DNA of 64,000 bases from Halorussus vallis (lineage in GTDB: Archaea > Halobacteriota > Halobacteria > Halobacteriales > Haladaptataceae), in NCBI RefSeq assembly GCF_024138165.1, contig NZ_CP100001.1, positions 372,001 to 436,000 on the forward strand, read 5' to 3'. The notes beneath the pieces were generated by a model. The model did not search any database and was not told the origin of the DNA. It saw only the letters and a list, made by a program, of their open reading frames with translations. Of the stretch, positions 1 to 64,000 are shown in pieces. A program made the translations under genes and the position numbers. Every line of letters begins with the position of its first letter. Positions within the stretch are counted from its first letter, which is position 1.

Positions 1-2
1 CC

Positions 3-371
3 CGCGACGACCTCTACGACGTGCTCGAACGCATCGAACCCGGCGCGACCACCGACGACATCTGCGAGGGGTTCCCCGACGAGGAGGGCGAGCACATGGA
101 CTGGTACGGCGCCGAGGACTTCTGGGAGATGACGACGAACCACTGGGCCCACGGACTGGGCCTCCAACTGTACGAAGTGCCGCTCATCTGGCGGGGCATC
201 TCGCCCGACCACCCCATCGAGATCGAGGAGGGGATGACGATGGCCGTCGAGACGATGCGACCGGCCGACCGCCAGGGGGTCCGGGTCGAGGAGATGGTCG
301 TCGTCCGCGAGAACGGCGTCGAGATACTGAGCCAGTGGCCCGTCGAGGAGATCACGACCATCGAGCACTGA
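3..371 (+). CDS. M24 family Xaa-Pro-type metallopeptidase, C-terminal part
   Basis: The open frame runs in from the left edge, so only the last 122 codons are present. The visible part has the pita-bread (M24) peptidase signature: an HGLGLQLYE motif carrying a metal-binding His, then EEGM, VETMRP and GVRVEEMVVV, which hold the two Glu metal ligands. Family members are cytoplasmic dimetal enzymes that cut Xaa-Pro dipeptides or act as creatinase-like hydrolases. The N-terminal domain and the Asp ligands lie outside the window, so substrate cannot be judged. It ends 158 bases before the next gene. Confidence 0.85.
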   Translation, partial: RDDLYDVLERIEPGATTDDICEGFPDEEGEHMDWYGAEDFWEMTTNHWAHGLGLQLYEVPLIWRGISPDHPIEIEEGMTMAVETMRPADRQGVRVEEMVVVRENGVEILSQWPVEEITTIEH

Positions 372-529
372 CGGCGCTGTCGGCCCCGGTGGGCCGTCTG
401 ACGTCGGCGATACCTCGCGGCGAAAAAGGGGTTCTTGCCCGGGCAACCGCGCGGAAACGAAAGCCGCCCAAACTGTCAGAAGACGGCCGAAAAGACTAAT
501 CGAAGCTCTATAGCAGAACGTCGGGAGAG

Positions 530-1384
530 ATGGGGGAAGACGGCCGGCGAACGCCTGCGCCTTATTTCGAGCAGTTGGAGGAGCAGGTCAAGACTGCGCT
601 GCTCGGGGGGTTCCTCTGGTACTACGGGACCGTCACGGTCGTCCCGTTGATCTTCGTCTGGGGGTACCTGATCGGCGTTCTCCGTCGTTCGACGCGAGCG
701 GAGAAGGGGTACCCGTCGTTCTCGGAGTGGCGTGTGATGTTCTGGGACGGAGTGAAGGCGTACGGCATTTGGTCGGTGTACCTCTCTATTCCGATAATAA
801 GCATCACGCTCGAAGAGCGGGGAACGGTAGAAAGCGGGAAGATCATGGCCGCGTTCTTGGTGCTGCTCGCGGGTGGAGGTATACTGGCGATTCTGGTCCC
901 GTACGGAGGTGAAGCGCTGGGCATCATCGGTCAGAAACGCGACGAAATTCCGGGACCCATTTTCGACCAAATCGCAGTTCAGTGGGACCGCTTCCTGTTA
1001 CTGTTGTTGGTCTGGTACGTCACTCCGGCGGCGTTGATGAAACTGTCCACCCGTAGTAACTTCTTCGACGGTTTCGACTTCACCTCGCTCCGTACCATCC
1101 TCACGGACAGACGGTACGTACTCGCGTGGCCGTTCTTTCTCCTCAGTTGGCTAGTCGGATACCTGTTCCTTCCGCTGACGGCGAACACCCTCTCGAATGC
1201 CGTCTGGAGTACGGGCCGAAGATACGGGTTTCTCGGACTGGGCAACGTGTTTGCCGAAGCTATCGTCACCATCTTCTCTATCTTCTCGTTCTGCTTCCTG
1301 GTCGCATCTTTCACCATAATCGGACGAGTGTGGGCCACCATCCAGACCGAAAGCGAGTCCGACGCGGTCGGAGACGAAGGATGA
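530..1384 (+). CDS. DUF4013-type multi-pass membrane protein (first of a pair)
   Basis: 284 residues, with about six hydrophobic segments (near residues 25-50, 80-100, 108-132, 152-175, 205-228 and 248-275). The N-terminal pattern, a soluble lead, then a GGF hydrophobic helix, GYLIGVLR and a conserved W..MFWDGVKA segment, matches haloarchaeal DUF4013 proteins of unknown function. Its stop codon overlaps the start of the next gene (ATGA), so the two are almost certainly co-translated. No enzyme motif is visible. Family assignment is from recognition of the pattern only. Confidence 0.75.
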   Translation: MGEDGRRTPAPYFEQLEEQVKTALLGGFLWYYGTVTVVPLIFVWGYLIGVLRRSTRAEKGYPSFSEWRVMFWDGVKAYGIWSVYLSIPIISITLEERGTVESGKIMAAFLVLLAGGGILAILVPYGGEALGIIGQKRDEIPGPIFDQIAVQWDRFLLLLLVWYVTPAALMKLSTRSNFFDGFDFTSLRTILTDRRYVLAWPFFLLSWLVGYLFLPLTANTLSNAVWSTGRRYGFLGLGNVFAEAIVTIFSIFSFCFLVASFTIIGRVWATIQTESESDAVGDEG

Positions 1385-2328
1385 GCCGACGGCTGATTTC
1401 GGAGTCTGCCGAGTTTTCTGCGAAAGCGAGAACGCTACTCCTCGGCGGATTTCTCGTCACGACCGGGAACGTCCTCTTCGTCTTCTTCGTCGTCGGATAC
1501 CTGGTCAAGGTCGTAGAGGTGAACGCGAATCGCCGAACGTCCGTCCCCGAAATCGGGGGGTTGAAAGAGTTGACAGTCGACGGACTCGCGGGCCTCGCGA
1601 TATGGACGACGTGTCACCTACCGGCGTTGCTCACCCTGTTTTACATGGGTGAAGTGTTCTTCATCACGACTGACGGCTTCCGAGAGTCGGCTTCGGACAG
1701 TTACCTCGTTTCGCTGTTCGACCTCTTCGGAATCGACGCGCTTTCGGAGGATTACTTCACCGCTCTCGTGGACTGGTTGGGAATCGGAATCGGCGGAGCG
1801 GGCGGTGTCTCCCGGGACCTCCTCCGAATCCTGCAGGACGTCGCCGTCGCAACGAACACGGTTCCGTCCGCGTACCTAGCCGGCGACCCACACGGCATCG
1901 AAGGGGGACTGCGGTTGGCGTACGTCGCTTCGCTACTGTTCGGACTGTATCTCACGCCCGCGATGATGGCTTACTACGCCGACCGCGGGACCGCAGTCTC
2001 TACGGAGGGGATACGGCGCGTATCGCGGTTCGTCTTCAGTTACCGCTACGTCAAGAATTGGCTCGTCGCGTCGGCCCTCTGGACCACGAGCGGTTTTCTC
2101 TTCGTACTGTGGAACGCCTGGCGGACGAACCCGCGTTTAGTCCGCAGGCCGGAGTGGACCATCGAACGAGTAGGGTTTCTTCCCGTGGTCCGGGTTCCGA
2201 CTCAACTGGGGATGGTCAGCACCCTGTTCTTGCTGTCGGCAGGGATACTTTCGTTCGCTTTCCTCGTCATCGGTTACTCGCTTGTAGGAACTGCGTGGGG
2301 CGACAGTCAAACCGAACGCCGGTCGTGA
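1381..2328 (+). CDS. DUF4013-type multi-pass membrane protein (second of a pair)
   Basis: 315 residues. The ATG lies in the ATGA overlap with the preceding gene; a longer open frame extends upstream but is shadow sequence inside that gene. It repeats the layout of its neighbour (LLLGGFLV helix, VVGYLVKVVE, LKELTVDGLAGLAIW) and is a diverged paralogue with a roughly 50-residue insertion in the middle (residues about 95-150, including a Gly-rich GIGGAGG segment). About six membrane segments are seen. Function is unknown; the tandem arrangement suggests a heteromeric membrane complex, which is inference. Confidence 0.75.
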   Translation: MSRRLISESAEFSAKARTLLLGGFLVTTGNVLFVFFVVGYLVKVVEVNANRRTSVPEIGGLKELTVDGLAGLAIWTTCHLPALLTLFYMGEVFFITTDGFRESASDSYLVSLFDLFGIDALSEDYFTALVDWLGIGIGGAGGVSRDLLRILQDVAVATNTVPSAYLAGDPHGIEGGLRLAYVASLLFGLYLTPAMMAYYADRGTAVSTEGIRRVSRFVFSYRYVKNWLVASALWTTSGFLFVLWNAWRTNPRLVRRPEWTIERVGFLPVVRVPTQLGMVSTLFLLSAGILSFAFLVIGYSLVGTAWGDSQTERRS

Positions 2329-2392
2329 GAGCCGATTCTCGGACGTCCGTACTTCGTCACCGTCGGCGAGTTTCCCGCTCCGCCGACTCATA

Positions 2393-2400
2393 CCTTATAA
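2393..2400 (+). promoter_or_regulatory. TATA box of the luciferase-like oxidoreductase gene
   Basis: CTTATAAA sits 33-40 bases upstream of the ATG at 2433. This spacing is normal for haloarchaeal promoters and implies a leader of under 15 bases. Confidence 0.6.
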
Positions 2401-2432
2401 AGCATTAAGGCCCGGCCGGCCGACGTTCCGGT

Positions 2433-3467
2433 ATGGAAATCGGGACGGGCCTGTTCACCTGTCAGCGACGACCCGACGACGACCGCTCGATGGCCGAACT
2501 CTACGACGAGATGTTGGCCCTCGGGCGGGCCATCGACGAGTCGGGACTGGCTAGCGCGTGGGTCTCCGAGCATCACTTCGCCGAGGACGGCTACCTCTCG
2601 GCGACGATGCCGGCGCTCGGGGCGCTGGCGGCCGAAACCGAGAACGTCGAACTCGGCACCTGCATCGCGCTCGCGCCGCTGTACGACGGGGTGCGACTCG
2701 CCGAGGACGCCGCGACGGTCGACCTCCTCTCGGACGGGAGACTCACGCTCGGCCTCGCCATCGGCTCGAACCCCGAGGAGTTCGAGCAGTTCGGCGTCCC
2801 CCGGGAGGAACGCGTCGAGCGACTGGCCGACACCACCGACCTGCTCCGGGCGGCGTGGTCGCCCGGCCCGCTCGACTACGACGCCGAGTTCCACGACGTC
2901 TCGCCCGACGCGACGGTGACCCCCAAGCCCGACTCGGAGATTCCCGTCATGTACGGCGGGTCGGCCAAACCCGCGGTCCGCCGGGCCGCCCGGGTCGCCG
3001 ACGCGTGGTGTGCGCCCTCCGCGCTCTCGGTCGAGGGCGTCCGAAAGCGCGTCGAGGACATCCGGAACGTCCGCGCGGAGGAAGGGTTGCGCGTGGACGC
3101 CGACGAGGCCGGCGACGCGGACGACGACTTCCAGATTTACGTGCTCCAGCACGGCTTCGTCGGCGACTCCGAGGAGGACGCCTGGGAGGCGATGAAGGAG
3201 GGCTACCTCTACATCCAGCGGCGCTACGCCGAGATATTCTCGGGCGAGGAAGTCGAGGAGTTGCCCGACGAGCGCGTGCGAGAACTGAAAGACCAGGCCA
3301 TCTACGGCACGCCCGAGCAGGTAATCGACGGACTGGAGGAGTACCGTGAGGCGTTGGGCGACGATATCCACTTCGTCTTCCGGACCTACCACCCCGGCAT
3401 CGGCACCGACGCGATGGTCGAGTGCGTCGAGCGACTGGGCGAGGACGTCGTGCCGCACTTCGAGTGA
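2433..3467 (+). CDS. LLM-class flavin/F420-dependent oxidoreductase
   Basis: 344 residues, typical for the bacterial-luciferase-like monooxygenase superfamily (TIM barrel). Visible features are the N-terminal strand MEIGTGLFT, the ASAWVSEHHF segment with the HH pair typical of the family, GTCIALAPLYDGVRLAEDAATVD around residues 75-95, and the Gly-rich PVMYGGSAKPAVRRAA phosphate-binding region. Members use FMN or F420 to oxidise varied substrates, and the substrate cannot be told here. It is monocistronic, with its own TATA box, and lies just before the ABC transporter operon. Confidence 0.85.
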   Translation: MEIGTGLFTCQRRPDDDRSMAELYDEMLALGRAIDESGLASAWVSEHHFAEDGYLSATMPALGALAAETENVELGTCIALAPLYDGVRLAEDAATVDLLSDGRLTLGLAIGSNPEEFEQFGVPREERVERLADTTDLLRAAWSPGPLDYDAEFHDVSPDATVTPKPDSEIPVMYGGSAKPAVRRAARVADAWCAPSALSVEGVRKRVEDIRNVRAEEGLRVDADEAGDADDDFQIYVLQHGFVGDSEEDAWEAMKEGYLYIQRRYAEIFSGEEVEELPDERVRELKDQAIYGTPEQVIDGLEEYREALGDDIHFVFRTYHPGIGTDAMVECVERLGEDVVPHFE

Positions 3468-3601
3468 GCGACGTTCCTCGCTCGTCCGTCGTCGGCGGTA
3501 CATCTTCGCCCTGAAGCCGACCGCGTTCACACCGACAGAGAACCTTCCTGCCGTCCGATTCGGACTTCTTGTAAGGTAGACCTACCGTCACATTCGAGCC
3601 G

Positions 3602-3612
3602 ATGATTTATTA
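3602..3612 (+). promoter_or_regulatory. TATA region of the liv operon, with a small dyad upstream
   Basis: The AT-rich ATGATTTATTA lies 23-33 bases before the ATG at 3635, supporting a near-leaderless start there and arguing against the in-frame ATG at 3602, which lies inside the TATA element. A short dyad GGTAG-AC-CTACC at 3575-3586 sits upstream of the TATA box and could be a regulator site. Confidence 0.5.
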
Positions 3613-3634
3613 TGCAGTATTCCGCCTTACCGGT

Positions 3635-4897
3635 ATGGGTCACGAAACCACGTGCCGCGGTAACGATGGACGGACGAACACGATCGGATCGCGGCGGACC
3701 TTCCTTCGCCTCGCGGGGGCGGTCGGAGTCGGCGGACTCGCCGGATGCGTCGGTGGGTCCGGAACCGCGCAGGACATCGGGACGGTGAACTACGGCGTCC
3801 TCAGCCCGATGACCGGCCCGTACGGCGGCCTCGCCCAGGGCCAGCGCCAGGGGGCGAAGCTCGCGGTGAAGCACGTCAACCAGAGCGACCAGTTCGGCTT
3901 CCAGGTGAAGGCCGTCTACGACGACACCGAGGCCAAACCGGCGGTCGGGACCCGGAAGGCCCAGAAAGTCGTCGACCAGAACGACGTCCAGTACATCATG
4001 GGCGCCATCTCGAGTTCGACCGCGCTGGCGCTCAACTCCTTCGCCGCCAAGGAGGAGGTCATCTACAACCCCGGCGCGGCCGCCCTGCCCATCACCGGCG
4101 AGAAGTGCAACGAGTACGTCTTCCGGGCCGAAACCAACACCGCCCAGGTCGCGGAGGGCGTCGCGCCGTGGACGGTGAACAACCTCGGGACGAAGGTGTG
4201 GTTCCACGTCGCCGACTACGCCTACGGCAACTCGGTGCTCAGGGAGTGGCGCTCGCGGATGAAGAAAGCCAACAGCAGTTTCACGGAGGCCGGCGTCTCG
4301 AAGTCGCAGTTCGGCGCGAGCAACTTCGGGTCGTACATCAGCCAGATATCGAACTCCGACGCCGAGGTCGCGGTGCTGGGCATGACCGGCGGCGACCTCA
4401 TCAAGTTCGTCAAGCAGGCCGCCAACCAGGGGCTCAAGCAGAACGTGAAGCTGATGAGCCCGACGATGACGTTCCAGGTCGTCCGCGGGGCGCTCGGGCC
4501 GGCGGCCGTCGGCACCTACGGCGGCGTGCGGTACGTCCCGAAGATAGACACCGGCGACAACCAGGACTTCGTCTCGGCTTACAAGGAGGCGTACGGGTCG
4601 GAGCCCGACAACTTCGCCCGGGTCGCCTACGACTCCATCCGGATGACCGCCCACGGTATCAAGGAGGCCGGGTCGAACGACCCGGAGGAGGTCAAGGACG
4701 CGCTTCCGGGACTGCAAGTGCCGAGCCTGTTCGGCCAGAACCAGTTCCGGAAGTGCGACCACCAGGCGTTGAACCCCGTGTGGGCCGGAGAACTCGTCGA
4801 ATCGAGTTCGGGGAAGATGGCGGACGTGAAGCTCCGTTCGAAGATAGAGGGCAAGAACGCCATCCCGCCCTGCGACAGCGTCAACTGCGACCTCTAA
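3635..4897 (+). CDS. Branched-chain amino acid/amide-type ABC transporter, substrate-binding lipoprotein
   Basis: 420 residues from the ATG at 3635. The N-terminus has a twin-arginine motif (SRRTFLRL) and a lipobox (GGLAGC), so it is predicted to be exported folded by Tat and anchored by lipid to the outer face of the membrane. The rest is a type I periplasmic-binding (Leu/Ile/Val-binding, LivJ-like) fold: VNYGVLSPMTGPYGG, QRQGAKLAVKHVN and IMGAISSSTALAL, where the last forms the ligand pocket. The ligand could be an amino acid, an amide, urea or an aromatic acid. It is followed after one base by the permease gene. Confidence 0.88.
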   Translation: MGHETTCRGNDGRTNTIGSRRTFLRLAGAVGVGGLAGCVGGSGTAQDIGTVNYGVLSPMTGPYGGLAQGQRQGAKLAVKHVNQSDQFGFQVKAVYDDTEAKPAVGTRKAQKVVDQNDVQYIMGAISSSTALALNSFAAKEEVIYNPGAAALPITGEKCNEYVFRAETNTAQVAEGVAPWTVNNLGTKVWFHVADYAYGNSVLREWRSRMKKANSSFTEAGVSKSQFGASNFGSYISQISNSDAEVAVLGMTGGDLIKFVKQAANQGLKQNVKLMSPTMTFQVVRGALGPAAVGTYGGVRYVPKIDTGDNQDFVSAYKEAYGSEPDNFARVAYDSIRMTAHGIKEAGSNDPEEVKDALPGLQVPSLFGQNQFRKCDHQALNPVWAGELVESSSGKMADVKLRSKIEGKNAIPPCDSVNCDL

Positions 4898-4898
4898 C

Positions 4899-6863
4899 AT
4901 GGTCGGCCTCACGGGGTTGTCAGAGCAGTTGCTGAACGGGTTGACCATCGGGATGGTGTACGTCCTGATAGCCGCCGGCCTCTCGGTCATCTTCGGCGTG
5001 ATGGACGTCATCAACTTCGCCCACGGCGAACTGTTCGCGCTCGGGGCGTACTTCGCGTTCGCCGTCGCCGCGCCGTTCGGCGGGTTGGGCTTCTGGGTCG
5101 CGCTCCTCGTCGCGCCGCTGCTGGTGGCGGTCGTGGGCGCGGTCATCGAGCGGTTCACGCTCCGACCGCTGTACGACCGGAGCCCGCTCTACCACATCCT
5201 GCTGACGTTCGGGCTGGTGCTCATCGTAAACGACCTCATCACGCTGGTCTGGGGCAAACAGGCCAAGTCGTTCGCCGCGCCCGCGATACTCGACGGGCCG
5301 GTGGTCCTGTTCGGCGTGACGAACTCGCTGTACAGCTACTTCATCATCGCCTTCGGGGCGGCGCTGGCGTTCGCCACCTGGTGGGCGCTGGAGAACACCC
5401 GGTTCGGCCTCGTGGTCCGGGCCGGCTCGGAGGACCGCGAGATGGTCCGGAACCTCGGCATCGACATCGACCGCTACTATACCCTCGTCTTCGCGGCGGG
5501 CGCGGCGCTGGCCGCGGCGGCGGGCGTGGTCCTCGGTGCCCACCAGAACGTCAACCCCGGGATGGGGAACTCGGTCATCATCCCGGCGTTCGTCATCGTC
5601 GTGCTCGGCGGCCTCGGTAGCTTCCGCGGCGCGGTGGTCGGCGGCCTCGGCGTCGGCGTCGTCCAGACGCTCGCGCGGACGTACGTCCCCTTCCTGGAGG
5701 GTCTGGTCGTCTTCCTGCTCATGATTCTCGTCCTGCTCGTCCGGCCCGAGGGGCTGTTCGGCGAGAGCGACGGCGGCGAGGACGAGGGCGAACTACTCAC
5801 GGGGCGAGGCGGCGGTGTGCTCACCGACCGCCAGCGGTTCGGCCTCGGCGTCGCCGTGGTCGGATTGCTGGCGCTCGTCCCGCTCGGAACCGAGGTACTC
5901 TACTCGGAGTACGCCGTGACGCTGATGACCGACGTGCTCATCTGGGCGCTGTTCGCGCTCAGCCTCGACTTCGTGATGGGCTACGCCGGACTCGTCTCGC
6001 TCGGTCACGCGCTGTTCTACGGCACCGGCGCGTACGCCGCGGTGCTCGTGTTGCTCCACGTCACGACCTCGGCGTTCGTCGCGCTTGCGGCCGCCGTGGC
6101 GGTCTGCGCCGTCATCGCGTGGGTCATCGGCTACTTCTCCATCCGGGTTTCGGGCGTCTACTTCTCGATGATCACGCTGGCGTTCGCCCAGTTGTTCTAC
6201 AACGCGGTCGTGAAGTTCGAGTGGACCGGCGGGAGCGACGGCCTGTTCGGCGCCGACGTCGTCTACGGTATCGGCGGCGTCGCCATGGAACTCGACGACA
6301 TCGCCGAGCTAATACCGGTCGTCGGCGAGGACGCGCTGTTCTACTACTTCCTGCTGGTGGTCGTGGTCGGGTCGTATCTGCTGGCCCGCCGGATGATGCG
6401 GGCGCCGTTCGGGAGCGTGCTCCAGTCCATCCGGGAGAGCGAGCGCCGCACCGAGTTCATCGGCTACGACGTGACCGCCTACAAGCGCCGCGGCTTCGTC
6501 GTCAGCGGGGCGCTGGCGGGACTCGCCGGCGGCCTCTTCGGCATCCACAACGGCTACGTCGCGCGGTCGCTGCTCCACTGGACCAACTCGGGCGAGGTCA
6601 TCGTGATGACGGTGCTCGGCGGGATGGGCACCCTCTACGGTCCGATGGTCGGTGCGGGCGTGTTCATCGGCTTCCAGGACGTGCTGTCGTCGTACACCGG
6701 CCACTGGCAGTTGGTGCTGGGAACCGTCTTCGTCGTCTTCGTGGTCGCGCTCCCGCGTGGACTGGTGTCGCTGCCAGAGAAGGTCTTCGAGGTCGCAGGT
6801 CGTCGGCCCCGACCCGGCGACTCGCGGAGCGACGAGACGCTGGCCGAGGAGGTGAACGAGTGA
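4899..6863 (+). CDS. Fused LivH-LivM permease of a branched-chain-type ABC transporter
   Basis: 654 residues, about the sum of LivH (about 290) plus LivM (about 340). Residues 1-290 are LivH-like: GMVYVLIAAGLSVIFGVMDV, NFAHGELFALGAY and GLGSFRGAVVGGL. An acidic/Gly linker (about 290-305) is followed by a LivM-like half: MGYAGLVSLGHALFYGTGAY, SVLQSIRESERR and GGMGTLYGPMVGAG. The two permeases are separate proteins in the well-studied bacterial systems; here one polypeptide forms the whole pore. The stop overlaps the next start (TGATG), so translation is coupled. Confidence 0.9.
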   Translation: MVGLTGLSEQLLNGLTIGMVYVLIAAGLSVIFGVMDVINFAHGELFALGAYFAFAVAAPFGGLGFWVALLVAPLLVAVVGAVIERFTLRPLYDRSPLYHILLTFGLVLIVNDLITLVWGKQAKSFAAPAILDGPVVLFGVTNSLYSYFIIAFGAALAFATWWALENTRFGLVVRAGSEDREMVRNLGIDIDRYYTLVFAAGAALAAAAGVVLGAHQNVNPGMGNSVIIPAFVIVVLGGLGSFRGAVVGGLGVGVVQTLARTYVPFLEGLVVFLLMILVLLVRPEGLFGESDGGEDEGELLTGRGGGVLTDRQRFGLGVAVVGLLALVPLGTEVLYSEYAVTLMTDVLIWALFALSLDFVMGYAGLVSLGHALFYGTGAYAAVLVLLHVTTSAFVALAAAVAVCAVIAWVIGYFSIRVSGVYFSMITLAFAQLFYNAVVKFEWTGGSDGLFGADVVYGIGGVAMELDDIAELIPVVGEDALFYYFLLVVVVGSYLLARRMMRAPFGSVLQSIRESERRTEFIGYDVTAYKRRGFVVSGALAGLAGGLFGIHNGYVARSLLHWTNSGEVIVMTVLGGMGTLYGPMVGAGVFIGFQDVLSSYTGHWQLVLGTVFVVFVVALPRGLVSLPEKVFEVAGRRPRPGDSRSDETLAEEVNE

Positions 6864-7711
6864 TGGCGGCGAGCGACGAGGAGGCCGACGCGAACCCGGC
6901 CGATGGGAATGGTTCGGCGGCGGTCGCCGAACCGACCGCCGCCGACCCGGAGGACCCCGTCCTCCGGACCGAAGGCCTCACCAAGCGGTTCGGCAACTTC
7001 ACCGCGCTCGACGGCGTCGACCTCGCCGTCGAGCGCGGGGAGTTCCGGAGCGTCATCGGCCCCAACGGCGCGGGCAAGACCACGCTGTTCAACTGCATCA
7101 CCGGCGCGCTCGTCCCCTCGGCGGGCCGGGTGTTCTTCGAGGGCGAGGACGTGACCGACGTCGCGCCCCACGACCGGGTGCGACGGGGCATCGGCCGGTC
7201 GTTCCAGATAAGCACCGTCTTCGGCGGCCTGTCGGTCCGGGAGAACGTCAGGCTCGCGGCCCAGTCGGTCGCCGACGACGACATCCCGCTCGTCCGGCAG
7301 TTCCTCACGCCCACCCGGCGGTTCGAGTCGGTCGAGAGACGGACCGACGAGGTGCTCGCCGAAATCGGCCTCGACGACCGGGCCGACGAGTACGCCCACG
7401 CGCTGGCCCACGGCGACCGGCGGCGACTCGAACTCGGCCTCGTGCTGGCGACCGACCCCGACCTCGTGATGCTCGACGAACCGACAGCGGGGATGGGCAG
7501 CGAGGAAACCCAGCGCACGATGCGACTCATCGACGACGTGCTGGCCGGACGGACCCTGCTGCTCATCGAGCACGACATCGATCTCGTGATGAGCGTCTCG
7601 GACGCCATCACGGTGCTCAACCGCGGGGAGGTGCTGGCGACCGGGACGCCCGAGGCCATCGCCGACGACGACGCGGTCCAGCAGGCGTACCTCGGAGGTG
7701 TCCGAGAATGA
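6863..7711 (+). CDS. ABC transporter ATP-binding protein, LivG type
   Basis: 282 residues. The ABC nucleotide-binding domain starts at about residue 33, after an acidic/Ala-rich extension that bacterial LivG lacks. Walker A is GPNGAGKT (66-73), the Q-loop lies in RSFQISTVF, the signature is the LivG-type LAHGDRRRLELG instead of LSGGQ, and Walker B is LVMLDEPTAGM with the switch His in LIEHDID. It pairs with LivF to drive the fused permease. The start overlaps the permease stop and the end overlaps livF. Confidence 0.92.
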   Translation: MAASDEEADANPADGNGSAAVAEPTAADPEDPVLRTEGLTKRFGNFTALDGVDLAVERGEFRSVIGPNGAGKTTLFNCITGALVPSAGRVFFEGEDVTDVAPHDRVRRGIGRSFQISTVFGGLSVRENVRLAAQSVADDDIPLVRQFLTPTRRFESVERRTDEVLAEIGLDDRADEYAHALAHGDRRRLELGLVLATDPDLVMLDEPTAGMGSEETQRTMRLIDDVLAGRTLLLIEHDIDLVMSVSDAITVLNRGEVLATGTPEAIADDDAVQQAYLGGVRE

Positions 7712-8475
7712 CGGGCGAGAACCGGCGGGGCTCGCGCCTCGACGCGGGGGCCTGCCCCGACGACCCGCTCCTCGACGTGACCGACCTCGTCTCGGGCTAC
7801 GACGAGACGGAGGTGCTCCACGGCGTCTCGCTCTGCGTCGCCGAGGGCGAGATCGTCTCGCTCGTCGGGCGCAACGGCGCGGGCAAGACCACGACGCTGC
7901 GGTCGATTCTCGGGAGCGTCGAACCGACGGCCGGCAGGGTCGCCTTCCGCGGCGAGGACGTGACCCGGCTCTCGCCCGAAGAGACGGTCCGCAGGAACGT
8001 CGCGTTCGTCCCCGAGGAGCGCCGGGTGTTCCCCGGCTTGACGGTGCGCGAGAACCTCCGGGTGGGTCGGCTCGGCGGCGGCGAAACCGCCGAGCGCAGG
8101 TCCATCGATGAGGTGCTCGCGACCTTCGAGAACCTCGGCGAGCACCCCGACAGGCTCGCCGGCGCGCTCTCGGGCGGCGAACAGCAGATGCTCGCCATCG
8201 CGCGGGCGCTGGTCGGCGGGGCCGACCTGCTGATGCTCGACGAACCGACCGAGGGACTCGCGCCCTACGTCGTCCGGCGGGTCGAGGAACTGGTCGCCGA
8301 CCTCAACGACGAGGGTATCTCGGTGCTGCTGGTCGAGCAGAACGTTCAGGTCGCGCTCGAACTCGCCGACCGCCACTACGTCCTCGACCGGGGTGAAATC
8401 GTCTACCACGGCACCTCGGAACAGCTCCGGGAAGACGAGGAGGTGATGGACCGCCACCTCGGCGTGACGACGTGA
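7708..8475 (+). CDS. ABC transporter ATP-binding protein, LivF type
   Basis: 255 residues. Walker A is GRNGAGKT (54-61), followed by the LivF-typical AFVPEERRVFPGLTVRENL, signature LSGGEQQM, Walker B LLMLDEPTEGLAP and VLLVEQNVQ. The ATG overlaps the livG stop (ATGA). It is the last gene of the four-gene operon and forms the second ATPase half with LivG. Together these genes encode a complete importer for a small amino-acid- or amide-like solute; no metabolic gene in the operon reveals the ligand. Confidence 0.92.
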   Translation: MTGENRRGSRLDAGACPDDPLLDVTDLVSGYDETEVLHGVSLCVAEGEIVSLVGRNGAGKTTTLRSILGSVEPTAGRVAFRGEDVTRLSPEETVRRNVAFVPEERRVFPGLTVRENLRVGRLGGGETAERRSIDEVLATFENLGEHPDRLAGALSGGEQQMLAIARALVGGADLLMLDEPTEGLAPYVVRRVEELVADLNDEGISVLLVEQNVQVALELADRHYVLDRGEIVYHGTSEQLREDEEVMDRHLGVTT

Positions 8476-8550
8476 CCGGACCCTCGACGCCGTCGAAGCG
8501 CATCGCTATCGCACTGCACACTTATCTATCCCCGGAACGTCAGTTCCCGC

Positions 8551-8748
8551 ATGGCCATCGCGTGGCGACAACTGGTGACGCAGTTTCTGGTGATGATGCT
8601 GCTGTACTTCCTCATCGTCATCGTCCTCATCCAGTTGGGCATCGACAGCCTGGTTCTGCGGGTCGGGGTCGCGCTCCTGGTCGCGTTCGGCTATCCGGCG
8701 CTACTTCGTCGCATCGGGCGCGCGCCCCCGGCCTGGCAACGGGACTAG
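8551..8748 (+). CDS. Small two-helix membrane protein
   Basis: 65 residues with two hydrophobic helices (about 10-30 and 34-52) and a basic C-terminal tail (LLRRIGRAPPAWQRD). I do not recognise a family. The start ATG lies 75 bases after livF and is preceded by an AT-rich stretch near 8520 (ACACTTATCTA), which may be its own promoter. Confidence 0.55.
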   Translation: MAIAWRQLVTQFLVMMLLYFLIVIVLIQLGIDSLVLRVGVALLVAFGYPALLRRIGRAPPAWQRD

Positions 8749-9392
8749 GAAACGGAGGGTACGAGAAGACGGTGCGAAACCACGTCTCGGGTCGAGAAGC
8801 CGTCACGCGGTCTTTCTCTTTAGTGGTAGCAACTTCAGGTTCTACCGACGTGCGACGCTAGCTAATCGTGATGCAAATGAGTGACCGCGACTTGGTTAGA
8901 AAGAATACGACCGCCAGGAACACGACTTGTCTAAGAGGAATACGGCCGCTACTTACACTCCACAAATGAGTGACCGCAGCCACGTGCCTCCCCAACCGAC
9001 TCCCTCGTTCGCGCCTCTCCGAGGCGCTCTCTCGGTCGTCCCTCACGCGAACGCGGCGCGAGGCGCCGCGTTTCCGCGCGCCACGTCAAAAGCCAGTTTC
9101 GCGCACCTTCGATGGTACTTTCGGCGCGCGAAGGCGCACCCGGCAGGGTGCGACCGTGCGAGGGATGACTGAGCGACGAAGGCGCGAAGGAATCGGCTGG
9201 GGAGGCGTGTGGCGGTCGCGGTGCGGTTGCGGTTCTCATATGTAGAGTGTGCGGTCGCAGTCTAGGCGGTCGCAGTCAGAGCGGCCACGGTCGCAGTTGT
9301 GATTCCGGTTGCGTTCGGTCTCTCCTCCCTCAACGTTGAGTGTGAGTCGACAGCGCACAGCAACGACGTCCCACCCAAAATGAAGGAAGGCG
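8749..9392. other. Non-coding stretch of 644 bases
   Basis: No convincing gene on either strand: the open frames here are Arg/Ser-rich and unlike haloarchaeal proteins. It holds the extended inverted repeat at 8981-9211 and, after it, short GGTCGCGGT/GCGGTCGCAGT-type repeats at about 9211-9300. ATGAGTGACCGC occurs twice (near 8875 and 8966). Confidence 0.6.
8981..9211. repeat. Long hyphenated inverted repeat (about 230 bp)
   Basis: The left side reads CACGTGCCTCCCCAACCGAC then TCCCTCGTTCGCGCCT; the right side carries the approximate reverse complement, AGGCGCGAAGGAATCGGCTG then GGGAGGCGTG. Inner segments also pair (CTCTCGGTCGTCCCTCACGC on the left against GCGAGGGATGACTGAGCGA on the right, with mismatches). 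It could be a decayed mobile-element palindrome or a repeated intergenic element. Confidence 0.55.
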
Positions 9393-9806
9393 CTACGACG
9401 AGAGCAACACCACAGCGCCGACCGCGAGCGCGATGCCGGCGAGGTCGCGGGCGTCGACGGGTTCGCCCAGGAGCGCGATGCCGATGCCGACCGCGACCAC
9501 GAAGTAGAGGCCCGTGACGGTGGTCGGGAGCGCGGTCGACCCGCGCTGGAGCGCCGTGTAGTAGGCGATGGACCCGACGCCGGAGGCCAGGCCGCCGGCG
9601 ACGGCGTAGCCGACGCCCGCGCCCGAGAGCGTCGGCGCGTACCCCTGCGCGAGGATGTATCCGACCGCGACCGAGACGCCCGCGACGTAGGAGACGTCCA
9701 TCGCCACCTCGGGCGCGAGCGTCTCGGTGGCGAACTCCGCGAACACCGCCCAGACGCCCCACGACACCATGCCGACGCCGGCCAGCAGGAGCACGGTCCG
9801 GTTCAC
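9393..9806 (-). CDS. EamA/DMT family half-size transporter
   Basis: 137 residues with about five hydrophobic helices, the length of a single EamA domain (four to five helices) rather than the usual duplicated ten-helix protein. Characteristic parts are the N-terminal MVSWGVWAVFAEFAT, GVGSIAYYTALQRGSTA and VVAVGIGIALLGEPVDARDL, with a Gly/Ala-rich final helix. Half-size members act as homo- or heterodimers in drug/metabolite export. No partner half is next to it, so a homodimer is more likely. The substrate is unknown. Confidence 0.8.
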   Translation of the reverse strand: MNRTVLLLAGVGMVSWGVWAVFAEFATETLAPEVAMDVSYVAGVSVAVGYILAQGYAPTLSGAGVGYAVAGGLASGVGSIAYYTALQRGSTALPTTVTGLYFVVAVGIGIALLGEPVDARDLAGIALAVGAVVLLSS

Positions 9807-9993
9807 GTCCCGACCGTCGCCCGCGGCGGATTTACCGCCTTCGAATTCGACGGCGACCGCTCGGCGCCCCGCAGGGGCGTCAGGCCGAGCCTACGCCGCG
9901 ACAGGCACCGCCGGACGGACCGGGCAGGCGCCCCGAGGCGTACGACAGTCGGCCCATAACAAACTCGCTTCCGGCCCGAAACGCGAACAGGTC

Positions 9994-11466
9994 ATGAAAA
10001 GATACGTACACCTTCTGCTGGCGGCGCTCCTCGTCGGCGGGAGCGTCGCCGGAGCGGGCGCGTTCGCGGCCGCGGCCGCGAACGCGCCCGTCTCGACGGG
10101 GGAGGCCGCGGAGTCGAACGAGGCCACGAAGTCGAACGAAGTTACGGCGTCGAGCGAGGCCACCGAGCGAGAGGCGCTCCGCGAAATGCCGGCGGTGACG
10201 GACGCGGTCTCGCAGAACGTCACCGAGCGGTGGCGCCGGACCTACGGCGGGAGCGGCGACGACATCTTCGCCGACGTTGTGCGAACCGACGACGGCGGCT
10301 ACCTGCTCGCGGGATGGAAGGGCGGCGACGACCGCGACAGCTGGGTCGTCAAGGTCGACGCCGAGGGCCACCGGCAGTGGGCGAAGACGTTCGGCGGGTC
10401 GGGCACCGACCGCTTCTACGGCGTGGCGAAGACCGACTCGGGCTACGTGCTGGCGGGCCGCACCGACCGCGAGGGAGGCGCGAAGGGCTGGATCCTCGAA
10501 CTCGGCCCCGGCGGCGAGCGCCGGAGCGAGCGCACGCCCGGGCCGGGCGCGTTCTACGTGCTCGAAGCCGACGACTCGGGGTACGTGCTGGCGGGGTGGA
10601 CCCGCGGCGACGGGACAGAGGGCTGGGCGATGAAACTCGACCGGAACGGCTCGCGGGCGTGGGCGCGAAGCTACGCGCCGCCCGAGGGCTACGACGCGGG
10701 CTACGTCCGCGACGTGGTCCCCGCGAACGACTCGGCGGGCTACTACCTCGCGGGCAAGATCGAGGGCGACAGCGACGACGCGTGGGCGCTGAAGGTCGGC
10801 GCGGACGGTGCGAAAGCGTGGAGCGCCACCGCCGGCGGCGCGAACAGGGACGACGTGTGGGCCGCCGCGCCCGCCGACTCCGGACTCGTCGTGGTCGGCG
10901 AAACCGAATCGAACAGCACCGGGCCGCGCGATGGCTGGCTGGTGAAGTTCGACGGCGACGGGACGAAGGCGTGGGAGCGCCGCCATGGCGGCGAGGGCGT
11001 CCAGTGGCTCGATTCGGCGATGCGGACCGACTCGGGCTACCTGTTCACCGGGAGTTCGACCGCCGGGCCGGTCGGCGGCGCCGACGGCTACCTGCTCGCG
11101 ACCGACGCCGAGGGCAACGCCCGGGCGTCGACCTACGTCGGCACCGACTCGTGGGACAAGCCGTGGCCCCACGTTCGCGCCCACGACGGCGGCTACGTGC
11201 TCGCCGGCCAGACCTCCGGCGACGGCGCGGCGGGCAAGGACGGCTGGCTGGTCCGGGTCGGACCATTCGTGTCGGCGAACGGGAGCGGAACCGCGGGCGC
11301 CGAAACGACGAGCGGGACGACCGCAAACGCCCTCGACGGAGACACCGAAACCGCGACCGCCAGCGGCGGCACCGCGGGCGGCGTGCCCGGATTCGGCGTC
11401 GCGGCCGCGCTGGTCGCGCTCCTGGCGGCCGCGCTGGTCGGCGGCCGACGAATCGGGCGACGGTGA
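9994..11466 (+). CDS. Exported beta-propeller-like protein with PGF-CTERM-type anchor
   Basis: 490 residues from the ATG at 9994; a longer open frame has no support. A signal peptide covers about residues 1-28 (MKRYVHLLLAALLVGGSVAG). At least six or seven repeats of 45-50 residues follow, with the pattern YGGSGDD..., DGGYLLAGW..., W.VK.D..G...W, as in PQQ/kelch-like propellers. A Thr/Ala-rich linker leads to GGVPGFGVAAALVALL and a final basic GRRIGRR. That is a PGF-CTERM sorting tail, which archaeosortase A family enzymes cleave and replace with lipid. Binding partner unknown; the fold is inferred from repeat length. Confidence 0.8.
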   Translation: MKRYVHLLLAALLVGGSVAGAGAFAAAAANAPVSTGEAAESNEATKSNEVTASSEATEREALREMPAVTDAVSQNVTERWRRTYGGSGDDIFADVVRTDDGGYLLAGWKGGDDRDSWVVKVDAEGHRQWAKTFGGSGTDRFYGVAKTDSGYVLAGRTDREGGAKGWILELGPGGERRSERTPGPGAFYVLEADDSGYVLAGWTRGDGTEGWAMKLDRNGSRAWARSYAPPEGYDAGYVRDVVPANDSAGYYLAGKIEGDSDDAWALKVGADGAKAWSATAGGANRDDVWAAAPADSGLVVVGETESNSTGPRDGWLVKFDGDGTKAWERRHGGEGVQWLDSAMRTDSGYLFTGSSTAGPVGGADGYLLATDAEGNARASTYVGTDSWDKPWPHVRAHDGGYVLAGQTSGDGAAGKDGWLVRVGPFVSANGSGTAGAETTSGTTANALDGDTETATASGGTAGGVPGFGVAAALVALLAAALVGGRRIGRR

Positions 11467-11539
11467 AACCGCGGAAGCGGAACGGGACGAGAGGAGCGGG
11501 GCGACCGAAGCGCAGAGAGACGACCGAAGTTCGCCGGAA

Positions 11540-11589
11540 TACGCAAGGTTACGCCGAACTACGCCGGGCTACACCGAACTACGCCGGAT
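11540..11589. repeat. Degenerate 10-bp tandem repeat
   Basis: Five units of TACGCCGAAC-like sequence lie head to tail and cross the 3' end of the HTH gene on the minus strand (stop at 11579-11581). The three-codon-plus-one period shifts frame, so it is not a protein repeat. Confidence 0.6.
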
Positions 11590-12007
11590 TGACGTCCTCC
11601 TCCCGGAGGAGTCGCCGGATGTGCCCGACGGAGTAGGAGACGCCGAATTCGCGCTTGACGTAGTGCCGGACGAGTTCGGGCGTCCACTCGGCCGCGTCGT
11701 AGCCGTACGCCCGGGGGTCGTCGGCGACCGCGTCGAACAGTTCGCGTCGTTGCTCGCGGTCGAGTTCCGACGGTCGGCCCGGTCGCTCGTCGTCCTCGAC
11801 GGCGGCGTCGAGCGGTTTCTCGTCGAGGCGGTCGAGCCAGTAGTAGAGCGTCGACTTCGGGATGCCGTAGCGGTCGGCCAGCGTCGTGACGGCCACGCCG
11901 TCCTTGTACGCGAGCGCGACCATCAGGCGCTTTGCAGCCTTCGGGCTCTCGGCCGCGGCGAGTTTCTCCCGCAGGGTCTCGCTCGAGACGCCTTCAAGCT
12001 TGTCCAT
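11579..12007 (-). CDS. Transposase-like helix-turn-helix protein without catalytic domain
   Basis: 142 residues with two DNA-binding parts: an N-terminal HTH (about 20-62, VTTLADRYGIPKSTLYYWLD) and a winged-helix part (about 78-135, DPRAYGYDAAEWTPELVRHY and VGHIRRLL). These resemble the N-terminal DNA-binding region of IS630/Tc1-mariner transposases. The DDE catalytic domain is absent, and no remnant of it, terminal repeat or target duplication is seen downstream. It may be a domesticated regulator. A TATA box (12032-12039, minus strand) lies 25 bases upstream of the ATG, so the gene looks intact and leaderless. Confidence 0.7.
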   Translation of the reverse strand: MDKLEGVSSETLREKLAAAESPKAAKRLMVALAYKDGVAVTTLADRYGIPKSTLYYWLDRLDEKPLDAAVEDDERPGRPSELDREQRRELFDAVADDPRAYGYDAAEWTPELVRHYVKREFGVSYSVGHIRRLLREEDVNPA

Positions 12008-12031
12008 CGATTGTAATTTTCACTTGGCGGA

Positions 12032-12039
12032 GTTATAAT
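12032..12039 (-). promoter_or_regulatory. TATA box for the orphan HTH gene
   Basis: Reads ATTATAAC on the minus strand, 25-32 bases upstream of the ATG at 12007, implying a leaderless transcript. It lies in the divergent region shared with dgoD. Confidence 0.6.
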
Positions 12040-12137
12040 TGTGTCCGTTCGCGGCCGGCCGAGGCGAGTCGTTCGAGTCGGGCGAATCGACGCGTCATCA
12101 CCGGGATTTACCGATAGGGGGTACGTAGCCCGGGACG

Positions 12138-13286
12138 ATGAAGATCGTGGACTACGAACTGTTCGAGGTGCCCCCGCGCTGGCTCTTCCTGCGCGTCGAA
12201 ACCGACGACGGCCTCGTCGGCTGGGGCGAACCGGTCGTCGAGGGTCGGGCACACACCGTCCGGGCGGCCGTCGAGGAACTGATGGACAACTACCTGCTCA
12301 GCGAGGACCCGCTCCGCATCGAGGACCACTGGCAGACGATGTACCGCGGGGGGTTCTACCGGGGCGGTCCTGTGCTGATGTCGGCCATCGCGGGCATCGA
12401 CCAGGCGCTCTGGGACATCAAGGGCAAGCACTTCGGCGCGCCGGTCTACGAACTGCTCGGCGGCCGCGCCCGGGACCGCGTGCGGGTCTACCAGTGGATC
12501 GGCGGTGACCGACCCGCCGACGTGGGCGCGGCCGCCCGCGAGAAGGTCGACGCCGGCTTCACCGCGCTGAAGATGAACGCCACGCCCGAGATGGAGCGAG
12601 TCGATTCGCCGGCCGCGGTCGCCGAGGCCGAGGCGCGAATCGCGGAGGTCCGCGAGGCGGTCGGCGACCGGGTCGACATCGGCGTCGACTTCCACGGCCG
12701 GGTCGCGAAGTCGATGGCCAAGCGCCTCGCGGCGGCGCTCGAACCATACGAGCCGTTCTTCGTCGAGGAGCCGGTGTTGCCGGAACACAACGACGCCCTT
12801 CCCGAGATCGCCGCCCACACGACGACGCCCATCGCGACTGGCGAGCGGATGTACTCGCGGTGGGACTTCAAGGAGGTGTTCGAGTCGGGCGCGGTCGACG
12901 TCATCCAACCCGATCTGAGCCACGCCGGCGGCATCACCGAGGTCAAGAAGATCGCCAGCATGGCCGAGGCCTACGACGTGGCGCTCGCGCCCCACTGCCC
13001 GCTCGGCCCTATCGCGCTGGCCTCCTGCGTGCAAGTCGACGCCTGCACACCCAATGCGCTCATCCAGGAGCAGAGCCTCGACATCCACTACAACGAGGGT
13101 AGCGATGTCCTCGACTACCTCGCCGACCCCGCCGTCTTCGAGTACGAGGAGGGGTACGTCGAACTCCCGGACGGGCCGGGGCTGGGCATCGAAATCGACG
13201 AGGACGTCGTCCGCGAGCGCGCGGGCGAGGTGAACTGGCACAACCCCGTCTGGCGCCACGCCGACGGAAGCGTCGCGGAGTGGTGA
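12138..13286 (+). CDS. dgoD: Galactonate dehydratase-like enolase superfamily enzyme
   Basis: 382 residues, the same length as E. coli D-galactonate dehydratase. Enolase-superfamily signatures are present: MKIVDYELFEVPPRW at the N-terminal capping domain, the metal ligands in IGVDFHGR (Asp), FFVEEPVLPE (Glu) and IATGERMYSRW (Glu), and the catalytic His in ALAPHCPLGPIALA. The reaction would be dehydration of D-galactonate to 2-keto-3-deoxygalactonate. Related acid-sugar dehydratases look alike, so the exact sugar acid is not certain. The next gene follows after one base, so they may form an operon. Confidence 0.85.
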   Translation: MKIVDYELFEVPPRWLFLRVETDDGLVGWGEPVVEGRAHTVRAAVEELMDNYLLSEDPLRIEDHWQTMYRGGFYRGGPVLMSAIAGIDQALWDIKGKHFGAPVYELLGGRARDRVRVYQWIGGDRPADVGAAAREKVDAGFTALKMNATPEMERVDSPAAVAEAEARIAEVREAVGDRVDIGVDFHGRVAKSMAKRLAAALEPYEPFFVEEPVLPEHNDALPEIAAHTTTPIATGERMYSRWDFKEVFESGAVDVIQPDLSHAGGITEVKKIASMAEAYDVALAPHCPLGPIALASCVQVDACTPNALIQEQSLDIHYNEGSDVLDYLADPAVFEYEEGYVELPDGPGLGIEIDEDVVRERAGEVNWHNPVWRHADGSVAEW

Positions 13287-13287
13287 G

Positions 13288-13626
13288 ATGCCCGACGACC
13301 CGCTGGCGGCGTTCCCAGACGTGACCGACGAGGACGACCGCGCGCTGGTGGCGCGCCACCAGCGCGCGGTCCAGGACTTCGAGGGACTGTCGGTCGACGG
13401 TCTGGTCTACGAGTACCGGACGAGGTTCCACCAGGACCCGCAGGTGGCCCGGGACGAGACGGCCTACTACCTCTCGGTTCGGGACCACGTCTGGGACGAG
13501 TTCGGCGACCGGATGGACCTCTCGGAGGCGGAACTGACGAGGTTGAAGGCCGCCCACGCCGCCCAGTTCGAGGCGAGCGTCGGCGAACCGGCTGACGACG
13601 CCGCGATGATTCTGACGCGGGAGTGA
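13288..13626 (+). CDS. Small acidic protein of unknown function
   Basis: 112 residues, soluble and acidic. The N-terminal half contains LVARHQRAVQDFEGLSVDGL, then VYEYRTRFHQDPQVARDETA and an aromatic YYLSVRDHVWDEFGD segment. I do not recognise a family. It starts one base after the dgoD stop, so it is probably co-transcribed with it. A role in the same sugar-acid pathway is only positional inference. Confidence 0.65.
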   Translation: MPDDPLAAFPDVTDEDDRALVARHQRAVQDFEGLSVDGLVYEYRTRFHQDPQVARDETAYYLSVRDHVWDEFGDRMDLSEAELTRLKAAHAAQFEASVGEPADDAAMILTRE

Positions 13627-13695
13627 CGGGCGCTCCGGGTTCGTCGACTCCGGGGTGCCACCACAGTAACGGCGGTCGCGGTCGTACCGCGTCCG

Positions 13696-14742
13696 ATGCG
13701 ACACGAGATTTCGTACCGACCGACCTTCGCGCAGTTGAAGGTCGCGCTCGACCGCGGGGAAGCGATTCGAGCCGAATCCGGCGCCATGCTCGGCCACACC
13801 GCCGGCATCGACCTCGAGACGGGGACTGGCGGCGGCCTGCTGGGGTCGCTCAAACGCACCGTGCTGGGCGGCGAGTCGTTCTTCGTCAACACCTTCGCGG
13901 CCAGGGAGCCGGGGTCGGTGACGTTCGCGCCCCGACTCCCCGGCGACGTCGTCGAGCGCGAACTGGGCCAGGAGTCGGTGTTCGTTCAGTCGAGTTCGTT
14001 CCTCGCGGGGACGCCCGGCGTCGAACTCGACACGAAGTTCGGCGGCTTCCGGAGTTTCTTCGCGGGCGAGGGGCTGTTCCTACTCAGGCTGACCGGCCCC
14101 GGCACCGCGTTCCTCTCAAGTTTCGGCGCCATCGACCGGATTCCGCTGGCCGCAGGCGACCGGTACACCGTCGACACCGGCCACGTCGTCGCGTTCGACG
14201 CCTCGGTCGACTACTCGGTCCGGCAGGTCGGCGGGCTGAAGTCGACGCTGTTGAGCGGCGAGGGACTGGTCGTGGAGTTCGAGGGGCCGGGCGCCATCTG
14301 GACCCAGTCGCGGAGCCCCGACGCGTTCCTCGACTGGATCGCCTCGAACGTCTCGTCGGGCGGGGCGGTCGTTCCGGTCGGCGACGTGGGGCCGGACTCG
14401 CAATCCGGAAGCGGGGAACCTGCGGCCGGACGCGGTGGACGGGGGTCCGGAACCGGACGCGGCGGGGCGAACGCCGCGAAGTCGGCGGGCGGTCCGACGA
14501 AGCGTCGGGGGTCGACGTTCGCGGTGACGCGGCCTGGGTCGAGAGGCGGTCGGTCCGGCGGTAGCGGTCGAGGGGACGGAGGTCGCGGAAGCGGAGGTAG
14601 TCGGGGAGCCGCCGGCGGTCGCAAGGGCGCCAGTCCGGACGGTGGTGGGAGTCCGAGACGGAGTAGTCGAAGCACCGGCGGTAGCCGCGGCGGAGGCGGC
14701 GGTTCGAGTTCGTCTCGTCGCTCCGGCGGAAAGCGGCCCTGA
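13696..14742 (+). CDS. AIM24/TIGR00266-family protein with basic RGG-like tail
   Basis: 348 residues. Residues 1-230 match the AIM24 family (double-psi-like beta barrel of unknown biochemical role): MRHEISYRPTFAQLKVAL, GEAIRAESGAMLGHTAGIDL, LGGESFFVNTFAA and a final VVEFEGPGAIWTQSRSPD. Residues about 232-348 form a Gly/Arg/Ser-rich tail with many RGG, SGG and SRR units, strongly basic in an otherwise acidic proteome. The tail is in frame and the gene ends before a strong hairpin, so it is not a sequencing artefact that can be seen here. Tail function (nucleic acid or phase-separating interaction) is speculation. Confidence 0.8.
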   Translation: MRHEISYRPTFAQLKVALDRGEAIRAESGAMLGHTAGIDLETGTGGGLLGSLKRTVLGGESFFVNTFAAREPGSVTFAPRLPGDVVERELGQESVFVQSSSFLAGTPGVELDTKFGGFRSFFAGEGLFLLRLTGPGTAFLSSFGAIDRIPLAAGDRYTVDTGHVVAFDASVDYSVRQVGGLKSTLLSGEGLVVEFEGPGAIWTQSRSPDAFLDWIASNVSSGGAVVPVGDVGPDSQSGSGEPAAGRGGRGSGTGRGGANAAKSAGGPTKRRGSTFAVTRPGSRGGRSGGSGRGDGGRGSGGSRGAAGGRKGASPDGGGSPRRSSRSTGGSRGGGGGSSSSRRSGGKRP

Positions 14743-14779
14743 GCGTGGCGGGCAGTGAGCGATTCCGAATAGCGTGTGT

Positions 14780-14822
14780 TCGGGCCGACCGGCGTCGGAT
14801 AGCCCGACGCCGGTCGGCCCGA
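14780..14822 (+). terminator. 19-bp GC-rich hairpin after the AIM24 gene
   Basis: Perfect 19-base arms (14780-14798 and 14804-14822) around the 5-base loop ATAGC. It begins 38 bases after the stop codon. There is no T-run behind it, so it may stabilise or process the 3' end rather than terminate by itself. Confidence 0.6.
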
Positions 14823-14872
14823 GCGCGCGGCGGGACGAAGGAGTGAAACCCCGGGCCGCGGAGGTGCGAGTG

Positions 14873-14979
14873 TACTCTCGTCTGTAACTCCGCGAAGATG
14901 CTCACGAGGACATCCCGTCTCGTGCACGCAAACACCGTCTTTTACGTCACGCCGCTCCGGAGAGTTACAGACGAGAGTA
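14873..14979. repeat. Widely spaced 18-bp perfect inverted repeat next to a start codon
   Basis: The left arm TACTCTCGTCTGTAACTC (14873-14890) is repeated as its exact reverse complement at 14962-14979. The right arm ends one base before the ATG of the SDR gene. A TATA-like CTTTTACG at 14939-14946 lies between the arms. Confidence 0.8.
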
Positions 14980-14980
14980 T

Positions 14981-15760
14981 ATGAACCGATTCGACGACTC
15001 CGCGGTGCTGGTCACCGGGTCGACCAGGGGCATCGGCGAGGGTATCGCGAAACGATTCGCCCGCGAAGGGGCGTCGGTCGTGGTCACCGGCCGCACCGAG
15101 GAAGACGGCGAGGCGACCGCCGCCGAAATCCGGGACGACGGCGGCGACGCGACGTTCGTCAGGGCCGACATGCGCGACCCCGACGACATCGCGGCACTCG
15201 TCGACGCCACCGCCGAGGAGTACGGCCGACTCGACGTGCTGGTGAACAACGCCGGGGTGGAGACGAACACCTCGGTGACCGAGGCGACTCTCGACGACTG
15301 GAACCTCGTGGTCGAAACCGACTTCCGGGCCTACTGGCTCGCGGCGAAGCGCGCGGTCGCGCACATGGACGAGGGAGCCATCGTCAACGTCTCCTCGAAC
15401 CACGCTCTCCTGACGATGCCCGAGATGTTCCCCTACAACGCCGTGAAGGCCGGTATCGACGGGATGACTCGCGCGATGGCGCTCGACCTGGGTCCCGACA
15501 TCCGGGTGAATACCGTCAACCCAGGCTGGGTCGCCATCGACCGCACCGAGAGCGACCTGACCGACGAGGAGCGCGCCGAACTCGAGTCGGTCCACCCCGT
15601 CGGCCGCCTCGGGGACCCCGAGGACGTGGCCGGGGCCGTCGCGTTCCTCGCGAGCGACGACGCCGGCTACGTCACCGGGACGAACCTGCTGGTCGACGGC
15701 GGCCGCACGGCGGTCTTGCAGGACGACACGCTCCCGGACTATCGACGGGAGCGACGCTGA
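14981..15760 (+). CDS. SDR family oxidoreductase
   Basis: 259 residues, a classical short-chain dehydrogenase. The cofactor motif is TGSTRGIGEG (residues about 12-21), followed by NNAG at about 88-91, the catalytic Ser in IVNVSSNHALL, and Tyr/Lys in YNAVKAG. The C-terminus (GRLGDPEDVAGAVAFLASDD and GTNLLVDGG) is standard. Arg at the end of the second beta strand (VVVTGRTEED) favours NADP(H). The substrate is unknown and could be a sugar, alcohol or acyl chain. Its start codon directly abuts the 18-bp inverted repeat, suggesting regulated expression. Confidence 0.88.
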   Translation: MNRFDDSAVLVTGSTRGIGEGIAKRFAREGASVVVTGRTEEDGEATAAEIRDDGGDATFVRADMRDPDDIAALVDATAEEYGRLDVLVNNAGVETNTSVTEATLDDWNLVVETDFRAYWLAAKRAVAHMDEGAIVNVSSNHALLTMPEMFPYNAVKAGIDGMTRAMALDLGPDIRVNTVNPGWVAIDRTESDLTDEERAELESVHPVGRLGDPEDVAGAVAFLASDDAGYVTGTNLLVDGGRTAVLQDDTLPDYRRERR

Positions 15761-15917
15761 CCCCGGGCGAACGCGAATCGAGGCTGGGCGAGACGGATCG
15801 CCGAACCTCCAAATCGTCCGACGGGAAATCGGTCGTTTCCGAGGTCGGTCGCCCGGGAGCCGCCGAACGACGGCGTTGACGGCGTCTGAGAGGGGCTCGG
15901 TCGACCTCGAATCGTGA

Positions 15918-15927
15918 ATTATTTATT
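15918..15927 (+). promoter_or_regulatory. AT-rich TATA-like element upstream of the HalOD1 gene
   Basis: ATTATTTATT lies about 55-65 bases before the ATG at 15982, leaving room for a 25-35 base leader. Confidence 0.45.
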
Positions 15928-15981
15928 TCATAACTCCGACTCACGCGTAAACCGATCGCGGAAAACGGTTCGAGAGAAACC

Positions 15982-16338
15982 ATGCACGACGACGCAACAC
16001 TCACGGAGCGAGTGCCGGAGTTCGACCGAGACGGCCGAGCGGCGTACCGAGTCGAGACGACCGACGACCTCGACCTGACGGCGGCCATCGTCGCCGCCGT
16101 CTCGGAGATCAGCGACTGCGACCCGGTCGGAGAGGGCCCAACGCTCTACGACGCCGTCGACCCCGACGCGCTCGACAAGTTGTTCGCCGACCGTCACGAC
16201 GGTGCGCCCCGCACCGGCGGGCGAGTCGTCTTCGACGTCCAGGGCTGTCGCGTCGAGGTTCACGCCGACGGCTGTCACCTCGTCTACGGACCCGAGCGGA
16301 CCCCCTCGACGACGACTTCGCCCATGGGACTGCCGTAA
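15982..16338 (+). CDS. HalOD1 output-domain protein
   Basis: 118 residues. The central part (residues about 25-100: LTAAIVAAVSEISDCDP, LYDAVDPDALDKLF, GGRVVFDVQGCRVEVHADG) is the haloarchaeal output domain 1 (HalOD1), a small domain found alone or attached to signalling proteins in haloarchaea. Its biochemical role is not established. It is a single-gene unit with its own promoter. Two Cys (in SDCDP and QGCRV) are conserved-looking, but no metal site is clear. Confidence 0.8.
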   Translation: MHDDATLTERVPEFDRDGRAAYRVETTDDLDLTAAIVAAVSEISDCDPVGEGPTLYDAVDPDALDKLFADRHDGAPRTGGRVVFDVQGCRVEVHADGCHLVYGPERTPSTTTSPMGLP

Positions 16339-16497
16339 GCGCCCCGGCGCTCCCGCGGACGGCCGGCGTGCCGGTCGAACCCTCCCGCCGGGAGATTCCC
16401 CGGCGGTGTGTCGTCACTCGCGGATGACCGGTCAGAACGCGGATGCGGAAAGATGATGTGACCGCGGCCGATGACTCGGTCAAGGAGCGATTACCGA

Positions 16498-16758
16498 ATG
16501 GCCGTCGAGAACAACGTCACGTTCTGGGAGATGTTCCGCGAACTGCCGGTCCGGACCGCGTTAGCGAGTTTCTTCCCCGTCTTCATCGGTGCGGCACAGT
16601 TGGTGAACGGTTACGTCCACGGCGTCCCCGTGACCCGGACGGGGATGTTTGCGGTGGTGATGGCGGCCGCGGCGGTGCTGGCGACCCAGTACCACCTCGT
16701 CGAGTTCCGACGAGTGAAACTCCAGCGGGACCTCGGCCTCGGGCCGTTCGACGACTGA
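16498..16758 (+). CDS. Small membrane protein, unknown function
   Basis: 86 residues from the ATG at 16498; an upstream in-frame start at 16471 would add nine residues (MTRSRSDYR) and cannot be excluded. Two hydrophobic helices (about 18-35, ALASFFPVFIGAAQLV, and 44-62, GMFAVVMAAAAVLATQY) are followed by a short charged tail. No family recognised. It converges on the S9 peptidase gene with only 13 bases between the stops. Confidence 0.6.
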   Translation: MAVENNVTFWEMFRELPVRTALASFFPVFIGAAQLVNGYVHGVPVTRTGMFAVVMAAAAVLATQYHLVEFRRVKLQRDLGLGPFDD

Positions 16759-16771
16759 GACGGATTTTCGG

Positions 16772-18892
16772 TCAGTCGTAGCGCTCGAACCACTCCGATA
16801 GCTGTTCGAGGCGGTGAATCGCGCGGTCGGGGTCGCCGATAGCGTGGTGTTCGTCGGGGTAGACCACCAGTCTCGCCGGGACGCCTCGTTTCTTGACGCT
16901 GACGTACAACTGCTCAGACTGGGAGGGCGGACACCGCCAGTCCTCGCCGCCCGCGGTCACGAGCAGCGGCGTCTCGACGTCGCCCACGTCGGTGATGCTG
17001 GAGGAGGCGTCGTACGCCTCGGGGTTCTCCCACGGCACGCCGTAGTCGTTGTCCCACCAGACGTGACAGTCGTCGGTGCCGTACGCCGAGCGGAAGTCGT
17101 AGACGCCGTGTTCGGCCGCGGCCGCCGCGAAGCGGTCGGTTTCGGCCACGAGGTAACCGGTGGTGATGCCGCCGTAGGAGAAACCGGTGGCGTAACAGCG
17201 GTCGCCGTCGGCCCACCCGCGGTCGACCAGTTCCTCGACGCCCGCGAGCACGTCGGCGGTTTCTCGGGGTCCCCACTCGCCGCGAATTTGCTCGCTGAAC
17301 GTCCGGCCGTACGACGAACTCCCGCGGTAGTTGGGCCGGAGGACGACGTAGCCCTGCCCGGCGAAGTAGGCGTACTCGAACTTGAACTCGGGCGCGTCGT
17401 AGGCGACCGGGCCGCCGTGGATGGACGCGACCAGCGGTCTGGGGTCGTCCTCGTCGGGGTCGAACTCCGGCGGCAGGTACGCGAGGGCTTCTATCTCCTC
17501 GCCGTCGGACTCGTACGTGATTCGCCGACACTCGGGCAGGGCGCGGTCGGCGAGGAGGTCGGCGTTGAGTTCGGTGAGTCGGGTCGGCTCCGAGTGGTTC
17601 TCGCCATCTTCCGATTCCTCACCGCCGAGCGCGTCGACCGCGACCGCGTAGGCGTCGACTCCCTCGCGAGGGTCCGAGAGGAGCGCGACCGCAGTCCCGC
17701 CGGCGGCGTCGAAGCCGACGACGGTCCGGTCGCGGCCCTGGGCCTCGAAGACGCGCTCGGGGTTGCCGTCTTCGTGGAATCGAACGAGGCGAGTCAGCCC
17801 CTCGTCGCCGACGGGCGCGAGCACGTCGTCGCCGTCCCACGCGAGAGCGCCGAAGCCCGCGACTGTCCGGTCGAGGTCGCCCGACCGCGACTCGTAGTCG
17901 GTCAGTTCCGAATTCCGGTTCGCGTACACTTCGGCCGGGCGGTAGCGATTCTCGGCGTCCTTGGCTGCGAACGCCAGGCGGCCGCCCTCCGGGTGCCAGC
18001 GAACTCCCGAGGCCGTGAGCGTCGAGTCGGTCAGTTTCCGGCAGTCGGAGCCGTCTGGCGCGACGGTGTAGACGTCGAGCACGTAGTTGTCGTCGGGTCG
18101 CTCGGTCCGGTTCGAGAGGAACGCGATGCGGTAGCCGTCGGGCGACCACCGCGGTTGCATCCCGTACGCCGGGAGCCACGCCCCGCGGTCGGCGTGGGCG
18201 TCGTCGAGTCGCTCGGCCTCGCGGGTTTCGCAGTCGACGACGAACAGGTAGGTGGTCACGTCGTCGAGGTACCCTTGGCCGTCGTACTTGTGCTGGAGGC
18301 GCTCGGTGACGACCGGACCGTCGTCTTCGCGCCGGGATTCGAGGTACTCGCGCTGGTCGTCGGTCGGGTCGCGGGCCGCCGCCACGACGCGCTCGCCGTC
18401 GGGTCCCCAGTCGAAGTCGCTCGCGCCCTCCTCGAACTCGGTGACCTGGCTGGCGTCGCCGCCGAGTTCGAGGTCGAACGTCCAGACCTGGGATTTGGGG
18501 TCGTCGTCGGGACCGTTCGCTCCGTTCGCGTCGTTCTCGTCCGATTCGCCCTCGTCTTCGTCCCCGCCGGCGTCTCCGTCCTCGCCCGCGTTCTCGGCGT
18601 CGGCCGGAGGTCGAGATACGTCGATTTCGGCGTCCGTCTCGCGAGCGGCGAGGAAGCCGAGTTTCGAGCCGTCGGGGCTCCACTTCGGGGCGCTCGCGTC
18701 GGACGCCCGCGAGAGGCGGTGGGGCGGGCGAGAGCCATCGGTCGGGACGACGAACAGCGAAGACCGACGCTCGTCGGCCTCGGCGTCGAACTCGTGGACG
18801 ACCAGCGCCGCGCGGTCGCCGTCGGGTGAGACGGCGACGTCGACGGGCCGGCGCAGGTCGTAGAAGTCCTCCGTTTCGAGTGGTTCGGGCAT
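16772..18892 (-). CDS. S9 family prolyl oligopeptidase-type serine peptidase
   Basis: 706 residues from MPEPLETEDF; an alternative GTG/ATG start at 18919 adds nine. Residues about 1-420 form a TolB/WD40-like propeller (VAVSPDGDRAALVV, LSNRTERPDDNYV). An acidic Asp/Glu/Asn-rich insertion lies near residues 85-115 (GEDGDAGGDEDEGESDENDA). The C-terminal alpha/beta hydrolase has the nucleophile in GFSYGG, Asp in TAGGEDWRCP and His in PDEHHAIGDP, so the triad is complete. It has no signal peptide, so a cytoplasmic peptidase acting on short peptides is likely, of the acylaminoacyl-peptidase type. Confidence 0.9.
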   Translation of the reverse strand: MPEPLETEDFYDLRRPVDVAVSPDGDRAALVVHEFDAEADERRSSLFVVPTDGSRPPHRLSRASDASAPKWSPDGSKLGFLAARETDAEIDVSRPPADAENAGEDGDAGGDEDEGESDENDANGANGPDDDPKSQVWTFDLELGGDASQVTEFEEGASDFDWGPDGERVVAAARDPTDDQREYLESRREDDGPVVTERLQHKYDGQGYLDDVTTYLFVVDCETREAERLDDAHADRGAWLPAYGMQPRWSPDGYRIAFLSNRTERPDDNYVLDVYTVAPDGSDCRKLTDSTLTASGVRWHPEGGRLAFAAKDAENRYRPAEVYANRNSELTDYESRSGDLDRTVAGFGALAWDGDDVLAPVGDEGLTRLVRFHEDGNPERVFEAQGRDRTVVGFDAAGGTAVALLSDPREGVDAYAVAVDALGGEESEDGENHSEPTRLTELNADLLADRALPECRRITYESDGEEIEALAYLPPEFDPDEDDPRPLVASIHGGPVAYDAPEFKFEYAYFAGQGYVVLRPNYRGSSSYGRTFSEQIRGEWGPRETADVLAGVEELVDRGWADGDRCYATGFSYGGITTGYLVAETDRFAAAAAEHGVYDFRSAYGTDDCHVWWDNDYGVPWENPEAYDASSSITDVGDVETPLLVTAGGEDWRCPPSQSEQLYVSVKKRGVPARLVVYPDEHHAIGDPDRAIHRLEQLSEWFERYD

Positions 18893-19144
18893 AGGACCGT
18901 GGTTGTCGTCGGGCGTCATGAACGTACGGGCACGAGCAATCTAGATGGGTCGGTGGGAAGGTTCGGTTCGCTGTTAATCAGTTTCGGGAATCGACGAGAC
19001 GAGGACCACCTCGAAAGCCTCCGGACTCCTGGTGTGCGCAGTCGCGGTTGTGGTTGCGGTCGCGTTAGACGTTTACCGCGAGTACGTTTCGTCGCGAACG
19101 GGCGGGGTTTTCGGAAATTCCCTGTTCGAGCGAACGCTCGACCG

Positions 19145-20905
19145 TCAGTCCAGCGCTTCCTGCATCCACACTTCGAGGTTCAGCACGCCCGAGATGGCGC
19201 CCCACTCGTTGTCCTCGCCCGAGAAGTGAGCGCGTTGAATCTCCTCGACGGCGTCGCCGTCGAACAGGTCGCGGTCGGCCGCCGAGTCGAGCCACCGGTT
19301 GACGGTGTCGCGGACGTCGCCGTTCCGACGGGACCACTCGGACCAGCGGGCCGGCCGGCCGGTCAGGAACTGCCAGCGGAGTTGCTTGGCGACGTACCCC
19401 GCGTCCTGGAGCGGAAGGGGCCGCGACGGCGCCATTCCGGTGCGCTCGTAGCGGATGTCGTCGAGGTCGTGGTCGAGTTTCATCAGCACCTCGCGCTTCA
19501 ATGGCGACATCGACCGCGGGATTCTACCGCCCGAGAACGGCACCGTCCCCCGGCGGAACCGCTCGAAGGGCATGCTCGCCGACTGGTCGAGGAAGTCGCC
19601 GTCGGCGAACGGGACGCGCATGCCGACCTGGCTCCGGACCGGCTTGTTGCCCCGGAAGTGGCTGTTCTTTGGGAAGTTTCGGAACCAAGTGTCCATGATG
19701 CGGCCGGGAACCGACGACTTGGTGCTCTCGGAGACGGCGGCCCGGACCGAGCGGTCGGGGTCGACGTCGTCGGCGAGGAGCGACCGGACCGTCGCGGGCG
19801 ACTGGCGGCGGAACTCCAGCGTCGAGAGGAACGCCTTCGTCGCCGAGGGCGCGTCGAGGTGGGAGGTCCAGATCTCCTCGCCGAGGAACTCGCCCTGCGG
19901 GGCGGCCTCCATCATCACGTCCACCTTACTGTGGAGGTCGTCGAAGACGAACGCGGGCGCGACCAGATTCTGGTGGGGTACCATCCCGTCGGTCGCCCGG
20001 ACCGACCGTCGGTAGTCGCGCTCGAAGCCGTCCGGCGTTTCGAGCACGAGGTCGTTGTCCACCCCGAGGGCGTCGGCGACCTGCCGGGCGGGTTCGAGGT
20101 TCGACTCGTCGGGCGGGTTCGAGTCGTAGGTGAACGTCCGGAAGGGACCGTACTCCTCCCGGAGCACCGCGGCCATCGTCCGACTGTCGAGTCCGCCCGA
20201 CAGCCAAAGGCCGAGTTTCCCGTCGACGGTGTCCGAGACGTCGCTCACCGCCTGACGGTACGTTTCGACGGTCCGGTCGACGTACCCCTCCTCCGGCAGT
20301 CGGGCGAACGTGGGTTCCCAGTAGCGGTTCACCGAGAGGTCGCCGTCGCGGTAGCGGAGCATCGACGCCGGCGAGAGCGCGGTGACTTCCTCGGCGAGCG
20401 TCTTGTCGCCGAACGCGAAGCCGAAGGAGAGCAGGTCCGAAGCGGTCCGGGCGTCGACCTCGAAGTCGTCGAGTCGGGCCAGCACCGCGCCGAGGTCCGA
20501 ACTCACCGCGAGGCCGTCGGGCGTCTCGGCGTAGTAGCATTCCCGGGTGCCGACCTTGTCGGAGGCGACCAGCAGTTCGCCGTCGCGGTCCACCGCCGCA
20601 AGCAGGAATGGGCCGCTGAGTTTCGGGAGGACGACCGTGGGACGGTCGAGCACGCGCTCGAAGATGTCGGCGACCGACAGTCCGAGGCGGTCGTGGTTCG
20701 AGACGGCGCCGTAGAGGACCCCCGCGCCGGCCTTGCCCTCCCACGTCGCGTGGCCGCCGGGGTCCTTCTCGCCGTGGTGGACCAGCGCGAGTCCGGCGTC
20801 TCCGCGTTCGAAACGCTCGGTTTCGTACCACTCCTCGTCGTCGAGGTCCTCGGCCATCGACGCGAGGGCGTCTCCGGTCGTCGTTCCGCCCGCTATCCCT
20901 ACCAT
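19145..20905 (-). CDS. Asparagine synthetase B-like protein lacking the glutaminase cysteine
   Basis: 586 residues from MVGIAGG. The fold order is that of AsnB: an N-terminal Ntn-type glutaminase domain (1-200) and an ATP-pyrophosphatase synthetase domain with SGGLDS at 236-241. In functional AsnB the mature N-terminus is Cys (MCGI...); here residue 2 is Val. Glutamine hydrolysis is therefore not expected, and the enzyme would use free ammonia or another nucleophile, or amidate something other than aspartate. The choice of start rests on the conserved VGIAGG. A palindrome at 20950-20972 lies in the probable promoter. Its neighbour is a TrmB regulator. Confidence 0.82.
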   Translation of the reverse strand: MVGIAGGTTTGDALASMAEDLDDEEWYETERFERGDAGLALVHHGEKDPGGHATWEGKAGAGVLYGAVSNHDRLGLSVADIFERVLDRPTVVLPKLSGPFLLAAVDRDGELLVASDKVGTRECYYAETPDGLAVSSDLGAVLARLDDFEVDARTASDLLSFGFAFGDKTLAEEVTALSPASMLRYRDGDLSVNRYWEPTFARLPEEGYVDRTVETYRQAVSDVSDTVDGKLGLWLSGGLDSRTMAAVLREEYGPFRTFTYDSNPPDESNLEPARQVADALGVDNDLVLETPDGFERDYRRSVRATDGMVPHQNLVAPAFVFDDLHSKVDVMMEAAPQGEFLGEEIWTSHLDAPSATKAFLSTLEFRRQSPATVRSLLADDVDPDRSVRAAVSESTKSSVPGRIMDTWFRNFPKNSHFRGNKPVRSQVGMRVPFADGDFLDQSASMPFERFRRGTVPFSGGRIPRSMSPLKREVLMKLDHDLDDIRYERTGMAPSRPLPLQDAGYVAKQLRWQFLTGRPARWSEWSRRNGDVRDTVNRWLDSAADRDLFDGDAVEEIQRAHFSGEDNEWGAISGVLNLEVWMQEALD

Positions 20906-20949
20906 GAACGCCGCAACCACCGAACGATACATTGTTATTCGCCGGTCAA

Positions 20950-20978
20950 CGGCCGGCAGAAATTGCCGGCCGACTATA
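20950..20978 (-). promoter_or_regulatory. Palindrome beside TATA box of the asparagine-synthetase-like gene
   Basis: Arms CGGCCGGCA (20950-20958) and TGCCGGCCG (20964-20972) flank GAAAT. On the minus strand a CTATAG element (20973-20978) lies just upstream, so the palindrome would cover the transcription start, about 45 bases before the ATG at 20905. This is where a repressor would bind. Confidence 0.5.
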
Positions 20979-21139
20979 GCCGGCACGTACCGACGAGAAA
21001 CGGCAGGATTACCGGCGTTTTCCCCGCGTTATTTCGTCGTTTCTGGGGAAGTTGCGTTAAGATCGCGGGTTTTCTGCCTTCTTCCCACACATACGTCAAC
21101 ATCGTTTCCGAACCTCGTCTCGCCCCCGGACGCGGCGAC

Positions 21140-22222
21140 TCACTCGGGCGTCTCGACCGACTCGACCGTGATTCGGGTCGCTTCGACGTCCTCGACGAAC
21201 GCGCCCCATCCGCCGACGGTGTACTCGGTGCCGTCGTCGCCCGAGAGGTGGACGGTCACCTTCCCGGCCAGTTGGGCCAGCGGAATCCCCTCTTCGCTGT
21301 CGGTCGAGACGCCCGCGTAGGTGGCCTCGGTGATGGTGCCCGAAATCTCGCAGGGGTCGCCGCCGCCGGTCCGGTACCCCCGAACCGTCGCCCGAACGGT
21401 CGCGCCGTCGGCGAGCAGCGAGTTCAGTTCGCGGACGCACTCCCGGATGTTGGTGTACTCGAAGGGCGGTTCGGTCGAGCGCGAAGAGTACACCACGTCC
21501 CAGACCTCCCACAGCGACGTGAGGAAGAACCAGTGGAAGACGTAGGTGAGCGTGTAGTCGTCGACCAGCACCCCGTACTGGTTGACCGACCGGTCGTGGG
21601 GTGCGAAGCAGGCCTTCGTGCGGTCGACGATGGCCAGAAACGGCGAGGGGAGTTTGCGGTGACGGACCTCGCTCACCGCGTCGGCGAAGGCGTCCCGGTC
21701 GGGGACCGTCGCGGGGTCGGTGGTGTGTATCGATACCTTCACCACCGCGTCGTTCTCGCGAGCGCGCTCCAGTTGCGGCCGGAGCGCCCGGAACTGCTCG
21801 GGCGACACCGACAACTGGACCTCGTTGTCGGCGTCGGCGACGAGGTCGCGGGCGCGGTCGAGCACCGTGTCGAAGCGCTTGACGATGCTCACCATGTGGT
21901 CGTCGACCGGCGGGCGCTCCCAGCGCTCTTCGATCTCGTCGGCCGCGGTTTCGAAGGTCGCGGCCTGTTCGCGGAGGTTGGCGAGCACTTCGCCGGGGTC
22001 GTGGGCCCGGGCGTGGAGGCTGTCCTGTTCGTACGTCTCGATGTAGCCTGCGGCTTCGAGGTCCCGGAGGACGTCGTAGATGCGGGCCTGCGGCACCGAA
22101 CAGGCCTCGGCGATCTCGACCGCCGAGGCCTTGCCGAGTTCCAGCACCGCGATGTACGCGGCGGCCTGGTACTGCGACAGGCCGGCGGTTTCCAGCGCCG
22201 CGCGGAGGTGCTCGGTCTCCAT
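21140..22222 (-). CDS. TrmB family transcriptional regulator
   Basis: 360 residues. The N-terminal winged HTH (about 8-75: LSQYQAAAYIAVLELGKASA, VPQARIYDVLRDLEAAGYI) is the TrmB domain, followed by a short coiled-coil (about 85-105) and a C-terminal sugar/effector-binding region (about 115-350, beginning VSIVKRFDTVLDRARDLV). Archaeal TrmB proteins sense sugars and control sugar transport and glycolysis/gluconeogenesis genes. No transporter is beside it; downstream on the same strand is the asparagine-synthetase-like gene, whose promoter palindrome is a possible target (inference). Confidence 0.85.
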   Translation of the reverse strand: METEHLRAALETAGLSQYQAAAYIAVLELGKASAVEIAEACSVPQARIYDVLRDLEAAGYIETYEQDSLHARAHDPGEVLANLREQAATFETAADEIEERWERPPVDDHMVSIVKRFDTVLDRARDLVADADNEVQLSVSPEQFRALRPQLERARENDAVVKVSIHTTDPATVPDRDAFADAVSEVRHRKLPSPFLAIVDRTKACFAPHDRSVNQYGVLVDDYTLTYVFHWFFLTSLWEVWDVVYSSRSTEPPFEYTNIRECVRELNSLLADGATVRATVRGYRTGGGDPCEISGTITEATYAGVSTDSEEGIPLAQLAGKVTVHLSGDDGTEYTVGGWGAFVEDVEATRITVESVETPE

Positions 22223-22366
22223 CCCTTAGCGGGGGGTGTCGGCGGCGGCAGTTAAGCCCACCTCTTTTCCCGCGCTCCCGGGACGAATCCGAGTCGAATC
22301 CGCCGCAACCGGTATTGTGTGGATTTCGCACAACGGTTAAATCGGTGGGACCCCAAACGACGAGCG

Positions 22367-22801
22367 ATGAGCGACGACGAACTCGAATCCATCCGCGAGA
22401 AGAAACGCGACGAGCTTCTGGGACGAGAAACGGAAGCGGACGGCGACGGCGCAGACGACGGGAACACCAAGAGCGCCGTCGGACCCGGCGAACCGATTCA
22501 CGTCGAGAGCGTCGAGCACTTCTCGGAAGTGACCACCGACTACGGCGTAACGCTAGTCGACTTCCACGCCGACTGGTGCGGGCCGTGCACCATGCTCGAA
22601 CCAGTCGTGGACGCCGTCGCGCGCAAGACCGACGCCGCGGTGGCGAAGGTGGATGTCGACGACCACCAGGGGCTGGCGAGCCAATACGGAGTCCGCGGCG
22701 TCCCGACGCTGCTCTTGTTCGCCGACGGCGAGCAGGTCGAACAGCTCGTCGGCGTCCAGGACGAGGGTCACCTGACGAAGCTCGTCGAGCGACACGCCTG
22801 A
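22367..22801 (+). CDS. Thioredoxin domain protein
   Basis: 144 residues from the ATG at 22367. An N-terminal acidic, charged extension (1-45; DDELESIREKKRDELLGR) is typical of a haloarchaeal thioredoxin subgroup. The thioredoxin fold follows, with the active site ADWCGPCTML (about residues 66-75) and the cis-Pro loop RGVPTLLLFADG. It is a cytoplasmic disulfide reductant. No thioredoxin reductase is nearby. Monocistronic, followed by a long palindrome. Confidence 0.9.
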   Translation: MSDDELESIREKKRDELLGRETEADGDGADDGNTKSAVGPGEPIHVESVEHFSEVTTDYGVTLVDFHADWCGPCTMLEPVVDAVARKTDAAVAKVDVDDHQGLASQYGVRGVPTLLLFADGEQVEQLVGVQDEGHLTKLVERHA

Positions 22802-22904
22802 GCGACGACATCTCCGTTTTTCGCTATTTCTCGTGCGCTTTTCACATGTTCCCTGACTTTTCGACGACTCGCCGCGGTCGTAGCAGAAGTTTCGCAACGG
22901 CAAG

Positions 22905-22936
22905 TTCGGGCGGGTCGGTACACCGACCCGCCCGAA
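22905..22936. repeat. Perfect palindrome, 15-bp arms with 2-base centre
   Basis: Arms TTCGGGCGGGTCGGT (22905-22919) and ACCGACCCGCCCGAA (22922-22936) surround AC. It sits 104 bases after the thioredoxin stop and 62 bases before the methyltransferase start. It could end the thioredoxin transcript or act as a DNA site. Confidence 0.75.
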
Positions 22937-22997
22937 TCAAGACGATTGTGCGGTGGTCCCACAGTCGTTAAGCCGGTCCGGCGACCACGTTCGGACG

Positions 22998-23552
22998 ATG
23001 GGCTTTCACACCTTCGACGTCGACCGGGCCGACAAACTCGAAGACGAATCGCGCTACCGGTACTGCTCACGCGAGGAACTGGTCGCGGCGCTCGACCCCG
23101 ACCCGGCGGATGCTCTCGCGGACCTCGGGAGCGGGACCGGCTTCTACACCGACGACGTGGCTCCCTTCGCCGGGGAGGTCCGGGCGGTAGACGTCCAGTC
23201 GGGGATGCACGACCTGTATCGGGAGAAGGGCGTGCCGACGAACGTCGAACTCGTGACCGCCGACGTCGCGGACCTCCCGTTCGCCGACGGAGAACTCGAC
23301 GGCGCGTTCTCGACGATGACCTTCCACGAGTTCGCGGACGAGGGGTCGCTCGCGGAGGTCGCCCGAGTGCTGAAGGAGGGCGCGCGCTTCGCAATCGCCG
23401 ACTGGAGCGCGAACGGAGACGGCGAGAGCGGCCCGCCGGTCGCGGAGCGCTACGACCGCGACGAGGCGGTCGACATGCTCGAAGCCGCCGACTTCGAGGT
23501 CGTTCGGGCCGACGAGCGCCCCGAGACGCTGTTCGTCGTCGCCCGGCGGTGA
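22998..23552 (+). CDS. Class I SAM-dependent methyltransferase
   Basis: 184 residues from the ATG at 22998 (MGFHTFDVDRADKLED). Rossmann-type motifs: ALADLGSGTGFYTDDVA (motif I, SAM binding), VRAVDVQSGM (motif II acidic residue), VTADVADLPFADGELD and GAFSTMTFHEFADEGSL. It resembles small UbiE/type-11 methyltransferases. The substrate is unknown. The chosen start fits the conserved MGFHTFD opening; a longer frame upstream overlaps the palindrome region and has no support. Confidence 0.85.
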   Translation: MGFHTFDVDRADKLEDESRYRYCSREELVAALDPDPADALADLGSGTGFYTDDVAPFAGEVRAVDVQSGMHDLYREKGVPTNVELVTADVADLPFADGELDGAFSTMTFHEFADEGSLAEVARVLKEGARFAIADWSANGDGESGPPVAERYDRDEAVDMLEAADFEVVRADERPETLFVVARR

Positions 23553-23623
23553 GTCGGTCGCCGTCGGCGGGCGATGCGCGGCGTCCGACGCCCCGCCTCG
23601 CCGGCGATTTTCGAGGAGTTCGA

Positions 23624-23980
23624 TCACCTTCGGAGCGCCTCTCGGCGCTCCTCGTACTCCTCCTGAGAGAGGTCGCCGCGGGCGTAGGCCTCCCGGAGTT
23701 CCCGAATCGCGGGGTCGGTCCTCGACTCGCTGACGGCCCGGTAGCCGAGGTAGCCGATGCCGACCGCCAGCGCCAGCCCCGCGACCCAGAAGCCGAGCAC
23801 CCAAACCGGGCCGACGCCGCCGAATCCGTTCGGCGACCCGTTCGGTCCCATCGGCCCGAACATCCACCACCCGACACCCATCACGGGCATCAGGAACAGC
23901 ATCATCAGCAGCGGCGCGAGCAGTAGCAGGACGAACGCAACCACCAGCAGTCGGACGAGCGAGTCCACGTTCGACGCCAT
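23624..23980 (-). CDS. SHOCT domain membrane protein
   Basis: 118 residues from MASNVDSLVR (cat at 23978-23980). Two hydrophobic helices (about 8-36 and 60-82) are separated by a Gly/Pro-rich loop (FGPMGPNGSPNGFGG), followed by a C-terminal SHOCT motif (DPAIRELREAYARGDLSQEE, then YEERREAL). SHOCT modules are short oligomerisation helices at protein ends. Function unknown. It converges on the methyltransferase gene, and the SLC13 transporter gene diverges from its other side. Confidence 0.8.
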   Translation of the reverse strand: MASNVDSLVRLLVVAFVLLLLAPLLMMLFLMPVMGVGWWMFGPMGPNGSPNGFGGVGPVWVLGFWVAGLALAVGIGYLGYRAVSESRTDPAIRELREAYARGDLSQEEYEERREALRR

Positions 23981-24219
23981 CGACGGTCGTACGACGGAGG
24001 TGGTGAAAACAGTTCGTACGAGCGCGGCGGACTCGGGACGATGGGTCGACGCGACGGCGGTCCGACGATTCGAATCGACGCCGGTCGTCCGAGACGACCG
24101 GTGTCGCGCACAACAAGACATTAGCGTCGGCCGACCGATAGTCGTCTCGACAACGAGATGCTGGGACGTTGCCAGCGAGAGGAGGACCGCCGTCCGGAAC
24201 TGAGGGAGCGTCGGTACCG

Positions 24220-25743
24220 ATGACTGCGAGCAGGCGACGCGACACCGCGGTGGTCGTCGCCGCCGTGTTCGTCACGCTCGTCATCGCCGCAGTTCCGACG
24301 CCGGGAGAACCGTCACCCGACGCCCAGCGAGCACTCGCGACCGCGGCGTTCGCGGGCATCCTGTGGGTCACGGGGGCGCTCCCCCTTTCGATCACGGCGC
24401 TGACGGTGCCGGTCTGGCTGACGGTGCTGGGGGTCTACCCGACGCTGGCCGAGTCGCTGTCAGGGTTCGCCGACCCCGTCGTCTTCCTGTTTCTGGCGGC
24501 GTTCGTCCTCGCGGCCGCGCTCCAGAAGCACGACCTCGACCGCCGACTCGCCCTGCAGTTGCTCGGCCGAATCGGAACGACGCCCCGACGGATCGTCGCG
24601 GGCGTGATGGTCGTCACCGCGGGACTGTCGATGGTGGTTTCGAACACCGCCACGGCGGCGCTGATGGCCCCGGTCGCGGTCAGCCTCGTCCGGCAGGTCG
24701 ACGTCGCCACCGAGCGGTCGGTCGGGAACTTCCGCGTCGCGGCGCTGCTCGGGGTCGCCTACGCCGGGAGCATCGGCGGCATCGGCACGCCGGTCGGCAC
24801 GCCGCCCAACGCCATCGTCATCTCGCGGTTGAACCAGGCGGGTTTCGACGTCGGCTTCGCCGAGTGGCTGGCAGTCGGCCTCCCGGTCGTCGCCGTCACG
24901 CTCCCGCTGGCGTGGTACGTGCTCGTCCGCGTCTATCCGCCCGAGGACGTGGACGTGTCGGTGGCCCGCGAGCACGCCCGACTGACGGTCGCCGCCGACG
25001 GTCCGCCGGACCGGACCGGCCGCCGAGTCGCGGTCGTCTTCGCCGCCACGGCCGCGCTGTGGGTGTTCGGGAGCCTCGGCTTCCTCTTCGAGGACCTGCT
25101 CTCGGTGCGCTGGCACGCGACCGTCTTCGGCGGGGTGGGACCGTGGCTGTTCGGCCCCGGCGGCCACCAGGGACTGCTCTACTTCGCACTCGTCGGTCTG
25201 GCCGCGATTCCGGCGCTCTACCTCGTCGGCGGCGTCGAACGGGAGGACCTCGGGAGCATCGACTGGAACACCCTCGTCCTGTTCGGCGGCGGCCTCGCGC
25301 TCGCCGACGCCCTGAGCGATACGGGCGCGACCGACTGGCTGGCGACGCAGGTGCTGGCGCTGGTGGGCGACGCCTCCATCGTGGTCGTAGTCGCCGCGGT
25401 GGTCGCGCTGACCGTCCTGCTGAGCGAGATCGCCTCGAACACCGGGACCGCGGCGCTGCTCGCGCCGGTCCTCATCGAGGTCGGCCGGGGCTTTCCGGCG
25501 GTCGGCGGCGTCGAGGGCGGCGTTGCGGCCGCGCTGGTCCTGCCGATTGCGAGCGCGGTGGCCGCCAGCTACGGGTTCGCGCTCCCGGTGGCCACGCCGC
25601 CCAACGCCATCGTCTACGGGAGCGGCGGGGTGACGAGGGGCCAGATGCTCCGGGCTGGGACGACGCTCGACCTGGTGTTCGTCTTCGTGACGACCGCGGT
25701 GATGCTGGCACTCGCGGCGACGGTGTGGCCGGTGGTGTTCTGA
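24220..25743 (+). CDS. SLC13 (DASS) family anion:sodium symporter-type permease
   Basis: 507 residues from the ATG at 24220; a TTG start 51 bases upstream is unlikely. About eleven or twelve membrane segments are seen. The two repeat signatures of the divalent-anion/sodium symporter family are visible: SNTATAALMAP with GIGTPVGTPPNAIV in the first half, and SNTGTAALLAP with PVATPPNAIVYGSG in the second. Family members carry dicarboxylates, citrate or sulfate into the cytoplasm. The substrate cannot be read from the sequence. Confidence 0.88.
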   Translation: MTASRRRDTAVVVAAVFVTLVIAAVPTPGEPSPDAQRALATAAFAGILWVTGALPLSITALTVPVWLTVLGVYPTLAESLSGFADPVVFLFLAAFVLAAALQKHDLDRRLALQLLGRIGTTPRRIVAGVMVVTAGLSMVVSNTATAALMAPVAVSLVRQVDVATERSVGNFRVAALLGVAYAGSIGGIGTPVGTPPNAIVISRLNQAGFDVGFAEWLAVGLPVVAVTLPLAWYVLVRVYPPEDVDVSVAREHARLTVAADGPPDRTGRRVAVVFAATAALWVFGSLGFLFEDLLSVRWHATVFGGVGPWLFGPGGHQGLLYFALVGLAAIPALYLVGGVEREDLGSIDWNTLVLFGGGLALADALSDTGATDWLATQVLALVGDASIVVVVAAVVALTVLLSEIASNTGTAALLAPVLIEVGRGFPAVGGVEGGVAAALVLPIASAVAASYGFALPVATPPNAIVYGSGGVTRGQMLRAGTTLDLVFVFVTTAVMLALAATVWPVVF

Positions 25744-26148
25744 GAACGAACTCCTCCGTCTGTCGGGTCGGGAAACCGGGTGACCGATTTACTGCGCGCC
25801 GATTACCGGCCGAACCGCCGGAGGCGCTCGGCGACACAGACCACCGGAAGCGCCCGCCCGACCAACCGACAGGGTGGTTTTCGTGAGGGAAGCGAACGAG
25901 AGCTCGTCGGACCGGAGGTCCGACGGTGGACTGAAAGGGGCCGGCCGCTCGCGTCCGAAGGACGTGGTCGCTTCCGACGGGCCACTATTCGACGCTCGCC
26001 GATGGCGAGCGTCGAATATCCCGCAGAACGACCGCGAGCGGGCGGGGGCTTTCGAGGCGGTCATCGTAACGTCGTCGCTTCGCTCTCCCGCCGTTCTGCT
26101 CACGCCACTCCAGCGTACCGGGCGAAAACTAAGTAACAGGCCCCCGTG
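25744..26148. other. Non-coding stretch of 405 bases with hairpins
   Basis: Contains no plausible gene. It carries the branched palindromic element at 25933-26053 and an AT-containing promoter-like segment (AAAACTAAGTAACA, 26126-26139) just before the nitroreductase-like gene. Confidence 0.6.
25933..26053 (+). ncRNA. Candidate structured RNA or extragenic palindromic element
   Basis: An outer stem is formed by GAAAG/CTTTC (25933-25937 with 26049-26053) and CCGCTCGCG/CGCGAGCGG (25945-25953 with 26033-26041), with an internal loop between. Inside are three hairpins: CGTCC-GAA-GGACG (25952-25964), GTCG-CTTC-CGAC (25967-25978) and a 15-bp perfect stem with loop GAT (25986-26018). This resembles a multibranch RNA. 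Strand and transcription are unknown; no promoter is clear. Confidence 0.4.
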
Positions 26149-27429
26149 ATGGACGCCGGAACCATGGGGGAGACAGAGCCGATGCCGAACGACAGAGGGC
26201 GAGAGAAGAGCGGCGGGGAACCCCGAGACGCCGACCGCGACCCAGTACCGACCGAACCCACGGGCGCGCGCGAGCGACCCGGTCGCTCGCGCGCGCCCGG
26301 ACCGCCGTCGAAGGGTTCCGAGCGGTCCCGGTGGTCGTGGCGGCGCAAGTGGGTCGGAAGCGAGCGAGCCTGGAACGTCCCCGAGGCCGCGTTCCCCGTC
26401 GAGGGGTCGATGGAGGAGAAGGCGCGACACCTCCTCCGGTACGCGGTGCTCGCGCCGTCGAGCCACAACACCCAGCCGTGGCTGTTCACCGTCTCGGACG
26501 ACCGGGTCGAGGTGTACGCCGACCGCGACCGCTGGCTGACCGTCGCCGACCCCGACAAGCGCGAACTGTTCCTCAGCGTCGGCGCGGCCCTGGAGAACCT
26601 CCTCGTGGCGGCCGAGCACTTCGGCATGGGCCACGATGTCGAGTACTTCCCGGGAAGCGAGTCGAACCACGCCGCGACCGTCACGCTGAGCGAGCGCGAT
26701 AGGTCGGACGACACCGACGAATCGACCTCGGCTCGCGAGTCGGCGTCGGCCCACGAGTCGGCATCGCCCAACGAATCGTCGCCCCGCGACTCCCGGCTGT
26801 TCGACGCAATTCCCCGCCGCCGGACGAACAGCGGTCGCTACCAGGAGCGGACGATTCCTCGCGAGGATTTGCGGGCGCTCCGAGAGCTCTGCGTCGAGGA
26901 GGACATCGCGGTGCAGTTCGTGACCGACCCCGCCGACAAAGGGGCCGTCGCCGACCTCGTCGAGCGGGCGACCCGCCGTCAGTTCGCCGACCCGGCCTAC
27001 CGGCGCGAACTCGCCCGCTGGGTCGGCCGGGGCGCGTTCGGCGACTCGTTCCCGGAGGCCAAAGTCGGGAAGGTGCTGCTCCGATACCTGAACGTCGGCC
27101 GTCAGCAGGGCCGGAGCGACGCCGCCCTGGTGCGCGACTCGCCCGTGCTCGTGGTGATTCGAACCGTCGGCGACCGCCGCACCGCGTGGGTGCGGGCGGG
27201 GCAGGTCTTCGAGCGGGCGAGTCTGCTGGCGACGGTCCTCGGCCTCCAGACGCACCCGATGAGCGCGCCGCTCGAAGAGCCGGCGCTCCGGCGGGAGCTG
27301 TCGGACCTCCTCGGTGCGGCCGACGACGGACGGGAGTGGCCGCCTCAGCACCTCTTCAGACTCGGCTACGGGAAGACCATCGCCGAACCGTCCCCCCGCC
27401 GGTCGCCCGAGGCGATGCTTCTGGACTGA
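26149..27429 (+). CDS. Nitroreductase-fold (Acg-like) FMN-binding protein
   Basis: 426 residues from the ATG at 26149; a second in-frame ATG at 26164 also fits the promoter-like sequence. Residues 1-75 are a polar, Arg/Pro-rich extension. Then comes EKARHLLRYAVLAPSSHNTQ (the nitroreductase/Acg FMN-binding opening), a Ser/Glu-rich low-complexity insertion at about 185-210 (STSARESASAHESASPNESS), and C-terminal FERASLLATVLGLQTHPMSA. It resembles Acg-type proteins that bind flavin without clear nitroreductase activity. The cytoplasmic role is unknown. Confidence 0.78.
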   Translation: MDAGTMGETEPMPNDRGREKSGGEPRDADRDPVPTEPTGARERPGRSRAPGPPSKGSERSRWSWRRKWVGSERAWNVPEAAFPVEGSMEEKARHLLRYAVLAPSSHNTQPWLFTVSDDRVEVYADRDRWLTVADPDKRELFLSVGAALENLLVAAEHFGMGHDVEYFPGSESNHAATVTLSERDRSDDTDESTSARESASAHESASPNESSPRDSRLFDAIPRRRTNSGRYQERTIPREDLRALRELCVEEDIAVQFVTDPADKGAVADLVERATRRQFADPAYRRELARWVGRGAFGDSFPEAKVGKVLLRYLNVGRQQGRSDAALVRDSPVLVVIRTVGDRRTAWVRAGQVFERASLLATVLGLQTHPMSAPLEEPALRRELSDLLGAADDGREWPPQHLFRLGYGKTIAEPSPRRSPEAMLLD

Positions 27430-27533
27430 GGTCGGTCGATTCGCAAGAGCCAGGCGACAGTCCCCCGGCGTCGTTTCCGTCGGTCGGCGAACCCGCCAGC
27501 GAACTCACGGTCGTGCGACATTCTGCCACACCC

Positions 27534-27541
27534 TTATATAC
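27534..27541 (+). promoter_or_regulatory. TATA box of the HtrA-like protease gene
   Basis: TTATATAC at 27534-27541 is the best TATA match in the gap. It lies 143 bases before the ATG at 27684, so the transcript would have a leader of about 120 bases, long for a haloarchaeon. Confidence 0.5.
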
Positions 27542-27683
27542 CATCGGTCCTAACTTCAGGTGAATCCGGTCATGGGCCGTGATTCGGATTTCGAAATCGG
27601 CCTTCGAAGGTCGAGGCGGCCGCGGCAGGTCGCTTCGATCCCGTTTCGGAGACTCCGGGTCCGACCGGTGACTGGTGGGGAAA

Positions 27684-28961
27684 ATGAGCGAAAAGAGAAC
27701 ACCCGACGAAGAGAAGAGCGGAGTCGAAGTGGGAAGCGAGGACGTAGTGGAAAGCCAAAGTAGAGCAGATAACGAGGGCGAGGCGAAGAGCGAAGTCGAA
27801 GCGGAAAACGAGATCGAGGCCGAGAACGGAACCGAAAGCGAAGCCCAACCCGAAAGCGGAGCAGAGCCGAAGACCCGATTCGCGGAGGATCGGACGTACG
27901 AACGGCTGTACGAGGAGGCGATTCCGTCGGTCGTCTCGGTTTACGTGACCGCCGAAACCGACTTCCGTCGGTCCGACCGCGACGGTCCCGGCGGCGGGAA
28001 CCCCGGGCACCCGCCCGAGGGACCGCGACGGTCGGGGGCGGGGTCGGGATTCGTCTACGACGACGAGGGGCACCTCGTCACGAACCAGCACGTCGTCTCG
28101 CCGCCGCGGCGTCGCGGGCAGTCCCGCGAACGAGCGAGCGCAGTCGGCAGACGCGTCGACGTGCGCTTTAGCGAGGGCGACTGGCGCACGGGGGAGGTCG
28201 TCGGCGTCGACCCCTACACCGACCTCGCGGTGGTGCGCGTCGAGGAACTCCCGGCGTACGCCGACCCGTTGCCGATAGCGGCGTCGAACCCCGCTCCGGG
28301 GCGTCGGGTCGCGGCGCTCGGCAATCCGATGGGCCTCGACGGGACCATCACGAAGGGTATCGTCAGCGGAACGAACCGCGCGACGCCCTCGGGAGCGGGC
28401 TTCACCATCCCCGACGCGATTCAGACCGACGCCGCCATCAACCCCGGCAACAGCGGCGGGCCGCTCGTGACGACTCGCGGCGAAGTCGTCGGCGTCAACC
28501 GCGCCAAGCAGGGCGAGAACATCGGCTTCGCCGTCTCGCCCGACATCGTGAACCGCGTCGTTCCCGAACTCATCGCGGACGGGGCGTACCGCCACTCCTA
28601 CCTCAACGTCCGGACCGTCGACGTGTCGCCGACGGTCGCGGAGGCGAACCGGCTCGACGAACCGGCCGGCGTTCTGGTCGTGGACGTCCGCCTCGGTCCA
28701 GCTAGTGGGGGGCTGAGAGGCTGTCGCGGTAGTCGCGTCGTTCGAGGGCGCGACGTGCCGGTCGGCGGCGACGTCATCGTCGGCGTCGATGGCCGACCGG
28801 TTCGCTCCCACGAGGAACTGACGCGGTATCTCATCACCGAGACGTCGCCCGACGAGTCGGTCTCGGTCGATCTGATTCGGGACGGCGAGCGACTGACCGA
28901 GCGAGTCACCCTCGCCGAGCGCCCGCGTCCGGGCACCGGCGGACACGTTCCGGTGCGGTGA
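27684..28961 (+). CDS. HtrA/DegP-type serine protease with PDZ domain
   Basis: 425 residues from MSEKRTPDEE. Residues 1-68 are an acidic low-complexity segment rich in Glu/Ser/Asn, without a signal peptide. The trypsin-like domain has a complete triad: His136 (TNQHVV), Asp180 (TDLAVV) and Ser257 (NPGNSGGPL). A C-terminal PDZ domain (about 310-405) contains an unusual Gly/Arg-rich stretch (GGLRGCRGSRVVRGRDVPVG) in its peptide-binding part. Homologues degrade or refold damaged proteins. Absence of a signal suggests a cytoplasmic role. It lies just upstream of the origin region. Confidence 0.88.
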   Translation: MSEKRTPDEEKSGVEVGSEDVVESQSRADNEGEAKSEVEAENEIEAENGTESEAQPESGAEPKTRFAEDRTYERLYEEAIPSVVSVYVTAETDFRRSDRDGPGGGNPGHPPEGPRRSGAGSGFVYDDEGHLVTNQHVVSPPRRRGQSRERASAVGRRVDVRFSEGDWRTGEVVGVDPYTDLAVVRVEELPAYADPLPIAASNPAPGRRVAALGNPMGLDGTITKGIVSGTNRATPSGAGFTIPDAIQTDAAINPGNSGGPLVTTRGEVVGVNRAKQGENIGFAVSPDIVNRVVPELIADGAYRHSYLNVRTVDVSPTVAEANRLDEPAGVLVVDVRLGPASGGLRGCRGSRVVRGRDVPVGGDVIVGVDGRPVRSHEELTRYLITETSPDESVSVDLIRDGERLTERVTLAERPRPGTGGHVPVR

Positions 28962-29012
28962 GGGCGATGCGGTAAGGACGGTGCGGTGAGTCGATGATGT
29001 GAGTCGTTCGTC

Positions 29013-29032
29013 CACCCCATCGTTTCCGCTGT
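29013..29032 (+). repeat. ORB-like origin repeat 1
   Basis: CACCCCATCGTTTCCGCTGT, the consensus form, forward orientation. Confidence 0.85.
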
Positions 29033-29172
29033 CCATAACGGAGCGTCGGGCGAGTTTTCGGGGAGTGTCTCTACGGGGTCACAGAGTGGATCACCGGTCG
29101 AAGCGTCGATTGGACTGTGGATAGATCCGTCGAAGCACCGAGTCGTTTCTGTGGATTCGGCGTTTTCGAAAC

Positions 29173-29192
29173 GACCCCGTTGTTTCCGATGT
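29173..29192 (+). repeat. Degenerate ORB-like repeat
   Basis: GACCCCGTTGTTTCCGATGT; matches the consensus at most positions, forward orientation. Confidence 0.5.
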
Positions 29193-29391
29193 TTTCGTAC
29201 AGTAACGGGCGGAACAAGGCTGAGAAGTGGTATAAGATTCGGAGACGGAGGCGAAAGCAAACGGTAGTGACGGAAGGATAGACAGAGGAAGAGGAGCGCA
29301 AGCGGGAATGGACGATGTCCAGAGATTTTCACCAGCGGTGGGGCGACACCAGCGATGGGGCGACACCAACGGCGAGACGGTGGAAAGAGCC

Positions 29392-29411
29392 GACACCACT
29401 GTTTCCGCTGT
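29392..29411 (+). repeat. ORB-like origin repeat 2
   Basis: GACACCACTGTTTCCGCTGT, forward orientation, with the C-run reduced. Confidence 0.7.
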
Positions 29412-29462
29412 CCGTTACCGACGGTCTATCCCAGTGTTGACGGTGAGAGACGGAGAGTTGAC

Positions 29463-29506
29463 GGACACCCACCCCACTGTTTCCGCTGTCCTGAAGACGA
29501 GAGGGA
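29463..29506 (+). repeat. ORB 3 within a 44-bp direct repeat (copy A)
   Basis: The ORB core is CACCCCACTGTTTCCGCTGT at 29470-29489. The surrounding 44 bases (from GGACACCC to GAGAGGGA) recur at 29544-29587 with two base differences. Confidence 0.85.
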
Positions 29507-29543
29507 GGTGGTCGAAGTGAGGAGGTGGGACTGGGACGTAATT

Positions 29544-29587
29544 GGACACCCACCCCATCGTTTCCGCTGTCCTGAAGACGAGAGGGA
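29544..29587 (+). repeat. ORB 4 within a 44-bp direct repeat (copy B)
   Basis: The ORB core is CACCCCATCGTTTCCGCTGT at 29551-29570, 81 bases after copy A. It is the last forward-orientation ORB before the AT-rich core. Confidence 0.85.
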
Positions 29588-29699
29588 AGACGGTGGTGAC
29601 GAACCGCAGGGAGAGGTGTCGATCGTCGAACGGTTGGGGAAAACAGAGGAAACGGCGGGGTCGAAGTGGCGAAGAGGACCGAAATAATCCGATAGCGAG

Positions 29700-29930
29700 C
29701 CGGTGTACGGTGAATCAAGGGAATGGTGAATCGTAGATTCAGCGAACCACGAATGCTCTTTGGAGTATATGGACTCGGATTAGTGTCTTCGGTGATACTA
29801 TCTATCTCCAACTTACACGGACTACCTCGCCTATATAGTCGAAGTAGTCTATTTGCACTACGGATTTGGTTTTTCACCTTACCACATAAAGCTTTCCGTT
29901 TCAAAAGAGTTTCACACCGCCACCCCTCCC
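29700..29930. other. AT-rich core, candidate duplex-unwinding element
   Basis: Markedly richer in A/T than the rest of the window (for example CCTATATAGTCGAAGTAGTC, ATAAAGCTTTCCG). It lies between forward ORB 4 and reverse ORB 5. A short open frame here encodes a basic, Leu/Phe-rich peptide unlike host proteins and is not called. Confidence 0.7.
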
Positions 29931-29943
29931 TCCCCTACGAAAG

Positions 29944-30006
29944 ACTCCGGAAACGATGGGGTGGGTGTGTCTTTAAGTGAGTCGAGACAGCGGAAACGAC
30001 GCACCG
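29944..30006 (-). repeat. ORB-like repeats 5 and 6, reverse orientation
   Basis: ORB 5 is ACTCCGGAAACGATGGGGTG at 29944-29963, followed by GGTGTGTC as in the forward copies. ORB 6 is ACAGCGGAAACGACGCACCG at 29987-30006. They face the forward repeats across the AT-rich core. Confidence 0.8.
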
Positions 30007-30075
30007 CGCTCTTCCACCGAATCCATAAGTACGTTTGGGACAGAAGAAACAGCGGACGGGCCAGTCGACGCCAGT

Positions 30076-30084
30076 CTTTATAAC
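30076..30084 (+). promoter_or_regulatory. TATA box of orc1/cdc6
   Basis: CTTTATAAC lies 23-31 bases before the ATG at 30107, implying a leaderless transcript. ORB 6 ends 70 bases upstream, so origin binding by Orc1 could affect its own promoter. Confidence 0.65.
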
Positions 30085-30106
30085 CCCTTCCGTTCAATCA
30101 GGGGGC

Positions 30107-31348
30107 ATGTCATCGTTCAGTTTCGACCGGGACAACTCCCTCTATAAAAACCGGGACGCGCTCTTGGAGGAGTACACCCCGAACAATCTCGTCGGGCGGG
30201 ACGACGAACTCGAGGAGTACCACGCCGCGCTCCAGCCGATAATCAACGGCGAGGCGCCCTCGAACATCTTCCTGTACGGCAAGAGCGGCGTGGGGAAGAC
30301 GGCCGCGACCCGGTTCCTCCTGAATCGACTGCAGGACGACGCCGCGAAGTACGACGATATCTCGCTCGACGTCATCGAGATCAACTGCGACGGCCTCAAC
30401 TCGAGTTACCAAGTGGCCGTCCGCCTGGTCAACACGCTTCGGGACCCCTCGTCTCAGATCAGCAACACCGGCTACCCGCAGGCGCAGGTCTACAGTTTCC
30501 TCTGGGAGGAACTCGACCAGCTCGGCGGCACCATCATCGTCGTGCTGGACGAGGTCGACCACATCAACGACAACTCCATCCTCTACCAGATTCCGCGCGC
30601 CCGGAGCAACGGCTACCTCGAAGACGCCAAGATCGGCCTCATCGGTATCTCCAACGACCTCTCGTTCCGCGACTCGCTGTCGGCGAAGGTTCGCTCGTCG
30701 CTGTGCGAGAAGGAAGTCTCGTTCCCGCCGTACGACGCCACCGAACTCCAGAAGGTCCTCAGCCAGCGCGAGCAGGTCGCCTTCCACGAGGGGGCGCTCG
30801 CCGAGGACGTGATTCCGCTCTGTGCCGCCTACGGCGCCCAGGACGCCGGTGACGCCCGCCAGGCGCTCGACCTCCTGCTCGAAGCGGGCGATCTCGCCCG
30901 GAAGGAGGCGGTCGAACAGGTCATCAACCACCACGTCCAGGAAGCCCGCGAGAAACTCGAACGCGACCGCATCATGGAGGGGGTCGCCGACCTGACCGAA
31001 CACGCCCGACTCATCCTCTACGCGCTGACCTCCCTGGAAGCCGAGGAGAACACCCCCGCGCGCTCGCGCGACATCCGCCCGCGCTACGAGCAACTGTGCA
31101 ACCACGTCGGCACCGAACCGCTCACCAGTCGCCGGATGCGCGACCATCTCGCCGACCTCGCGATGCTCGGGGTCATCTCCTCGACCGAGAAGAACGAGGG
31201 GATGTCGGGCGGGAAGTACCGCGAACACGCCCTCAAACAGGACCTCCAACTGGTCGTCAGTGCGCTCGAAGAAACAATCGAGTTCGCGGGCGTCCACGAG
31301 AGCATCCGACCCTACTACCAGTCGACCTTCGACGAAGTCGAGAACTAA
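30107..31348 (+). CDS. orc1/cdc6: Orc1/Cdc6 family replication initiator
   Basis: 413 residues from MSSFSFDRDN; the longer open frame upstream crosses the promoter. AAA+ domain: Walker A GKSGVGKT (58-65), Walker B LDEVDH (147-152), sensor-2 region AQDAGDARQALDLL. The C-terminal winged helix (about 310-400: RYEQLCNHVGTEPLTSRRMR, LADLAMLGVISS) binds the ORB repeats. The protein recognises the origin and loads the MCM helicase. It sits directly between two groups of ORB-like repeats, so it is very likely the initiator of this origin. Confidence 0.95.
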   Translation: MSSFSFDRDNSLYKNRDALLEEYTPNNLVGRDDELEEYHAALQPIINGEAPSNIFLYGKSGVGKTAATRFLLNRLQDDAAKYDDISLDVIEINCDGLNSSYQVAVRLVNTLRDPSSQISNTGYPQAQVYSFLWEELDQLGGTIIVVLDEVDHINDNSILYQIPRARSNGYLEDAKIGLIGISNDLSFRDSLSAKVRSSLCEKEVSFPPYDATELQKVLSQREQVAFHEGALAEDVIPLCAAYGAQDAGDARQALDLLLEAGDLARKEAVEQVINHHVQEAREKLERDRIMEGVADLTEHARLILYALTSLEAEENTPARSRDIRPRYEQLCNHVGTEPLTSRRMRDHLADLAMLGVISSTEKNEGMSGGKYREHALKQDLQLVVSALEETIEFAGVHESIRPYYQSTFDEVEN

Positions 31349-31353
31349 TCCCT

Positions 31354-31412
31354 TCTCCTCTCCTCTCCTCTCCTCTCCTCTCCTCTCCTCTCCTCTCCTC
31401 TCCTCTCCTCTC
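31354..31412 (+). repeat. (TCTCC)n pentanucleotide tandem repeat
   Basis: Eleven full units of TCTCC plus a partial one, without interruption, starting six bases after the orc1/cdc6 stop. It is a pure pyrimidine strand. Confidence 0.95.
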
Positions 31413-31490
31413 TACCTGTCCGACGACCAGCTTCCCTCGTCTCGCTTCGCCTCGTCGCCCGAAACCAATTACGTGTCACTCCGTTCGTCG

Positions 31491-31556
31491 AACCCCGCGA
31501 TTTCCGCTGTCGTCAGGGGACGGACTCCTCGGGAGGACAGCGGAAATTCCGGGGTC
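31491..31556. repeat. Facing pair of ORB-like repeats (7 and 8)
   Basis: Forward AACCCCGCGATTTCCGCTGT (31491-31510) and reverse ACAGCGGAAATTCCGGGGTC (31537-31556) form an inverted pair with 26 bases between. Confidence 0.7.
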
Positions 31557-31670
31557 GGACCCGACGCTGACGCTGGATAGAATGTCTCTATGGCCTCTAC
31601 TCGCTATTTTTCGTTCTCTTGCTACCTCGACTCGTTTCGCCGCGGGTTTCCACCGCTCCGTCGAGCCGAG

Positions 31671-31793
31671 ACAGCGGAAACGGTGGTGTCTGACGCGGTC
31701 GAGTACGCTCGTCGATCGCGGTCGACGGCTCGGTCGAATCCGAAACAGCGGAAACCATGGAGTCCGGCGATAAACAGCGGAAACGATGGAGTG
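31671..31793 (-). repeat. ORB-like repeats 9-11, reverse orientation
   Basis: ACAGCGGAAACGGTGGTGTC (31671-31690), ACAGCGGAAACCATGGAGTC (31745-31764) and ACAGCGGAAACGATGGAGTG (31774-31793). Confidence 0.75.
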
Positions 31794-31894
31794 GACTGGC
31801 GGCCTTTCGCTCGGCGGAAGACCGCCAGCTGACACTCGGACCGATTCGCTCTAATAGGGACTCGGGCGGCCGAGAAGTCCGTACGTGGGGTTAA

Positions 31895-32040
31895 ACAGCG
31901 GAAACGGCGGAGTGGGGAACAGCGGAAACGGTGGTGTAACCGCCTTCTCGATTCTCGCTGGTTTCTCCCCTCGACAGTGGACGAGTCGCGAGCGACGTCT
32001 CCAGCCACCGCCGGCGGTAAACAGCGGAAATCGCGGGGTT
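31895..32040 (-). repeat. ORB-like repeats 12-14, reverse orientation
   Basis: ACAGCGGAAACGGCGGAGTG (31895-31914), ACAGCGGAAACGGTGGTGTA (31919-31938) and ACAGCGGAAATCGCGGGGTT (32021-32040). The first two are only four bases apart. Confidence 0.75.
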
Positions 32041-32223
32041 CGGTCGGAGGACGGCGTCGGACCCGCCCGCGACGCCAAGCATCGAGTCGAGTTCGGTGGG
32101 TTAGGCGAATCAGGTGCGTCGATTACGTTGACGGAAAGAGGGAACATCGACGAGGAGAACGACAGTATCGGCAGGCGGTACACCGTCGGCGGTGGGTGCC
32201 CGACACCCGAAGGAGACGCGGCG

Positions 32224-33033
32224 TCAGTTCCCGTGTTCGACTTCCAGCAGTCTGGACCCGCAGTCGCCGCAACTGACCGCCACGACGTCCATCGTCCGAC
32301 AGCAGGACTCGACGGTTTCCTGGTCCATCTCGATCTCGCCGCCGCAGTCGGGGCAGTCGTCGAGGAAGATTCGCAGGCCGCTCAGCACGCGACTCTGGTT
32401 CGTCACCGTCAGGGCGTCCCAGTCGGGGTATCGTTCTTCGAGCACCTTCGCCGCGGCGAGGTCGGCCACCAGCGCGGCGCGGGACTCCCACTGGCCGAGT
32501 CGGCCGCCGTCGTACCGCGCGACAAGCGCCTCGTCGTGCTCCTCGAACGAGAGTTTCTCCTCGTCGACGTCGAGGACGGCGCTCAGGTCGCTCTTCTCGG
32601 TTTCGCCCTCCCGTATCGCCTCGATGTGGTCGTCCCACTCGGCGCGGAACGACTCGTCGAGGCAGAGGTCGTCCATCTCCGCGCACGGTTCGACCGCGCC
32701 CGCCTCCGCCAGCACCTCCTCGGGTTCGCGCTCCTCCGCGCCGACCTCCGGCGTCTCGATTTCGTGCTTGTCGAACTTCGCGAGGAGCCAGTCCGGGAAG
32801 TACTTCTTCGTGAGCGACGGGGTTCCCGGGACGAGATAGCCGCGGAGATAGATGGCCAGCAGGCACGCCCCCAGCACCGGCAGTCCGACCAGCGGCGTGG
32901 CGACGACCGACACCGCGGCGCTCCCGACGACCGCGATGGCCACGTTGACGATGGTGCACGGCGTACATCGGTTCTCTCCGGTGTACTCCGGTTGTTGAAG
33001 CCGCTCGATCAGGCCGGTGGACTGGGTACTCAT
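32224..33033 (-). CDS. Membrane protein with C-terminal zinc ribbon
   Basis: 269 residues from MSTQSTGLIERL (cat at 33031-33033). An N-terminal CTPC-containing segment (about residues 24-27) leads into a hydrophobic hairpin (about 28-62: VNVAIAVVGSAAVSVVATPL, LPVLGACLLAIYLRG). A long soluble region carries an acidic stretch. The C-terminus has CPDCGGEIEMDQETVESCC and CGDCGSRLLEV, together a likely zinc ribbon. I do not recognise the family. It is the first gene beyond the origin cluster, transcribed toward it; a link to replication is positional only. Confidence 0.7.
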   Translation of the reverse strand: MSTQSTGLIERLQQPEYTGENRCTPCTIVNVAIAVVGSAAVSVVATPLVGLPVLGACLLAIYLRGYLVPGTPSLTKKYFPDWLLAKFDKHEIETPEVGAEEREPEEVLAEAGAVEPCAEMDDLCLDESFRAEWDDHIEAIREGETEKSDLSAVLDVDEEKLSFEEHDEALVARYDGGRLGQWESRAALVADLAAAKVLEERYPDWDALTVTNQSRVLSGLRIFLDDCPDCGGEIEMDQETVESCCRTMDVVAVSCGDCGSRLLEVEHGN

Positions 33034-33166
33034 ATCGTGATAGTCTGATCTTTCATCAACATATATTTGTCGGTGAACAAAACCGGGCGATTCCACGTTT
33101 GGCCACGAAAACGATGGCCCCGTTTCGACGACCGACGCTCGAAATCGAAGAAGAGAACGCCGGGTT

Positions 33167-34828
33167 TCACGAATCGGCGTCGGCGCGTTGGAGTCGGAGC
33201 GTGACGACGCCGCCGGAGGCGGTGGTTTCGTCGGTTTCGGCAGCGTCGCGGTCGGCTTCGTCGGTCGCGGCCTCCGCCTCGACTCCCGTCTCGGCGGTCG
33301 CGAACCGCAGTTCCCCGCCGAACTTCCCGACTATCCAGTTCGCGAGCCAGAGTCCTAGCCCGCTCCCGTGGTGGAGCGCGGTTTCCTCGCCCTCGACCAG
33401 CACCGTCCGCTCCTCCTCGGGGATGCCGGGGCCGTCGTCGGCGACGGTCAACTCCACCCACTCGTCGTTCCCGCCGGCCGCCGAAACCGACAACGTCACC
33501 GTCGGACGTTCGCGGTCGTTGTGCTCGATGGCGTTCTCCAGGACCTCGCCGATGGCCGCCTCAAGGGTCTTGTCGGCGTAGACCGTCACCGCGTCGGGGA
33601 GGTCGGCGGTCACGTCGGCGTCCGGGTACGTCTGGCGGAACTCGGCGCAGGTCCGCTCGACGCAGGTCGCGAGGTCGACCTGGCGTCTGGTCCGGTCGTC
33701 GGCGTCGAGGGTCTTGCCGACCTCGCGGGCCTTCTCGCTGATCTCGATGAGTTCGCTCGCCTTCCGCCGGATGATGTCCGCCTCGCGCTCGGCGTCGGGG
33801 TGCTCGTCGCCGATGTTCTCGGCGTGGCCGAGCACGACGTTGAGGTCGTTGCGGAGGTTGTGCCGGAGGATACGATTGAACACCTGGAGTCGCTGCTCCC
33901 GGCGGACCAGTTCCTTGCGGGTACGAACCGAATCGACGGCGTAGGCGACGGCCTCCCCGAACTTCGAGAGGATCTGTCGCTCGGTTTCGCCGAACGCGCG
34001 TCTATCGTCGGACCAGACGACGAGAACGCCGTACGGACGGTCCTCGTACACGAGCGGAATCACCGCCACCGCGCAGTAGTCGGCGTCGAGGTCGGACGCG
34101 CGTTTCGGCGCCGGGGTCGGCTCGACCGGTCGCTGGACCCGAATCTCGGCGCTCGCCACCGCCTCCCGAATCGAAGCGTTCACGCGCCCGTCGTCACCGT
34201 CGCCGGCGAGCGGGACCGGTTCGAGGCGTCCGACGTCTATCCCCGCGGCGGCCTGCGGTCGGACGGCGTCCGTCTCCTCGTCGTACTTCCCCACCCACGA
34301 CAGCAGGTACGGCGAGGCGGTCGTGAGTTGCTCGCAGAGCGTCTCGGCGATGTCCTCGCGCGACGTCGCGCGGAGGACCGCCTGGCTCGCGTCCCAGATG
34401 TGGTCGTTGACGTCGATGAGGCGGTTCGCCAGTCGCTCGGCCCGGCGTCGCGCGATGGCGTTCTCGATGCGGTTGGCGAGGACGGTGAACTGCTCTTTGC
34501 CCACGCCCTTCCGGAGGTAGTCGGTGACGCCCGCCGAGATGGCCTTGCTCGCGATTCGCTCGCTTCCGCCGCCCGTAAGCAGGATGAACGGTATCTCGGG
34601 AAACGACTCTCGAACCGCGTCGAGCAGTTCGAGGCCGTCCATCCCGGGCATCTCGTAGTCGCTGACGATGCAGTCGAACGTTTCGCGTTCGAGTCGTTCG
34701 AGCGCCGCCTCCGCGCCGTCGACCGTCCGGACTCGAATGCCGTACTCGTCGTCGAGGACTCCGGCCGTCACCTTCGCGAAGAAGTCGTTGTCCTCGACGT
34801 GAAGCACGCGGGGCGGCGCGTTGAGCAT
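33167..34828 (-). CDS. Response regulator-GAF-histidine kinase hybrid
   Basis: 553 residues. The N-terminal receiver domain (5-125) has the phospho-acceptor Asp57 (SDYEMPG) and Lys107. A GAF-like sensor region covers about 145-305. The kinase part has H-box His323 (RILRHNLRNDL), N-box Asn432 (ENAIEHN), G1 DGPGI (465-469) and G2 HGSGLGLW. The final residues are Asp/Glu/Ala-rich. It is a soluble kinase with no membrane segment, so it senses a cytoplasmic signal or receives phosphate from another kinase. No cognate output regulator is adjacent. Confidence 0.9.
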   Translation of the reverse strand: MLNAPPRVLHVEDNDFFAKVTAGVLDDEYGIRVRTVDGAEAALERLERETFDCIVSDYEMPGMDGLELLDAVRESFPEIPFILLTGGGSERIASKAISAGVTDYLRKGVGKEQFTVLANRIENAIARRRAERLANRLIDVNDHIWDASQAVLRATSREDIAETLCEQLTTASPYLLSWVGKYDEETDAVRPQAAAGIDVGRLEPVPLAGDGDDGRVNASIREAVASAEIRVQRPVEPTPAPKRASDLDADYCAVAVIPLVYEDRPYGVLVVWSDDRRAFGETERQILSKFGEAVAYAVDSVRTRKELVRREQRLQVFNRILRHNLRNDLNVVLGHAENIGDEHPDAEREADIIRRKASELIEISEKAREVGKTLDADDRTRRQVDLATCVERTCAEFRQTYPDADVTADLPDAVTVYADKTLEAAIGEVLENAIEHNDRERPTVTLSVSAAGGNDEWVELTVADDGPGIPEEERTVLVEGEETALHHGSGLGLWLANWIVGKFGGELRFATAETGVEAEAATDEADRDAAETDETTASGGVVTLRLQRADADS

Positions 34829-34927
34829 CCTTCGTGTTCCCGCTTTGGCGGAATCCTAATAAATGGTTTCGTTCATTTAACGCATCCGATTCTAGAGGCT
34901 CTCGGGGGAAAATTACCTCGAATCCGG

Positions 34928-35629
34928 TCAGTCCTCGGACTTACCGAACGAAGGCGTCGGTCCGTCGGTTTCCGCGGCCCACTCGACGGCGTTGCCGAGT
35001 ATCCGCCGCACCTCGGGCTGGCGATAGACAGGGTACGTCTCGTGGCCGGGCCGGAAGTAGAATATCTTGCCCGCGCCCCGCCGGTAGCAACAACCGCTCC
35101 TGAACACCTCGCCGCCCTCGAACCAACTCGTGAACACGAGCGTCTCGGGGGCGGGCACGTCGAAGCGCTCGCCGTACATCTCCGTCTCGGGAATCTCGAA
35201 CGACTCGGGCAGTCCCGCCGCGATGGGGTGGCTGGGTTCTATCATCCAGATTCGTTCTGTTTCGCCCGCCTCCCGGTACTTGAGGTCGCAGCTCGTGCCC
35301 ATCAGCCGCTTGAAGAGCTTCGAGAAGTGCCCCGAGTGGAGCACGACCAGTCCCATCCCGTCCAGGACGCGTTCGCGGACCCGCTCGACGACCTCGTCCT
35401 CGACCTCCTCGTGGGCGTCGTGACCCCACCAGGTCAGCACGTCGGTTTCGGCCAGCACGTCGTCGGTCAGGCCGTGCTCGGGTTCGTCCAGCGTGGCGGT
35501 TTCGACCTCGAACCCGCGCTCCGCGAGCGCGTCGGCGACGACCGCGTGGATGCCGTCGGGGTAGACCTCCCGGACCTCCTCGTCCTCCTGCTCGTGGCGG
35601 AACTCGTTCCAGACGGTGACGCGGGTCAT
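34928..35629 (-). CDS. ThuA domain protein
   Basis: 233 residues starting [16 protein letters not shown]. It has ThuA-family (class I glutamine amidotransferase-like fold) features: [51 protein letters not shown], and a C-terminal [20 protein letters not shown]. Family members take part in trehalose or other sugar utilisation, with unknown chemistry. The ATG overlaps the stop of the MBL-fold gene (ATGA), so the two are translationally coupled. Confidence 0.85.
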
Positions 35630-36636
35630 CGCTCGTTCATCTCCGACCGCGCCTCGGTCCCGTCCGAGAACAGCGAGTCGAGGTCGGGCCGCTCCTCGAC
35701 GAGTTCGTACCCTTCGTCGGTGTTCTCGACGACGCCGTGGCGTTCGAGGTGGTCGAGGTGGGCCCACGCCTCGCCCGGTCCGTGGAGGATGTGAATCTCC
35801 GAGAGGTCGCCGAACAGGTCGGCGCTGACCGTCCAGGCGTCGGCGATGCCGCGCTCGCGCAGAACCGCGAGCACGTTCTCGGTGCGCTCGCGGTGGTGGG
35901 TGCGAATCTCGCGGGCGCGACCCGCGGGGTCGTCGATGGGGTCGCGGTGGCCGGGCCACGCACGCGCGTACTCCGCTTCGACGAGCCGGTCGAGCGACGC
36001 GAGGTAGGTTCCCAGCGGGTCCTCGACGCGAGGGTCGGCGCCGCCGACGTTCGGCGTGTACTTGGGCAGCAGCGCGTCGCCGGCGAACAGTTCGCGGCCC
36101 GACTCGCCGTCGAAGGCGTAGCCCGCGAGTCCGGCGGCGTGGCCCGGCAGGTGGACCACTTCGAGTTCGACGTCCCCGAGGTCGAAGCGGTCGCCGTCGC
36201 CGACCGTTTCGACGGTCGGCGACTCGCCCCGAATCTCCTCGTGGAGTTCGAGAAACGCCGTAAGTTCGTCCCGCGCGTCCTTCGGCATCCCCCAGTCGTC
36301 GAACAGCCCCAGCTCGTCGGCCTGGGCCTCGTGGCTCGCCGACGGGTCCTCGATCACCGGCGCGTCGGCCTCGTGGGCGTAGACGGTCGCGCCGCTCTCG
36401 CGTTGGAGTTCCCCCGCCAGGCCGGCGTGGTCGTGGTGCCAGTGGGTGAGGAAGATGGCGTCGAGGTCCGAGAACTCGACGCCGTGTTCCGCCAGTCCGT
36501 CGCGCAACTGCTCGCGCACGTCGGGCGTGGCCACGCCCGTGTCGACCAGCGTCGTCGTCGCGCCCGGTTCGACGCCGAGGAGGTAGGCGTCGTTCTGGCC
36601 CTCGAAGACGGTGTTCCCCAGTTGAATCCGTTTCAC
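35626..36636 (-). CDS. MBL-fold metallo-hydrolase
   Basis: 336 residues from the GTG at 36636 ([14 protein letters not shown]); a longer frame to 36696 is less likely. The zinc motif is [10 protein letters not shown] (HxHxDH), followed by [19 protein letters not shown] and [11 protein letters not shown], which supply further ligands, and a C-terminal winged-helix-like segment (about 270-325) common in lactamase-like hydrolases. The substrate is unknown; thioester or lactone hydrolysis is common in relatives. It forms a two-gene operon with ThuA. Confidence 0.87.
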
Positions 36637-36762
36637 GGTCGTACTCCGCCCGTCCGGGGTAAGTCGTTTTCCTTCCTCTCCCTCTCCCCGGGTCACTGCG
36701 TCGACCCCTACCGCCCCGCGGCGCCGAAGATTTCTAACTCGCGTAGTAAAAATTCCTACGGA

Positions 36763-36772
36763 ACTTTTATGA
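36763..36772 (+). promoter_or_regulatory. TATA box of the zinc-ribbon small protein gene
   Basis: ACTTTTATGA lies 29-38 bases before the ATG at 36801. A short dyad CGTAG...CTACG (about 36742-36759) sits just upstream, in the divergent gap with the MBL-fold gene. Confidence 0.5.
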
Positions 36773-36800
36773 TAGATAGCGTGCGCTGTTCGAACGTCGG

Positions 36801-37052
36801 ATGAGCGAACGAATCGAGCAACGGGAGCGCGACGACGACCGCATCAACTGGAAGCGAACCGACGACGGCGTCGAAATCTACGACGAGGCGAACCCCGACG
36901 CGTGGGTGCGGATGGAGTTCGTCTCGGGCATCGACCCCGAGAAGCGACTGTACGGTATCTGCGGCGACTGCGGCATCGTCACCCCGCAGCGAGGCCTGCC
37001 CTCCAGTCGCATGGCCTGCGGGAACTGCGGCGCGGAGTACGGCGACGACTGA
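36801..37052 (+). CDS. Small protein with zinc-ribbon cysteines
   Basis: 83 residues. The C-terminal half carries ICGDCGIVTP and MACGNCGAEYGDD, two CxxC knuckles that should bind one zinc. The N-terminal half is charged (SERIEQRERDDDRINWKR) with an aromatic AWVRMEFVSG strand. Small zinc-finger proteins like this are numerous in haloarchaea; no function can be assigned. It has its own promoter. Confidence 0.75.
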   Translation: MSERIEQRERDDDRINWKRTDDGVEIYDEANPDAWVRMEFVSGIDPEKRLYGICGDCGIVTPQRGLPSSRMACGNCGAEYGDD

Positions 37053-37111
37053 GCTCCTCTCTCGGTCGTTCTGGCGCACTTTCAAGAGCCTCGGCGTCGT
37101 CGTTCGACGCC

Positions 37112-37288
37112 ATGAGCACTTCGGGTGGTCGCCCCTCGTGGAAGGTCATCGCCGCCGCGGCCGTCGGCTCCGTCGTCGGGATGCTGATAGTCATGCCGCT
37201 AGTTCCGCTGGTCGTGGACCTGCTCGTCGGCGTCCTGAAGGGCGTCCTCGACGTTATCGTCCCGGGCGGTCGACCGGAGTACGGTTGA
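37112..37288 (+). CDS. Small single-pass membrane protein
   Basis: 58 residues from the ATG at 37112: MSTSGGRPSWK, one long hydrophobic stretch (about 12-47, two short helices possible) and a VPGGRPEYG tail. Start chosen because the longer frame upstream is a shadow of the zinc-ribbon gene. No family recognised. Spacing to the previous stop is 59 bases. Confidence 0.5.
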   Translation: MSTSGGRPSWKVIAAAAVGSVVGMLIVMPLVPLVVDLLVGVLKGVLDVIVPGGRPEYG

Positions 37289-37410
37289 CGATTCGGGGTT
37301 CGGATGTTCGGGGGTGCGGGTGACATGCGGTCGCTCGTCGCGCGCGACGGAAAATACGCGCCTCGACGATGCGGCACGAAAGTTTTGATGCCTGACGTGT
37401 TAGCCCCTGT

Positions 37411-38769
37411 ATGGCCTCGCACCGCGGCTTTGCCAGACGCGACGTCCTGAGCCTAATCGCCGGCGCAGGGGCTCTCTCGATAGCGGGATGTAGTGGGGCC
37501 GACGGTGACCCGTCGTTCGCGGTTCCGCGGTCGGCGTTGATCGACGAACCGATCTCCGTCGAGGTGAACGGCCTCGAACCGCGAGCCTCGGTGGTCGTCC
37601 GGGCCGGCGCGAACGCGCGAGACGGCACTAAGTGGGAGGCCCGCGCTCGGTTCGAGGCCGACGACACGGGAACGGTGGCCGTCTCCGAACGGGCGCCGGT
37701 CGAGGGAAGCTACGAGGGCGCCGACCCGATGGGGCTGTTCTGGTCGAAGCGACCGGCCGACGCACCCCCGGGCGAACCGCTCGCGCCGGCGACGGTGTTC
37801 GCCCCGCCCGAGCGAGGCTACGACGTCGCACTCACCGCCGAGGTGGACGGCGAGACGGTGGCCGAAGCGACGACGACGCGACGACTGTTCGACCCCGACA
37901 TCCGCCGACAAACGGTCGAGAGCGACGGTTTGGTCGGGGAGTTCTTCTCGCCGCCGGGCGACGACCCCGTCCCCGGCGTCGTCCACCTCCACGGCGCGGG
38001 CGGCGAACCGCACCTGGCGACCGGGCGACTGCTGGCGTCTCGCGGGTTCGCGACCCTGGCGCTCCGGTACTTCGGCGACCCCGAACCGATTCCGAACACG
38101 CTCGTCGAGGTGCCGGTCGAGTACGTCGCGACGGCGATGGAGTGGCTCCGGAACCGCGAGCGCGTCGCCGGCCCCGACGTCGGTCTGTTCGGGTTCTCTC
38201 GGGGCGGACCGCTGGCGCTGCTCGCGGCGAGTCACTTCGATGGGGTCGGCGCCGTCGCGGGGTGGGTGCCGAGCGGAATCGCCTGGGAGGGACTCGGTTA
38301 CGGGCGGACGCCGGCCGGCACCTCGGCGTGGTCGCTCGGCGGCGAACCGGTCCCGTTCCTCGAACTGGCCGACGCCGACCCGGGACCGCCGCCCGCCCCG
38401 TCGCTCCCGTACTACGAACCGGCGCTCTCGAACGCGAGCGAGGACGAACGGGCGGCCGCGACCGTCCCGGTCGAGAACGCCGACGCGCCGATTTACCTGG
38501 TGTCGGTGACCGACGACCGGCGGTGGCCGTCGACGCGACTCTCCGAGCGTGTCGTCTCCCGCCTCGACGTGGCGGGGTACCCTCACCAGTACCGACACGA
38601 CGTCCAGCCCGGCGCGGGACACTACCTCCGGTTTCCCTACCTTCCGACGGCCGGGACCGCGCGGGACCGGTACAACGTCTACGGCGGCGACCAGGTGGCG
38701 AACGCCATGGCGTGCGAGACGGCGTGGTCCGAGACGCTGTCGTTTCTCGGAGACACGCTGGGCGGCTGA
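37411..38769 (+). CDS. Exported lipoprotein of the acyl-CoA thioesterase/BAAT family
   Basis: 452 residues. A Tat-type start (FARRDVLSLIAG) is followed by a lipobox (SIAGCSG). Residues about 35-165 form an Ig-like N-terminal domain as in bile acid-CoA:amino acid N-acyltransferases (ALIDEPISVEVNGLEPRASV). The rest is an alpha/beta hydrolase with GVVHLHGAGG, nucleophile elbow LFGFSRGGPLAL and a late His in GAGHYLRFPY. The nucleophile is Ser, as in the thioesterase branch, not the acyltransferase Cys. Outside the cell there is no CoA, so the real substrate is probably another ester or peptide. Confidence 0.82.
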   Translation: MASHRGFARRDVLSLIAGAGALSIAGCSGADGDPSFAVPRSALIDEPISVEVNGLEPRASVVVRAGANARDGTKWEARARFEADDTGTVAVSERAPVEGSYEGADPMGLFWSKRPADAPPGEPLAPATVFAPPERGYDVALTAEVDGETVAEATTTRRLFDPDIRRQTVESDGLVGEFFSPPGDDPVPGVVHLHGAGGEPHLATGRLLASRGFATLALRYFGDPEPIPNTLVEVPVEYVATAMEWLRNRERVAGPDVGLFGFSRGGPLALLAASHFDGVGAVAGWVPSGIAWEGLGYGRTPAGTSAWSLGGEPVPFLELADADPGPPPAPSLPYYEPALSNASEDERAAATVPVENADAPIYLVSVTDDRRWPSTRLSERVVSRLDVAGYPHQYRHDVQPGAGHYLRFPYLPTAGTARDRYNVYGGDQVANAMACETAWSETLSFLGDTLGG

Positions 38770-38773
38770 CTCT

Positions 38774-38795
38774 CGACGTTCGGGTCGGAACGTCG
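38774..38795 (+). terminator. 8-bp hairpin after the BAAT-like lipoprotein gene
   Basis: CGACGTTC and GAACGTCG flank GGGTCG, four bases after the stop codon. Confidence 0.45.
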
Positions 38796-38845
38796 CCCAC
38801 TTGCCCGGGAAAAGAGCTTAGTCGCGGGATTGACAGCTACCGGGT

Positions 38846-39271
38846 ATGCGACCCTCCCTTTCCCGGCGCGCCGTTCTGCGGGCGGCCGCCTTGCCCCTCG
38901 CGCTCGGACTGGCGGGGTGCACCGACGAAGCGCCCGAGGACGTGGAGTCGGTCCGCGTGACGAACTGGCACGCCGACCCGCACACCGTGGCGGTCGCGGT
39001 CCGCGTCGACGGAACCGAGCGACTCGCCCGCACGGTCGACGTTCCGGCGGTGACCGAGTGCGACGGCGCGACAGACCCCGGCGACGCGACCATCGAGAAG
39101 ACGCTCCCCGGCCCCGGCTATTTCGGGAAGCGACGCTACGAGGTGACGGCGCGACTCGACGGCGGCCCGCCGAAGACCGAGGCGACGACGACCGGCGATG
39201 GGTTCGACGGCATCGAGGTTCGCATCGGCGACGACCGGTCCCTCGACGTCGTTTTCGCCGACGCGGTCTAA
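38846..39271 (+). CDS. Small predicted lipoprotein
   Basis: 141 residues. The N-terminus MRPSLSRRAVLRAAALPLAL followed by GLAGCTDEAPED has a twin-arginine-like motif and a lipobox Cys. The mature part is a beta-rich domain (VESVRVTNWHADPHTVAVAV, VTECDGATDPGD, GDDRSLDVVFADAV). No family recognised. It lies 76 bases after another exported lipoprotein and converges directly with the gerW-like gene, with no bases between the two stops. Confidence 0.7.
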   Translation: MRPSLSRRAVLRAAALPLALGLAGCTDEAPEDVESVRVTNWHADPHTVAVAVRVDGTERLARTVDVPAVTECDGATDPGDATIEKTLPGPGYFGKRRYEVTARLDGGPPKTEATTTGDGFDGIEVRIGDDRSLDVVFADAV

Positions 39272-39649
39272 CTATTTCCGGCGTCCGCGCCCGACGAGCA
39301 CGCCCGCGGCGAACGCGGCCGCGAGCAGTCCGAACGTCCGCCCGCGGTCGAACCGGACGAACCGCGTCTCGCCATCGGTGATTTCGAGCGCGCCGACCGG
39401 AGTGGCGCTCGCGCCGCCCCCGATGCCTCCTCCCTCGCCGACCGACTCCGATTCGGTGGCCGACGTCCGGGTTCGTCGCGACCGCTCCTCGTCGGGGCCG
39501 CGACCGAACCCGCCGCCGAACCCGTAGGTGACGCGCGCGACCGGCACCACCGTCCGGTCGCCGCGCTCTATCGGGTCGCCGTAGACGTTTCTGACGTTCG
39601 CGCTGTGCTGTAACCGTTCGACGATGGTGTCGATTCCTGGAACGCTCAT
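39272..39649 (-). CDS. GerW/YtfJ-family protein
   Basis: 125 residues. VYGDPIERGDRTVVPVARVT, a YGFGGGFGRG Gly-rich loop, and GGGIGGGASATPVGALEITD are the hallmarks of the GerW (YtfJ) family, first seen in Bacillus spores and now known across prokaryotes. The C-terminus has a short hydrophobic helix (FGLLAAAFAAGVLVG) and a basic end (RGRRK). Between the Gly-rich halves is a charged insertion (about 50-70). The molecular function is unknown outside spores. Confidence 0.82.
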   Translation of the reverse strand: MSVPGIDTIVERLQHSANVRNVYGDPIERGDRTVVPVARVTYGFGGGFGRGPDEERSRRTRTSATESESVGEGGGIGGGASATPVGALEITDGETRFVRFDRGRTFGLLAAAFAAGVLVGRGRRK

Positions 39650-39715
39650 CTCCCCACCTTCTCCGCCCGGTTCGACGCCGGAGGAGAAAAAGGTACTACC
39701 GCCCGCCGGCGTTCG

Positions 39716-40381
39716 CTACCGCACTTCGTACGTCTCGTCGCTCGCCAGGAATCGGCTCAGGTCGGCGGTCTGGCGGTAGTCGGAGGCCAGCAGGTCGGCG
39801 AGCGACTCGGCGAGTCGCTCGCCGTCGCCGTCGTCCCACTCGGTCGGTTCGCGAACCGGGACGACCAGGAACCCCCGTCCCGGGACGTGGTCGGCGTGGA
39901 GCGCGGCCATCCCCCGCGAGTCGAGCACCGCCTCTCGGGCGGTGTACTCCCGGAGGACGTGGCGGGTCGCCCGTTCGCCGACCGGCAGGAGGACGTGGGC
40001 CGCGATGGCCCTGAGTTCGGCGTCGAAGAAGCGTTCGAGGTCGTCGTACTCCGCCGCGGTCGGTTCGCGACCCTCCGGGAGACAGCACGAGTGGAGGTAC
40101 GAGAGAAAGAGGTTCGCCACCGCCGGTTCGTCGCTGTAGGCGTCGCCGACCAGGCCGACCTCGTTCAGAATCGGCTGGATTCGCTCGCCCGCGACGCTCC
40201 CGGTGAACGGCACGCCGGTCGTCCGACCGCCGTGGACTCCGGGGTGGTCGCCGACAAGGTGGAAGTCGGCGTTGGCGTCGCCGTATCCGTGGACCGCCCG
40301 GCGAACCGTGCCGTCGCAGTCGTGGCGACACGGGGGTCGCATCCCGAAGGGGTTGCTCGTTCTGTCCGTGACGTTCTTCAC
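39716..40381 (-). CDS. Uracil-DNA glycosylase-like superfamily protein
   Basis: 221 residues. An N-terminal CRHDC cluster precedes VHGYGDANADFHLVGDHPGV and TGVPFTGSVAGERIQPIL, which match the Gly/Pro-rich motif A region of family 4/5-like uracil-DNA glycosylases. SYLHSCCLPEG adds Cys residues that could complete an iron-sulfur cluster. LHADHVPGRG may correspond to the second active-site loop. The sequence is diverged, so base specificity is uncertain. A TATA box at 40404-40412 (minus strand) suggests a leaderless transcript starting at the chosen ATG. Confidence 0.75.
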   Translation of the reverse strand: MKNVTDRTSNPFGMRPPCRHDCDGTVRRAVHGYGDANADFHLVGDHPGVHGGRTTGVPFTGSVAGERIQPILNEVGLVGDAYSDEPAVANLFLSYLHSCCLPEGREPTAAEYDDLERFFDAELRAIAAHVLLPVGERATRHVLREYTAREAVLDSRGMAALHADHVPGRGFLVVPVREPTEWDDGDGERLAESLADLLASDYRQTADLSRFLASDETYEVR

Positions 40382-40403
40382 GCGCCGGGATACGGGAGAG
40401 GTC

Positions 40404-40412
40404 GTTATAATC
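40404..40412 (-). promoter_or_regulatory. TATA box of the glycosylase-like gene
   Basis: ATTATAACG on the minus strand, 23-31 bases upstream of the ATG at 40381. Confidence 0.55.
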
Positions 40413-40424
40413 GGCGTGATTTCG

Positions 40425-40458
40425 CGCGCACCCCTCCGCCGCGGCAGAGGGGTGCGCG
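40425..40458 (-). terminator. 12-bp hairpin after the DUF5786 gene
   Basis: CGCGCACCCCTC (40425-40436) and GAGGGGTGCGCG (40447-40458) flank a 10-base loop. It starts eight bases past the DUF5786 stop, between that gene and the next promoter. Confidence 0.65.
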
Positions 40459-40466
40459 AACTCGCC

Positions 40467-40640
40467 TCAGTCGTCGTCCTTGATGTCCTGCAGGCGGTCG
40501 ATGAGTTCGTCCGGGGAGGCGTCGGACTCCACCGAAACCTCGCCCTCGTGGTCGTGTTCGTGGACGTTGACTGCGCCGTCCTCGTCGATGTCGTTCTCCT
40601 GGTCCTGCTGTTCAGACTCGTCGTAGCTACCGAAACCCAT
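40467..40640 (-). CDS. DUF5786-type small acidic protein
   Basis: 57 residues, read directly: MGFGSYDESEQQDQENDIDE at the N-terminus, a His-containing VNVHEHDHEGE centre and SPDELIDRLQDIKDDD at the end. The MGFGSYDESEQ opening is characteristic of a small haloarchaeal family (DUF5786) of unknown function. A TATA element (40664-40672, minus strand) lies 24-32 bases upstream and a strong hairpin follows the stop, so it is an independent, probably well-expressed unit. Confidence 0.8.
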   Translation of the reverse strand: MGFGSYDESEQQDQENDIDEDGAVNVHEHDHEGEVSVESDASPDELIDRLQDIKDDD

Positions 40641-40663
40641 ACCCCCGAAGTCGGGACTCTCCC

Positions 40664-40672
40664 AGTAAAAAG
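40664..40672 (-). promoter_or_regulatory. TATA box of the DUF5786 gene
   Basis: TTTTTACTG on the minus strand, 24-32 bases upstream of the ATG at 40640. Confidence 0.55.
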
Positions 40673-40740
40673 GACCGATGTCTTGCGGTTTCGTTACCGG
40701 TTGCCAGGTTCGAGGTAGTTTACCTCTCGCGGATTCGCGT

Positions 40741-42009
40741 TCACTGACGCTCGTTGACCTCCAGGACGCGGCCCGCCGCGATGGTCTGGCCCATGTCGCG
40801 CACCGCGAAACTCCCGAGTTCGGGAATCTCGCTCGACGGTTCGATGCTGAGCGGCTTCTGGGGTCGGACCGTGACGACGGCGGCGTCGCCCGACTGGATG
40901 AAGTCGGGATTCTCCTCCTTGACCTCGCCGCTCGCGGGGTCTATCTTCTGGTCGATGGACTCCATCGTGCACGCGACCTGGGCGGTGTGGGCGTGGAAGA
41001 CCGGCGTGTAACCGTCGGTGATGACCGACGGGTGCTGCATCACGACGATCTGGGCAGTGAACGTTTCGGCGACGCTCGGCGGGTCGTCCGCCGGACCGCA
41101 GACGTCGCCGCGGTGGATGTCGTCCTTGCCGACGCCCCGGACGTTGAACCCGACGTTGTCGCCCGGTCCCGCCTCGGGCACCTCCTCGTGGTGCATCTCG
41201 ATGGTCTTGACCTCGCCGCCGACGTCGCTCGGTTGGAACGAGACGTTGTCGCCGGTGTTCAGCATCCCCGTCTCCACCCGGCCGACCGGCACCGTCCCGA
41301 TGCCCGAGATGGTGTAGACGTCCTGGATGGGCAGTCGGAGCGGCGCGTCGGTCGGCGGTTCGGGCGCTTCGAGGTCGTTGAGCGCTTCGAGGACGAGTTC
41401 GCCGTCGTACCACGGCGTGTTGTCGCTGCGCTCGACGATGTTGTCCCCCTCGAGCGCCGAAATCGGGATGAACTCGGCGTCGTCGGTATCGAACCGGACC
41501 TGTTTCAGCAGGTCCTTGACTTCCGAAACCACCTCGCGGTAGCGGTTCTCCTCGTAGTCGACCGCGTCCATCTTGTTCACCGCGACGATGAGTTCGTTGA
41601 TGCCGAGCGTGCGGGCGAGGAAGACGTGCTCCTGGGTCTGGGGCGCGACGCCGTCGTCGGCCGCCACGACCAGAACCGCGTTGTCGGCCTGGGACGCGCC
41701 CGTGATCATGTTCTTCACGAAGTCGCGGTGGCCGGGCGTGTCCACGATGGTGAAGTAGTACTCGTCGGTCTGGAACTCCTGGTGGGCAATGTCGATGGTC
41801 ACCCCGCGCTCGCGTTCCTCCGCGAGGTTGTCCATGACGTAGGCGAACTCGAAGCCGCCCTTGCCCTTCTCCTCGGCTTCCGCCTTGTGCTGTTCGATGA
41901 CGTGCTCGGGAATCGACCCCGTCTCGAAGAGGAGTCGTCCGACCAGCGTGCTCTTTCCGTGGTCTACGTGGCCGATGATGGCCAGATTCTGATGCGGTTT
42001 GTCTGCCAT
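40741..42009 (-). CDS. tuf: Translation elongation factor EF-1 alpha (aEF1A)
   Basis: 422 residues, full length. GTPase motifs: G1 GHVDHGKS (13-20), G2 [10 protein letters not shown]3 DTPGH (90-94), G4 NKMD (145-148), G5 in PISALEGDN. Two beta-barrel domains follow ([35 protein letters not shown]). It delivers aminoacyl-tRNA to the ribosome. The usual haloarchaeal downstream partner, ribosomal protein uS10, is not beside it: the next gene is DUF5786. G3 has Thr where many archaeal copies have Cys or Ala. This may be one of two EF-1 alpha genes. Confidence 0.93.
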
Positions 42010-42131
42010 GTGGTTTCCCCCACCGTACGACTATGAGGGTCGGGTCCCAGAGTCAATAGGTGTTCCGGCGACGGAGGCGGCGAGTCGACCGTCTCCGTCG
42101 CTTGTCGGGCGACGAACTGATTCGAGACGCG

Positions 42132-43145
42132 CTACTCGCTCGTCGCGGTCGTCGCAGTCCCAGTGGTCGTCGCAGTCCCACCGGTTTCTCCGGTTCCTTC
42201 AGCCGTCCGAAACGCGCCGTCGCCGACCAGCAGAATCGTCCAGTACGTCTCGCCCGCGTACCGCACGAGGTACGGCCCGCTCAGGTCCCCTTCCCCGTCC
42301 TCGTCGAGGCCGCGCACCTGCTCGCGGTCCCGAAACCGGTCCGCGAGCGAGACGAGCGCGGTCGGCGGCGTCTCGTCGGCGGGGACGACGTACCGGCCTT
42401 CCTCGACGGCCGTCTCGACGATGTCCCGCTGGGCGTCCAGAAGGTCGGCCAGTTCGAACGCGAACCGCTCGCGCATCCGGCGGCCGTACTCGCTCGCGGC
42501 CGCGACTCGCTCGGCGGCGTACCGGTAGGCGTTCACGGTCGTCTCGTAGGCGTCGTCGACGACCCACTTCGCTCCCGACCCATCCTTCCACACGATGACC
42601 GAGTGCGCCGGGTCGGGCACGAGCGCCGACCGCTCGCGTTCGGCGTCGGTGTAGAGGAACGTCGTCCCGACGCCGACCGTACTGCCGTCGGCAAGTCCGT
42701 GCCGGGCGAACGCCCTGCGGTCCACCGCCGGGAGGTCGGCGAATCGGACCGTCTCCGAGTCGGCGACCGACCCCTGGACCACGTCGACTTTCACCGAGTA
42801 CCGGGTGGCGGGCGTCCGGCCGGTCACCTCGTGGGAGAGTCGGTAGACCGTCCCGTCGTAGGTGAGGTGCCGATTCTCCGGAAACGGGGGTCGTGTCCGT
42901 TCGAGCGTGGCCCCGCCGTCGAGGATTCGCTCGAACAGCGCGGCCGTCTCGCCGCCGGCGTCGACGGAGTAGAGGACCTTCGCCGGCAGGTCGGCGTCGC
43001 GTACCGGCGTCATTTCGAGGCTGGCGGTCGGCGACGTGCCGACGAGCGACGACCCGCCGGACGAGACGGAACCGGGACTCGTGCAACCGGCGAGCGCGAC
43101 CGTCGGGACGCCGGCGAGGGTGGCGAGGAGGGCGCGGCGGCGCAT
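42132..43145 (-). CDS. Predicted lipoprotein of unknown function
   Basis: 337 residues from MRRRALLATLAGVPTVALAG. An Arg-rich start and lipobox (ALAGC) predict export and lipid anchoring. Three further regions can be seen: SLEMTPVRDADLPAKVLYSV, a YRLSHEVTGRTPATRYSVKV beta segment, and a helix-rich half with GAKWVVDDAYETTVNAYRYA. The final 30 residues are Thr/Gly/Ala-rich. No family recognised. It is alone on its strand between tuf and the MFS gene. Confidence 0.65.
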   Translation of the reverse strand: MRRRALLATLAGVPTVALAGCTSPGSVSSGGSSLVGTSPTASLEMTPVRDADLPAKVLYSVDAGGETAALFERILDGGATLERTRPPFPENRHLTYDGTVYRLSHEVTGRTPATRYSVKVDVVQGSVADSETVRFADLPAVDRRAFARHGLADGSTVGVGTTFLYTDAERERSALVPDPAHSVIVWKDGSGAKWVVDDAYETTVNAYRYAAERVAAASEYGRRMRERFAFELADLLDAQRDIVETAVEEGRYVVPADETPPTALVSLADRFRDREQVRGLDEDGEGDLSGPYLVRYAGETYWTILLVGDGAFRTAEGTGETGGTATTTGTATTATSE

Positions 43146-43287
43146 GCGTGTAACTCTTCGACCGCTACGAAAAGCGTTACGCGTTGAAAATGTTTCACTT
43201 TCGGCCGGCAGCATCGACGCCACGGTCGGTCGGGACGGCGGCCGTCACCGGCGACGCCGGAGACGCGATTGCCGAAGAGAGACGCGA

Positions 43288-44517
43288 TTACCGAACTTCG
43301 GGTGCACGCCGGGCCAGCGCCACCCCGACGAGCGCGACCGCTCCGCCGACCAGAAAGGCGGCCCGGTAGCCGAATCGGTCGATGACCGCGCCGGCCGCGA
43401 TGGGCGCGACGAACGCGCCGAACAGGCCGACGCTCGTCAGCATCGAGACGGCCGTCGTCCGGACCGACGCGGGCACGATCTCCGAGACGTAGGTGTACAG
43501 CAGCCCCATCGTCAACTGGACCGAGAAGCCCGCGACGACCACGAGCGCGACGACGGCCCAGAGGTCGCCGGTGAAGACGAACCCCACCACGGCCGGGGCG
43601 GAGACGACGAACGACAGCACCGCCACGGGCCGGCGCCGACCGTCGAACAGCCTATCGGAGAGGACGCCGCCGCCGGTCCGCGACAGGACGCCGACTGCGG
43701 GGAGTGCGGCTGTTAGCAGGCCGCCGGTCGCCAGCGACAGGCCGAGTTCGTCGCTCAGGTAGCTCGGAAGCCAGCTATTGAGGAACAGGTAGAGCGAGAA
43801 CGCGAGGAAACTCAGCGTCGAGAGCGTCCAGGCGTCGCGGTCGGTGAACAGTCGGACGACGCCCGACCACGTGGGGGCGTCGGCCTCGATGGCGAGGCCC
43901 CGGCCCTGCGTCGCCGCCAGGAAGACCGCGACGCCGACCGCCGCGATGGCCGCAAAGACGGGCAGGGTCGCCGGCCACCCGAACCGGGCCGCGACGAGCG
44001 GGCTTCCGAACTGGCCGAGCGCGAAGCCGACCGGCGCGCTCGCGGTGAATACTCCGACCGCCGTCGCCCGGACGTCCGGTCCGACGGCCTGGCCGACCAG
44101 GTTCGCGCCGGCGTTCCAGAAGACGACGTACGCGAACCCTCCGAGAATCCGCGAGGCGACCAGGCCCCAGTACGACCCGGTGACGGCGGCGTACCAGCCC
44201 CACCCGCCCGCGATCAGCAGCGCCGCCGCGGCCGCGGAGACGGCCCGGCGGACGTCTGTCCGGTCGAGCGCGACGCCGACCGGGATGCTGGCGGCCACCG
44301 CGGTCGCGTACATCACGCTCACGAGCCACCCCGCCGCGGCCGGCCCGACATCGAGCGACTTCCGGACCAGCGGGAGCACGCTCGCCGGCGCTATCTCGTA
44401 CGCACCGCCGGCGGTCGACAGCAGGAACAGTCCCGCGACGAACCCGACCGTCCGGCCCCGCGTCATGGTCGTCTGGGGAGCGTCGCGCGAGTCGAGAGCG
44501 TCGGTCACGGTAGTCAC
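43288..44517 (-). CDS. MFS transporter
   Basis: 409 residues from a GTG at 44517; an ATG at 44466 (MTRGRTVGF) is a good alternative and would shorten the lead to the first helix. Twelve hydrophobic segments are present. MFS signatures include ASIPVGVALDRTDVRRAVSA (between helices 2 and 3) and GGVLSDRLFDGRRRPVAVL (between helices 8 and 9). It probably exports or imports a small molecule; the substrate is unknown. A 38-bp perfect palindrome lies about 55 bases upstream. Confidence 0.87.
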   Translation of the reverse strand: MTTVTDALDSRDAPQTTMTRGRTVGFVAGLFLLSTAGGAYEIAPASVLPLVRKSLDVGPAAAGWLVSVMYATAVAASIPVGVALDRTDVRRAVSAAAAALLIAGGWGWYAAVTGSYWGLVASRILGGFAYVVFWNAGANLVGQAVGPDVRATAVGVFTASAPVGFALGQFGSPLVAARFGWPATLPVFAAIAAVGVAVFLAATQGRGLAIEADAPTWSGVVRLFTDRDAWTLSTLSFLAFSLYLFLNSWLPSYLSDELGLSLATGGLLTAALPAVGVLSRTGGGVLSDRLFDGRRRPVAVLSFVVSAPAVVGFVFTGDLWAVVALVVVAGFSVQLTMGLLYTYVSEIVPASVRTTAVSMLTSVGLFGAFVAPIAAGAVIDRFGYRAAFLVGGAVALVGVALARRAPEVR

Positions 44518-44530
44518 TTCCGAGGAGAGA

Positions 44531-44557
44531 CGTAAAGTTCCGGCCGTATCGGAAAAT
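44531..44557 (-). promoter_or_regulatory. Promoter region of the MFS gene with small dyad
   Basis: On the minus strand a CTTTAC element lies about 20 bases upstream of the GTG at 44517, preceded by CCGTAT...ATACGG (6-base arms), a possible operator overlapping the BRE. Confidence 0.35.
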
Positions 44558-44569
44558 ACGGTGGCCTAT

Positions 44570-44607
44570 CGGCGATGCGACTCGGCGGCCGCCGAGTCGC
44601 ATCGCCG
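44570..44607. repeat. Perfect 38-bp palindrome
   Basis: CGGCGATGCGACTCGGCGG (44570-44588) is followed at once by its exact reverse complement (44589-44607), with no spacer. It is located upstream of the MFS gene and downstream of the HAD gene. Confidence 0.85.
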
Positions 44608-44660
44608 GGCGTTCCGCGGCCGATGTTCGGACGTTCCGCGGCGGAGTCTGGACTACGGGT

Positions 44661-44690
44661 GACCGGGACCGACCGCAGTCGGTCCCGGTC
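44661..44690 (-). terminator. 13-bp hairpin after the HAD hydrolase gene
   Basis: GACCGGGACCGAC (44661-44673) and GTCGGTCCCGGTC (44678-44690) flank CGCA. It begins 14 bases past the stop on the minus strand. Confidence 0.6.
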
Positions 44691-44703
44691 GCGCTGACGG
44701 CGC

Positions 44704-45363
44704 TCAGGCGCTACAGATGTCGTGGAGGTCGTCCAGACAGTCGATGTCCCAGGTCGGCCAGCAGTTCAGGTCCCAGTTCTCGCGGTGGGGACGCCGGATG
44801 AACGCCGAGTCGATGCCGGCGTTCTCGGCGGCTCTGACGTCGGACTCGTTGTCGCCGACGAACAGCGCCGACTCGGCGTCGAGGTCGGCGAGCGCCCGGT
44901 CGAGGTAGTGGGGGTTAGGCTTGCGGCGGTCGAGGCTCTCGATGGTCGCCTCGCGGCCGTAGGCCGTCCCGAACATGTGCGAGACGTCGAAGTGGTCGAG
45001 CAGGAAGTCGACCGTCTCCTGCTGGTTGGAACTGACGATGCCCATCGTGGCGTCGAGGTCGGCGAGCGTGTCGACGTCGTCGTAGAAGGTCTTGCGTCCG
45101 GCGCGAGCCTCCTCCTGTTGGATCCGAGACGCGGTGGCGTCGAGTCGCCGCCAGAACGTATCGGGTTCGAGGTCGTACGCGCCGCAGACTTCGTCTACCA
45201 TCGCGGGGGTCGCTCCCACGGTCATGTTCTCAACGTGGTCGGGGTCCGGGTCGGTCACGTCGAACTCCGCGAACGTCTCCCGGGTCGCCTCCAGGAGGAC
45301 GTCGAAGCTCGTGCGGCCGACGAGGACACCGTCGTTGTCGAAGACGACGGTATCGTAGGTCAT
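44704..45363 (-). CDS. HAD family hydrolase (phosphatase type)
   Basis: 219 residues. HAD motifs: I VVFDNDGVL (nucleophile Asp and general acid Asp), II IVSSNQQ, III Lys in RRKPNPHYL, IV VGDNESDVRAAENAG. The cap is a four-helix C1-type insertion (about 15-95). It resembles phosphoglycolate phosphatase-like enzymes. Near the C-terminus are two Trp/Cys-containing segments (NWDLNCWPTWDIDCLDDLHD). The substrate is unknown. A TATA box at 45385-45392 (minus strand) lies 22 bases upstream, so the mRNA is probably leaderless. Confidence 0.88.
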   Translation of the reverse strand: MTYDTVVFDNDGVLVGRTSFDVLLEATRETFAEFDVTDPDPDHVENMTVGATPAMVDEVCGAYDLEPDTFWRRLDATASRIQQEEARAGRKTFYDDVDTLADLDATMGIVSSNQQETVDFLLDHFDVSHMFGTAYGREATIESLDRRKPNPHYLDRALADLDAESALFVGDNESDVRAAENAGIDSAFIRRPHRENWDLNCWPTWDIDCLDDLHDICSA

Positions 45364-45922
45364 ATTCCATCAACGAGGGGGGTAGTTATAAGCGTTTCAC
45401 CCAGGCCGGCCGCGTGCCGAACGAATGCCCGCCGCGAGGTGCGCCGTCGTTTTCGGGTCTATCCTTGCCAGCACATTTTAAGTATGGAATTTGATAGCAA
45501 GAAGTAATAGACATTGAAAATTAGAATCCAAATAACCGAAACGCTCCCGTTCGAACGACGCCCCTTCGCGATTACAGACGCCGGACGCGCTCTCCGCTCC
45601 ACGGCCGAAATCCGACGAACTCGCCATACGAGGGCCTCTATAGCTGTCAGCGGGTGTAATCACCTGCATCCGAAACGGTCACACGAACTGTTTCAAGTTT
45701 CCCCTCTCGGTCCCGTCGAAATCCGAGGGATTATCCCCGCTTATGCGTCTATTTCGGTATTTGGGCCACCAAAAACGAGGCCGGAATTCTCCGTCGTCCG
45801 CCCCCCGTGTCTCGGCGGGGCTCCGCCGCGACGGCCCAACACTGGAAATACAAAGAAATCTGTCTGTAATCTCTTCGATAACCCGAGCTATCGACCGAAC
45901 GCCTCGACCGTGTCGGCGTCGC
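45364..45922. other. Non-coding stretch of 559 bases
   Basis: Holds the HAD promoter at its left end and an AT-rich segment around 45470-45530 (TATGGAATTTGATAGCAAGA). A small hairpin CGGCGG-GGCT-CCGCCG lies at 45813-45828, about 95 bases past the amidohydrolase stop. The 180-codon open frame on the plus strand is basic and lacks any recognisable fold, so no gene is called. Confidence 0.55.
45385..45392 (-). promoter_or_regulatory. TATA box of the HAD gene
   Basis: CTTATAAC-like on the minus strand, 22-29 bases upstream of the ATG at 45363. Confidence 0.55.
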
Positions 45923-46756
45923 TCAGCGCCCGAGAATGCGCTGGGGGTTGTCGACGGTTATCTTCTCCACGAAGTCGTCGCTCACGTCCTGTGACGCGAT
46001 GGCGTCGAGGTTCTCGGCGGTGCTCGGCGTGGTCGGGTAATCGGTACCGAAGATGACGCTATCCTCGAACCGTCCGATTTCGGGGAAGTACTTGGAAGTG
46101 AGGCGATGCGGCGGGATGCCGGACAGTTCCAGATAGAGGTTGTCGTGGCGGCGCACCAGGTCTTCGGCCTGCTCGTACCACGCGGGTCGACCGCCGTGGG
46201 CCATGACGACCGTGAGGTCGGGGAAGTCAACGAGCACGTCCTCGATCGGGAGCGGGGTCGCGTACTTCGTCCGCGACCCCTCGAAGACGCTCGACCCGAC
46301 GTGGAACATCACGGGAACGTCGAGGTCGGCGGCCGCCGCGTACAGCGGATAGACGTGGTTCTCGTTCGGACTGAAGTACTGGTATGAGGGGTAGAGTTTC
46401 AGTCCCCGCATGCCGGCGTCGACGAGTTCCCGCAACCGCCGGACGGGCCGGAACTGCGTGTTCGGGTTGATCGACGCGAACGGAATCAGTCGCTCGCTCC
46501 GGTCGGCGTACCGGAGCACGTACTCGTTCGGCACGTCGATGTCGACGCGCGGCGTCTCGTGTGCGAGGACGACCGCGTACTCCAATCCCGCCTCGTCGAG
46601 CGCCGCTTCGACTGCACGTTCGGGAATCTCGCCTTCGTCGACGAACGTCTCGTACACTTCCGGGTTGAATCGCTCCATCAGGTCGTGAATCTGTTCGTTG
46701 AACTGCTCCGGCCGTCCGACGTGGACGTGGAAGTCGAGTCCTTCGACGTCGCTCAC
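45923..46756 (-). CDS. Amidohydrolase family protein (Amidohydro_2 type)
   Basis: 277 residues, TIM-barrel metal hydrolase. The N-terminal metal motif is DFHVHVG (His10, His12), followed by GMRGLKLYPSYQYF, PVMFHVGSS and VVMAHGGRPAW (further His) and a late Asp in IFGTDYPTTPS. These match the ACMSD/2-pyrone-dicarboxylate-hydrolase-like branch, whose members decarboxylate or hydrolyse ring-cleavage products of aromatic compounds. It lies at the edge of the molybdenum-hydroxylase region, separated from it by the Sph/RdfA pair. Confidence 0.85.
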   Translation of the reverse strand: MSDVEGLDFHVHVGRPEQFNEQIHDLMERFNPEVYETFVDEGEIPERAVEAALDEAGLEYAVVLAHETPRVDIDVPNEYVLRYADRSERLIPFASINPNTQFRPVRRLRELVDAGMRGLKLYPSYQYFSPNENHVYPLYAAAADLDVPVMFHVGSSVFEGSRTKYATPLPIEDVLVDFPDLTVVMAHGGRPAWYEQAEDLVRRHDNLYLELSGIPPHRLTSKYFPEIGRFEDSVIFGTDYPTTPSTAENLDAIASQDVSDDFVEKITVDNPQRILGR

Positions 46757-46835
46757 CGCTCGAATCGACGGGCGAGAATGCTAAAGAAGTTCGGGGACCG
46801 CCGGCGGCGACGAAGTAGGAAAACGTCGGACCGTC

Positions 46836-48782
46836 TCAGATGTCGGTGATTCGCGGATACGCGTCGTCGAGCGGTTCGGCGTCTTCGGGCAGGAGCGCCA
46901 CGACGAGATGGGGTGCGTACGTCTCGAAGTAGTCGACGAGCGCGGCGATGCGTTCGGGGTCGATGGCTTCGAGCGAGTCGAGGAGCATGAACGGGACGGT
47001 CCGGTACACTTCGTGGGCGAGATACCCCGCGAGTCCGAACACGAGTCCCGTCACCTCGCGCTCGGATTCGCTCAGGTGGTCGACCGTATCCTCGTACGCC
47101 CGTCCCTCCGGCGTCGTCCGGACCACGTGCAGGTCGAACGTGGTTTCGTCGACGCGACGCCTCCCCTTCTGGACGGTTTCGTCGCGCCGTTCGATCCAGA
47201 TACGTTCGAGGTTCCCGTATTCGAGGATGTCGAGCAACTCGTCCATGTGCTCGTTGAACGCCGTCACGGCCTCCTCTTCTATCCTCCCGATACGCTCCCG
47301 GAGTTCGGTGAGGTGCTCGCGAACCCGTTCGCGCTCGGCTTCGATTCGGGGAATCTCCTCGAGGTCGGACTCTATCGACTCGATTTCGGCCTCCGTCTCC
47401 TCGAGGTCGGACTCGATCCGTTCGGCCTCTAGTTCCAGTTGGCTCGCGCGCTTGCTCAGTTCGAGGATTCGGTCGTCGGAGTCGTCCCGGCGCAACTCCT
47501 CTACGGTTTCCTCCAGGGTCGCGACGCGGTCGGTCAACTCCTCTCGACGGTTCCTGAGGTCGTCAATACGCTCGCGGCGCTGTTCGATCTGATCGTCGAT
47601 TCGTTCGAGTTGATGTTCGATCTGCTCGCGGCGTTGCTGACGCTTCTCGACCGTCTGTTTCTCCTCGCGAAGGTCGTCCAACTGCGAGGACGCCTCCTTG
47701 CGCTGGGAGAGCTTCTCGCGGTGGAGTTCGCGGAGGTCCTCCACCGTCCGTTCGACCTCCCCGCGCTCGACGTGCGACCCGCACGTCCAGCAGACGAGTT
47801 CCGTGTCCTCGGCGAGCAACTGTGCGCTTACGTGCTCGTCGTTCTCCGGGACGAGCGCCTCCCGAAGCTCGGAATCGCTGCCTTCGAGCACCTCCTGGTT
47901 GAACTTGATGATGTTCTGAAGCTGGTCGAGTAGCGAGTCGAGGGTCCGCTTTCGCTCCCGTAGCTCACCGATTCGGTGACCGAGGTCGCTGATCTCCTGA
48001 ATCGAGGTCGGAAGTTCTTCTCGCTCTTCCCGGAGTTCCTCGCGCTCTCCCTTCAACGACTCCAACTGTTCTCGCTCCGAGTCGAGTCGCCGCCGCGTCT
48101 TTTCGAGGTCGCTGCGGGCGTCGCCGAGTTCGCTCAACCGCTCTTCGACCTCGGCCCGCTGTTCTCGCGTCTCGTCGACGCCCGCGTCGAGCGTTTCGAT
48201 CTCGTCTCTCAGCGCCTCGAGTTCCTCGCGCTTGGCCGACAGGGACTCCCGCAGGGAGGCCCGTTCCCGTTCGAGTTCCGGGAGACGCTGTTCCCGCGAC
48301 CGGCACCGCTCCAGTTCCTCGTCGAGTTCGTCCTTCTCCCGCTCCGCTTCCCGAATCTGCCTCTCGACGTCCGCCGTGTCGACGGGACGCATGATCACGT
48401 CTCGCAGGTCGTCGCCCCGGGCGACCGCACGGCGGGCCTCGTTGTCCTCGAGGAGGAAGGCGAACAGTTCCGCCGGAGTCGCGTCCGACAGGTAGGGTGA
48501 ACCACCGGCCCTGACCGTCCCGTCCTCGCGGACGAACGTTCGGACGTAGGTTTCGTCCCCGATGGTGAGTTCGACCCGGCCCCGGTCGGCGTCGCCCTTC
48601 AGCACGTCCTCATCGCTGCCGAGCGCCGCCTTTATCGACCGGAGAAAGGAGGTCCTGTTGGTCGCGTTCCGTCCCTTGAGGACGGTGACGCCCGGGACGA
48701 GTTCCACCTCCGTCTCGTCGATCCCCCCGATGTTCCGTACCGAAACGGAGGCTTCCGTTTCCACCGCAGTGCTCTGGTTCAT
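46836..48782 (-). CDS. sph: Archaea-specific SMC-related protein (Sph-like)
   Basis: 648 residues from MNQSTAVETE; the longer frame upstream overlaps non-coding DNA. ATPase head halves at both ends flank two long coiled coils (about 138-300 and 340-545) joined by a zinc-hook-like CWTC (331-334), as in Rad50. The P-loop reads GRNATNRTS (37-45), with Arg where Walker A normally has Lys; this is typical of the Sph family as I remember it. Signature LSESE (570-574); Walker B ends LLDS, with Ser replacing the catalytic Glu. ATP hydrolysis may be weak or absent. It is paired with rdfA upstream. Confidence 0.85.
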   Translation of the reverse strand: MNQSTAVETEASVSVRNIGGIDETEVELVPGVTVLKGRNATNRTSFLRSIKAALGSDEDVLKGDADRGRVELTIGDETYVRTFVREDGTVRAGGSPYLSDATPAELFAFLLEDNEARRAVARGDDLRDVIMRPVDTADVERQIREAEREKDELDEELERCRSREQRLPELERERASLRESLSAKREELEALRDEIETLDAGVDETREQRAEVEERLSELGDARSDLEKTRRRLDSEREQLESLKGEREELREEREELPTSIQEISDLGHRIGELRERKRTLDSLLDQLQNIIKFNQEVLEGSDSELREALVPENDEHVSAQLLAEDTELVCWTCGSHVERGEVERTVEDLRELHREKLSQRKEASSQLDDLREEKQTVEKRQQRREQIEHQLERIDDQIEQRRERIDDLRNRREELTDRVATLEETVEELRRDDSDDRILELSKRASQLELEAERIESDLEETEAEIESIESDLEEIPRIEAERERVREHLTELRERIGRIEEEAVTAFNEHMDELLDILEYGNLERIWIERRDETVQKGRRRVDETTFDLHVVRTTPEGRAYEDTVDHLSESEREVTGLVFGLAGYLAHEVYRTVPFMLLDSLEAIDPERIAALVDYFETYAPHLVVALLPEDAEPLDDAYPRITDI

Positions 48783-48904
48783 GGTTTCGTGTTGATGTCG
48801 TAGTTCTAAAACTCTAACTCCCTTCCGGGTAGTGATACTGACTAGCATGGGCTCCGGGCTCGGGCGCTCGGTCGACGGTCGAACGCGGCGACGCGTCGGT
48901 CCGG

Positions 48905-49537
48905 CTATCCGGTCAGTTGGCAGTCGCAACCGCCCTGTTCGAGCAGTTCCGTCACGTCATGAAGCGCGCCGCACGACTCGCAGGTGACCCGGAGGTTCAC
49001 GAACACCTCGAACTCCTCGAGCGCCAACTCGTCGCCGTCGCGTAGCCGAGAGAGCGAATCGACCGTGACGGCTTCGGCCCGACTCCGCATCTTGTTCACT
49101 CGACTTCGCTCCTTGTCGGTCGAGAGGGTTCGCGTCCCCTTCTCGGCGCCGAGGCAGTTGCGGAGGTGTCGATACACGGTCTGGTGGGAGACGAACTGCT
49201 CCTCCACCCGTTCGACGTCGACCCCGTTTTCGTCTAGGACCGACCGCGCGCGTAGCCGCTCGGCTTCGAGCGTGTCGTCGTCGGTCAGGAGCGCGTAGAA
49301 GTTCTCGACGCACCCCTCGATGAGTTCCATCCCCTCCGCGCGCATCGCCGCACGGAGGAGTCGGCGATTGAACCGGTCGGCGAGACTGCGGACGCTCTCC
49401 TCCTCCCGCCGCTCGCCGGTCCAGCGCTCGACGAGGTCCGCGTTCGCACGTCGCAGGTCGTACGCGTCGACGAGCGAACCGACCTTGCAGGTGCAGTCGG
49501 GTTCGGCCTCCAGACGTCCGTTCGTGGGTTCGGTCAT
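48905..49537 (-). CDS. rdfA: RdfA-like rod-determining factor
   Basis: 210 residues. N-terminal CTCKVG and a helical HTH-like stretch (SVRSLADRFNRRLLRAAMRA) precede ARSVLDENGVDVERVEEQFV, SHQTVYRHLRNCLG and a C-terminal cysteine region (VTCESCGALHDVTELLEQGG, CDC) that may bind zinc. RdfA of Haloferax volcanii is needed for rod-shaped cells and is encoded beside an Sph protein, as here. The Sph gene follows 122 bases downstream on the same strand. Because haloarchaea often hold several such pairs, this one may be a paralogue with a different role. Confidence 0.8.
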   Translation of the reverse strand: MTEPTNGRLEAEPDCTCKVGSLVDAYDLRRANADLVERWTGERREEESVRSLADRFNRRLLRAAMRAEGMELIEGCVENFYALLTDDDTLEAERLRARSVLDENGVDVERVEEQFVSHQTVYRHLRNCLGAEKGTRTLSTDKERSRVNKMRSRAEAVTVDSLSRLRDGDELALEEFEVFVNLRVTCESCGALHDVTELLEQGGCDCQLTG

Positions 49538-49559
49538 TCGGTTACTCCCCCGTTCGTGA

Positions 49560-49577
49560 TACAGGTGTATGTATGTA
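49560..49577. promoter_or_regulatory. TACA-N10-TGTA dyad upstream of coxG
   Basis: TACAGGTGTATGTATGTA, followed by ACG. It ends 23 bases upstream of the TATA box. The same TACA-N10-TGTAACG arrangement occurs at 58670-58687. Confidence 0.4.
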
Positions 49578-49600
49578 ACGAAGGCCGGTCGGCGTCCAAA

Positions 49601-49610
49601 CTTTTTTAAA
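49601..49610 (+). promoter_or_regulatory. TATA box of the coxG-like gene
   Basis: CTTTTTTAAA, preceded by CAAA. Similar CAAACT(C)TTTTA elements precede both acyl-CoA ligase genes. The distance to the ATG at 49642 is 31 bases. Confidence 0.6.
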
Positions 49611-49641
49611 GCACTTCGCTGTAACTGTGAACGACATCACC

Positions 49642-50100
49642 ATGGAAGTCACTGGCGAACGCACCATCGACCAGACTCCGGACCGTCTCTGGGACACGAT
49701 ACTCGACCCCGACACGCTCGAACAGACGATTCCCGGCGCACAGAGTCTCGAACAGGACGGTGACGTGTACGAAGGGACGCTCGAACGCGGCCTCGCTGGA
49801 ATCTCGATCGAACTCTCGGCGACCGTCGAGGTCACGGACGAGGACCGCCCCGACTGGATCGACTGCGACATCGAGGGGACGGACAACACCATCAACAGCC
49901 GTGTCGACGGGCAGGCTCACGTCGAGTTCGAGGAGGCGGACGACGGGGCGACGACCCTCGTCTACGAAACCGACTTCGACTTCTCCGGAAAGCTCGCATC
50001 CCTCGGTTCCCGGATCATCAAGCGGAAGGTGAACAAGGACCTCGACACCTTCTTCTCCAACCTCGAGGAGCACGTCGAGGAGCAGGAAGCCGCCGCGTAA
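49642..50100 (+). CDS. coxG: CoxG/SRPBCC family protein
   Basis: 152 residues from the ATG at 49642 (MEVTGERTIDQTPDRLWDTI); a GTG at 49627 would add five residues. The SRPBCC (START-like) fold shows in PDTLEQTIPGAQSLEQDGD, YEGTLERGLAGISIELSATV and LVYETDFDFSGKLASLGSRI. CoxG proteins are encoded with Mo-CODH-type hydroxylases; in Oligotropha CoxG recruits the enzyme to the membrane. Here it heads the molybdenum hydroxylase region, and its promoter resembles those of the two ligases. The bacterial C-terminal membrane helix is missing. Confidence 0.82.
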   Translation: MEVTGERTIDQTPDRLWDTILDPDTLEQTIPGAQSLEQDGDVYEGTLERGLAGISIELSATVEVTDEDRPDWIDCDIEGTDNTINSRVDGQAHVEFEEADDGATTLVYETDFDFSGKLASLGSRIIKRKVNKDLDTFFSNLEEHVEEQEAAA

Positions 50101-50152
50101 TCCGCCTCATCGATTTCTTTCTCCGGTTCAGTTGTGTTAACGATACCCAAAC

Positions 50153-50161
50153 GTTATATTA
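50153..50161 (+). promoter_or_regulatory. TATA box of the BenE-like gene
   Basis: GTTATATTA lies 22-30 bases before the ATG at 50183, implying a leaderless mRNA. A TACA-N6-TGTA sequence (about 50160-50173) follows it. Confidence 0.6.
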
Positions 50162-50182
50162 CATTGTTTTGTATGACAGACC

Positions 50183-51469
50183 ATGGCGAGAGGGCCATTA
50201 GCAGATGTAATAGAGAGTGGACCGGGCTTCAGAAGCGGTCTCGCCGACTTCGGCGAGTACCTCGACTTGAACAAGGTGGGGTCGGGCCTCACGGCGGCCA
50301 TCTTCGGCTGTACCGGTCCGGCGCTCATCATCCTACAGGCGGCTTCCAAGGGGAACCTCTCGGACGCGCAGGCGACGTCGTGGTTGTTCGCCATCTACGT
50401 CCTCGGAGGAATCATCACGTTGGGGATGGCCCTCTACTACAAACAACCGATCATGGGGGCGTGGACGATTCCCGGCGCGGTGATGGTCGGCCTCGTCCTC
50501 GCCGACTTCAACCTGGCTCAGGCGGCCGGGGCGTACTTCGTCTCCGGCTTACTCGTCTTCCTGGTCGGAATCTCGGGGACGTTCCGGAGTGTAGTCGAGT
50601 ACCTCCCGCGTCCCATCATCATGGGAATGATCGCGGGCGTCCTCATCGGCTTCACCATCGACATCGTCAACTCCATCGCGGAGGCGCCGCTCATCGCCGG
50701 TATCGCCTTCCTGGGTTACCTGGCGTTCTACCGCGCGGTACCGAGCGTGCCCGGCATCGTCGGCGCCATCCTCCTCGGTGGGGTCGCGGCGTTCTGGCAG
50801 GGAGCGACGGCACTGTCGGACGTGACGTTGCGCATCGCCACGCCGATTCTCGTCGCGCCCGCGTTCTCGGTCGAATCCATAGTCACCATCGCGCTTCCGC
50901 TGACCATCATGGTCATCGGCGCTGAGAACATGCAGGCCATCGGCGTGCTCCAGGCAGAGGAGTACGACCCGCCGATAAACTCGATGCTGATATTCAGTGG
51001 TCTCGGCGGTATGCTCGCTAGCCTCATGGGCGGCCACAACGCCAACATCGCGGGTCCGATGACCGCGGTCACCAGTAGCGACGAGTCGGGCTACCCGAAG
51101 GAGGGTCGCTACGCCGCGTCGGTCGTTGGCGGCCTCCTCTTCGGCGGCTTCGGCTTCATCGCGGCCGCGGCCACCTCCATCGTCAACGCCATCCCGAGCG
51201 TGCTGATATCGCTGCTGGCCGGCGTCGCGATGATCAGCGTGCTCATCAGCGCGTTCGAGGAGTCGTGGGTTGAGTCCGACCGCTACCGATACGGCGTGTT
51301 CTTCGCGCTCATCATCGGGATGTCGGGCGTCTCGTTCTACGACATCGGAGCGCCGTTCTGGTCGCTCGTCGGCGGCGTGTTCGTCTCGCTCGTCCTCGAA
51401 CCCGACGACTGGGAGTTCCTGCGCTCGTCAAGCGCGACGACCGAGGAATCGCGCTCGGTCGACCAGTAG
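50183..51469 (+). CDS. BenE-type benzoate/proton symporter-like permease
   Basis: 428 residues with about eleven or twelve membrane helices. SGLTAAIFGCTGPALIILQA at the start, TIPGAVMVGLVLADFNLAQA, PLTIMVIGAENMQAIGVLQA and MGGHNANIAGPMTAV match the BenE family, a branch of the nucleobase-transporter fold whose characterised member takes up benzoate with protons. It follows coxG after 82 bases but has its own promoter. It probably imports the aromatic or heterocyclic substrate of the downstream enzymes (inference). Confidence 0.85.
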   Translation: MARGPLADVIESGPGFRSGLADFGEYLDLNKVGSGLTAAIFGCTGPALIILQAASKGNLSDAQATSWLFAIYVLGGIITLGMALYYKQPIMGAWTIPGAVMVGLVLADFNLAQAAGAYFVSGLLVFLVGISGTFRSVVEYLPRPIIMGMIAGVLIGFTIDIVNSIAEAPLIAGIAFLGYLAFYRAVPSVPGIVGAILLGGVAAFWQGATALSDVTLRIATPILVAPAFSVESIVTIALPLTIMVIGAENMQAIGVLQAEEYDPPINSMLIFSGLGGMLASLMGGHNANIAGPMTAVTSSDESGYPKEGRYAASVVGGLLFGGFGFIAAAATSIVNAIPSVLISLLAGVAMISVLISAFEESWVESDRYRYGVFFALIIGMSGVSFYDIGAPFWSLVGGVFVSLVLEPDDWEFLRSSSATTEESRSVDQ

Positions 51470-51501
51470 ATATAATACCGGCTGGACGGTCACTACCACC
51501 C

Positions 51502-52380
51502 GTGACGTCGAGTGACTCCGGGTCGATCGACCAGCTGGTACAGGGTGCGGTGGACACGCACATGCACACGGCACCGGGTGCGTTCCCCCGCCACGACACC
51601 GACTTTTCGGCCGCGCGCACGGCGAAAGAGCACGGCATGCGCGCCATCGTGACGAAGAATCACCACTTCGAAACAGCTTCGCGCGCACAGAACGTGCGCG
51701 ACGAGGTCGGGTTCACCGTCCTCGGCGGCATCACGCTCAACGAGTGGGTCGGCGGACTCAACCACCACGCCGTCGACGGCGTCGCCAACTTCGACGCCGA
51801 CATCGTCTGGATGCCGAGCATCACGGCGGCGAACCACCTCGAAAACGCCGCGGTGCAGATGTTCGAGACCGAAGAGCAGGAGAAGGCCGGGATTTCGGTC
51901 CTCGACGAGGACGGCGAACTGACGATCGAGACGCTGGCGGTCCTCGACAGCATCGCCGAACACGGCCTCGTCGTCGGACTCTCGCACCTGAGCCCCGAGG
52001 AGGCCATCGCGCTCGTCGACGAGGCGACGAGTCGGGGCGTCGAGGAGTTCCTCGTCCAGCACCCCCACGCCGAGTTCCTAGACTACTCCCACGACCAGAT
52101 GCGGACGATAACCGACCTCGGGGCGACGCTGGAGTTCCACTACATATGCACGAGCGAGATGATGGGCAACGCCGCGACCGTCGACGACTTCGTCGCGGCC
52201 GTCGACGCCGTCGGCCCCGAGAACGCCGTCATGGCGACCGACGGCGGTGCGACCGCGAACCCGCCCGCGATGGAACAGTTTGAGAGTTTCATCGGCGACA
52301 TGCTGGACGCCGGCGTTCCGGAAGCCGACGTGGAGACGATGGTCAAGGACAACCCGAAGCGAATCTTCGACCTCGACTGA
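51502..52380 (+). CDS. DUF6282 amidohydrolase-like protein
   Basis: 292 residues from a GTG. VDTHMHTAPGAFPRHDTDFS has the HxH metal motif of amidohydrolase/PHP-like barrels. Other likely ligands lie in VTKNHHFETAS, GLSHLSPEEA and VQHPHAEFLDYSHDQM, with a late Asp in AVMATDGGATANPP. The C-terminus VKDNPKRIFDLD resembles that of amidohydrolases. Members have been catalogued as DUF6282 without a known reaction. It begins 32 bases after the BenE-like gene, so it is likely co-expressed and may hydrolyse a ring or amide in the same pathway. Confidence 0.78.
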   Translation: MTSSDSGSIDQLVQGAVDTHMHTAPGAFPRHDTDFSAARTAKEHGMRAIVTKNHHFETASRAQNVRDEVGFTVLGGITLNEWVGGLNHHAVDGVANFDADIVWMPSITAANHLENAAVQMFETEEQEKAGISVLDEDGELTIETLAVLDSIAEHGLVVGLSHLSPEEAIALVDEATSRGVEEFLVQHPHAEFLDYSHDQMRTITDLGATLEFHYICTSEMMGNAATVDDFVAAVDAVGPENAVMATDGGATANPPAMEQFESFIGDMLDAGVPEADVETMVKDNPKRIFDLD

Positions 52381-52485
52381 CGGCCGCTACCCGGCCGAAG
52401 CGCCGACGGCGCGCCGCATCTGGTACGCGGAACCGGTACCTATTTACCCGCGGCAGGGATGATTGATACTGTTCGAGGTTAACAG

Positions 52486-52899
52486 ATGTCAGCCGAAGTA
52501 GACCGCGAGATGGAAGAGTACTTCGAGTCGATGCCGTTCCTCCGGAACATCGGCATCGAGAACGCCGTCGTCGAGGACGGGACTGCGGAGTTCCACGTCC
52601 CGTACGACGAGAAGATAACGAACCACACCGTCGTCCACGGCGGCGTGATGGCGACCCTCGTGGACGCGACCGTCGCGGGTGCGATCCACAGCGACGCCGA
52701 GGCGCCCCTCGACGAGATGGAACCGCTGACCATCGACATGGACGTCAACTACCACGCGCCGGTGACGGAGGGCGACATCGTCGCCCGGGCGAACCTCGTC
52801 AAGCGCGGCGGGACGATAGCCGTGGGGGAAGCCGAGGTCACCAACGAGGGCGACCTCGTCGCGTCCGGCACCGCGACGTACTTCCAGAAGTGGAGATAG
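52486..52899 (+). CDS. PaaI-family hotdog thioesterase
   Basis: 137 residues. The hotdog-fold signature NHTVVHGGVMATLVDATVAG (catalytic Asp in LVDAT) and MDVNYHAPVTEGDIVARANL are typical of PaaI/YbgC-like acyl-CoA thioesterases. It hydrolyses acyl- or aroyl-CoA and would release CoA from dead-end products made by the neighbouring ligases, as PaaI does in phenylacetate degradation. It lies between the DUF6282 gene and ligase 1. Confidence 0.87.
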   Translation: MSAEVDREMEEYFESMPFLRNIGIENAVVEDGTAEFHVPYDEKITNHTVVHGGVMATLVDATVAGAIHSDAEAPLDEMEPLTIDMDVNYHAPVTEGDIVARANLVKRGGTIAVGEAEVTNEGDLVASGTATYFQKWR

Positions 52900-52930
52900 C
52901 CCGAACGCGACCGATACCCGGCCGACACAC

Positions 52931-52943
52931 CAAACTCTTTTAG
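52931..52943 (+). promoter_or_regulatory. TATA region of acyl-CoA ligase 1 (shared motif)
   Basis: CAAACTCTTTTAGACGGTTC (52930-52949) precedes the ATG at 52976 by about 35-45 bases. Nearly the same sequence, CAAACTTTTTAGATGGTTC, precedes ligase 2. Confidence 0.65.
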
Positions 52944-52975
52944 ACGGTTCGACCACTCTCTGCGTGTGAACACCG

Positions 52976-54556
52976 ATGAACATGGGACAAGTGTTTGCAC
53001 GGGCCACGGACAGATACCCCGAGTCGACCGCGCTCGTGGACCCGACGGCCGACGTCCGATACACCTACCGAGAGTGGTACGACCGGGCGTTCGCGGTGGC
53101 GGCCGCACTCTCCGAGCGCGGAATCGGAGAGGGCGACCGCATCGCGACCGCGATGCGCAACCGGGCTGAGCTGGCGACGCTCTACTGCGCGACCCAACTG
53201 CTCGGTGCCGTGTTCGTCCCCTACAACTTCCGCACCTCGCCGACCGAACTCGCGTTCCTCGTGAACAACGTCGAACCGGCGGCGCTCGTCTTCTCGGAGG
53301 CGACCGCCGACAGCGTCGCGGCGGGCCGCGAGGAGTTCCCGAACGGGACCGACTTGCTCGCGCTCGACGAAACTCCGTCGTTCGCAGAGTCGTACGAGTC
53401 GTACCTCGACCGCCGGGACCCCGAGTTCGAACCGTCGTTCGTCGACCCCGACCGGACCAGCCTGATACTCCACACCGGCGGCACGACGGGTCGGCCGAAG
53501 GGCGTCCCGCGGAGTCACCGCAACACCTACGCCGCGGCCGTCGCCCACGCGATCCAGACCTCCTGGTCCCAGCGCGAGGCGACGCTCGGGTTGATGTCGC
53601 TCGCCCACACCATGGGAATCCACGCGCTTGCCGCCGTCCTGGTCCTGGGCGGCAAGTGGGTCACCCAGCGGGAGTTCTCGGCGGCCGCCACCCGTGACGC
53701 CATCCGGTCGGAGGGGGTCACCAGTCTCTACCTGGTTCCGACCGTCTACCACGACCTGGTCGAGTCACCCTCGATAGCCGACGCCGACGTATCGAGCGTC
53801 CGGAACGTCGCGTTCGCCGGCGCGAGCATGAGCACGACCGACATCCGCGCGGTCGCCGACCAGTTCGAACCGGAGTCGTTCGTGAACCACTACGGGAGCA
53901 CGGAAGTGTACTCCCACGCGGTCTGCGAGCGACTACTGGAAAAGCCGGGGTGCATCGGGCGGGCGGCCATCAACACGCGCATCAGGGTGGTCGAACCGAG
54001 CGAGTTCGGCGACCTCGACCCCGAGGCCAGGGTCGACTCCGGCGAGGTCGGCGAGATCATCGTCGACGCCTCCTCTCCGGAGGCGTTCGACGGCTATCTC
54101 GGGGCCGACGACGACCGCACGCTCGTCGACGGGTGGTTCTTCACCGGCGACTTGGGCTACCGCGACGCCGACGGCGACCTCTTCATCATCGGCCGCATCG
54201 ACGACATGATAATCAGCGGCGGCGAGAACATCTACCCCGTCGAGGTCGAGAGCGTCCTCGAATCCCACGACCTCGTCCGGGAGGCGGCGGTCGTCGGTCG
54301 CCCGAGCGAGCGCTGGAACCAGACGGTCGCGGCGTTCGTCACAGTCACCGCCGCGTCGGGCGACGTGGACTTCGAGTCGGCGGTCGCCGAACTCGACGAG
54401 CACTGTAGGCGGAGCGAGGGTCTCGCGAACTTCAAGCGCCCGCGCAAGTACTTCTTCATCGACGAACTCGCCAAGAGCAACGTTGGCAAGATTCTTAGGA
54501 AAGAGTTACAAAAGAAGGAGTTGGACATCAACGTACACGCGGAAGTGGATGTGTAG
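52976..54556 (+). CDS. Acyl-CoA ligase 1 (class I adenylate-forming enzyme)
   Basis: 526 residues; an in-frame ATG at 52982 is also possible. ANL-superfamily motifs: P-loop LHTGGTTGRPKGVPRSH, A5 NHYGSTEVY, A7 FFTGDLGYRDADGDLF, A8 GRIDDMIISGGENIYP and the catalytic Lys in KSNVGKILRKEL. It would activate a carboxylic acid with ATP and CoA; an aromatic acid is likely from context but not readable from the sequence. It is a paralogue of ligase 2, and parts of the two genes are identical at the DNA level. It immediately precedes the hydroxylase subunit genes. Confidence 0.9.
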   Translation: MNMGQVFARATDRYPESTALVDPTADVRYTYREWYDRAFAVAAALSERGIGEGDRIATAMRNRAELATLYCATQLLGAVFVPYNFRTSPTELAFLVNNVEPAALVFSEATADSVAAGREEFPNGTDLLALDETPSFAESYESYLDRRDPEFEPSFVDPDRTSLILHTGGTTGRPKGVPRSHRNTYAAAVAHAIQTSWSQREATLGLMSLAHTMGIHALAAVLVLGGKWVTQREFSAAATRDAIRSEGVTSLYLVPTVYHDLVESPSIADADVSSVRNVAFAGASMSTTDIRAVADQFEPESFVNHYGSTEVYSHAVCERLLEKPGCIGRAAINTRIRVVEPSEFGDLDPEARVDSGEVGEIIVDASSPEAFDGYLGADDDRTLVDGWFFTGDLGYRDADGDLFIIGRIDDMIISGGENIYPVEVESVLESHDLVREAAVVGRPSERWNQTVAAFVTVTAASGDVDFESAVAELDEHCRRSEGLANFKRPRKYFFIDELAKSNVGKILRKELQKKELDINVHAEVDV

Positions 54557-54582
54557 TCATCCGAACCCGTACGGAGATTCGC

Positions 54583-55464
54583 ATGTATCCAAGCCAGTTC
54601 GAACACGTTCCGGTCGACAGCGTCGACGACGCGGTCGCCGCGCTTCAGGAGTACGAGGACGCGGAGTTGCTCGCGGGCGGTCAGAGCCTCGTACCGTTGC
54701 AGAAGACGCGGTTCGCGTCCCCCGACTATCTGGTCGACATCACTGGAATCGAGGAGCTACAGTACGTCGACGACGCGGGCGACGCAGTGGAAGTCGGGGC
54801 GCTCGCCAGTCACACCCAGATACAGCGGGCACAACCCGTCAAAGACCACGTCTATCTCTTCAGCGAGTGCATCGGCCAGATCGCCGACTGGCCGGTCCGC
54901 AACCAGGGCACGTTCGGGGGAACGGTCGCCGAGGCCGACCCGTCCGGCGACTACCTGCCCGTCCTCCAGATTCTCGACCCCGAAATCACCCTCGTCGGAC
55001 CCGACGGCGAACGGACCGTCCCGTTTGAGGAGTTCTACCTCGGGATGTTCACCGTCGACATGGAGGAGGGCGAACTCATCACGCGGGCCCGCCTGCCCAA
55101 GTTGACGCCGTCGTCCGACGCAGCGGGAATCGGCAGCACCTACAAGAAACACGCAGAGCGCTCCGGCGACTACGCGCTGGCCAGCGTCGCGGCCATCGTC
55201 GAGGTCGACGATGCGGGTGACGTGACCGACGCTCGACTGAGCGTCGGCGGTGTCGGCCCGCTGACCCGCCCGGAAGAGGCCGAGTCGCTCGTCGAGGGGA
55301 CCGACCTGGACGACGACGTCCTCGCGGAGGCCGCCGCCGCCGTCCGGGAGGCGGTGCTCCCAGACGAGGAGGGGCCGGAGGGCGACTACAAGGAGGCGAT
55401 GGCTGGAGAGTTCACCGAACGAGCACTCGAAACCGCGTACGAACGCGCGACCGAAAGCATATGA
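54583..55464 (+). CDS. coxM: FAD-binding medium subunit of a molybdenum hydroxylase (CoxM type)
   Basis: 293 residues. FAD-binding motifs are AGGQS (31-35) and TFGGT (110-114), followed by the CO_deh_flav_C domain (about 180-285). It passes electrons between the iron-sulfur subunit and an acceptor. It has only one Cys (SECIG) and no extra iron-sulfur insertion, so it is not like the beta subunit of 4-hydroxybenzoyl-CoA reductase. The stop overlaps the next start (ATGA), so it is part of a tightly coupled three-gene set. Confidence 0.9.
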   Translation: MYPSQFEHVPVDSVDDAVAALQEYEDAELLAGGQSLVPLQKTRFASPDYLVDITGIEELQYVDDAGDAVEVGALASHTQIQRAQPVKDHVYLFSECIGQIADWPVRNQGTFGGTVAEADPSGDYLPVLQILDPEITLVGPDGERTVPFEEFYLGMFTVDMEEGELITRARLPKLTPSSDAAGIGSTYKKHAERSGDYALASVAAIVEVDDAGDVTDARLSVGGVGPLTRPEEAESLVEGTDLDDDVLAEAAAAVREAVLPDEEGPEGDYKEAMAGEFTERALETAYERATESI

Positions 55465-56117
55465 GCAAATCCGAACCCACGACCACCGTGACGGTGACCG
55501 TAAACGGCGAAGAGTACGTCAAAGAAACCGAGGACCGGAAACTTCTGGTCCACTTCCTCCGGGAGGACCTCGGCCTCACCGGGACCCACCAGGGGTGCGT
55601 CGTCGGCAAGTGCGGGGCCTGCACCGTCCTCCACGACGGGACGCCCAAGAAGTCGTGCATGCTGTACGCCGCCCAGATTGACGGAGACGAGATCACGACC
55701 GTCGAGGGTCTCGCCGACATCGCCGAGGCGGAGGGTAACGAGATGGAGACCCGCGACGGGGCGACGCTCCACCCGCTCCAGATGGGGTTCAAGCGGAATC
55801 ACGGACTCCAGTGCGGTTTCTGTACGCCCGGGTTCCTGATGACGTCGTACGCGCTCCTGCAGGAGAACGAGGACCCCGACGACGACGAGATTCGGTCGGC
55901 CCTCTCGGGCAACATCTGTCGGTGCACCGGGTACAACTCGATCGTCGAGAGCGTCGAGTGGGCGGCCGCGGAACTCGCCGGAGCAGACGACGGGGCCGGC
56001 GGGAGCGACGGAAACGAGGACGGCGCGGTTTCGACCGATGGCGGATTCTCGACCGACGGCGCCGCCGGTGGGTGTCCCTGTCGCCGCGACTACCCGACGG
56101 GAGGTGACGGCGAGTGA
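55461..56117 (+). CDS. coxS: 2Fe-2S small subunit of a molybdenum hydroxylase (CoxS type)
   Basis: 218 residues against about 165 usual. The plant-ferredoxin-type cluster is bound by Cys46, Cys51, Cys54 and Cys66 (GCVVGKCGAC); the second cluster by Cys118, Cys121, Cys153 and Cys155 (QCGFC, CRC). After the normal end at about residue 170 there is a Gly/Asp-rich extension of some 48 residues ending GGCPCRRDYPTG, with an extra CPC. That tail is not part of the known fold and is odd. The gene overlaps its neighbours at both ends. Confidence 0.9.
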   Translation: MSKSEPTTTVTVTVNGEEYVKETEDRKLLVHFLREDLGLTGTHQGCVVGKCGACTVLHDGTPKKSCMLYAAQIDGDEITTVEGLADIAEAEGNEMETRDGATLHPLQMGFKRNHGLQCGFCTPGFLMTSYALLQENEDPDDDEIRSALSGNICRCTGYNSIVESVEWAAAELAGADDGAGGSDGNEDGAVSTDGGFSTDGAAGGCPCRRDYPTGGDGE

Positions 56118-58567
56118 GCGAGTCGGTTCCGCAGGAGTCCGAGGAGGCCGACGAGTCGGACGCCGGATACGTCGGCGAGACGTTCGGGCGCCGCGAGGAC
56201 GACCGACTCGTCCGCGGCGAAGGGAAGTTCATGGACGACTTCGACCCCGTCGGGAACCTCCACCACCTCGCGTTCCTGCGCTCGCCGCTCGCACACGGGA
56301 CGATCGAGTCGATCGACACCGAGGCGGCGGAGGCCCGCGACGACGTGCGGTGCGTCCTGACCGGCGCAGACGTCGCCGAGCGGATGGATCCGTTCGCCGT
56401 CGGCGTCCAGAACCCGCCGGAGTACTACCCGATGGCCGTCGACAAGGTCCGGTACGACGGCGAACCCGTCGCCGCGGTGGTGGCGACCAGCAAGTACGCG
56501 GCCAAGGACGCCCTGGAGGACGTCGAAGTCGAGTACGGCCGACTCGACCCGGTCACGGACGAGATGGAGGCCCTCCAGAGCGACGCGCCGCAGCTCCACG
56601 AGGACGGTAACCTCGCGAACGAGCGGACGCTCAAGTACGGCCCGGTCGAGGAGGCGTTCGAGGAGGCCGACCACGTCGTCGAGTCGGAGTTCGAGTTCCC
56701 CCGATACACGAGCGCCCCGCTGGAAACCTACGGCGTCATCGCCGACTACGACCGCGGGCGCGACACCGCGACCGTCTGGTCGAACTTCCAGGGTCCGTTC
56801 ACGATGCACCCCGTCGTCGCCGGCGCGCTGGGGATGGCCGAGAGCGACCTCCAGTTCAAGGTCCCGGCCGACAGCGGCGGAAGTTTCGGCATCAAGGCCC
56901 ACATCTACCCCTACATCGCGGCGACCGTCGTCGCGTCCGAACTCGCGAAGGTCCCCGTCAAGTGGATCGAGAGCCGGCGAGAGCACCTCCGCGCGAGCGC
57001 CTGTCACACCGACCGGGTCCAACGGATGCGCGGGGCGGTGACCGACGACGGCGACATCCTCGGCGTCTGGGTCGAACTGTACGACAACTTCGGCGCGTAC
57101 GTCCGGGCGCCCGAACCGGGCAACACGTTCCGGCCGCTCGCGAACTTCGTCAACACCTACGACTTCGACGCGTTCGGCGGCGACTTCTACGCCGTCCAGA
57201 CCAACAAGTGTCCGGCCGGCCTGAACCGCGGCTACGGCTGTCACCAGTACTACTTCGGCCTCGAACGCCTCGTCGACCAGATGGCCGAGGCGGTCGACAT
57301 GGACCCGACCGAGTTCCGGTCCCGGAACTTCATCGACGCCGACGAGTTCCCCTACGAGACGCCGACCGGCGGCGAGTACGACAGCGGACGCTACGCCGAG
57401 GCGCTCGAACGCGCGAAGGAGTTGTTCGACTACGAGGCGTACCTTGACCGCCGGGAGGAGGCCCGGGAGGACGGCCGGTACGTCGGCATCGGCTGTGCGG
57501 GCATCGTCGACCCCTCCGCGTCCAACATGGGGTACGTCTCGGTGGCGCTCTCGCCCGAAGACCGCTCGAAGTCCCACCTCAAGTCGGGGGCCGCCAGCAC
57601 GGTCACCATCCAGATGCAACCCGACGCCAGCCTCGTGGTCGAACTCGACTCCGCGCCGAGCGGCCAGGGCCACGAGACGACCGCGTCCCAAATCGTCGCC
57701 GACGAACTCGGCGTCGAACCGGAGGACGTGAACGTCATCGCCGGCATGGACACGACCGAAAAAGCTTGGAGCATCTCCTCGGGGTCGTACTCGTCGCGCT
57801 TCGGAACCGCCGGCCACAGTGCCGTCCAGAAGACCAGCGAGAAGGTGGGCCGGAAGATGAAGCGCATCGCGGGCTACCTCCTGGATGTCGACCCGTCGAC
57901 CCTCGAACTCCGGGACGGCCGCGTCCACGCCCCGGACGACGACTCGGTTTCGGTCAAGCGTGTCGCCGGGACGGCCCACTGGAACCCCGACCACCTGCCG
58001 GAGGGCGAACAACCCGGAATCTACGAGCACCACACCTACAGCGTCGCCGACTCGAAGCCCATCGGCGATGACGACACCATCAACTCCTCGGGGACCTACG
58101 GCTACGGCATCCAGCTCGTGGCGGTGGAGGTCGACGCCGTCACCGGAGAGATAGAGGTCCTCGACTACGTCGCGGTCCACGACAGCGGCACCATCGTCAA
58201 CCCCCAGATCGTCGAGGGACAGATCGAGGGCGGCATCTTCCACGGGTTCGCCGGCGCGCTCTACGAGGAACTCGAGTACGACGACACCGGCACGCTACAG
58301 GCCGACACGTTCATGGACTACGCGGTTCCGACCGCGAAGGAGGTGCCGGAGATAGACACCGACCACCTCGAAACGCCGTCGCCGAAGACGCCGCTCGGCT
58401 CGAAGGGCACCGGCGAGGCTGGGACCGAGGCGGCGCCCGCGGTCATCGCCAACGCCGTCGACGACGCGCTCGACCCCGCTGGGGTCGAGATAACGAGCCT
58501 CCCGCTCCGGCCCCAGAAGATTTGGTCGCTCCTGCGGGACGCCGACTCGGCCGACTCGGAGTCGTAG
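56114..58567 (+). CDS. Molybdopterin-binding large subunit of an xanthine-dehydrogenase-family hydroxylase
   Basis: 817 residues from a GTG overlapping the coxS stop. The two Ald_Xan_dh_C domains are clear: GRREDDRLVRGEGKFMDDF, PVAAVVATSKYAAKDALEDV, then the Mo-pterin regions GSFGIKAHIYPY and SGQGHETTASQIVADELGV. The active-site Glu is Glu768 (GTGEAG). In the substrate loop where form I CODH has AYxCSFR and form II AYRGAGR, this protein has GLNRGYGCHQ (about residues 366-376). It is therefore probably not a CO dehydrogenase; the substrate is likely an aromatic or N-heterocyclic compound. Confidence 0.88.
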   Translation: MSESVPQESEEADESDAGYVGETFGRREDDRLVRGEGKFMDDFDPVGNLHHLAFLRSPLAHGTIESIDTEAAEARDDVRCVLTGADVAERMDPFAVGVQNPPEYYPMAVDKVRYDGEPVAAVVATSKYAAKDALEDVEVEYGRLDPVTDEMEALQSDAPQLHEDGNLANERTLKYGPVEEAFEEADHVVESEFEFPRYTSAPLETYGVIADYDRGRDTATVWSNFQGPFTMHPVVAGALGMAESDLQFKVPADSGGSFGIKAHIYPYIAATVVASELAKVPVKWIESRREHLRASACHTDRVQRMRGAVTDDGDILGVWVELYDNFGAYVRAPEPGNTFRPLANFVNTYDFDAFGGDFYAVQTNKCPAGLNRGYGCHQYYFGLERLVDQMAEAVDMDPTEFRSRNFIDADEFPYETPTGGEYDSGRYAEALERAKELFDYEAYLDRREEAREDGRYVGIGCAGIVDPSASNMGYVSVALSPEDRSKSHLKSGAASTVTIQMQPDASLVVELDSAPSGQGHETTASQIVADELGVEPEDVNVIAGMDTTEKAWSISSGSYSSRFGTAGHSAVQKTSEKVGRKMKRIAGYLLDVDPSTLELRDGRVHAPDDDSVSVKRVAGTAHWNPDHLPEGEQPGIYEHHTYSVADSKPIGDDDTINSSGTYGYGIQLVAVEVDAVTGEIEVLDYVAVHDSGTIVNPQIVEGQIEGGIFHGFAGALYEELEYDDTGTLQADTFMDYAVPTAKEVPEIDTDHLETPSPKTPLGSKGTGEAGTEAAPAVIANAVDDALDPAGVEITSLPLRPQKIWSLLRDADSADSES

Positions 58568-58669
58568 TCACCGCCCTTCTTTCTCGAATAAACGTCGGGT
58601 GTGTCACTCCGAACGCGAACTGGTCCATCGTTGTTGCCTTATCTGCCAATCCTCCATTCCCCGCTATAT

Positions 58670-58687
58670 TACAAACGTACGGATGTA
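58670..58687. promoter_or_regulatory. TACA-N10-TGTA dyad upstream of acyl-CoA ligase 2
   Basis: TACAAACGTACGGATGTA, extending to TTACA...TGTAA. It lies 43 bases upstream of the TATA element and matches the spacing of the coxG dyad. Confidence 0.45.
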
Positions 58688-58729
58688 ACGCAATTCCCGG
58701 AACGCCGGTCGTCGCAGTTATCGAACACA

Positions 58730-58740
58730 AACTTTTTAGA
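58730..58740 (+). promoter_or_regulatory. TATA region of acyl-CoA ligase 2 (shared motif)
   Basis: AACTTTTTAGA followed by TGGTTCGAGCA, near-identical to the ligase 1 promoter. Confidence 0.65.
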
Positions 58741-58784
58741 TGGTTCGAGCATTTGCTATACCGACACGGTAGGACGAGTTAGCT

Positions 58785-60374
58785 ATGCACATGGGCAGAG
58801 TATTTCATCGAACTGTGGAACGGTTTCCGGAACGAACCGCGGTCGTGGACCGAGACGAGGGGGTGAGATACACGTACGAAGAGTGGAACGACCGGGTGAA
58901 TCGGCTCGCGTCTGCGCTGGCCGACCGCGGCGTCAGACCCGGTGATCGGGTCGGGGTGGTGATGCAACCGCGAGTTCAGGCCGGAACCGTCTACTGGGCG
59001 CTCCAGAAGGTCGGGGCGGTGTTCACGCCGTACAACATCCGCGCCGCCGCCGACGAGATCGAGTTCCTCGTCGGGAACACTGAACCGGAGTTCCTGTTCT
59101 ACTCGTCGGTCGCGCGCCGGGCGGTCGACAGGGCCCGTGAGAACTTCGAGACGACCGACCGACTGGTGTACGTCGACGAGGACGCTCCCGAGTACGCCGA
59201 GCGCTTCGACGATTTTCTCGCCGACGGTTCCCATGAGTTCGCCGTCGCCGACGCTGACTCCGACGCGACCAGCGTCATCCTCCACACCAGCGGTACCACC
59301 GGACGGCCCAAGGGCGTTCCGCGAAGCCACACGAACACCTACGCGGCGTCGACGGCCCACGCGATTCAGTCGCAGTGGACCGAGGGCGAAGTGACGCTCG
59401 GCCTCATGCCCATCTACCACACGATGGGGCTTCGGTCGCTGGCGACGACGACCATCCTGAGCGGCACCTGGGTCGCCCAGCGGTCGTTCTCCCCGAGACA
59501 GACGGCCGAACTCATCGAGTCCGAGGACGTCACCGGTCTCTATCTGGTGCCGACCGTGTTCCACGACCTGGTGAAGTCCGACGTCGCCGACCGCACCGAC
59601 TTCTCTAGCGTCGAACGCCTCGGCTACGCGGGGACGCCGATGACCGCCTCGGTCCAGCGGACCGTCCGCGAGACGTTCGAACCCAGTGTCTTCGTCAACC
59701 ACTACGGGAGCACGGAGGTGTACACCTACAGCACGTGCTCCTGGATCGACGAGAAGCCGGGGTGTGCCGGCCGTGCCGGAATCAACACCCGTGTCCGGGT
59801 CGTCAAGCCAGACCGCGACGGTACCGTCTCGCCGACGGAGACGGTCCAACAGGGCGAGCTCGGCGAGATCATCGTCGACGCCTCCTCTCCGGAGGCGTTC
59901 GACGGCTACCTCGACCGACCCGAGGCCGACGAGAAGTCGTTCAACGAAGGCTGGTACTTCACCGGCGACCTGGGCTACCGCGACGAGGACGGCGACCTCT
60001 TCGTCTCGGGGCGCGTCGACGACATGATAATCAGCGGCGGCGAGAACATCTATCCCGTCGAGGTCGAGAACACCCTCGACGACTGCGAGGAGGTCGAGGA
60101 GGTCGCCATCGTCGGCCTCGACGACGAGCGCTGGAACCAGGTGGTCACGGCGTTCGTGACGCCGACCGAGTCCACCGACGCGGTCGACTTCGCCGCGCTC
60201 GCCGACTACCTCGACGGCCACTGCCGGGAGAGCGACGACCTCGCGAACTTCAAGCGGCCGCGAAAGTATGTCTTCGTCGACGAGATCGTCAAGAGCAACG
60301 TCGGGAAGATTCTGCGCCGGGAACTCGTCCTCGACGACCTCGACGTGGAGGTCCACGCAGAAGTCGACGTCTGA
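58785..60374 (+). CDS. Acyl-CoA ligase 2 (class I adenylate-forming enzyme)
   Basis: 529 residues. Same motifs as ligase 1: LHTSGTTGRPKGVPRSH, NHYGSTEVYTY, YFTGDLGYRDEDGDLF, GRVDDMIISGGENIYP, and Lys in KSNVGKILRREL. Residues just after the GSTEVY motif differ (TYSTCSWIDEKPG against SHAVCERLLEKPG in ligase 1), so the two may act on different acids or at successive steps. It is transcribed from its own promoter after the hydroxylase genes, and its stop converges on xdhC. Confidence 0.9.
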   Translation: MHMGRVFHRTVERFPERTAVVDRDEGVRYTYEEWNDRVNRLASALADRGVRPGDRVGVVMQPRVQAGTVYWALQKVGAVFTPYNIRAAADEIEFLVGNTEPEFLFYSSVARRAVDRARENFETTDRLVYVDEDAPEYAERFDDFLADGSHEFAVADADSDATSVILHTSGTTGRPKGVPRSHTNTYAASTAHAIQSQWTEGEVTLGLMPIYHTMGLRSLATTTILSGTWVAQRSFSPRQTAELIESEDVTGLYLVPTVFHDLVKSDVADRTDFSSVERLGYAGTPMTASVQRTVRETFEPSVFVNHYGSTEVYTYSTCSWIDEKPGCAGRAGINTRVRVVKPDRDGTVSPTETVQQGELGEIIVDASSPEAFDGYLDRPEADEKSFNEGWYFTGDLGYRDEDGDLFVSGRVDDMIISGGENIYPVEVENTLDDCEEVEEVAIVGLDDERWNQVVTAFVTPTESTDAVDFAALADYLDGHCRESDDLANFKRPRKYVFVDEIVKSNVGKILRRELVLDDLDVEVHAEVDV

Positions 60375-60422
60375 CCGGACCTGCGGGCGGACCCCGGCGA
60401 CCCAGTCGACCGGACCGGCGGG

Positions 60423-61574
60423 TCAGTCGAACGCGTCGGTCCGCTCGTGAATCGGCCCCGCTCGGTTCGCCAGTCGGCCGCCGTCGCGCCCGTTACGAAC
60501 GGCGATGAGTTCGCTCACGATGCTGAAACCGACGGCGATCGGCTCGTCGCCGCCGATGTCGAGTCCGACGGGGGTCGCGATTCGGTCGAGCGCCGCCTCG
60601 TCGAGTTCCCGTCCGTCGGCTCGGAGGCGCTTGCGAACCTCGCGGAACCGCTTTCTGGGACCCATCAGTCCGACGTAGGGAACGCCCGCGTCCAGGAGAC
60701 TGTCGAGGGCGAGACTGTCGTCGAGGAGGTTGTGCGACATCAGGACGGCGTACGTGTGCGCGGGCGCGTCCACCAGGTCGCGGAGGTCGGCGGGACGGAC
60801 CACGGTCACCTCGTCGGCGGCCGGGAATCGGTCGGCGTCGGCGTGACCGCCCCGCGCGGTCGCGACGCGGACGCGGAACCCCGCCCGCCGGGCGAGCGAC
60901 GCGACCGGATTGATGTCCTCCTGCCCGCCGAACAGCAGGAGGTCCGGCGTCGGTTCCACGCCGTCGACGAACACCCGTACCGTTCCCTCGTCCGTCTCGA
61001 CGGAGGCGTACCCCGACTGGCGACTCTCGGCCTCGCCGTCCGAGCGGCCCAGACTCTGCCGGACGACGCCCGCCGGGAGCGAGGGTCTTCCTTCGTGGAC
61101 GCGCCCGGACTCGGTGACGACGCACCGGTCGCCGACCTCGACATTGGGGTCGGTCGACGTGACCGCGGTCAGCACCGTAGCGCTTCGTTTCGCGGCGAGT
61201 TCGTCGAGCGCCGGGTCGATGCTCGCGTCGACCGGTTCGACCAGCACGTCGATGACCCCGTTACAGCCCAGACCGAGTCCCCACGCGCCCTCGTCGTCGG
61301 TCAGGTCGTAGGTCGTCGTGGACGGGGCGCCGCTCTCGATGACGGATTTGGCGACCTCGATGAGCGGCCCCTCCAGACACCCCGCGGTGACCGCCCCTCT
61401 GCTGTCGCCGCCGGACTCGACGACCATCTTCGCGCCCGGCCGTCGATAGCCCGACCCTTCGACGTCGACGACGGTCGCGAGCGCGGCGTCGATGTCGTCC
61501 TCTCGGTATCGGCGTATCGTCCGATGGATGTCGGTACTGGTGGCACTCCACGGACTCTCGGCTGCGTCCATCAT
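60423..61574 (-). CDS. XdhC/CoxI family molybdenum cofactor maturation factor
   Basis: 383 residues from MMDAAESPWSATS (a second ATG follows at once). The N-terminal XdhC domain has GSGYRRPGAKMVVESGG, GAVTAGCLEGPLIEVA and LGLGCNGVIDVLVEP, with Cys residues thought to hold Mo cofactor. The C-terminal Rossmann part has LLLFGGQEDINPVASLARRA, VLMSHNLLDDSLAL and YVGLMGPRKRFREVRKRL. Relatives insert sulfurated Mo cofactor into xanthine-dehydrogenase-type enzymes, which fits its place at the end of the hydroxylase cluster, on the opposite strand. Confidence 0.88.
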   Translation of the reverse strand: MMDAAESPWSATSTDIHRTIRRYREDDIDAALATVVDVEGSGYRRPGAKMVVESGGDSRGAVTAGCLEGPLIEVAKSVIESGAPSTTTYDLTDDEGAWGLGLGCNGVIDVLVEPVDASIDPALDELAAKRSATVLTAVTSTDPNVEVGDRCVVTESGRVHEGRPSLPAGVVRQSLGRSDGEAESRQSGYASVETDEGTVRVFVDGVEPTPDLLLFGGQEDINPVASLARRAGFRVRVATARGGHADADRFPAADEVTVVRPADLRDLVDAPAHTYAVLMSHNLLDDSLALDSLLDAGVPYVGLMGPRKRFREVRKRLRADGRELDEAALDRIATPVGLDIGGDEPIAVGFSIVSELIAVRNGRDGGRLANRAGPIHERTDAFD

Positions 61575-61954
61575 GTCGGCGTTCTTCGGACGGATACTCC
61601 CTCGATAGTTATGCCTCTGTCGATTGGCGTAGTTTCGAACATTTTGGTGGCCTTGGGGATAGATATCAAACAAACCGGAAAATGGATCCGGATTGGTTCT
61701 CAACTAGAATAATAATAATAACAATTACAGAGCCACAGTTACTAACCAGAGGGTGCAATTCCCGAAAGAAGTTCAAGATTAGGCGGAAAGTGTTCGGAAT
61801 AGCTACGGATTAACAAAAAACCTTAAGAAGAAATTATTTCTCCTGGTTCGATACAACTACGAACTACACGCTCGAACGCGCTTTCCGGTTCTTCGAAGGC
61901 GGCCGGGAAACCTGGCGTCCGGTCGTGACGGGAATCACCCGTCGCTCTCACGGT
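61575..61954. other. AT-rich non-coding stretch of 380 bases
   Basis: Contains the xdhC promoter (a TATA-like ATAACTAT on the minus strand at 61606-61613, 32 bases before the ATG). Base composition is unusually AT-rich at 61680-61870, with an (AAT)n run at 61708-61724. No open frame resembles a gene. It may be a decayed insert. Confidence 0.55.
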
Positions 61955-62914
61955 TTACTCGTAGGCCTCGCGGATACGCTCGAACTGCTCGTCGGACAGC
62001 GACACGTCGGTGGCGCCCAGGTTCTCCTCCAGTTGGTCGACCGTGCGCGCGCCGACGATGGGGATGCACTGGAACTCCCGCTGGTCGGCCAGCCACCGCA
62101 GCGACACCTGCGCGGGCGTCGCGCCCTCCTCGTCGGCGACCGCTTCTATCGCCTCCAGCACGTCCCACTGGGAGTCGTCGAACCGCTCTCTCCACTCGTA
62201 GAGGTCGCCCCGCGACCCTGCGGGGTTGTCGCCCTCGCGGTCGTACTTCCCGGTGAGGAAGCCGCCTTCGAGCGGCGAGTACGGACAGACCGCGAGGTCC
62301 TGGTCGGCGCAGACGTCGAGGTAGTCGGCCACCGGGTCCCGGTACGCGGCGTTGAACCGGGGCTGGGTGACCTCGAAGCGTTCGAGGCCCTCGACGTCGC
62401 TGGTCCAGAGCGCCTTGGTCAACTGCCAGGCGGCCATCGAACTCGCGGCGAGGTAGTTGACCTTCCCCTCCCGGACGAGGTCGTTCAGCGTCTTCAGCGT
62501 CTCCTCGATGGGCGCCTCCTCGTCCCAACGGTGGATGTAGTAGACGTCGAGGTAGCTCGTGCCGAGTCGTTCCAGGGTGCCCTCTATCTGGGCCCGGATG
62601 TGCTTGCGCGAGAGGCCGCGGTCGTTCGGCCCGTCGGCGAAGCCGAAGTACACCTTCGAGGCGAGCACGAAGTCCTCCCGGTCGTGCTGGGAGAGCCAGT
62701 CGCCGATCCACTCCTCGGCGGTGCCGTTGGGGTCGCCGTAGACGTTCGCGGTGTCGAGGAAGTTCACGCCGCGGTCCCAGGCGGCGTCGAGCAGGTCGTG
62801 AGCGGTGTCGCGGTCGGTTTCGACGGTGCCGTCGGATTCCTTGCCGAAGCGCCACGTGCCGAAACAGATTTCGCTGACCTTCGTGCCGGTCGAACCGAGT
62901 CGGACGTACTCCAT
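61955..62914 (-). CDS. Aldo/keto reductase
   Basis: 319 residues from MEYVRLGSTGTKVSEICFGT; an upstream ATG at 62941 adds nine residues. (Beta/alpha)8 barrel with the AKR tetrad: Asp and Tyr in FLDTANVYGDPNGTAEEWIG, Lys in VLASKVYFGFA, His in YYIHRWDEEAP. C-terminal NADPH-binding parts: CPYSPLEGGFLTGKYDREGD, IPIVGARTVDQLEENLGA. It is close to the YajO/voltage-channel-beta-like branch that reduces aldehydes or ketones. The substrate is unknown. Confidence 0.9.
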   Translation of the reverse strand: MEYVRLGSTGTKVSEICFGTWRFGKESDGTVETDRDTAHDLLDAAWDRGVNFLDTANVYGDPNGTAEEWIGDWLSQHDREDFVLASKVYFGFADGPNDRGLSRKHIRAQIEGTLERLGTSYLDVYYIHRWDEEAPIEETLKTLNDLVREGKVNYLAASSMAAWQLTKALWTSDVEGLERFEVTQPRFNAAYRDPVADYLDVCADQDLAVCPYSPLEGGFLTGKYDREGDNPAGSRGDLYEWRERFDDSQWDVLEAIEAVADEEGATPAQVSLRWLADQREFQCIPIVGARTVDQLEENLGATDVSLSDEQFERIREAYE

Positions 62915-63075
62915 GCTCGCGGTGTCGCCGTCGTCGCCCATAGTTCTGTGCGTGGCGGAGACTGACGGGGAACGCGGGGTCGAAGACGCAGGACGGAATC
63001 AGCTCCTAGCTCTCCGTTTTCGATAACGTAAACGTAAACGACAGAGAAGGACGCGGTCGGGTGAGACGCGGTCGG

Positions 63076-63103
63076 CCGAGACGCGCCGACCGGCGCGTCT
63101 CGG
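63076..63103 (-). terminator. 13-bp hairpin after the surface-type protein gene
   Basis: CCGAGACGCGCCG (63076-63088) and CGGCGCGTCTCGG (63091-63103) flank AC, 36 bases past the stop on the minus strand. The AKR promoter lies further on. Confidence 0.6.
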
Positions 63104-63138
63104 TCGACTCCGTTGCAGGTTCGCGTTCCGCGCGAGCT

Positions 63139-64000
63139 TCAGCCGTCGTCCGATTCGAAGAGCCACGCCTCCGACTGTGCCATCGCGCCGCGCTCGTCGA
63201 CGGCGCGGGCGACCAGCGGACATCCCAAATTCGGCGCGTAGGTGAGTCGCGCGGTGTCGCTCGACCCGTCGAGTTCCGAAACCTCGATCACCTCGTCGCA
63301 CTGGCCGATCCACCAGACGATGCGGTCGAGGTCGCCGTCGGGATCCTCGGCCCGCGCGACGAACTCGACCGGTTCGGTCGAGTCGCGCGAGCCGGTGACG
63401 GCGTCGCCGGTCGGTTCGACCTTCTCGACCGTCGGCGGTCGGTTCCCGTCCGCGGTCACCCGGACCGTCCACTCGACGGTTCCGATGGGGTCTGCGCCCT
63501 CCTCGTCGGCCCGACCGTCGTCGTACAGCGCGGCCTGGACGCGGTGGGTTCCCGTCGAGTCGAACGTCTGCGTGTGGGTGCGGCGACCGTTCGAACCCAA
63601 CTGCCCGTAGAACGCATCGGGGCCGTAGTCGCGGCTCCCGTCGACGTACCAGACGGCGTCGGGGTAGTCGCCGCGATAGCCGCGGGCGAGCGCCTCGAAC
63701 AGGACCGTCGTGCCGGGCCTCGCGGTGAACTCCCGCTTCGGGCCCACGCGGGCGACTCCTCGCGGCGCGTTGCCCGGGGTCAGTCGGTCGCCGTCGAGGG
63801 AGGCGGTCGCGGGACCGACGAGCGCGAACTCCGTCACGTCGCCGGTGTACTCGAACTCGTCGGCGCCCCGGTCGGGGCCGACGTGACCGGCGGCCCGGTC
63901 GCTCGACACCCGGTCGCCGCCGTCGCGCTGTCGGACCGACCCGGTCACCTCGAACTCATAGGCGGCGAAGCCGCCGCCCTCGCTCTCGATTCGGAGGACG
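63139..64000 (-). CDS. Surface/extracellular-type protein with Ig-like domains, C-terminal part
   Basis: The frame is open to the right edge (VLRIESEGGGFAAYEFEVTG precedes the internal GTG at 63948), so the N-terminus is outside the window and 287 codons are visible. The GGFAAYEFEVTGSV segment is a recurring strand motif in haloarchaeal extracellular proteins such as beta-helix or polysaccharide-related ones. Two PKD/Ig-like domains follow: FTARPGTTVLFEALARGYRG with VWYVDG, and RPPTVEKVEPTGDAV with EDPDGDLDRIVWWIG. Two Cys in the second (GQCDE, LGCPL) may form a disulfide. Binding role unknown. Confidence 0.7.
   Translation of the reverse strand, partial: VLRIESEGGGFAAYEFEVTGSVRQRDGGDRVSSDRAAGHVGPDRGADEFEYTGDVTEFALVGPATASLDGDRLTPGNAPRGVARVGPKREFTARPGTTVLFEALARGYRGDYPDAVWYVDGSRDYGPDAFYGQLGSNGRRTHTQTFDSTGTHRVQAALYDDGRADEEGADPIGTVEWTVRVTADGNRPPTVEKVEPTGDAVTGSRDSTEPVEFVARAEDPDGDLDRIVWWIGQCDEVIEVSELDGSSDTARLTYAPNLGCPLVARAVDERGAMAQSEAWLFESDDG

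Follow-up and report, generated by a model that had tools for sequence, protein, structure and literature searches.

We report a gene island in Halorussus vallis that we interpret, on balance, as a haloarchaeal version of the hmf pathway for 2-furoate, a plant-derived furan acid, with the last two steps assigned to a DUF6282 protein and a PaaI-type thioesterase. In this pathway, a BenE-family permease would import 2-furoate, two HmfD-type ligases would make 2-furoyl-CoA, and a Mo/2Fe-2S/FAD enzyme of the HmfABC type, with XdhC and CoxG serving its maturation, would use water to hydroxylate furoyl-CoA at C5. The hydroxylated product, as its lactone tautomer, would be 5-oxo-2-furoyl-CoA, which DUF6282, as a metal-dependent hydrolase, could convert to 2-oxoglutaryl-CoA, and the PaaI-type thioesterase would then release 2-oxoglutarate. 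Furoate catabolism has been described for bacteria, and the literature searched held no report of it in archaea.

The island lies in a 64,000-nt stretch of DNA (the window; assembly GCF_024138165.1, contig NZ_CP100001.1, positions 372,001–436,000 of the forward strand), and all coordinates below refer to this window (Table 1). Profile matches and coordinates confirm the ten genes named in the original prediction (CoxG to XdhC), together with their strands and limits. The plus-strand run from CoxG to ligase 2 spans 49627–60374, with intergenic gaps of 26–105 bp, a spacing of 217 bp before ligase 2, and overlaps of 4 bp each between the FAD and 2Fe-2S genes and between the 2Fe-2S and Mo genes. 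These short gaps, the overlaps, and the spacing of ligase 2 indicate an operon-like arrangement. Beyond the limits given earlier, the island includes the minus-strand RdfA-SMC pair (46836–49537) and probably also the Amidohydrolase_2 gene; the RdfA-family protein is possibly a regulator or a passenger.

Table 1. Genes of the H. vallis island with their positions in the window
Gene product	Position	Strand	Profile or tree evidence
Amidohydrolase_2 protein	45923–46756	−	PF04909
Archaea-specific SMC-related protein, RdfA partner	46836–48782	−	AAA_23
RdfA-family protein	48905–49537	−, divergent from operon	PF21811, 222 bits
CoxG-like (SRPBCC) protein, Mo-hydroxylase accessory	49627–50100	+	PF06240, 79 bits
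BenE-family permease	50183–51469	+	PF03594, 262 bits
DUF6282, candidate metal-dependent hydrolase	51502–52380	+	PF19799, 207 bits
PaaI/hotdog thioesterase	52486–52899	+	PF03061, 54 bits; TIGR00369, 68 bits
Acyl-CoA ligase 1, HmfD-type	52976–54556	+	PF00501 + PF13193; tree inside HmfD
FAD subunit, HmfB-like	54583–55464	+	PF00941, PF03450
2Fe-2S subunit, HmfC-like	55461–56117	+	PF01799, PF00111
Molybdopterin (Mo) subunit, HmfA-like	56114–58567	+	PF02738, PF20256, PF01315
Acyl-CoA ligase 2, HmfD-type	58785–60374	+	PF00501 + PF13193; tree inside HmfD
XdhC/CoxI Mo-cofactor maturation factor, PsfD-like	60423–61574	−, convergent	PF02625, PF13478

Phylogenetic analysis placed ligases 1 and 2 in a single clade (support 100/100) nested inside HmfD, the furoyl-CoA synthetases. 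The best bacterial matches agree with this placement: for each ligase, all 22 of the listed best matches on bacterial plasmids are ligases encoded beside an hmf Mo subunit. The best solved relative of ligase 2 is 4-chlorobenzoate CoA ligase. The closest bacterial plasmid matches of BenE (44–50%) are permeases of hmf clusters, and BenE is proposed as a furoate carrier in PMC6678421, suggesting that the H. vallis protein is a furoate importer. Among the best 80 bacterial loci, HmfE is found in 60, an HmfD-type ligase in 58, and BenE in 20.

The Mo subunit forms a clade with HmfA (furoyl-CoA dehydrogenase) at 100% support, in which it is the basal sister of HmfA and is not nested within it. The active-site Glu (GTGEAGT) is retained, and the closest non-archaeal relatives lie in the hmf clusters of Geobacillus kaustophilus pHTA426 (50% identical), Priestia, and Dinoroseobacter. 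Identity to the G. kaustophilus hmf counterparts is 52% for the 2Fe-2S subunit but falls to 31% for the FAD subunit, and the latter value tells against an hmf-type enzyme. The nearest bacterial relatives of the Mo subunit also include three loci that lack HmfD or HmfE (L064, L066, and L067). In two further loci (L106 and L107) a Mo subunit nested inside the hmf clade occurs with an unrelated ligase and no HmfE, so that substrate drift within the Mo clade is possible. The ligases, the Mo enzyme, and BenE share a link to bacterial hmf clusters; for this reason furoate leads over benzoate and nicotinate, and we infer that it is the substrate. For the same reason the label "uncharacterised" that the pathway was first given does not wholly apply. 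Part of the original prediction stands, however, at the level of predicted function: an archaeal route in which an aromatic or heteroaromatic acid is imported, activated to a CoA thioester, and hydroxylated by a Mo enzyme, with DUF6282 as a later hydrolase.

Other enzymes of this superfamily had to be weighed against a furoyl-CoA dehydrogenase. An aerobic CO dehydrogenase or a glyceraldehyde/aldehyde oxidoreductase island would fit the presence of CoxG and XdhC, and it would fit both the best PDB match of the Mo subunit (CoxL) and its top NCBIfam models (CODH group 5 and glyceraldehyde dehydrogenase alpha). The latter scores are, however, far below the curated cut-offs (492/950 and 489/790 bits, respectively), and CO oxidation has no use for CoA ligases, a thioesterase, or BenE. 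In addition, the CODH form I (CoxL) motif AYxCSFR is absent from the Mo subunit, where the aligned stretch is GLNRGYGCHQYYF, with NRGYGCHQYYF in place of the motif. Based on the motif and the cut-offs, a CO dehydrogenase identity was rejected, and we consider an island of either type highly improbable. The curated equivalog cut-offs were likewise not reached for xanthine dehydrogenase (XdhA models, 377/780 and 357/916 bits) or 4-hydroxybenzoyl-CoA reductase (358/995 for alpha, 101/405 for beta, and 161/258 bits for gamma). Cut-off scores, motif, and trees thus set the Mo subunit outside the CO dehydrogenase and xanthine dehydrogenase clades, in keeping with the original prediction. Hydroxylation of a six-membered ring acid such as benzoate or nicotinate, as its CoA thioester, is suggested by the family name of BenE and by the 386 bits that quinoline 2-oxidoreductase, an XDH-family enzyme for six-membered N-heterocycles, scores against the Mo subunit in the PDB search. 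In that same search, 4-hydroxybenzoyl-CoA reductase (235 bits) and nicotinate dehydrogenase (124 bits) score far lower, and the closest homologs of the ligases, the Mo subunit, and the carrier are in hmf clusters; benzoate and nicotinate were therefore rejected as leading substrates, and a six-membered ring appears very unlikely.

The island is conserved among haloarchaea. Across 391 haloarchaeal genomes, that of H. vallis included, DUF6282 has five matches of at least 82% identity and the Mo subunit has five of at least 75%, and the orthologs (82–85% and 75–80% identical, respectively) share the same 4 of the 390 other genomes sampled. These four close islands have the same gene content in a largely common order. 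Carriers of the island include Halobaculum magnesiiphilum, H. roseum, and Natrinema versiforme. In all five, the H. vallis island among them, DUF6282 sits between BenE and PaaI, and the divergent RdfA-SMC pair is present. The occurrence of both orthologs in the same five genomes, in largely common order, indicates an island beyond chance and bears out the co-occurrence of the gene set, including DUF6282 and the Mo subunit, that had been expected. PaaI is 81–85% identical across the four other close loci, and the SMC-related protein is 55–59% identical in the close orthologous loci and 47% in a divergent haloarchaeal island (G125) that also has the RdfA-SMC pair. No DUF6282, PaaI, or BenE was found within the 20 kb read of the G125 island, which weighs against the proposed pathway, and the idea that DUF6282 is a constant companion of this Mo enzyme was accordingly rejected.

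The last steps differ between the archaeal islands and the bacterial loci. HmfE (2-oxoglutaryl-CoA hydrolase) is absent from the islands, and genome-wide searches of the archaeal carriers returned generic crotonase-family matches only (at most 39%), none of them in the island. Neither DUF6282 nor PaaI occurs in any of the best 80 bacterial loci; between these loci and the archaeal islands, HmfE and the DUF6282-PaaI pair are mutually exclusive. PaaI, at first taken for a CoA rescue enzyme, is better read as a product-releasing thioesterase in the place of HmfE, with 2-oxoglutaryl-CoA as its putative substrate. Orthology of PaaI with the hotdog protein of the Priestia cluster was rejected, as no significant match was obtained.

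The AlphaFold2 model of DUF6282 (pLDDT 90.6) is an amidohydrolase barrel with Z scores of about 19–20 to PTE-like lactonases and to E. coli PHP; its fold is near those of the lactonases GkaP, SsoPox, and DR0930, and dipeptidases and phosphotriesterases match equally well. The model and the conserved residues (HxH, K52, H162, H187, and D247) give a barrel with an HxH, His, His, Asp metal site. In PTE-like lactonases the bridging Lys is carbamylated and lies on strand 4; in the DUF6282 model the invariant Lys52 lies at the end of strand 2. The fold and the metal site are consistent with a lactone hydrolase acting on 5-oxo-2-furoyl-CoA, whereas the equally good matches to dipeptidases and phosphotriesterases and the position of the lysine speak against it. 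In PMC6678421, the lactone hydrolysis step of the furoate route has no assigned gene. A putative hydrolase gene, hyd, is named in the hmf gene survey of Donoso 2021, as cited in PMC12064950, and may correspond to the alpha/beta hydrolase in one bacterial locus (L140). The literature searched made no mention of DUF6282, a widespread domain found in many bacteria and archaea; other members are located in unrelated catabolic clusters. More broadly, we tentatively propose that DUF6282 is the founding member of a family of metal-dependent hydrolases that open lactones of CoA-bound heterocycles, that it accounts for the opening of the furan ring, and that it belongs to the first archaeal furoate pathway.

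A furoate route could also end with a ring that opens spontaneously or through the Amidohydrolase_2 protein, leaving DUF6282 to another task, such as hydrolysing a thioester or an amide or removing a toxic side product. This alternative shares its substrate with the pathway that we favor and differs in the last steps alone. Lactone opening in the bacterial route has been described as possibly spontaneous, and bacterial loci do without DUF6282. The Amidohydrolase_2 protein, a second candidate ring-opening hydrolase, is 43% identical to amidohydrolases adjoining the nearest bacterial Mo relatives (L066 and L067); its best haloarchaeal relative is only 38% identical. An Amidohydrolase_2 gene adjoins SMC in three archaeal islands, including those of Natrinema and G125, but none is present in the two Halobaculum islands, whereas DUF6282 is in every close island; we regard this ending as possible, if doubtful. 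The same chemistry might instead act on another five-membered heteroaryl acid (thiophene-2-carboxylate, pyrrole-2-carboxylate, or a substituted furoate). The position of the Mo subunit as sister to HmfA would allow this, in a comparison set with no proven thiophene- or pyrrole-carboxylate Mo enzyme, as would the relatives in the Mo clade that lack HmfE, and the two different HmfD-type ligases and the DUF6282-PaaI pair could reflect another ring. The nesting of the ligases inside HmfD and the hmf-cluster carriers that best match BenE argue against such a substrate, which we consider unlikely.

No UbiD, the enzyme of the furandicarboxylate route, was found in the H. vallis genome, a gap that counts against the furoate reading, and a UbiD-based furandicarboxylate branch was rejected for this organism. 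The Natrinema UbiD is only 30–40% identical to HmfF, against about 50% or more among the HmfFs of bacteria, and by its sequence it would lend weak backing to such a branch. If the furoate pathway operates as proposed, haloarchaea living in brine would carry the breakdown of furans to its end, starting from furoate or furfural and, where UbiD is present, possibly from furandicarboxylate. Such a capacity could be applied to saline streams from lignocellulose or bioplastics. It would also put forward a specific enzyme, open to assay, for a step in furoate degradation to which no gene has been firmly tied, and would assign DUF6282 its first function.

The bacterial hmfABCDE systems of Cupriavidus basilensis HMF14, Pseudomonas putida Fu1, P. 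pseudoalcaligenes CECT 5344, and P. umsongensis GO16 resemble the archaeal island in their Mo/FAD/2Fe-2S hydroxylase, HmfD-type ligase, XdhC-type maturation factor (PsfD), and CoxG, and BenE occurs in several bacterial hmf clusters. Unlike these systems, the archaeal island has DUF6282 and PaaI in place of HmfE, two HmfD-type ligases, and CoxG as a separate gene, whereas in proteobacterial clusters the CoxG domain is a C-terminal fusion on HmfA; the archaeal islands also carry the RdfA-SMC pair and are mostly plasmid-borne, and H. vallis lacks UbiD. The G. kaustophilus pHTA426 cluster likewise has a separate CoxG, XdhC, the HmfA-like subunit described above, and an HmfD-type ligase (42–48% identical), with a second related ligase nearby. 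Unlike the archaeal island, it has HmfE, UbiD, MocA, an R2-like oxidase, and an MFS carrier, and the stretch read contains no BenE, DUF6282, or PaaI, all three of which are present in the archaeal island. Although DUF6282 is only about 15% identical to the PTE-like lactonases GkaP, SsoPox, and DR0930 and has its conserved Lys on a different strand, it has in common with them the (beta/alpha)8 barrel, the HxH motif, two His residues, and the Asp.

All ten genes of the original prediction were found by gene calls and profile matches, in the order and on the strands it had claimed, with XdhC convergent to the other nine. The island is part of contig C2 (557 kb); the whole haloarchaeal genome measures 5.05 Mb. 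Short gaps and 4-bp overlaps suggest that CoxG through ligase 2 would form a single transcription unit.

Coordinates of the island, its neighbors, and related loci
Feature	Sequence	Positions	Strand
amidohydrolase_2 gene	window	45923-46756	
RdfA-SMC pair	window	46836-49537	
Ten-gene island	window	49627-61574	plus (XdhC minus)
L046, DUF6282 relative with Mo hydroxylase	G160:C91	2381-10346	
L053, repeated stretch	G000:C3	8001-28000	
L054, repeated stretch	G000:C3	218001-238000	

The predicted co-conservation of this gene set was borne out among 391 haloarchaeal genomes (390 besides that of the window). The DUF6282 protein was found in four other genomes at 82-85% identity, and the same four, with none further at that level, carry the Mo subunit at 75-80%; these carriers represent three genera in two families, neither of them the family of the window. 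Gene calls on 15-20 kb round each match, annotated records, and a ligase search showed that BenE, DUF6282, PaaI, both ligases, the FAD, 2Fe-2S, and Mo subunits, CoxG, and XdhC (outside the stretch read for the G196 island) are common to the four loci, with CoxG differing in position between the conserved islands. Of the four, the islands of Natrinema versiforme (on pNVE500), Halobaculum magnesiiphilum, and H. roseum are borne on named plasmids. The island is therefore conserved.

An RdfA-SMC pair adjoins the four other islands, on the opposite strand when the gene order of the window is taken, and this linkage holds for each of the six haloarchaeal carriers examined (L033-L036 and L175 in addition to the window). 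The two proteins are related to a cell-shape pair of Haloferax (PMC10869688) and may take part in regulation or plasmid maintenance. On pNVE500 (L033/L060/L187), UbiD, UbiX, TAXI/TRAP carrier, nucleotidyltransferase, and SRPBCC genes lie on one flank of the island and a thiolase and nucleic-acid-binding (DUF35-like) pair on the other, which suggests a broader furan or heteroaryl acid range in this organism. Separately, two stretches near opposite ends of the 239.5-kb contig C3 of genome G000 (L053 and L054) are 99.98% identical over 19.8 kb; C3 is probably an untrimmed circular plasmid, so its two Mo-hydroxylase matches are likely one locus.

Kinship ties the island to the bacterial furoate (hmf) genes. 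In the ligase tree, the two archaeal ligases make up a single clade (100/100) inside HmfD; they are shown by sequence kinship to be HmfD-type, and the pair stems from a duplication on the haloarchaeal branch. By comparison of coordinates, every bacterial plasmid match listed for either ligase is the ligase beside an hmf Mo subunit. A second ligase is likewise present in hmf clusters of Bacillota. The best bacterial BenE matches (44-50%, from plasmid-search coordinates and the bacterial loci) are permeases of hmf clusters, and a furoate-carrier role has been proposed for BenE of P. pseudoalcaligenes (PMC6678421). The Mo subunit shared a 100% clade with HmfA in a first tree; a second, more careful tree places it basally, outside the strict hmf clade, beside lineages of Acidobacteria, Rokubacteria, and a saline-water proteobacterium, and in one of the Rokubacteria an HmfE-like gene lies ∼47 bp upstream of the Mo-subunit match. 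In the alignment, the archaeal Mo subunit retains the active-site Glu and lacks the CO dehydrogenase motif. Two alphaproteobacterial Mo subunits (L106 and L107) nest within the hmf clade beside a different ligase and without HmfE, possibly in another heteroaryl acid pathway.

HmfE was found in none of the archaeal islands examined; its closest homologs in the carrier genomes are generic crotonase-family proteins (≤39% identity), none in the island. Each of the five close islands carries DUF6282 and PaaI; neither occurs in any of the 80 best bacterial loci. In the published pathway, HmfE is the proposed 2-oxoglutaryl-CoA thioesterase and the opening of the 5-oxo-2-furoyl-CoA lactone has no assigned gene (PMC6678421). 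A putative hydrolase named hyd appears in a later table (PMC12064950); an alpha/beta hydrolase encoded at a Pseudomonas locus may be this protein. PaaI is therefore the natural candidate to replace HmfE, as is DUF6282 for opening the lactone. Judged by gene replacement and fold, each assignment is plausible, at even chances or slightly below.

The AlphaFold2 model of DUF6282 (pLDDT 90.6) is an amidohydrolase-type barrel that groups with dipeptidases, a PTE-homology protein, and lactonases of the PTE-like type, GkaP and DR0930 among them (Foldseek and VIA-align, Z ∼19-21); differences in Z of <1 are ties, so the fold favors none of the three substrate types, lactone, amide, or ester. D18, H20, H22, K52, H54, H162, H187, and D247 are invariant in all members covering these positions, and in the model, where the lysine sits on strand 2, they resemble the site of a metal-dependent hydrolase. 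The case for DUF6282 being the lactonase is weakened by a second candidate, an amidohydrolase_2 protein whose gene adjoins SMC in the window and in Natrinema. In two bacterial loci (L066 and L067), the amidohydrolase_2 next to the Mo subunit shares 43% identity with the window copy, more than the best haloarchaeal relative found (38%). The divergent island of a sixth carrier, G125 (Mo subunit 52-53%, ligase 51%, FAD 57%, CoxG 45%; RdfA and SMC present), holds amidohydrolase_2 and a metallo-beta-lactamase-fold protein, and DUF6282, PaaI, and BenE were not found in the 20 kb read. The hydrolase used for ring opening seems to differ from one lineage to another.

DUF6282 relatives also occur in other clusters. 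At the haloarchaeal locus L046, a distant one (31%) is joined to a different Mo hydroxylase (FAD, 2Fe-2S, and Mo subunits, with two further genes between them), near CaiB-like and crotonase-like genes and a tripartite carrier; this would be a second link between DUF6282 and Mo hydroxylases. At L047-L050, relatives of ∼30% have two protein neighbors, one of the UGSC family (PF24696, as tested in L049) and one of 350 aa that matches no Pfam family; genes resembling those for acyl-CoA dehydrogenase and CoA-transferase are close by. Six loci (L037-L041 and L043) share the order FAD-oxidase/4Fe-4S fusion (a large protein), DUF6282 relative (∼36%), and amidohydrolase_2, in most cases close to a nitrilase-family gene, MmgE/PrpD, and an ABC carrier, and appear to be another uncharacterised conserved haloarchaeal catabolic cluster.

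When ∼85,000 genomes were scanned, an HmfE-type crotonase was present within ∼10 kb of the Mo subunit in 60 of the best 80 relatives, an HmfD-type ligase in 58, BenE in 20, and UbiD in 18. These clusters are labeled hmf by gene content; a furoate function has been published for some of the relatives only (C. basilensis, P. putida Fu1, and P. pseudoalcaligenes; PMC6678421). The nearest plasmid-borne bacterial relative of the Mo subunit in the plasmid search (50%) is on Geobacillus kaustophilus pHTA426, in a cluster with the hmf gene set (UbiD, XdhC, MocA-like, Mo subunit, CoxG, FAD, 2Fe-2S, ligase, and HmfE-type crotonase); Priestia (with BenE), Dinoroseobacter, and Cupriavidus have clusters of this kind too. 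Because HmfE was searched for and not found, the haloarchaeal island is not classed as a full member of the hmf group; it would work like the hmf pathway, and its substrate is likely furoate or a very close furan acid.
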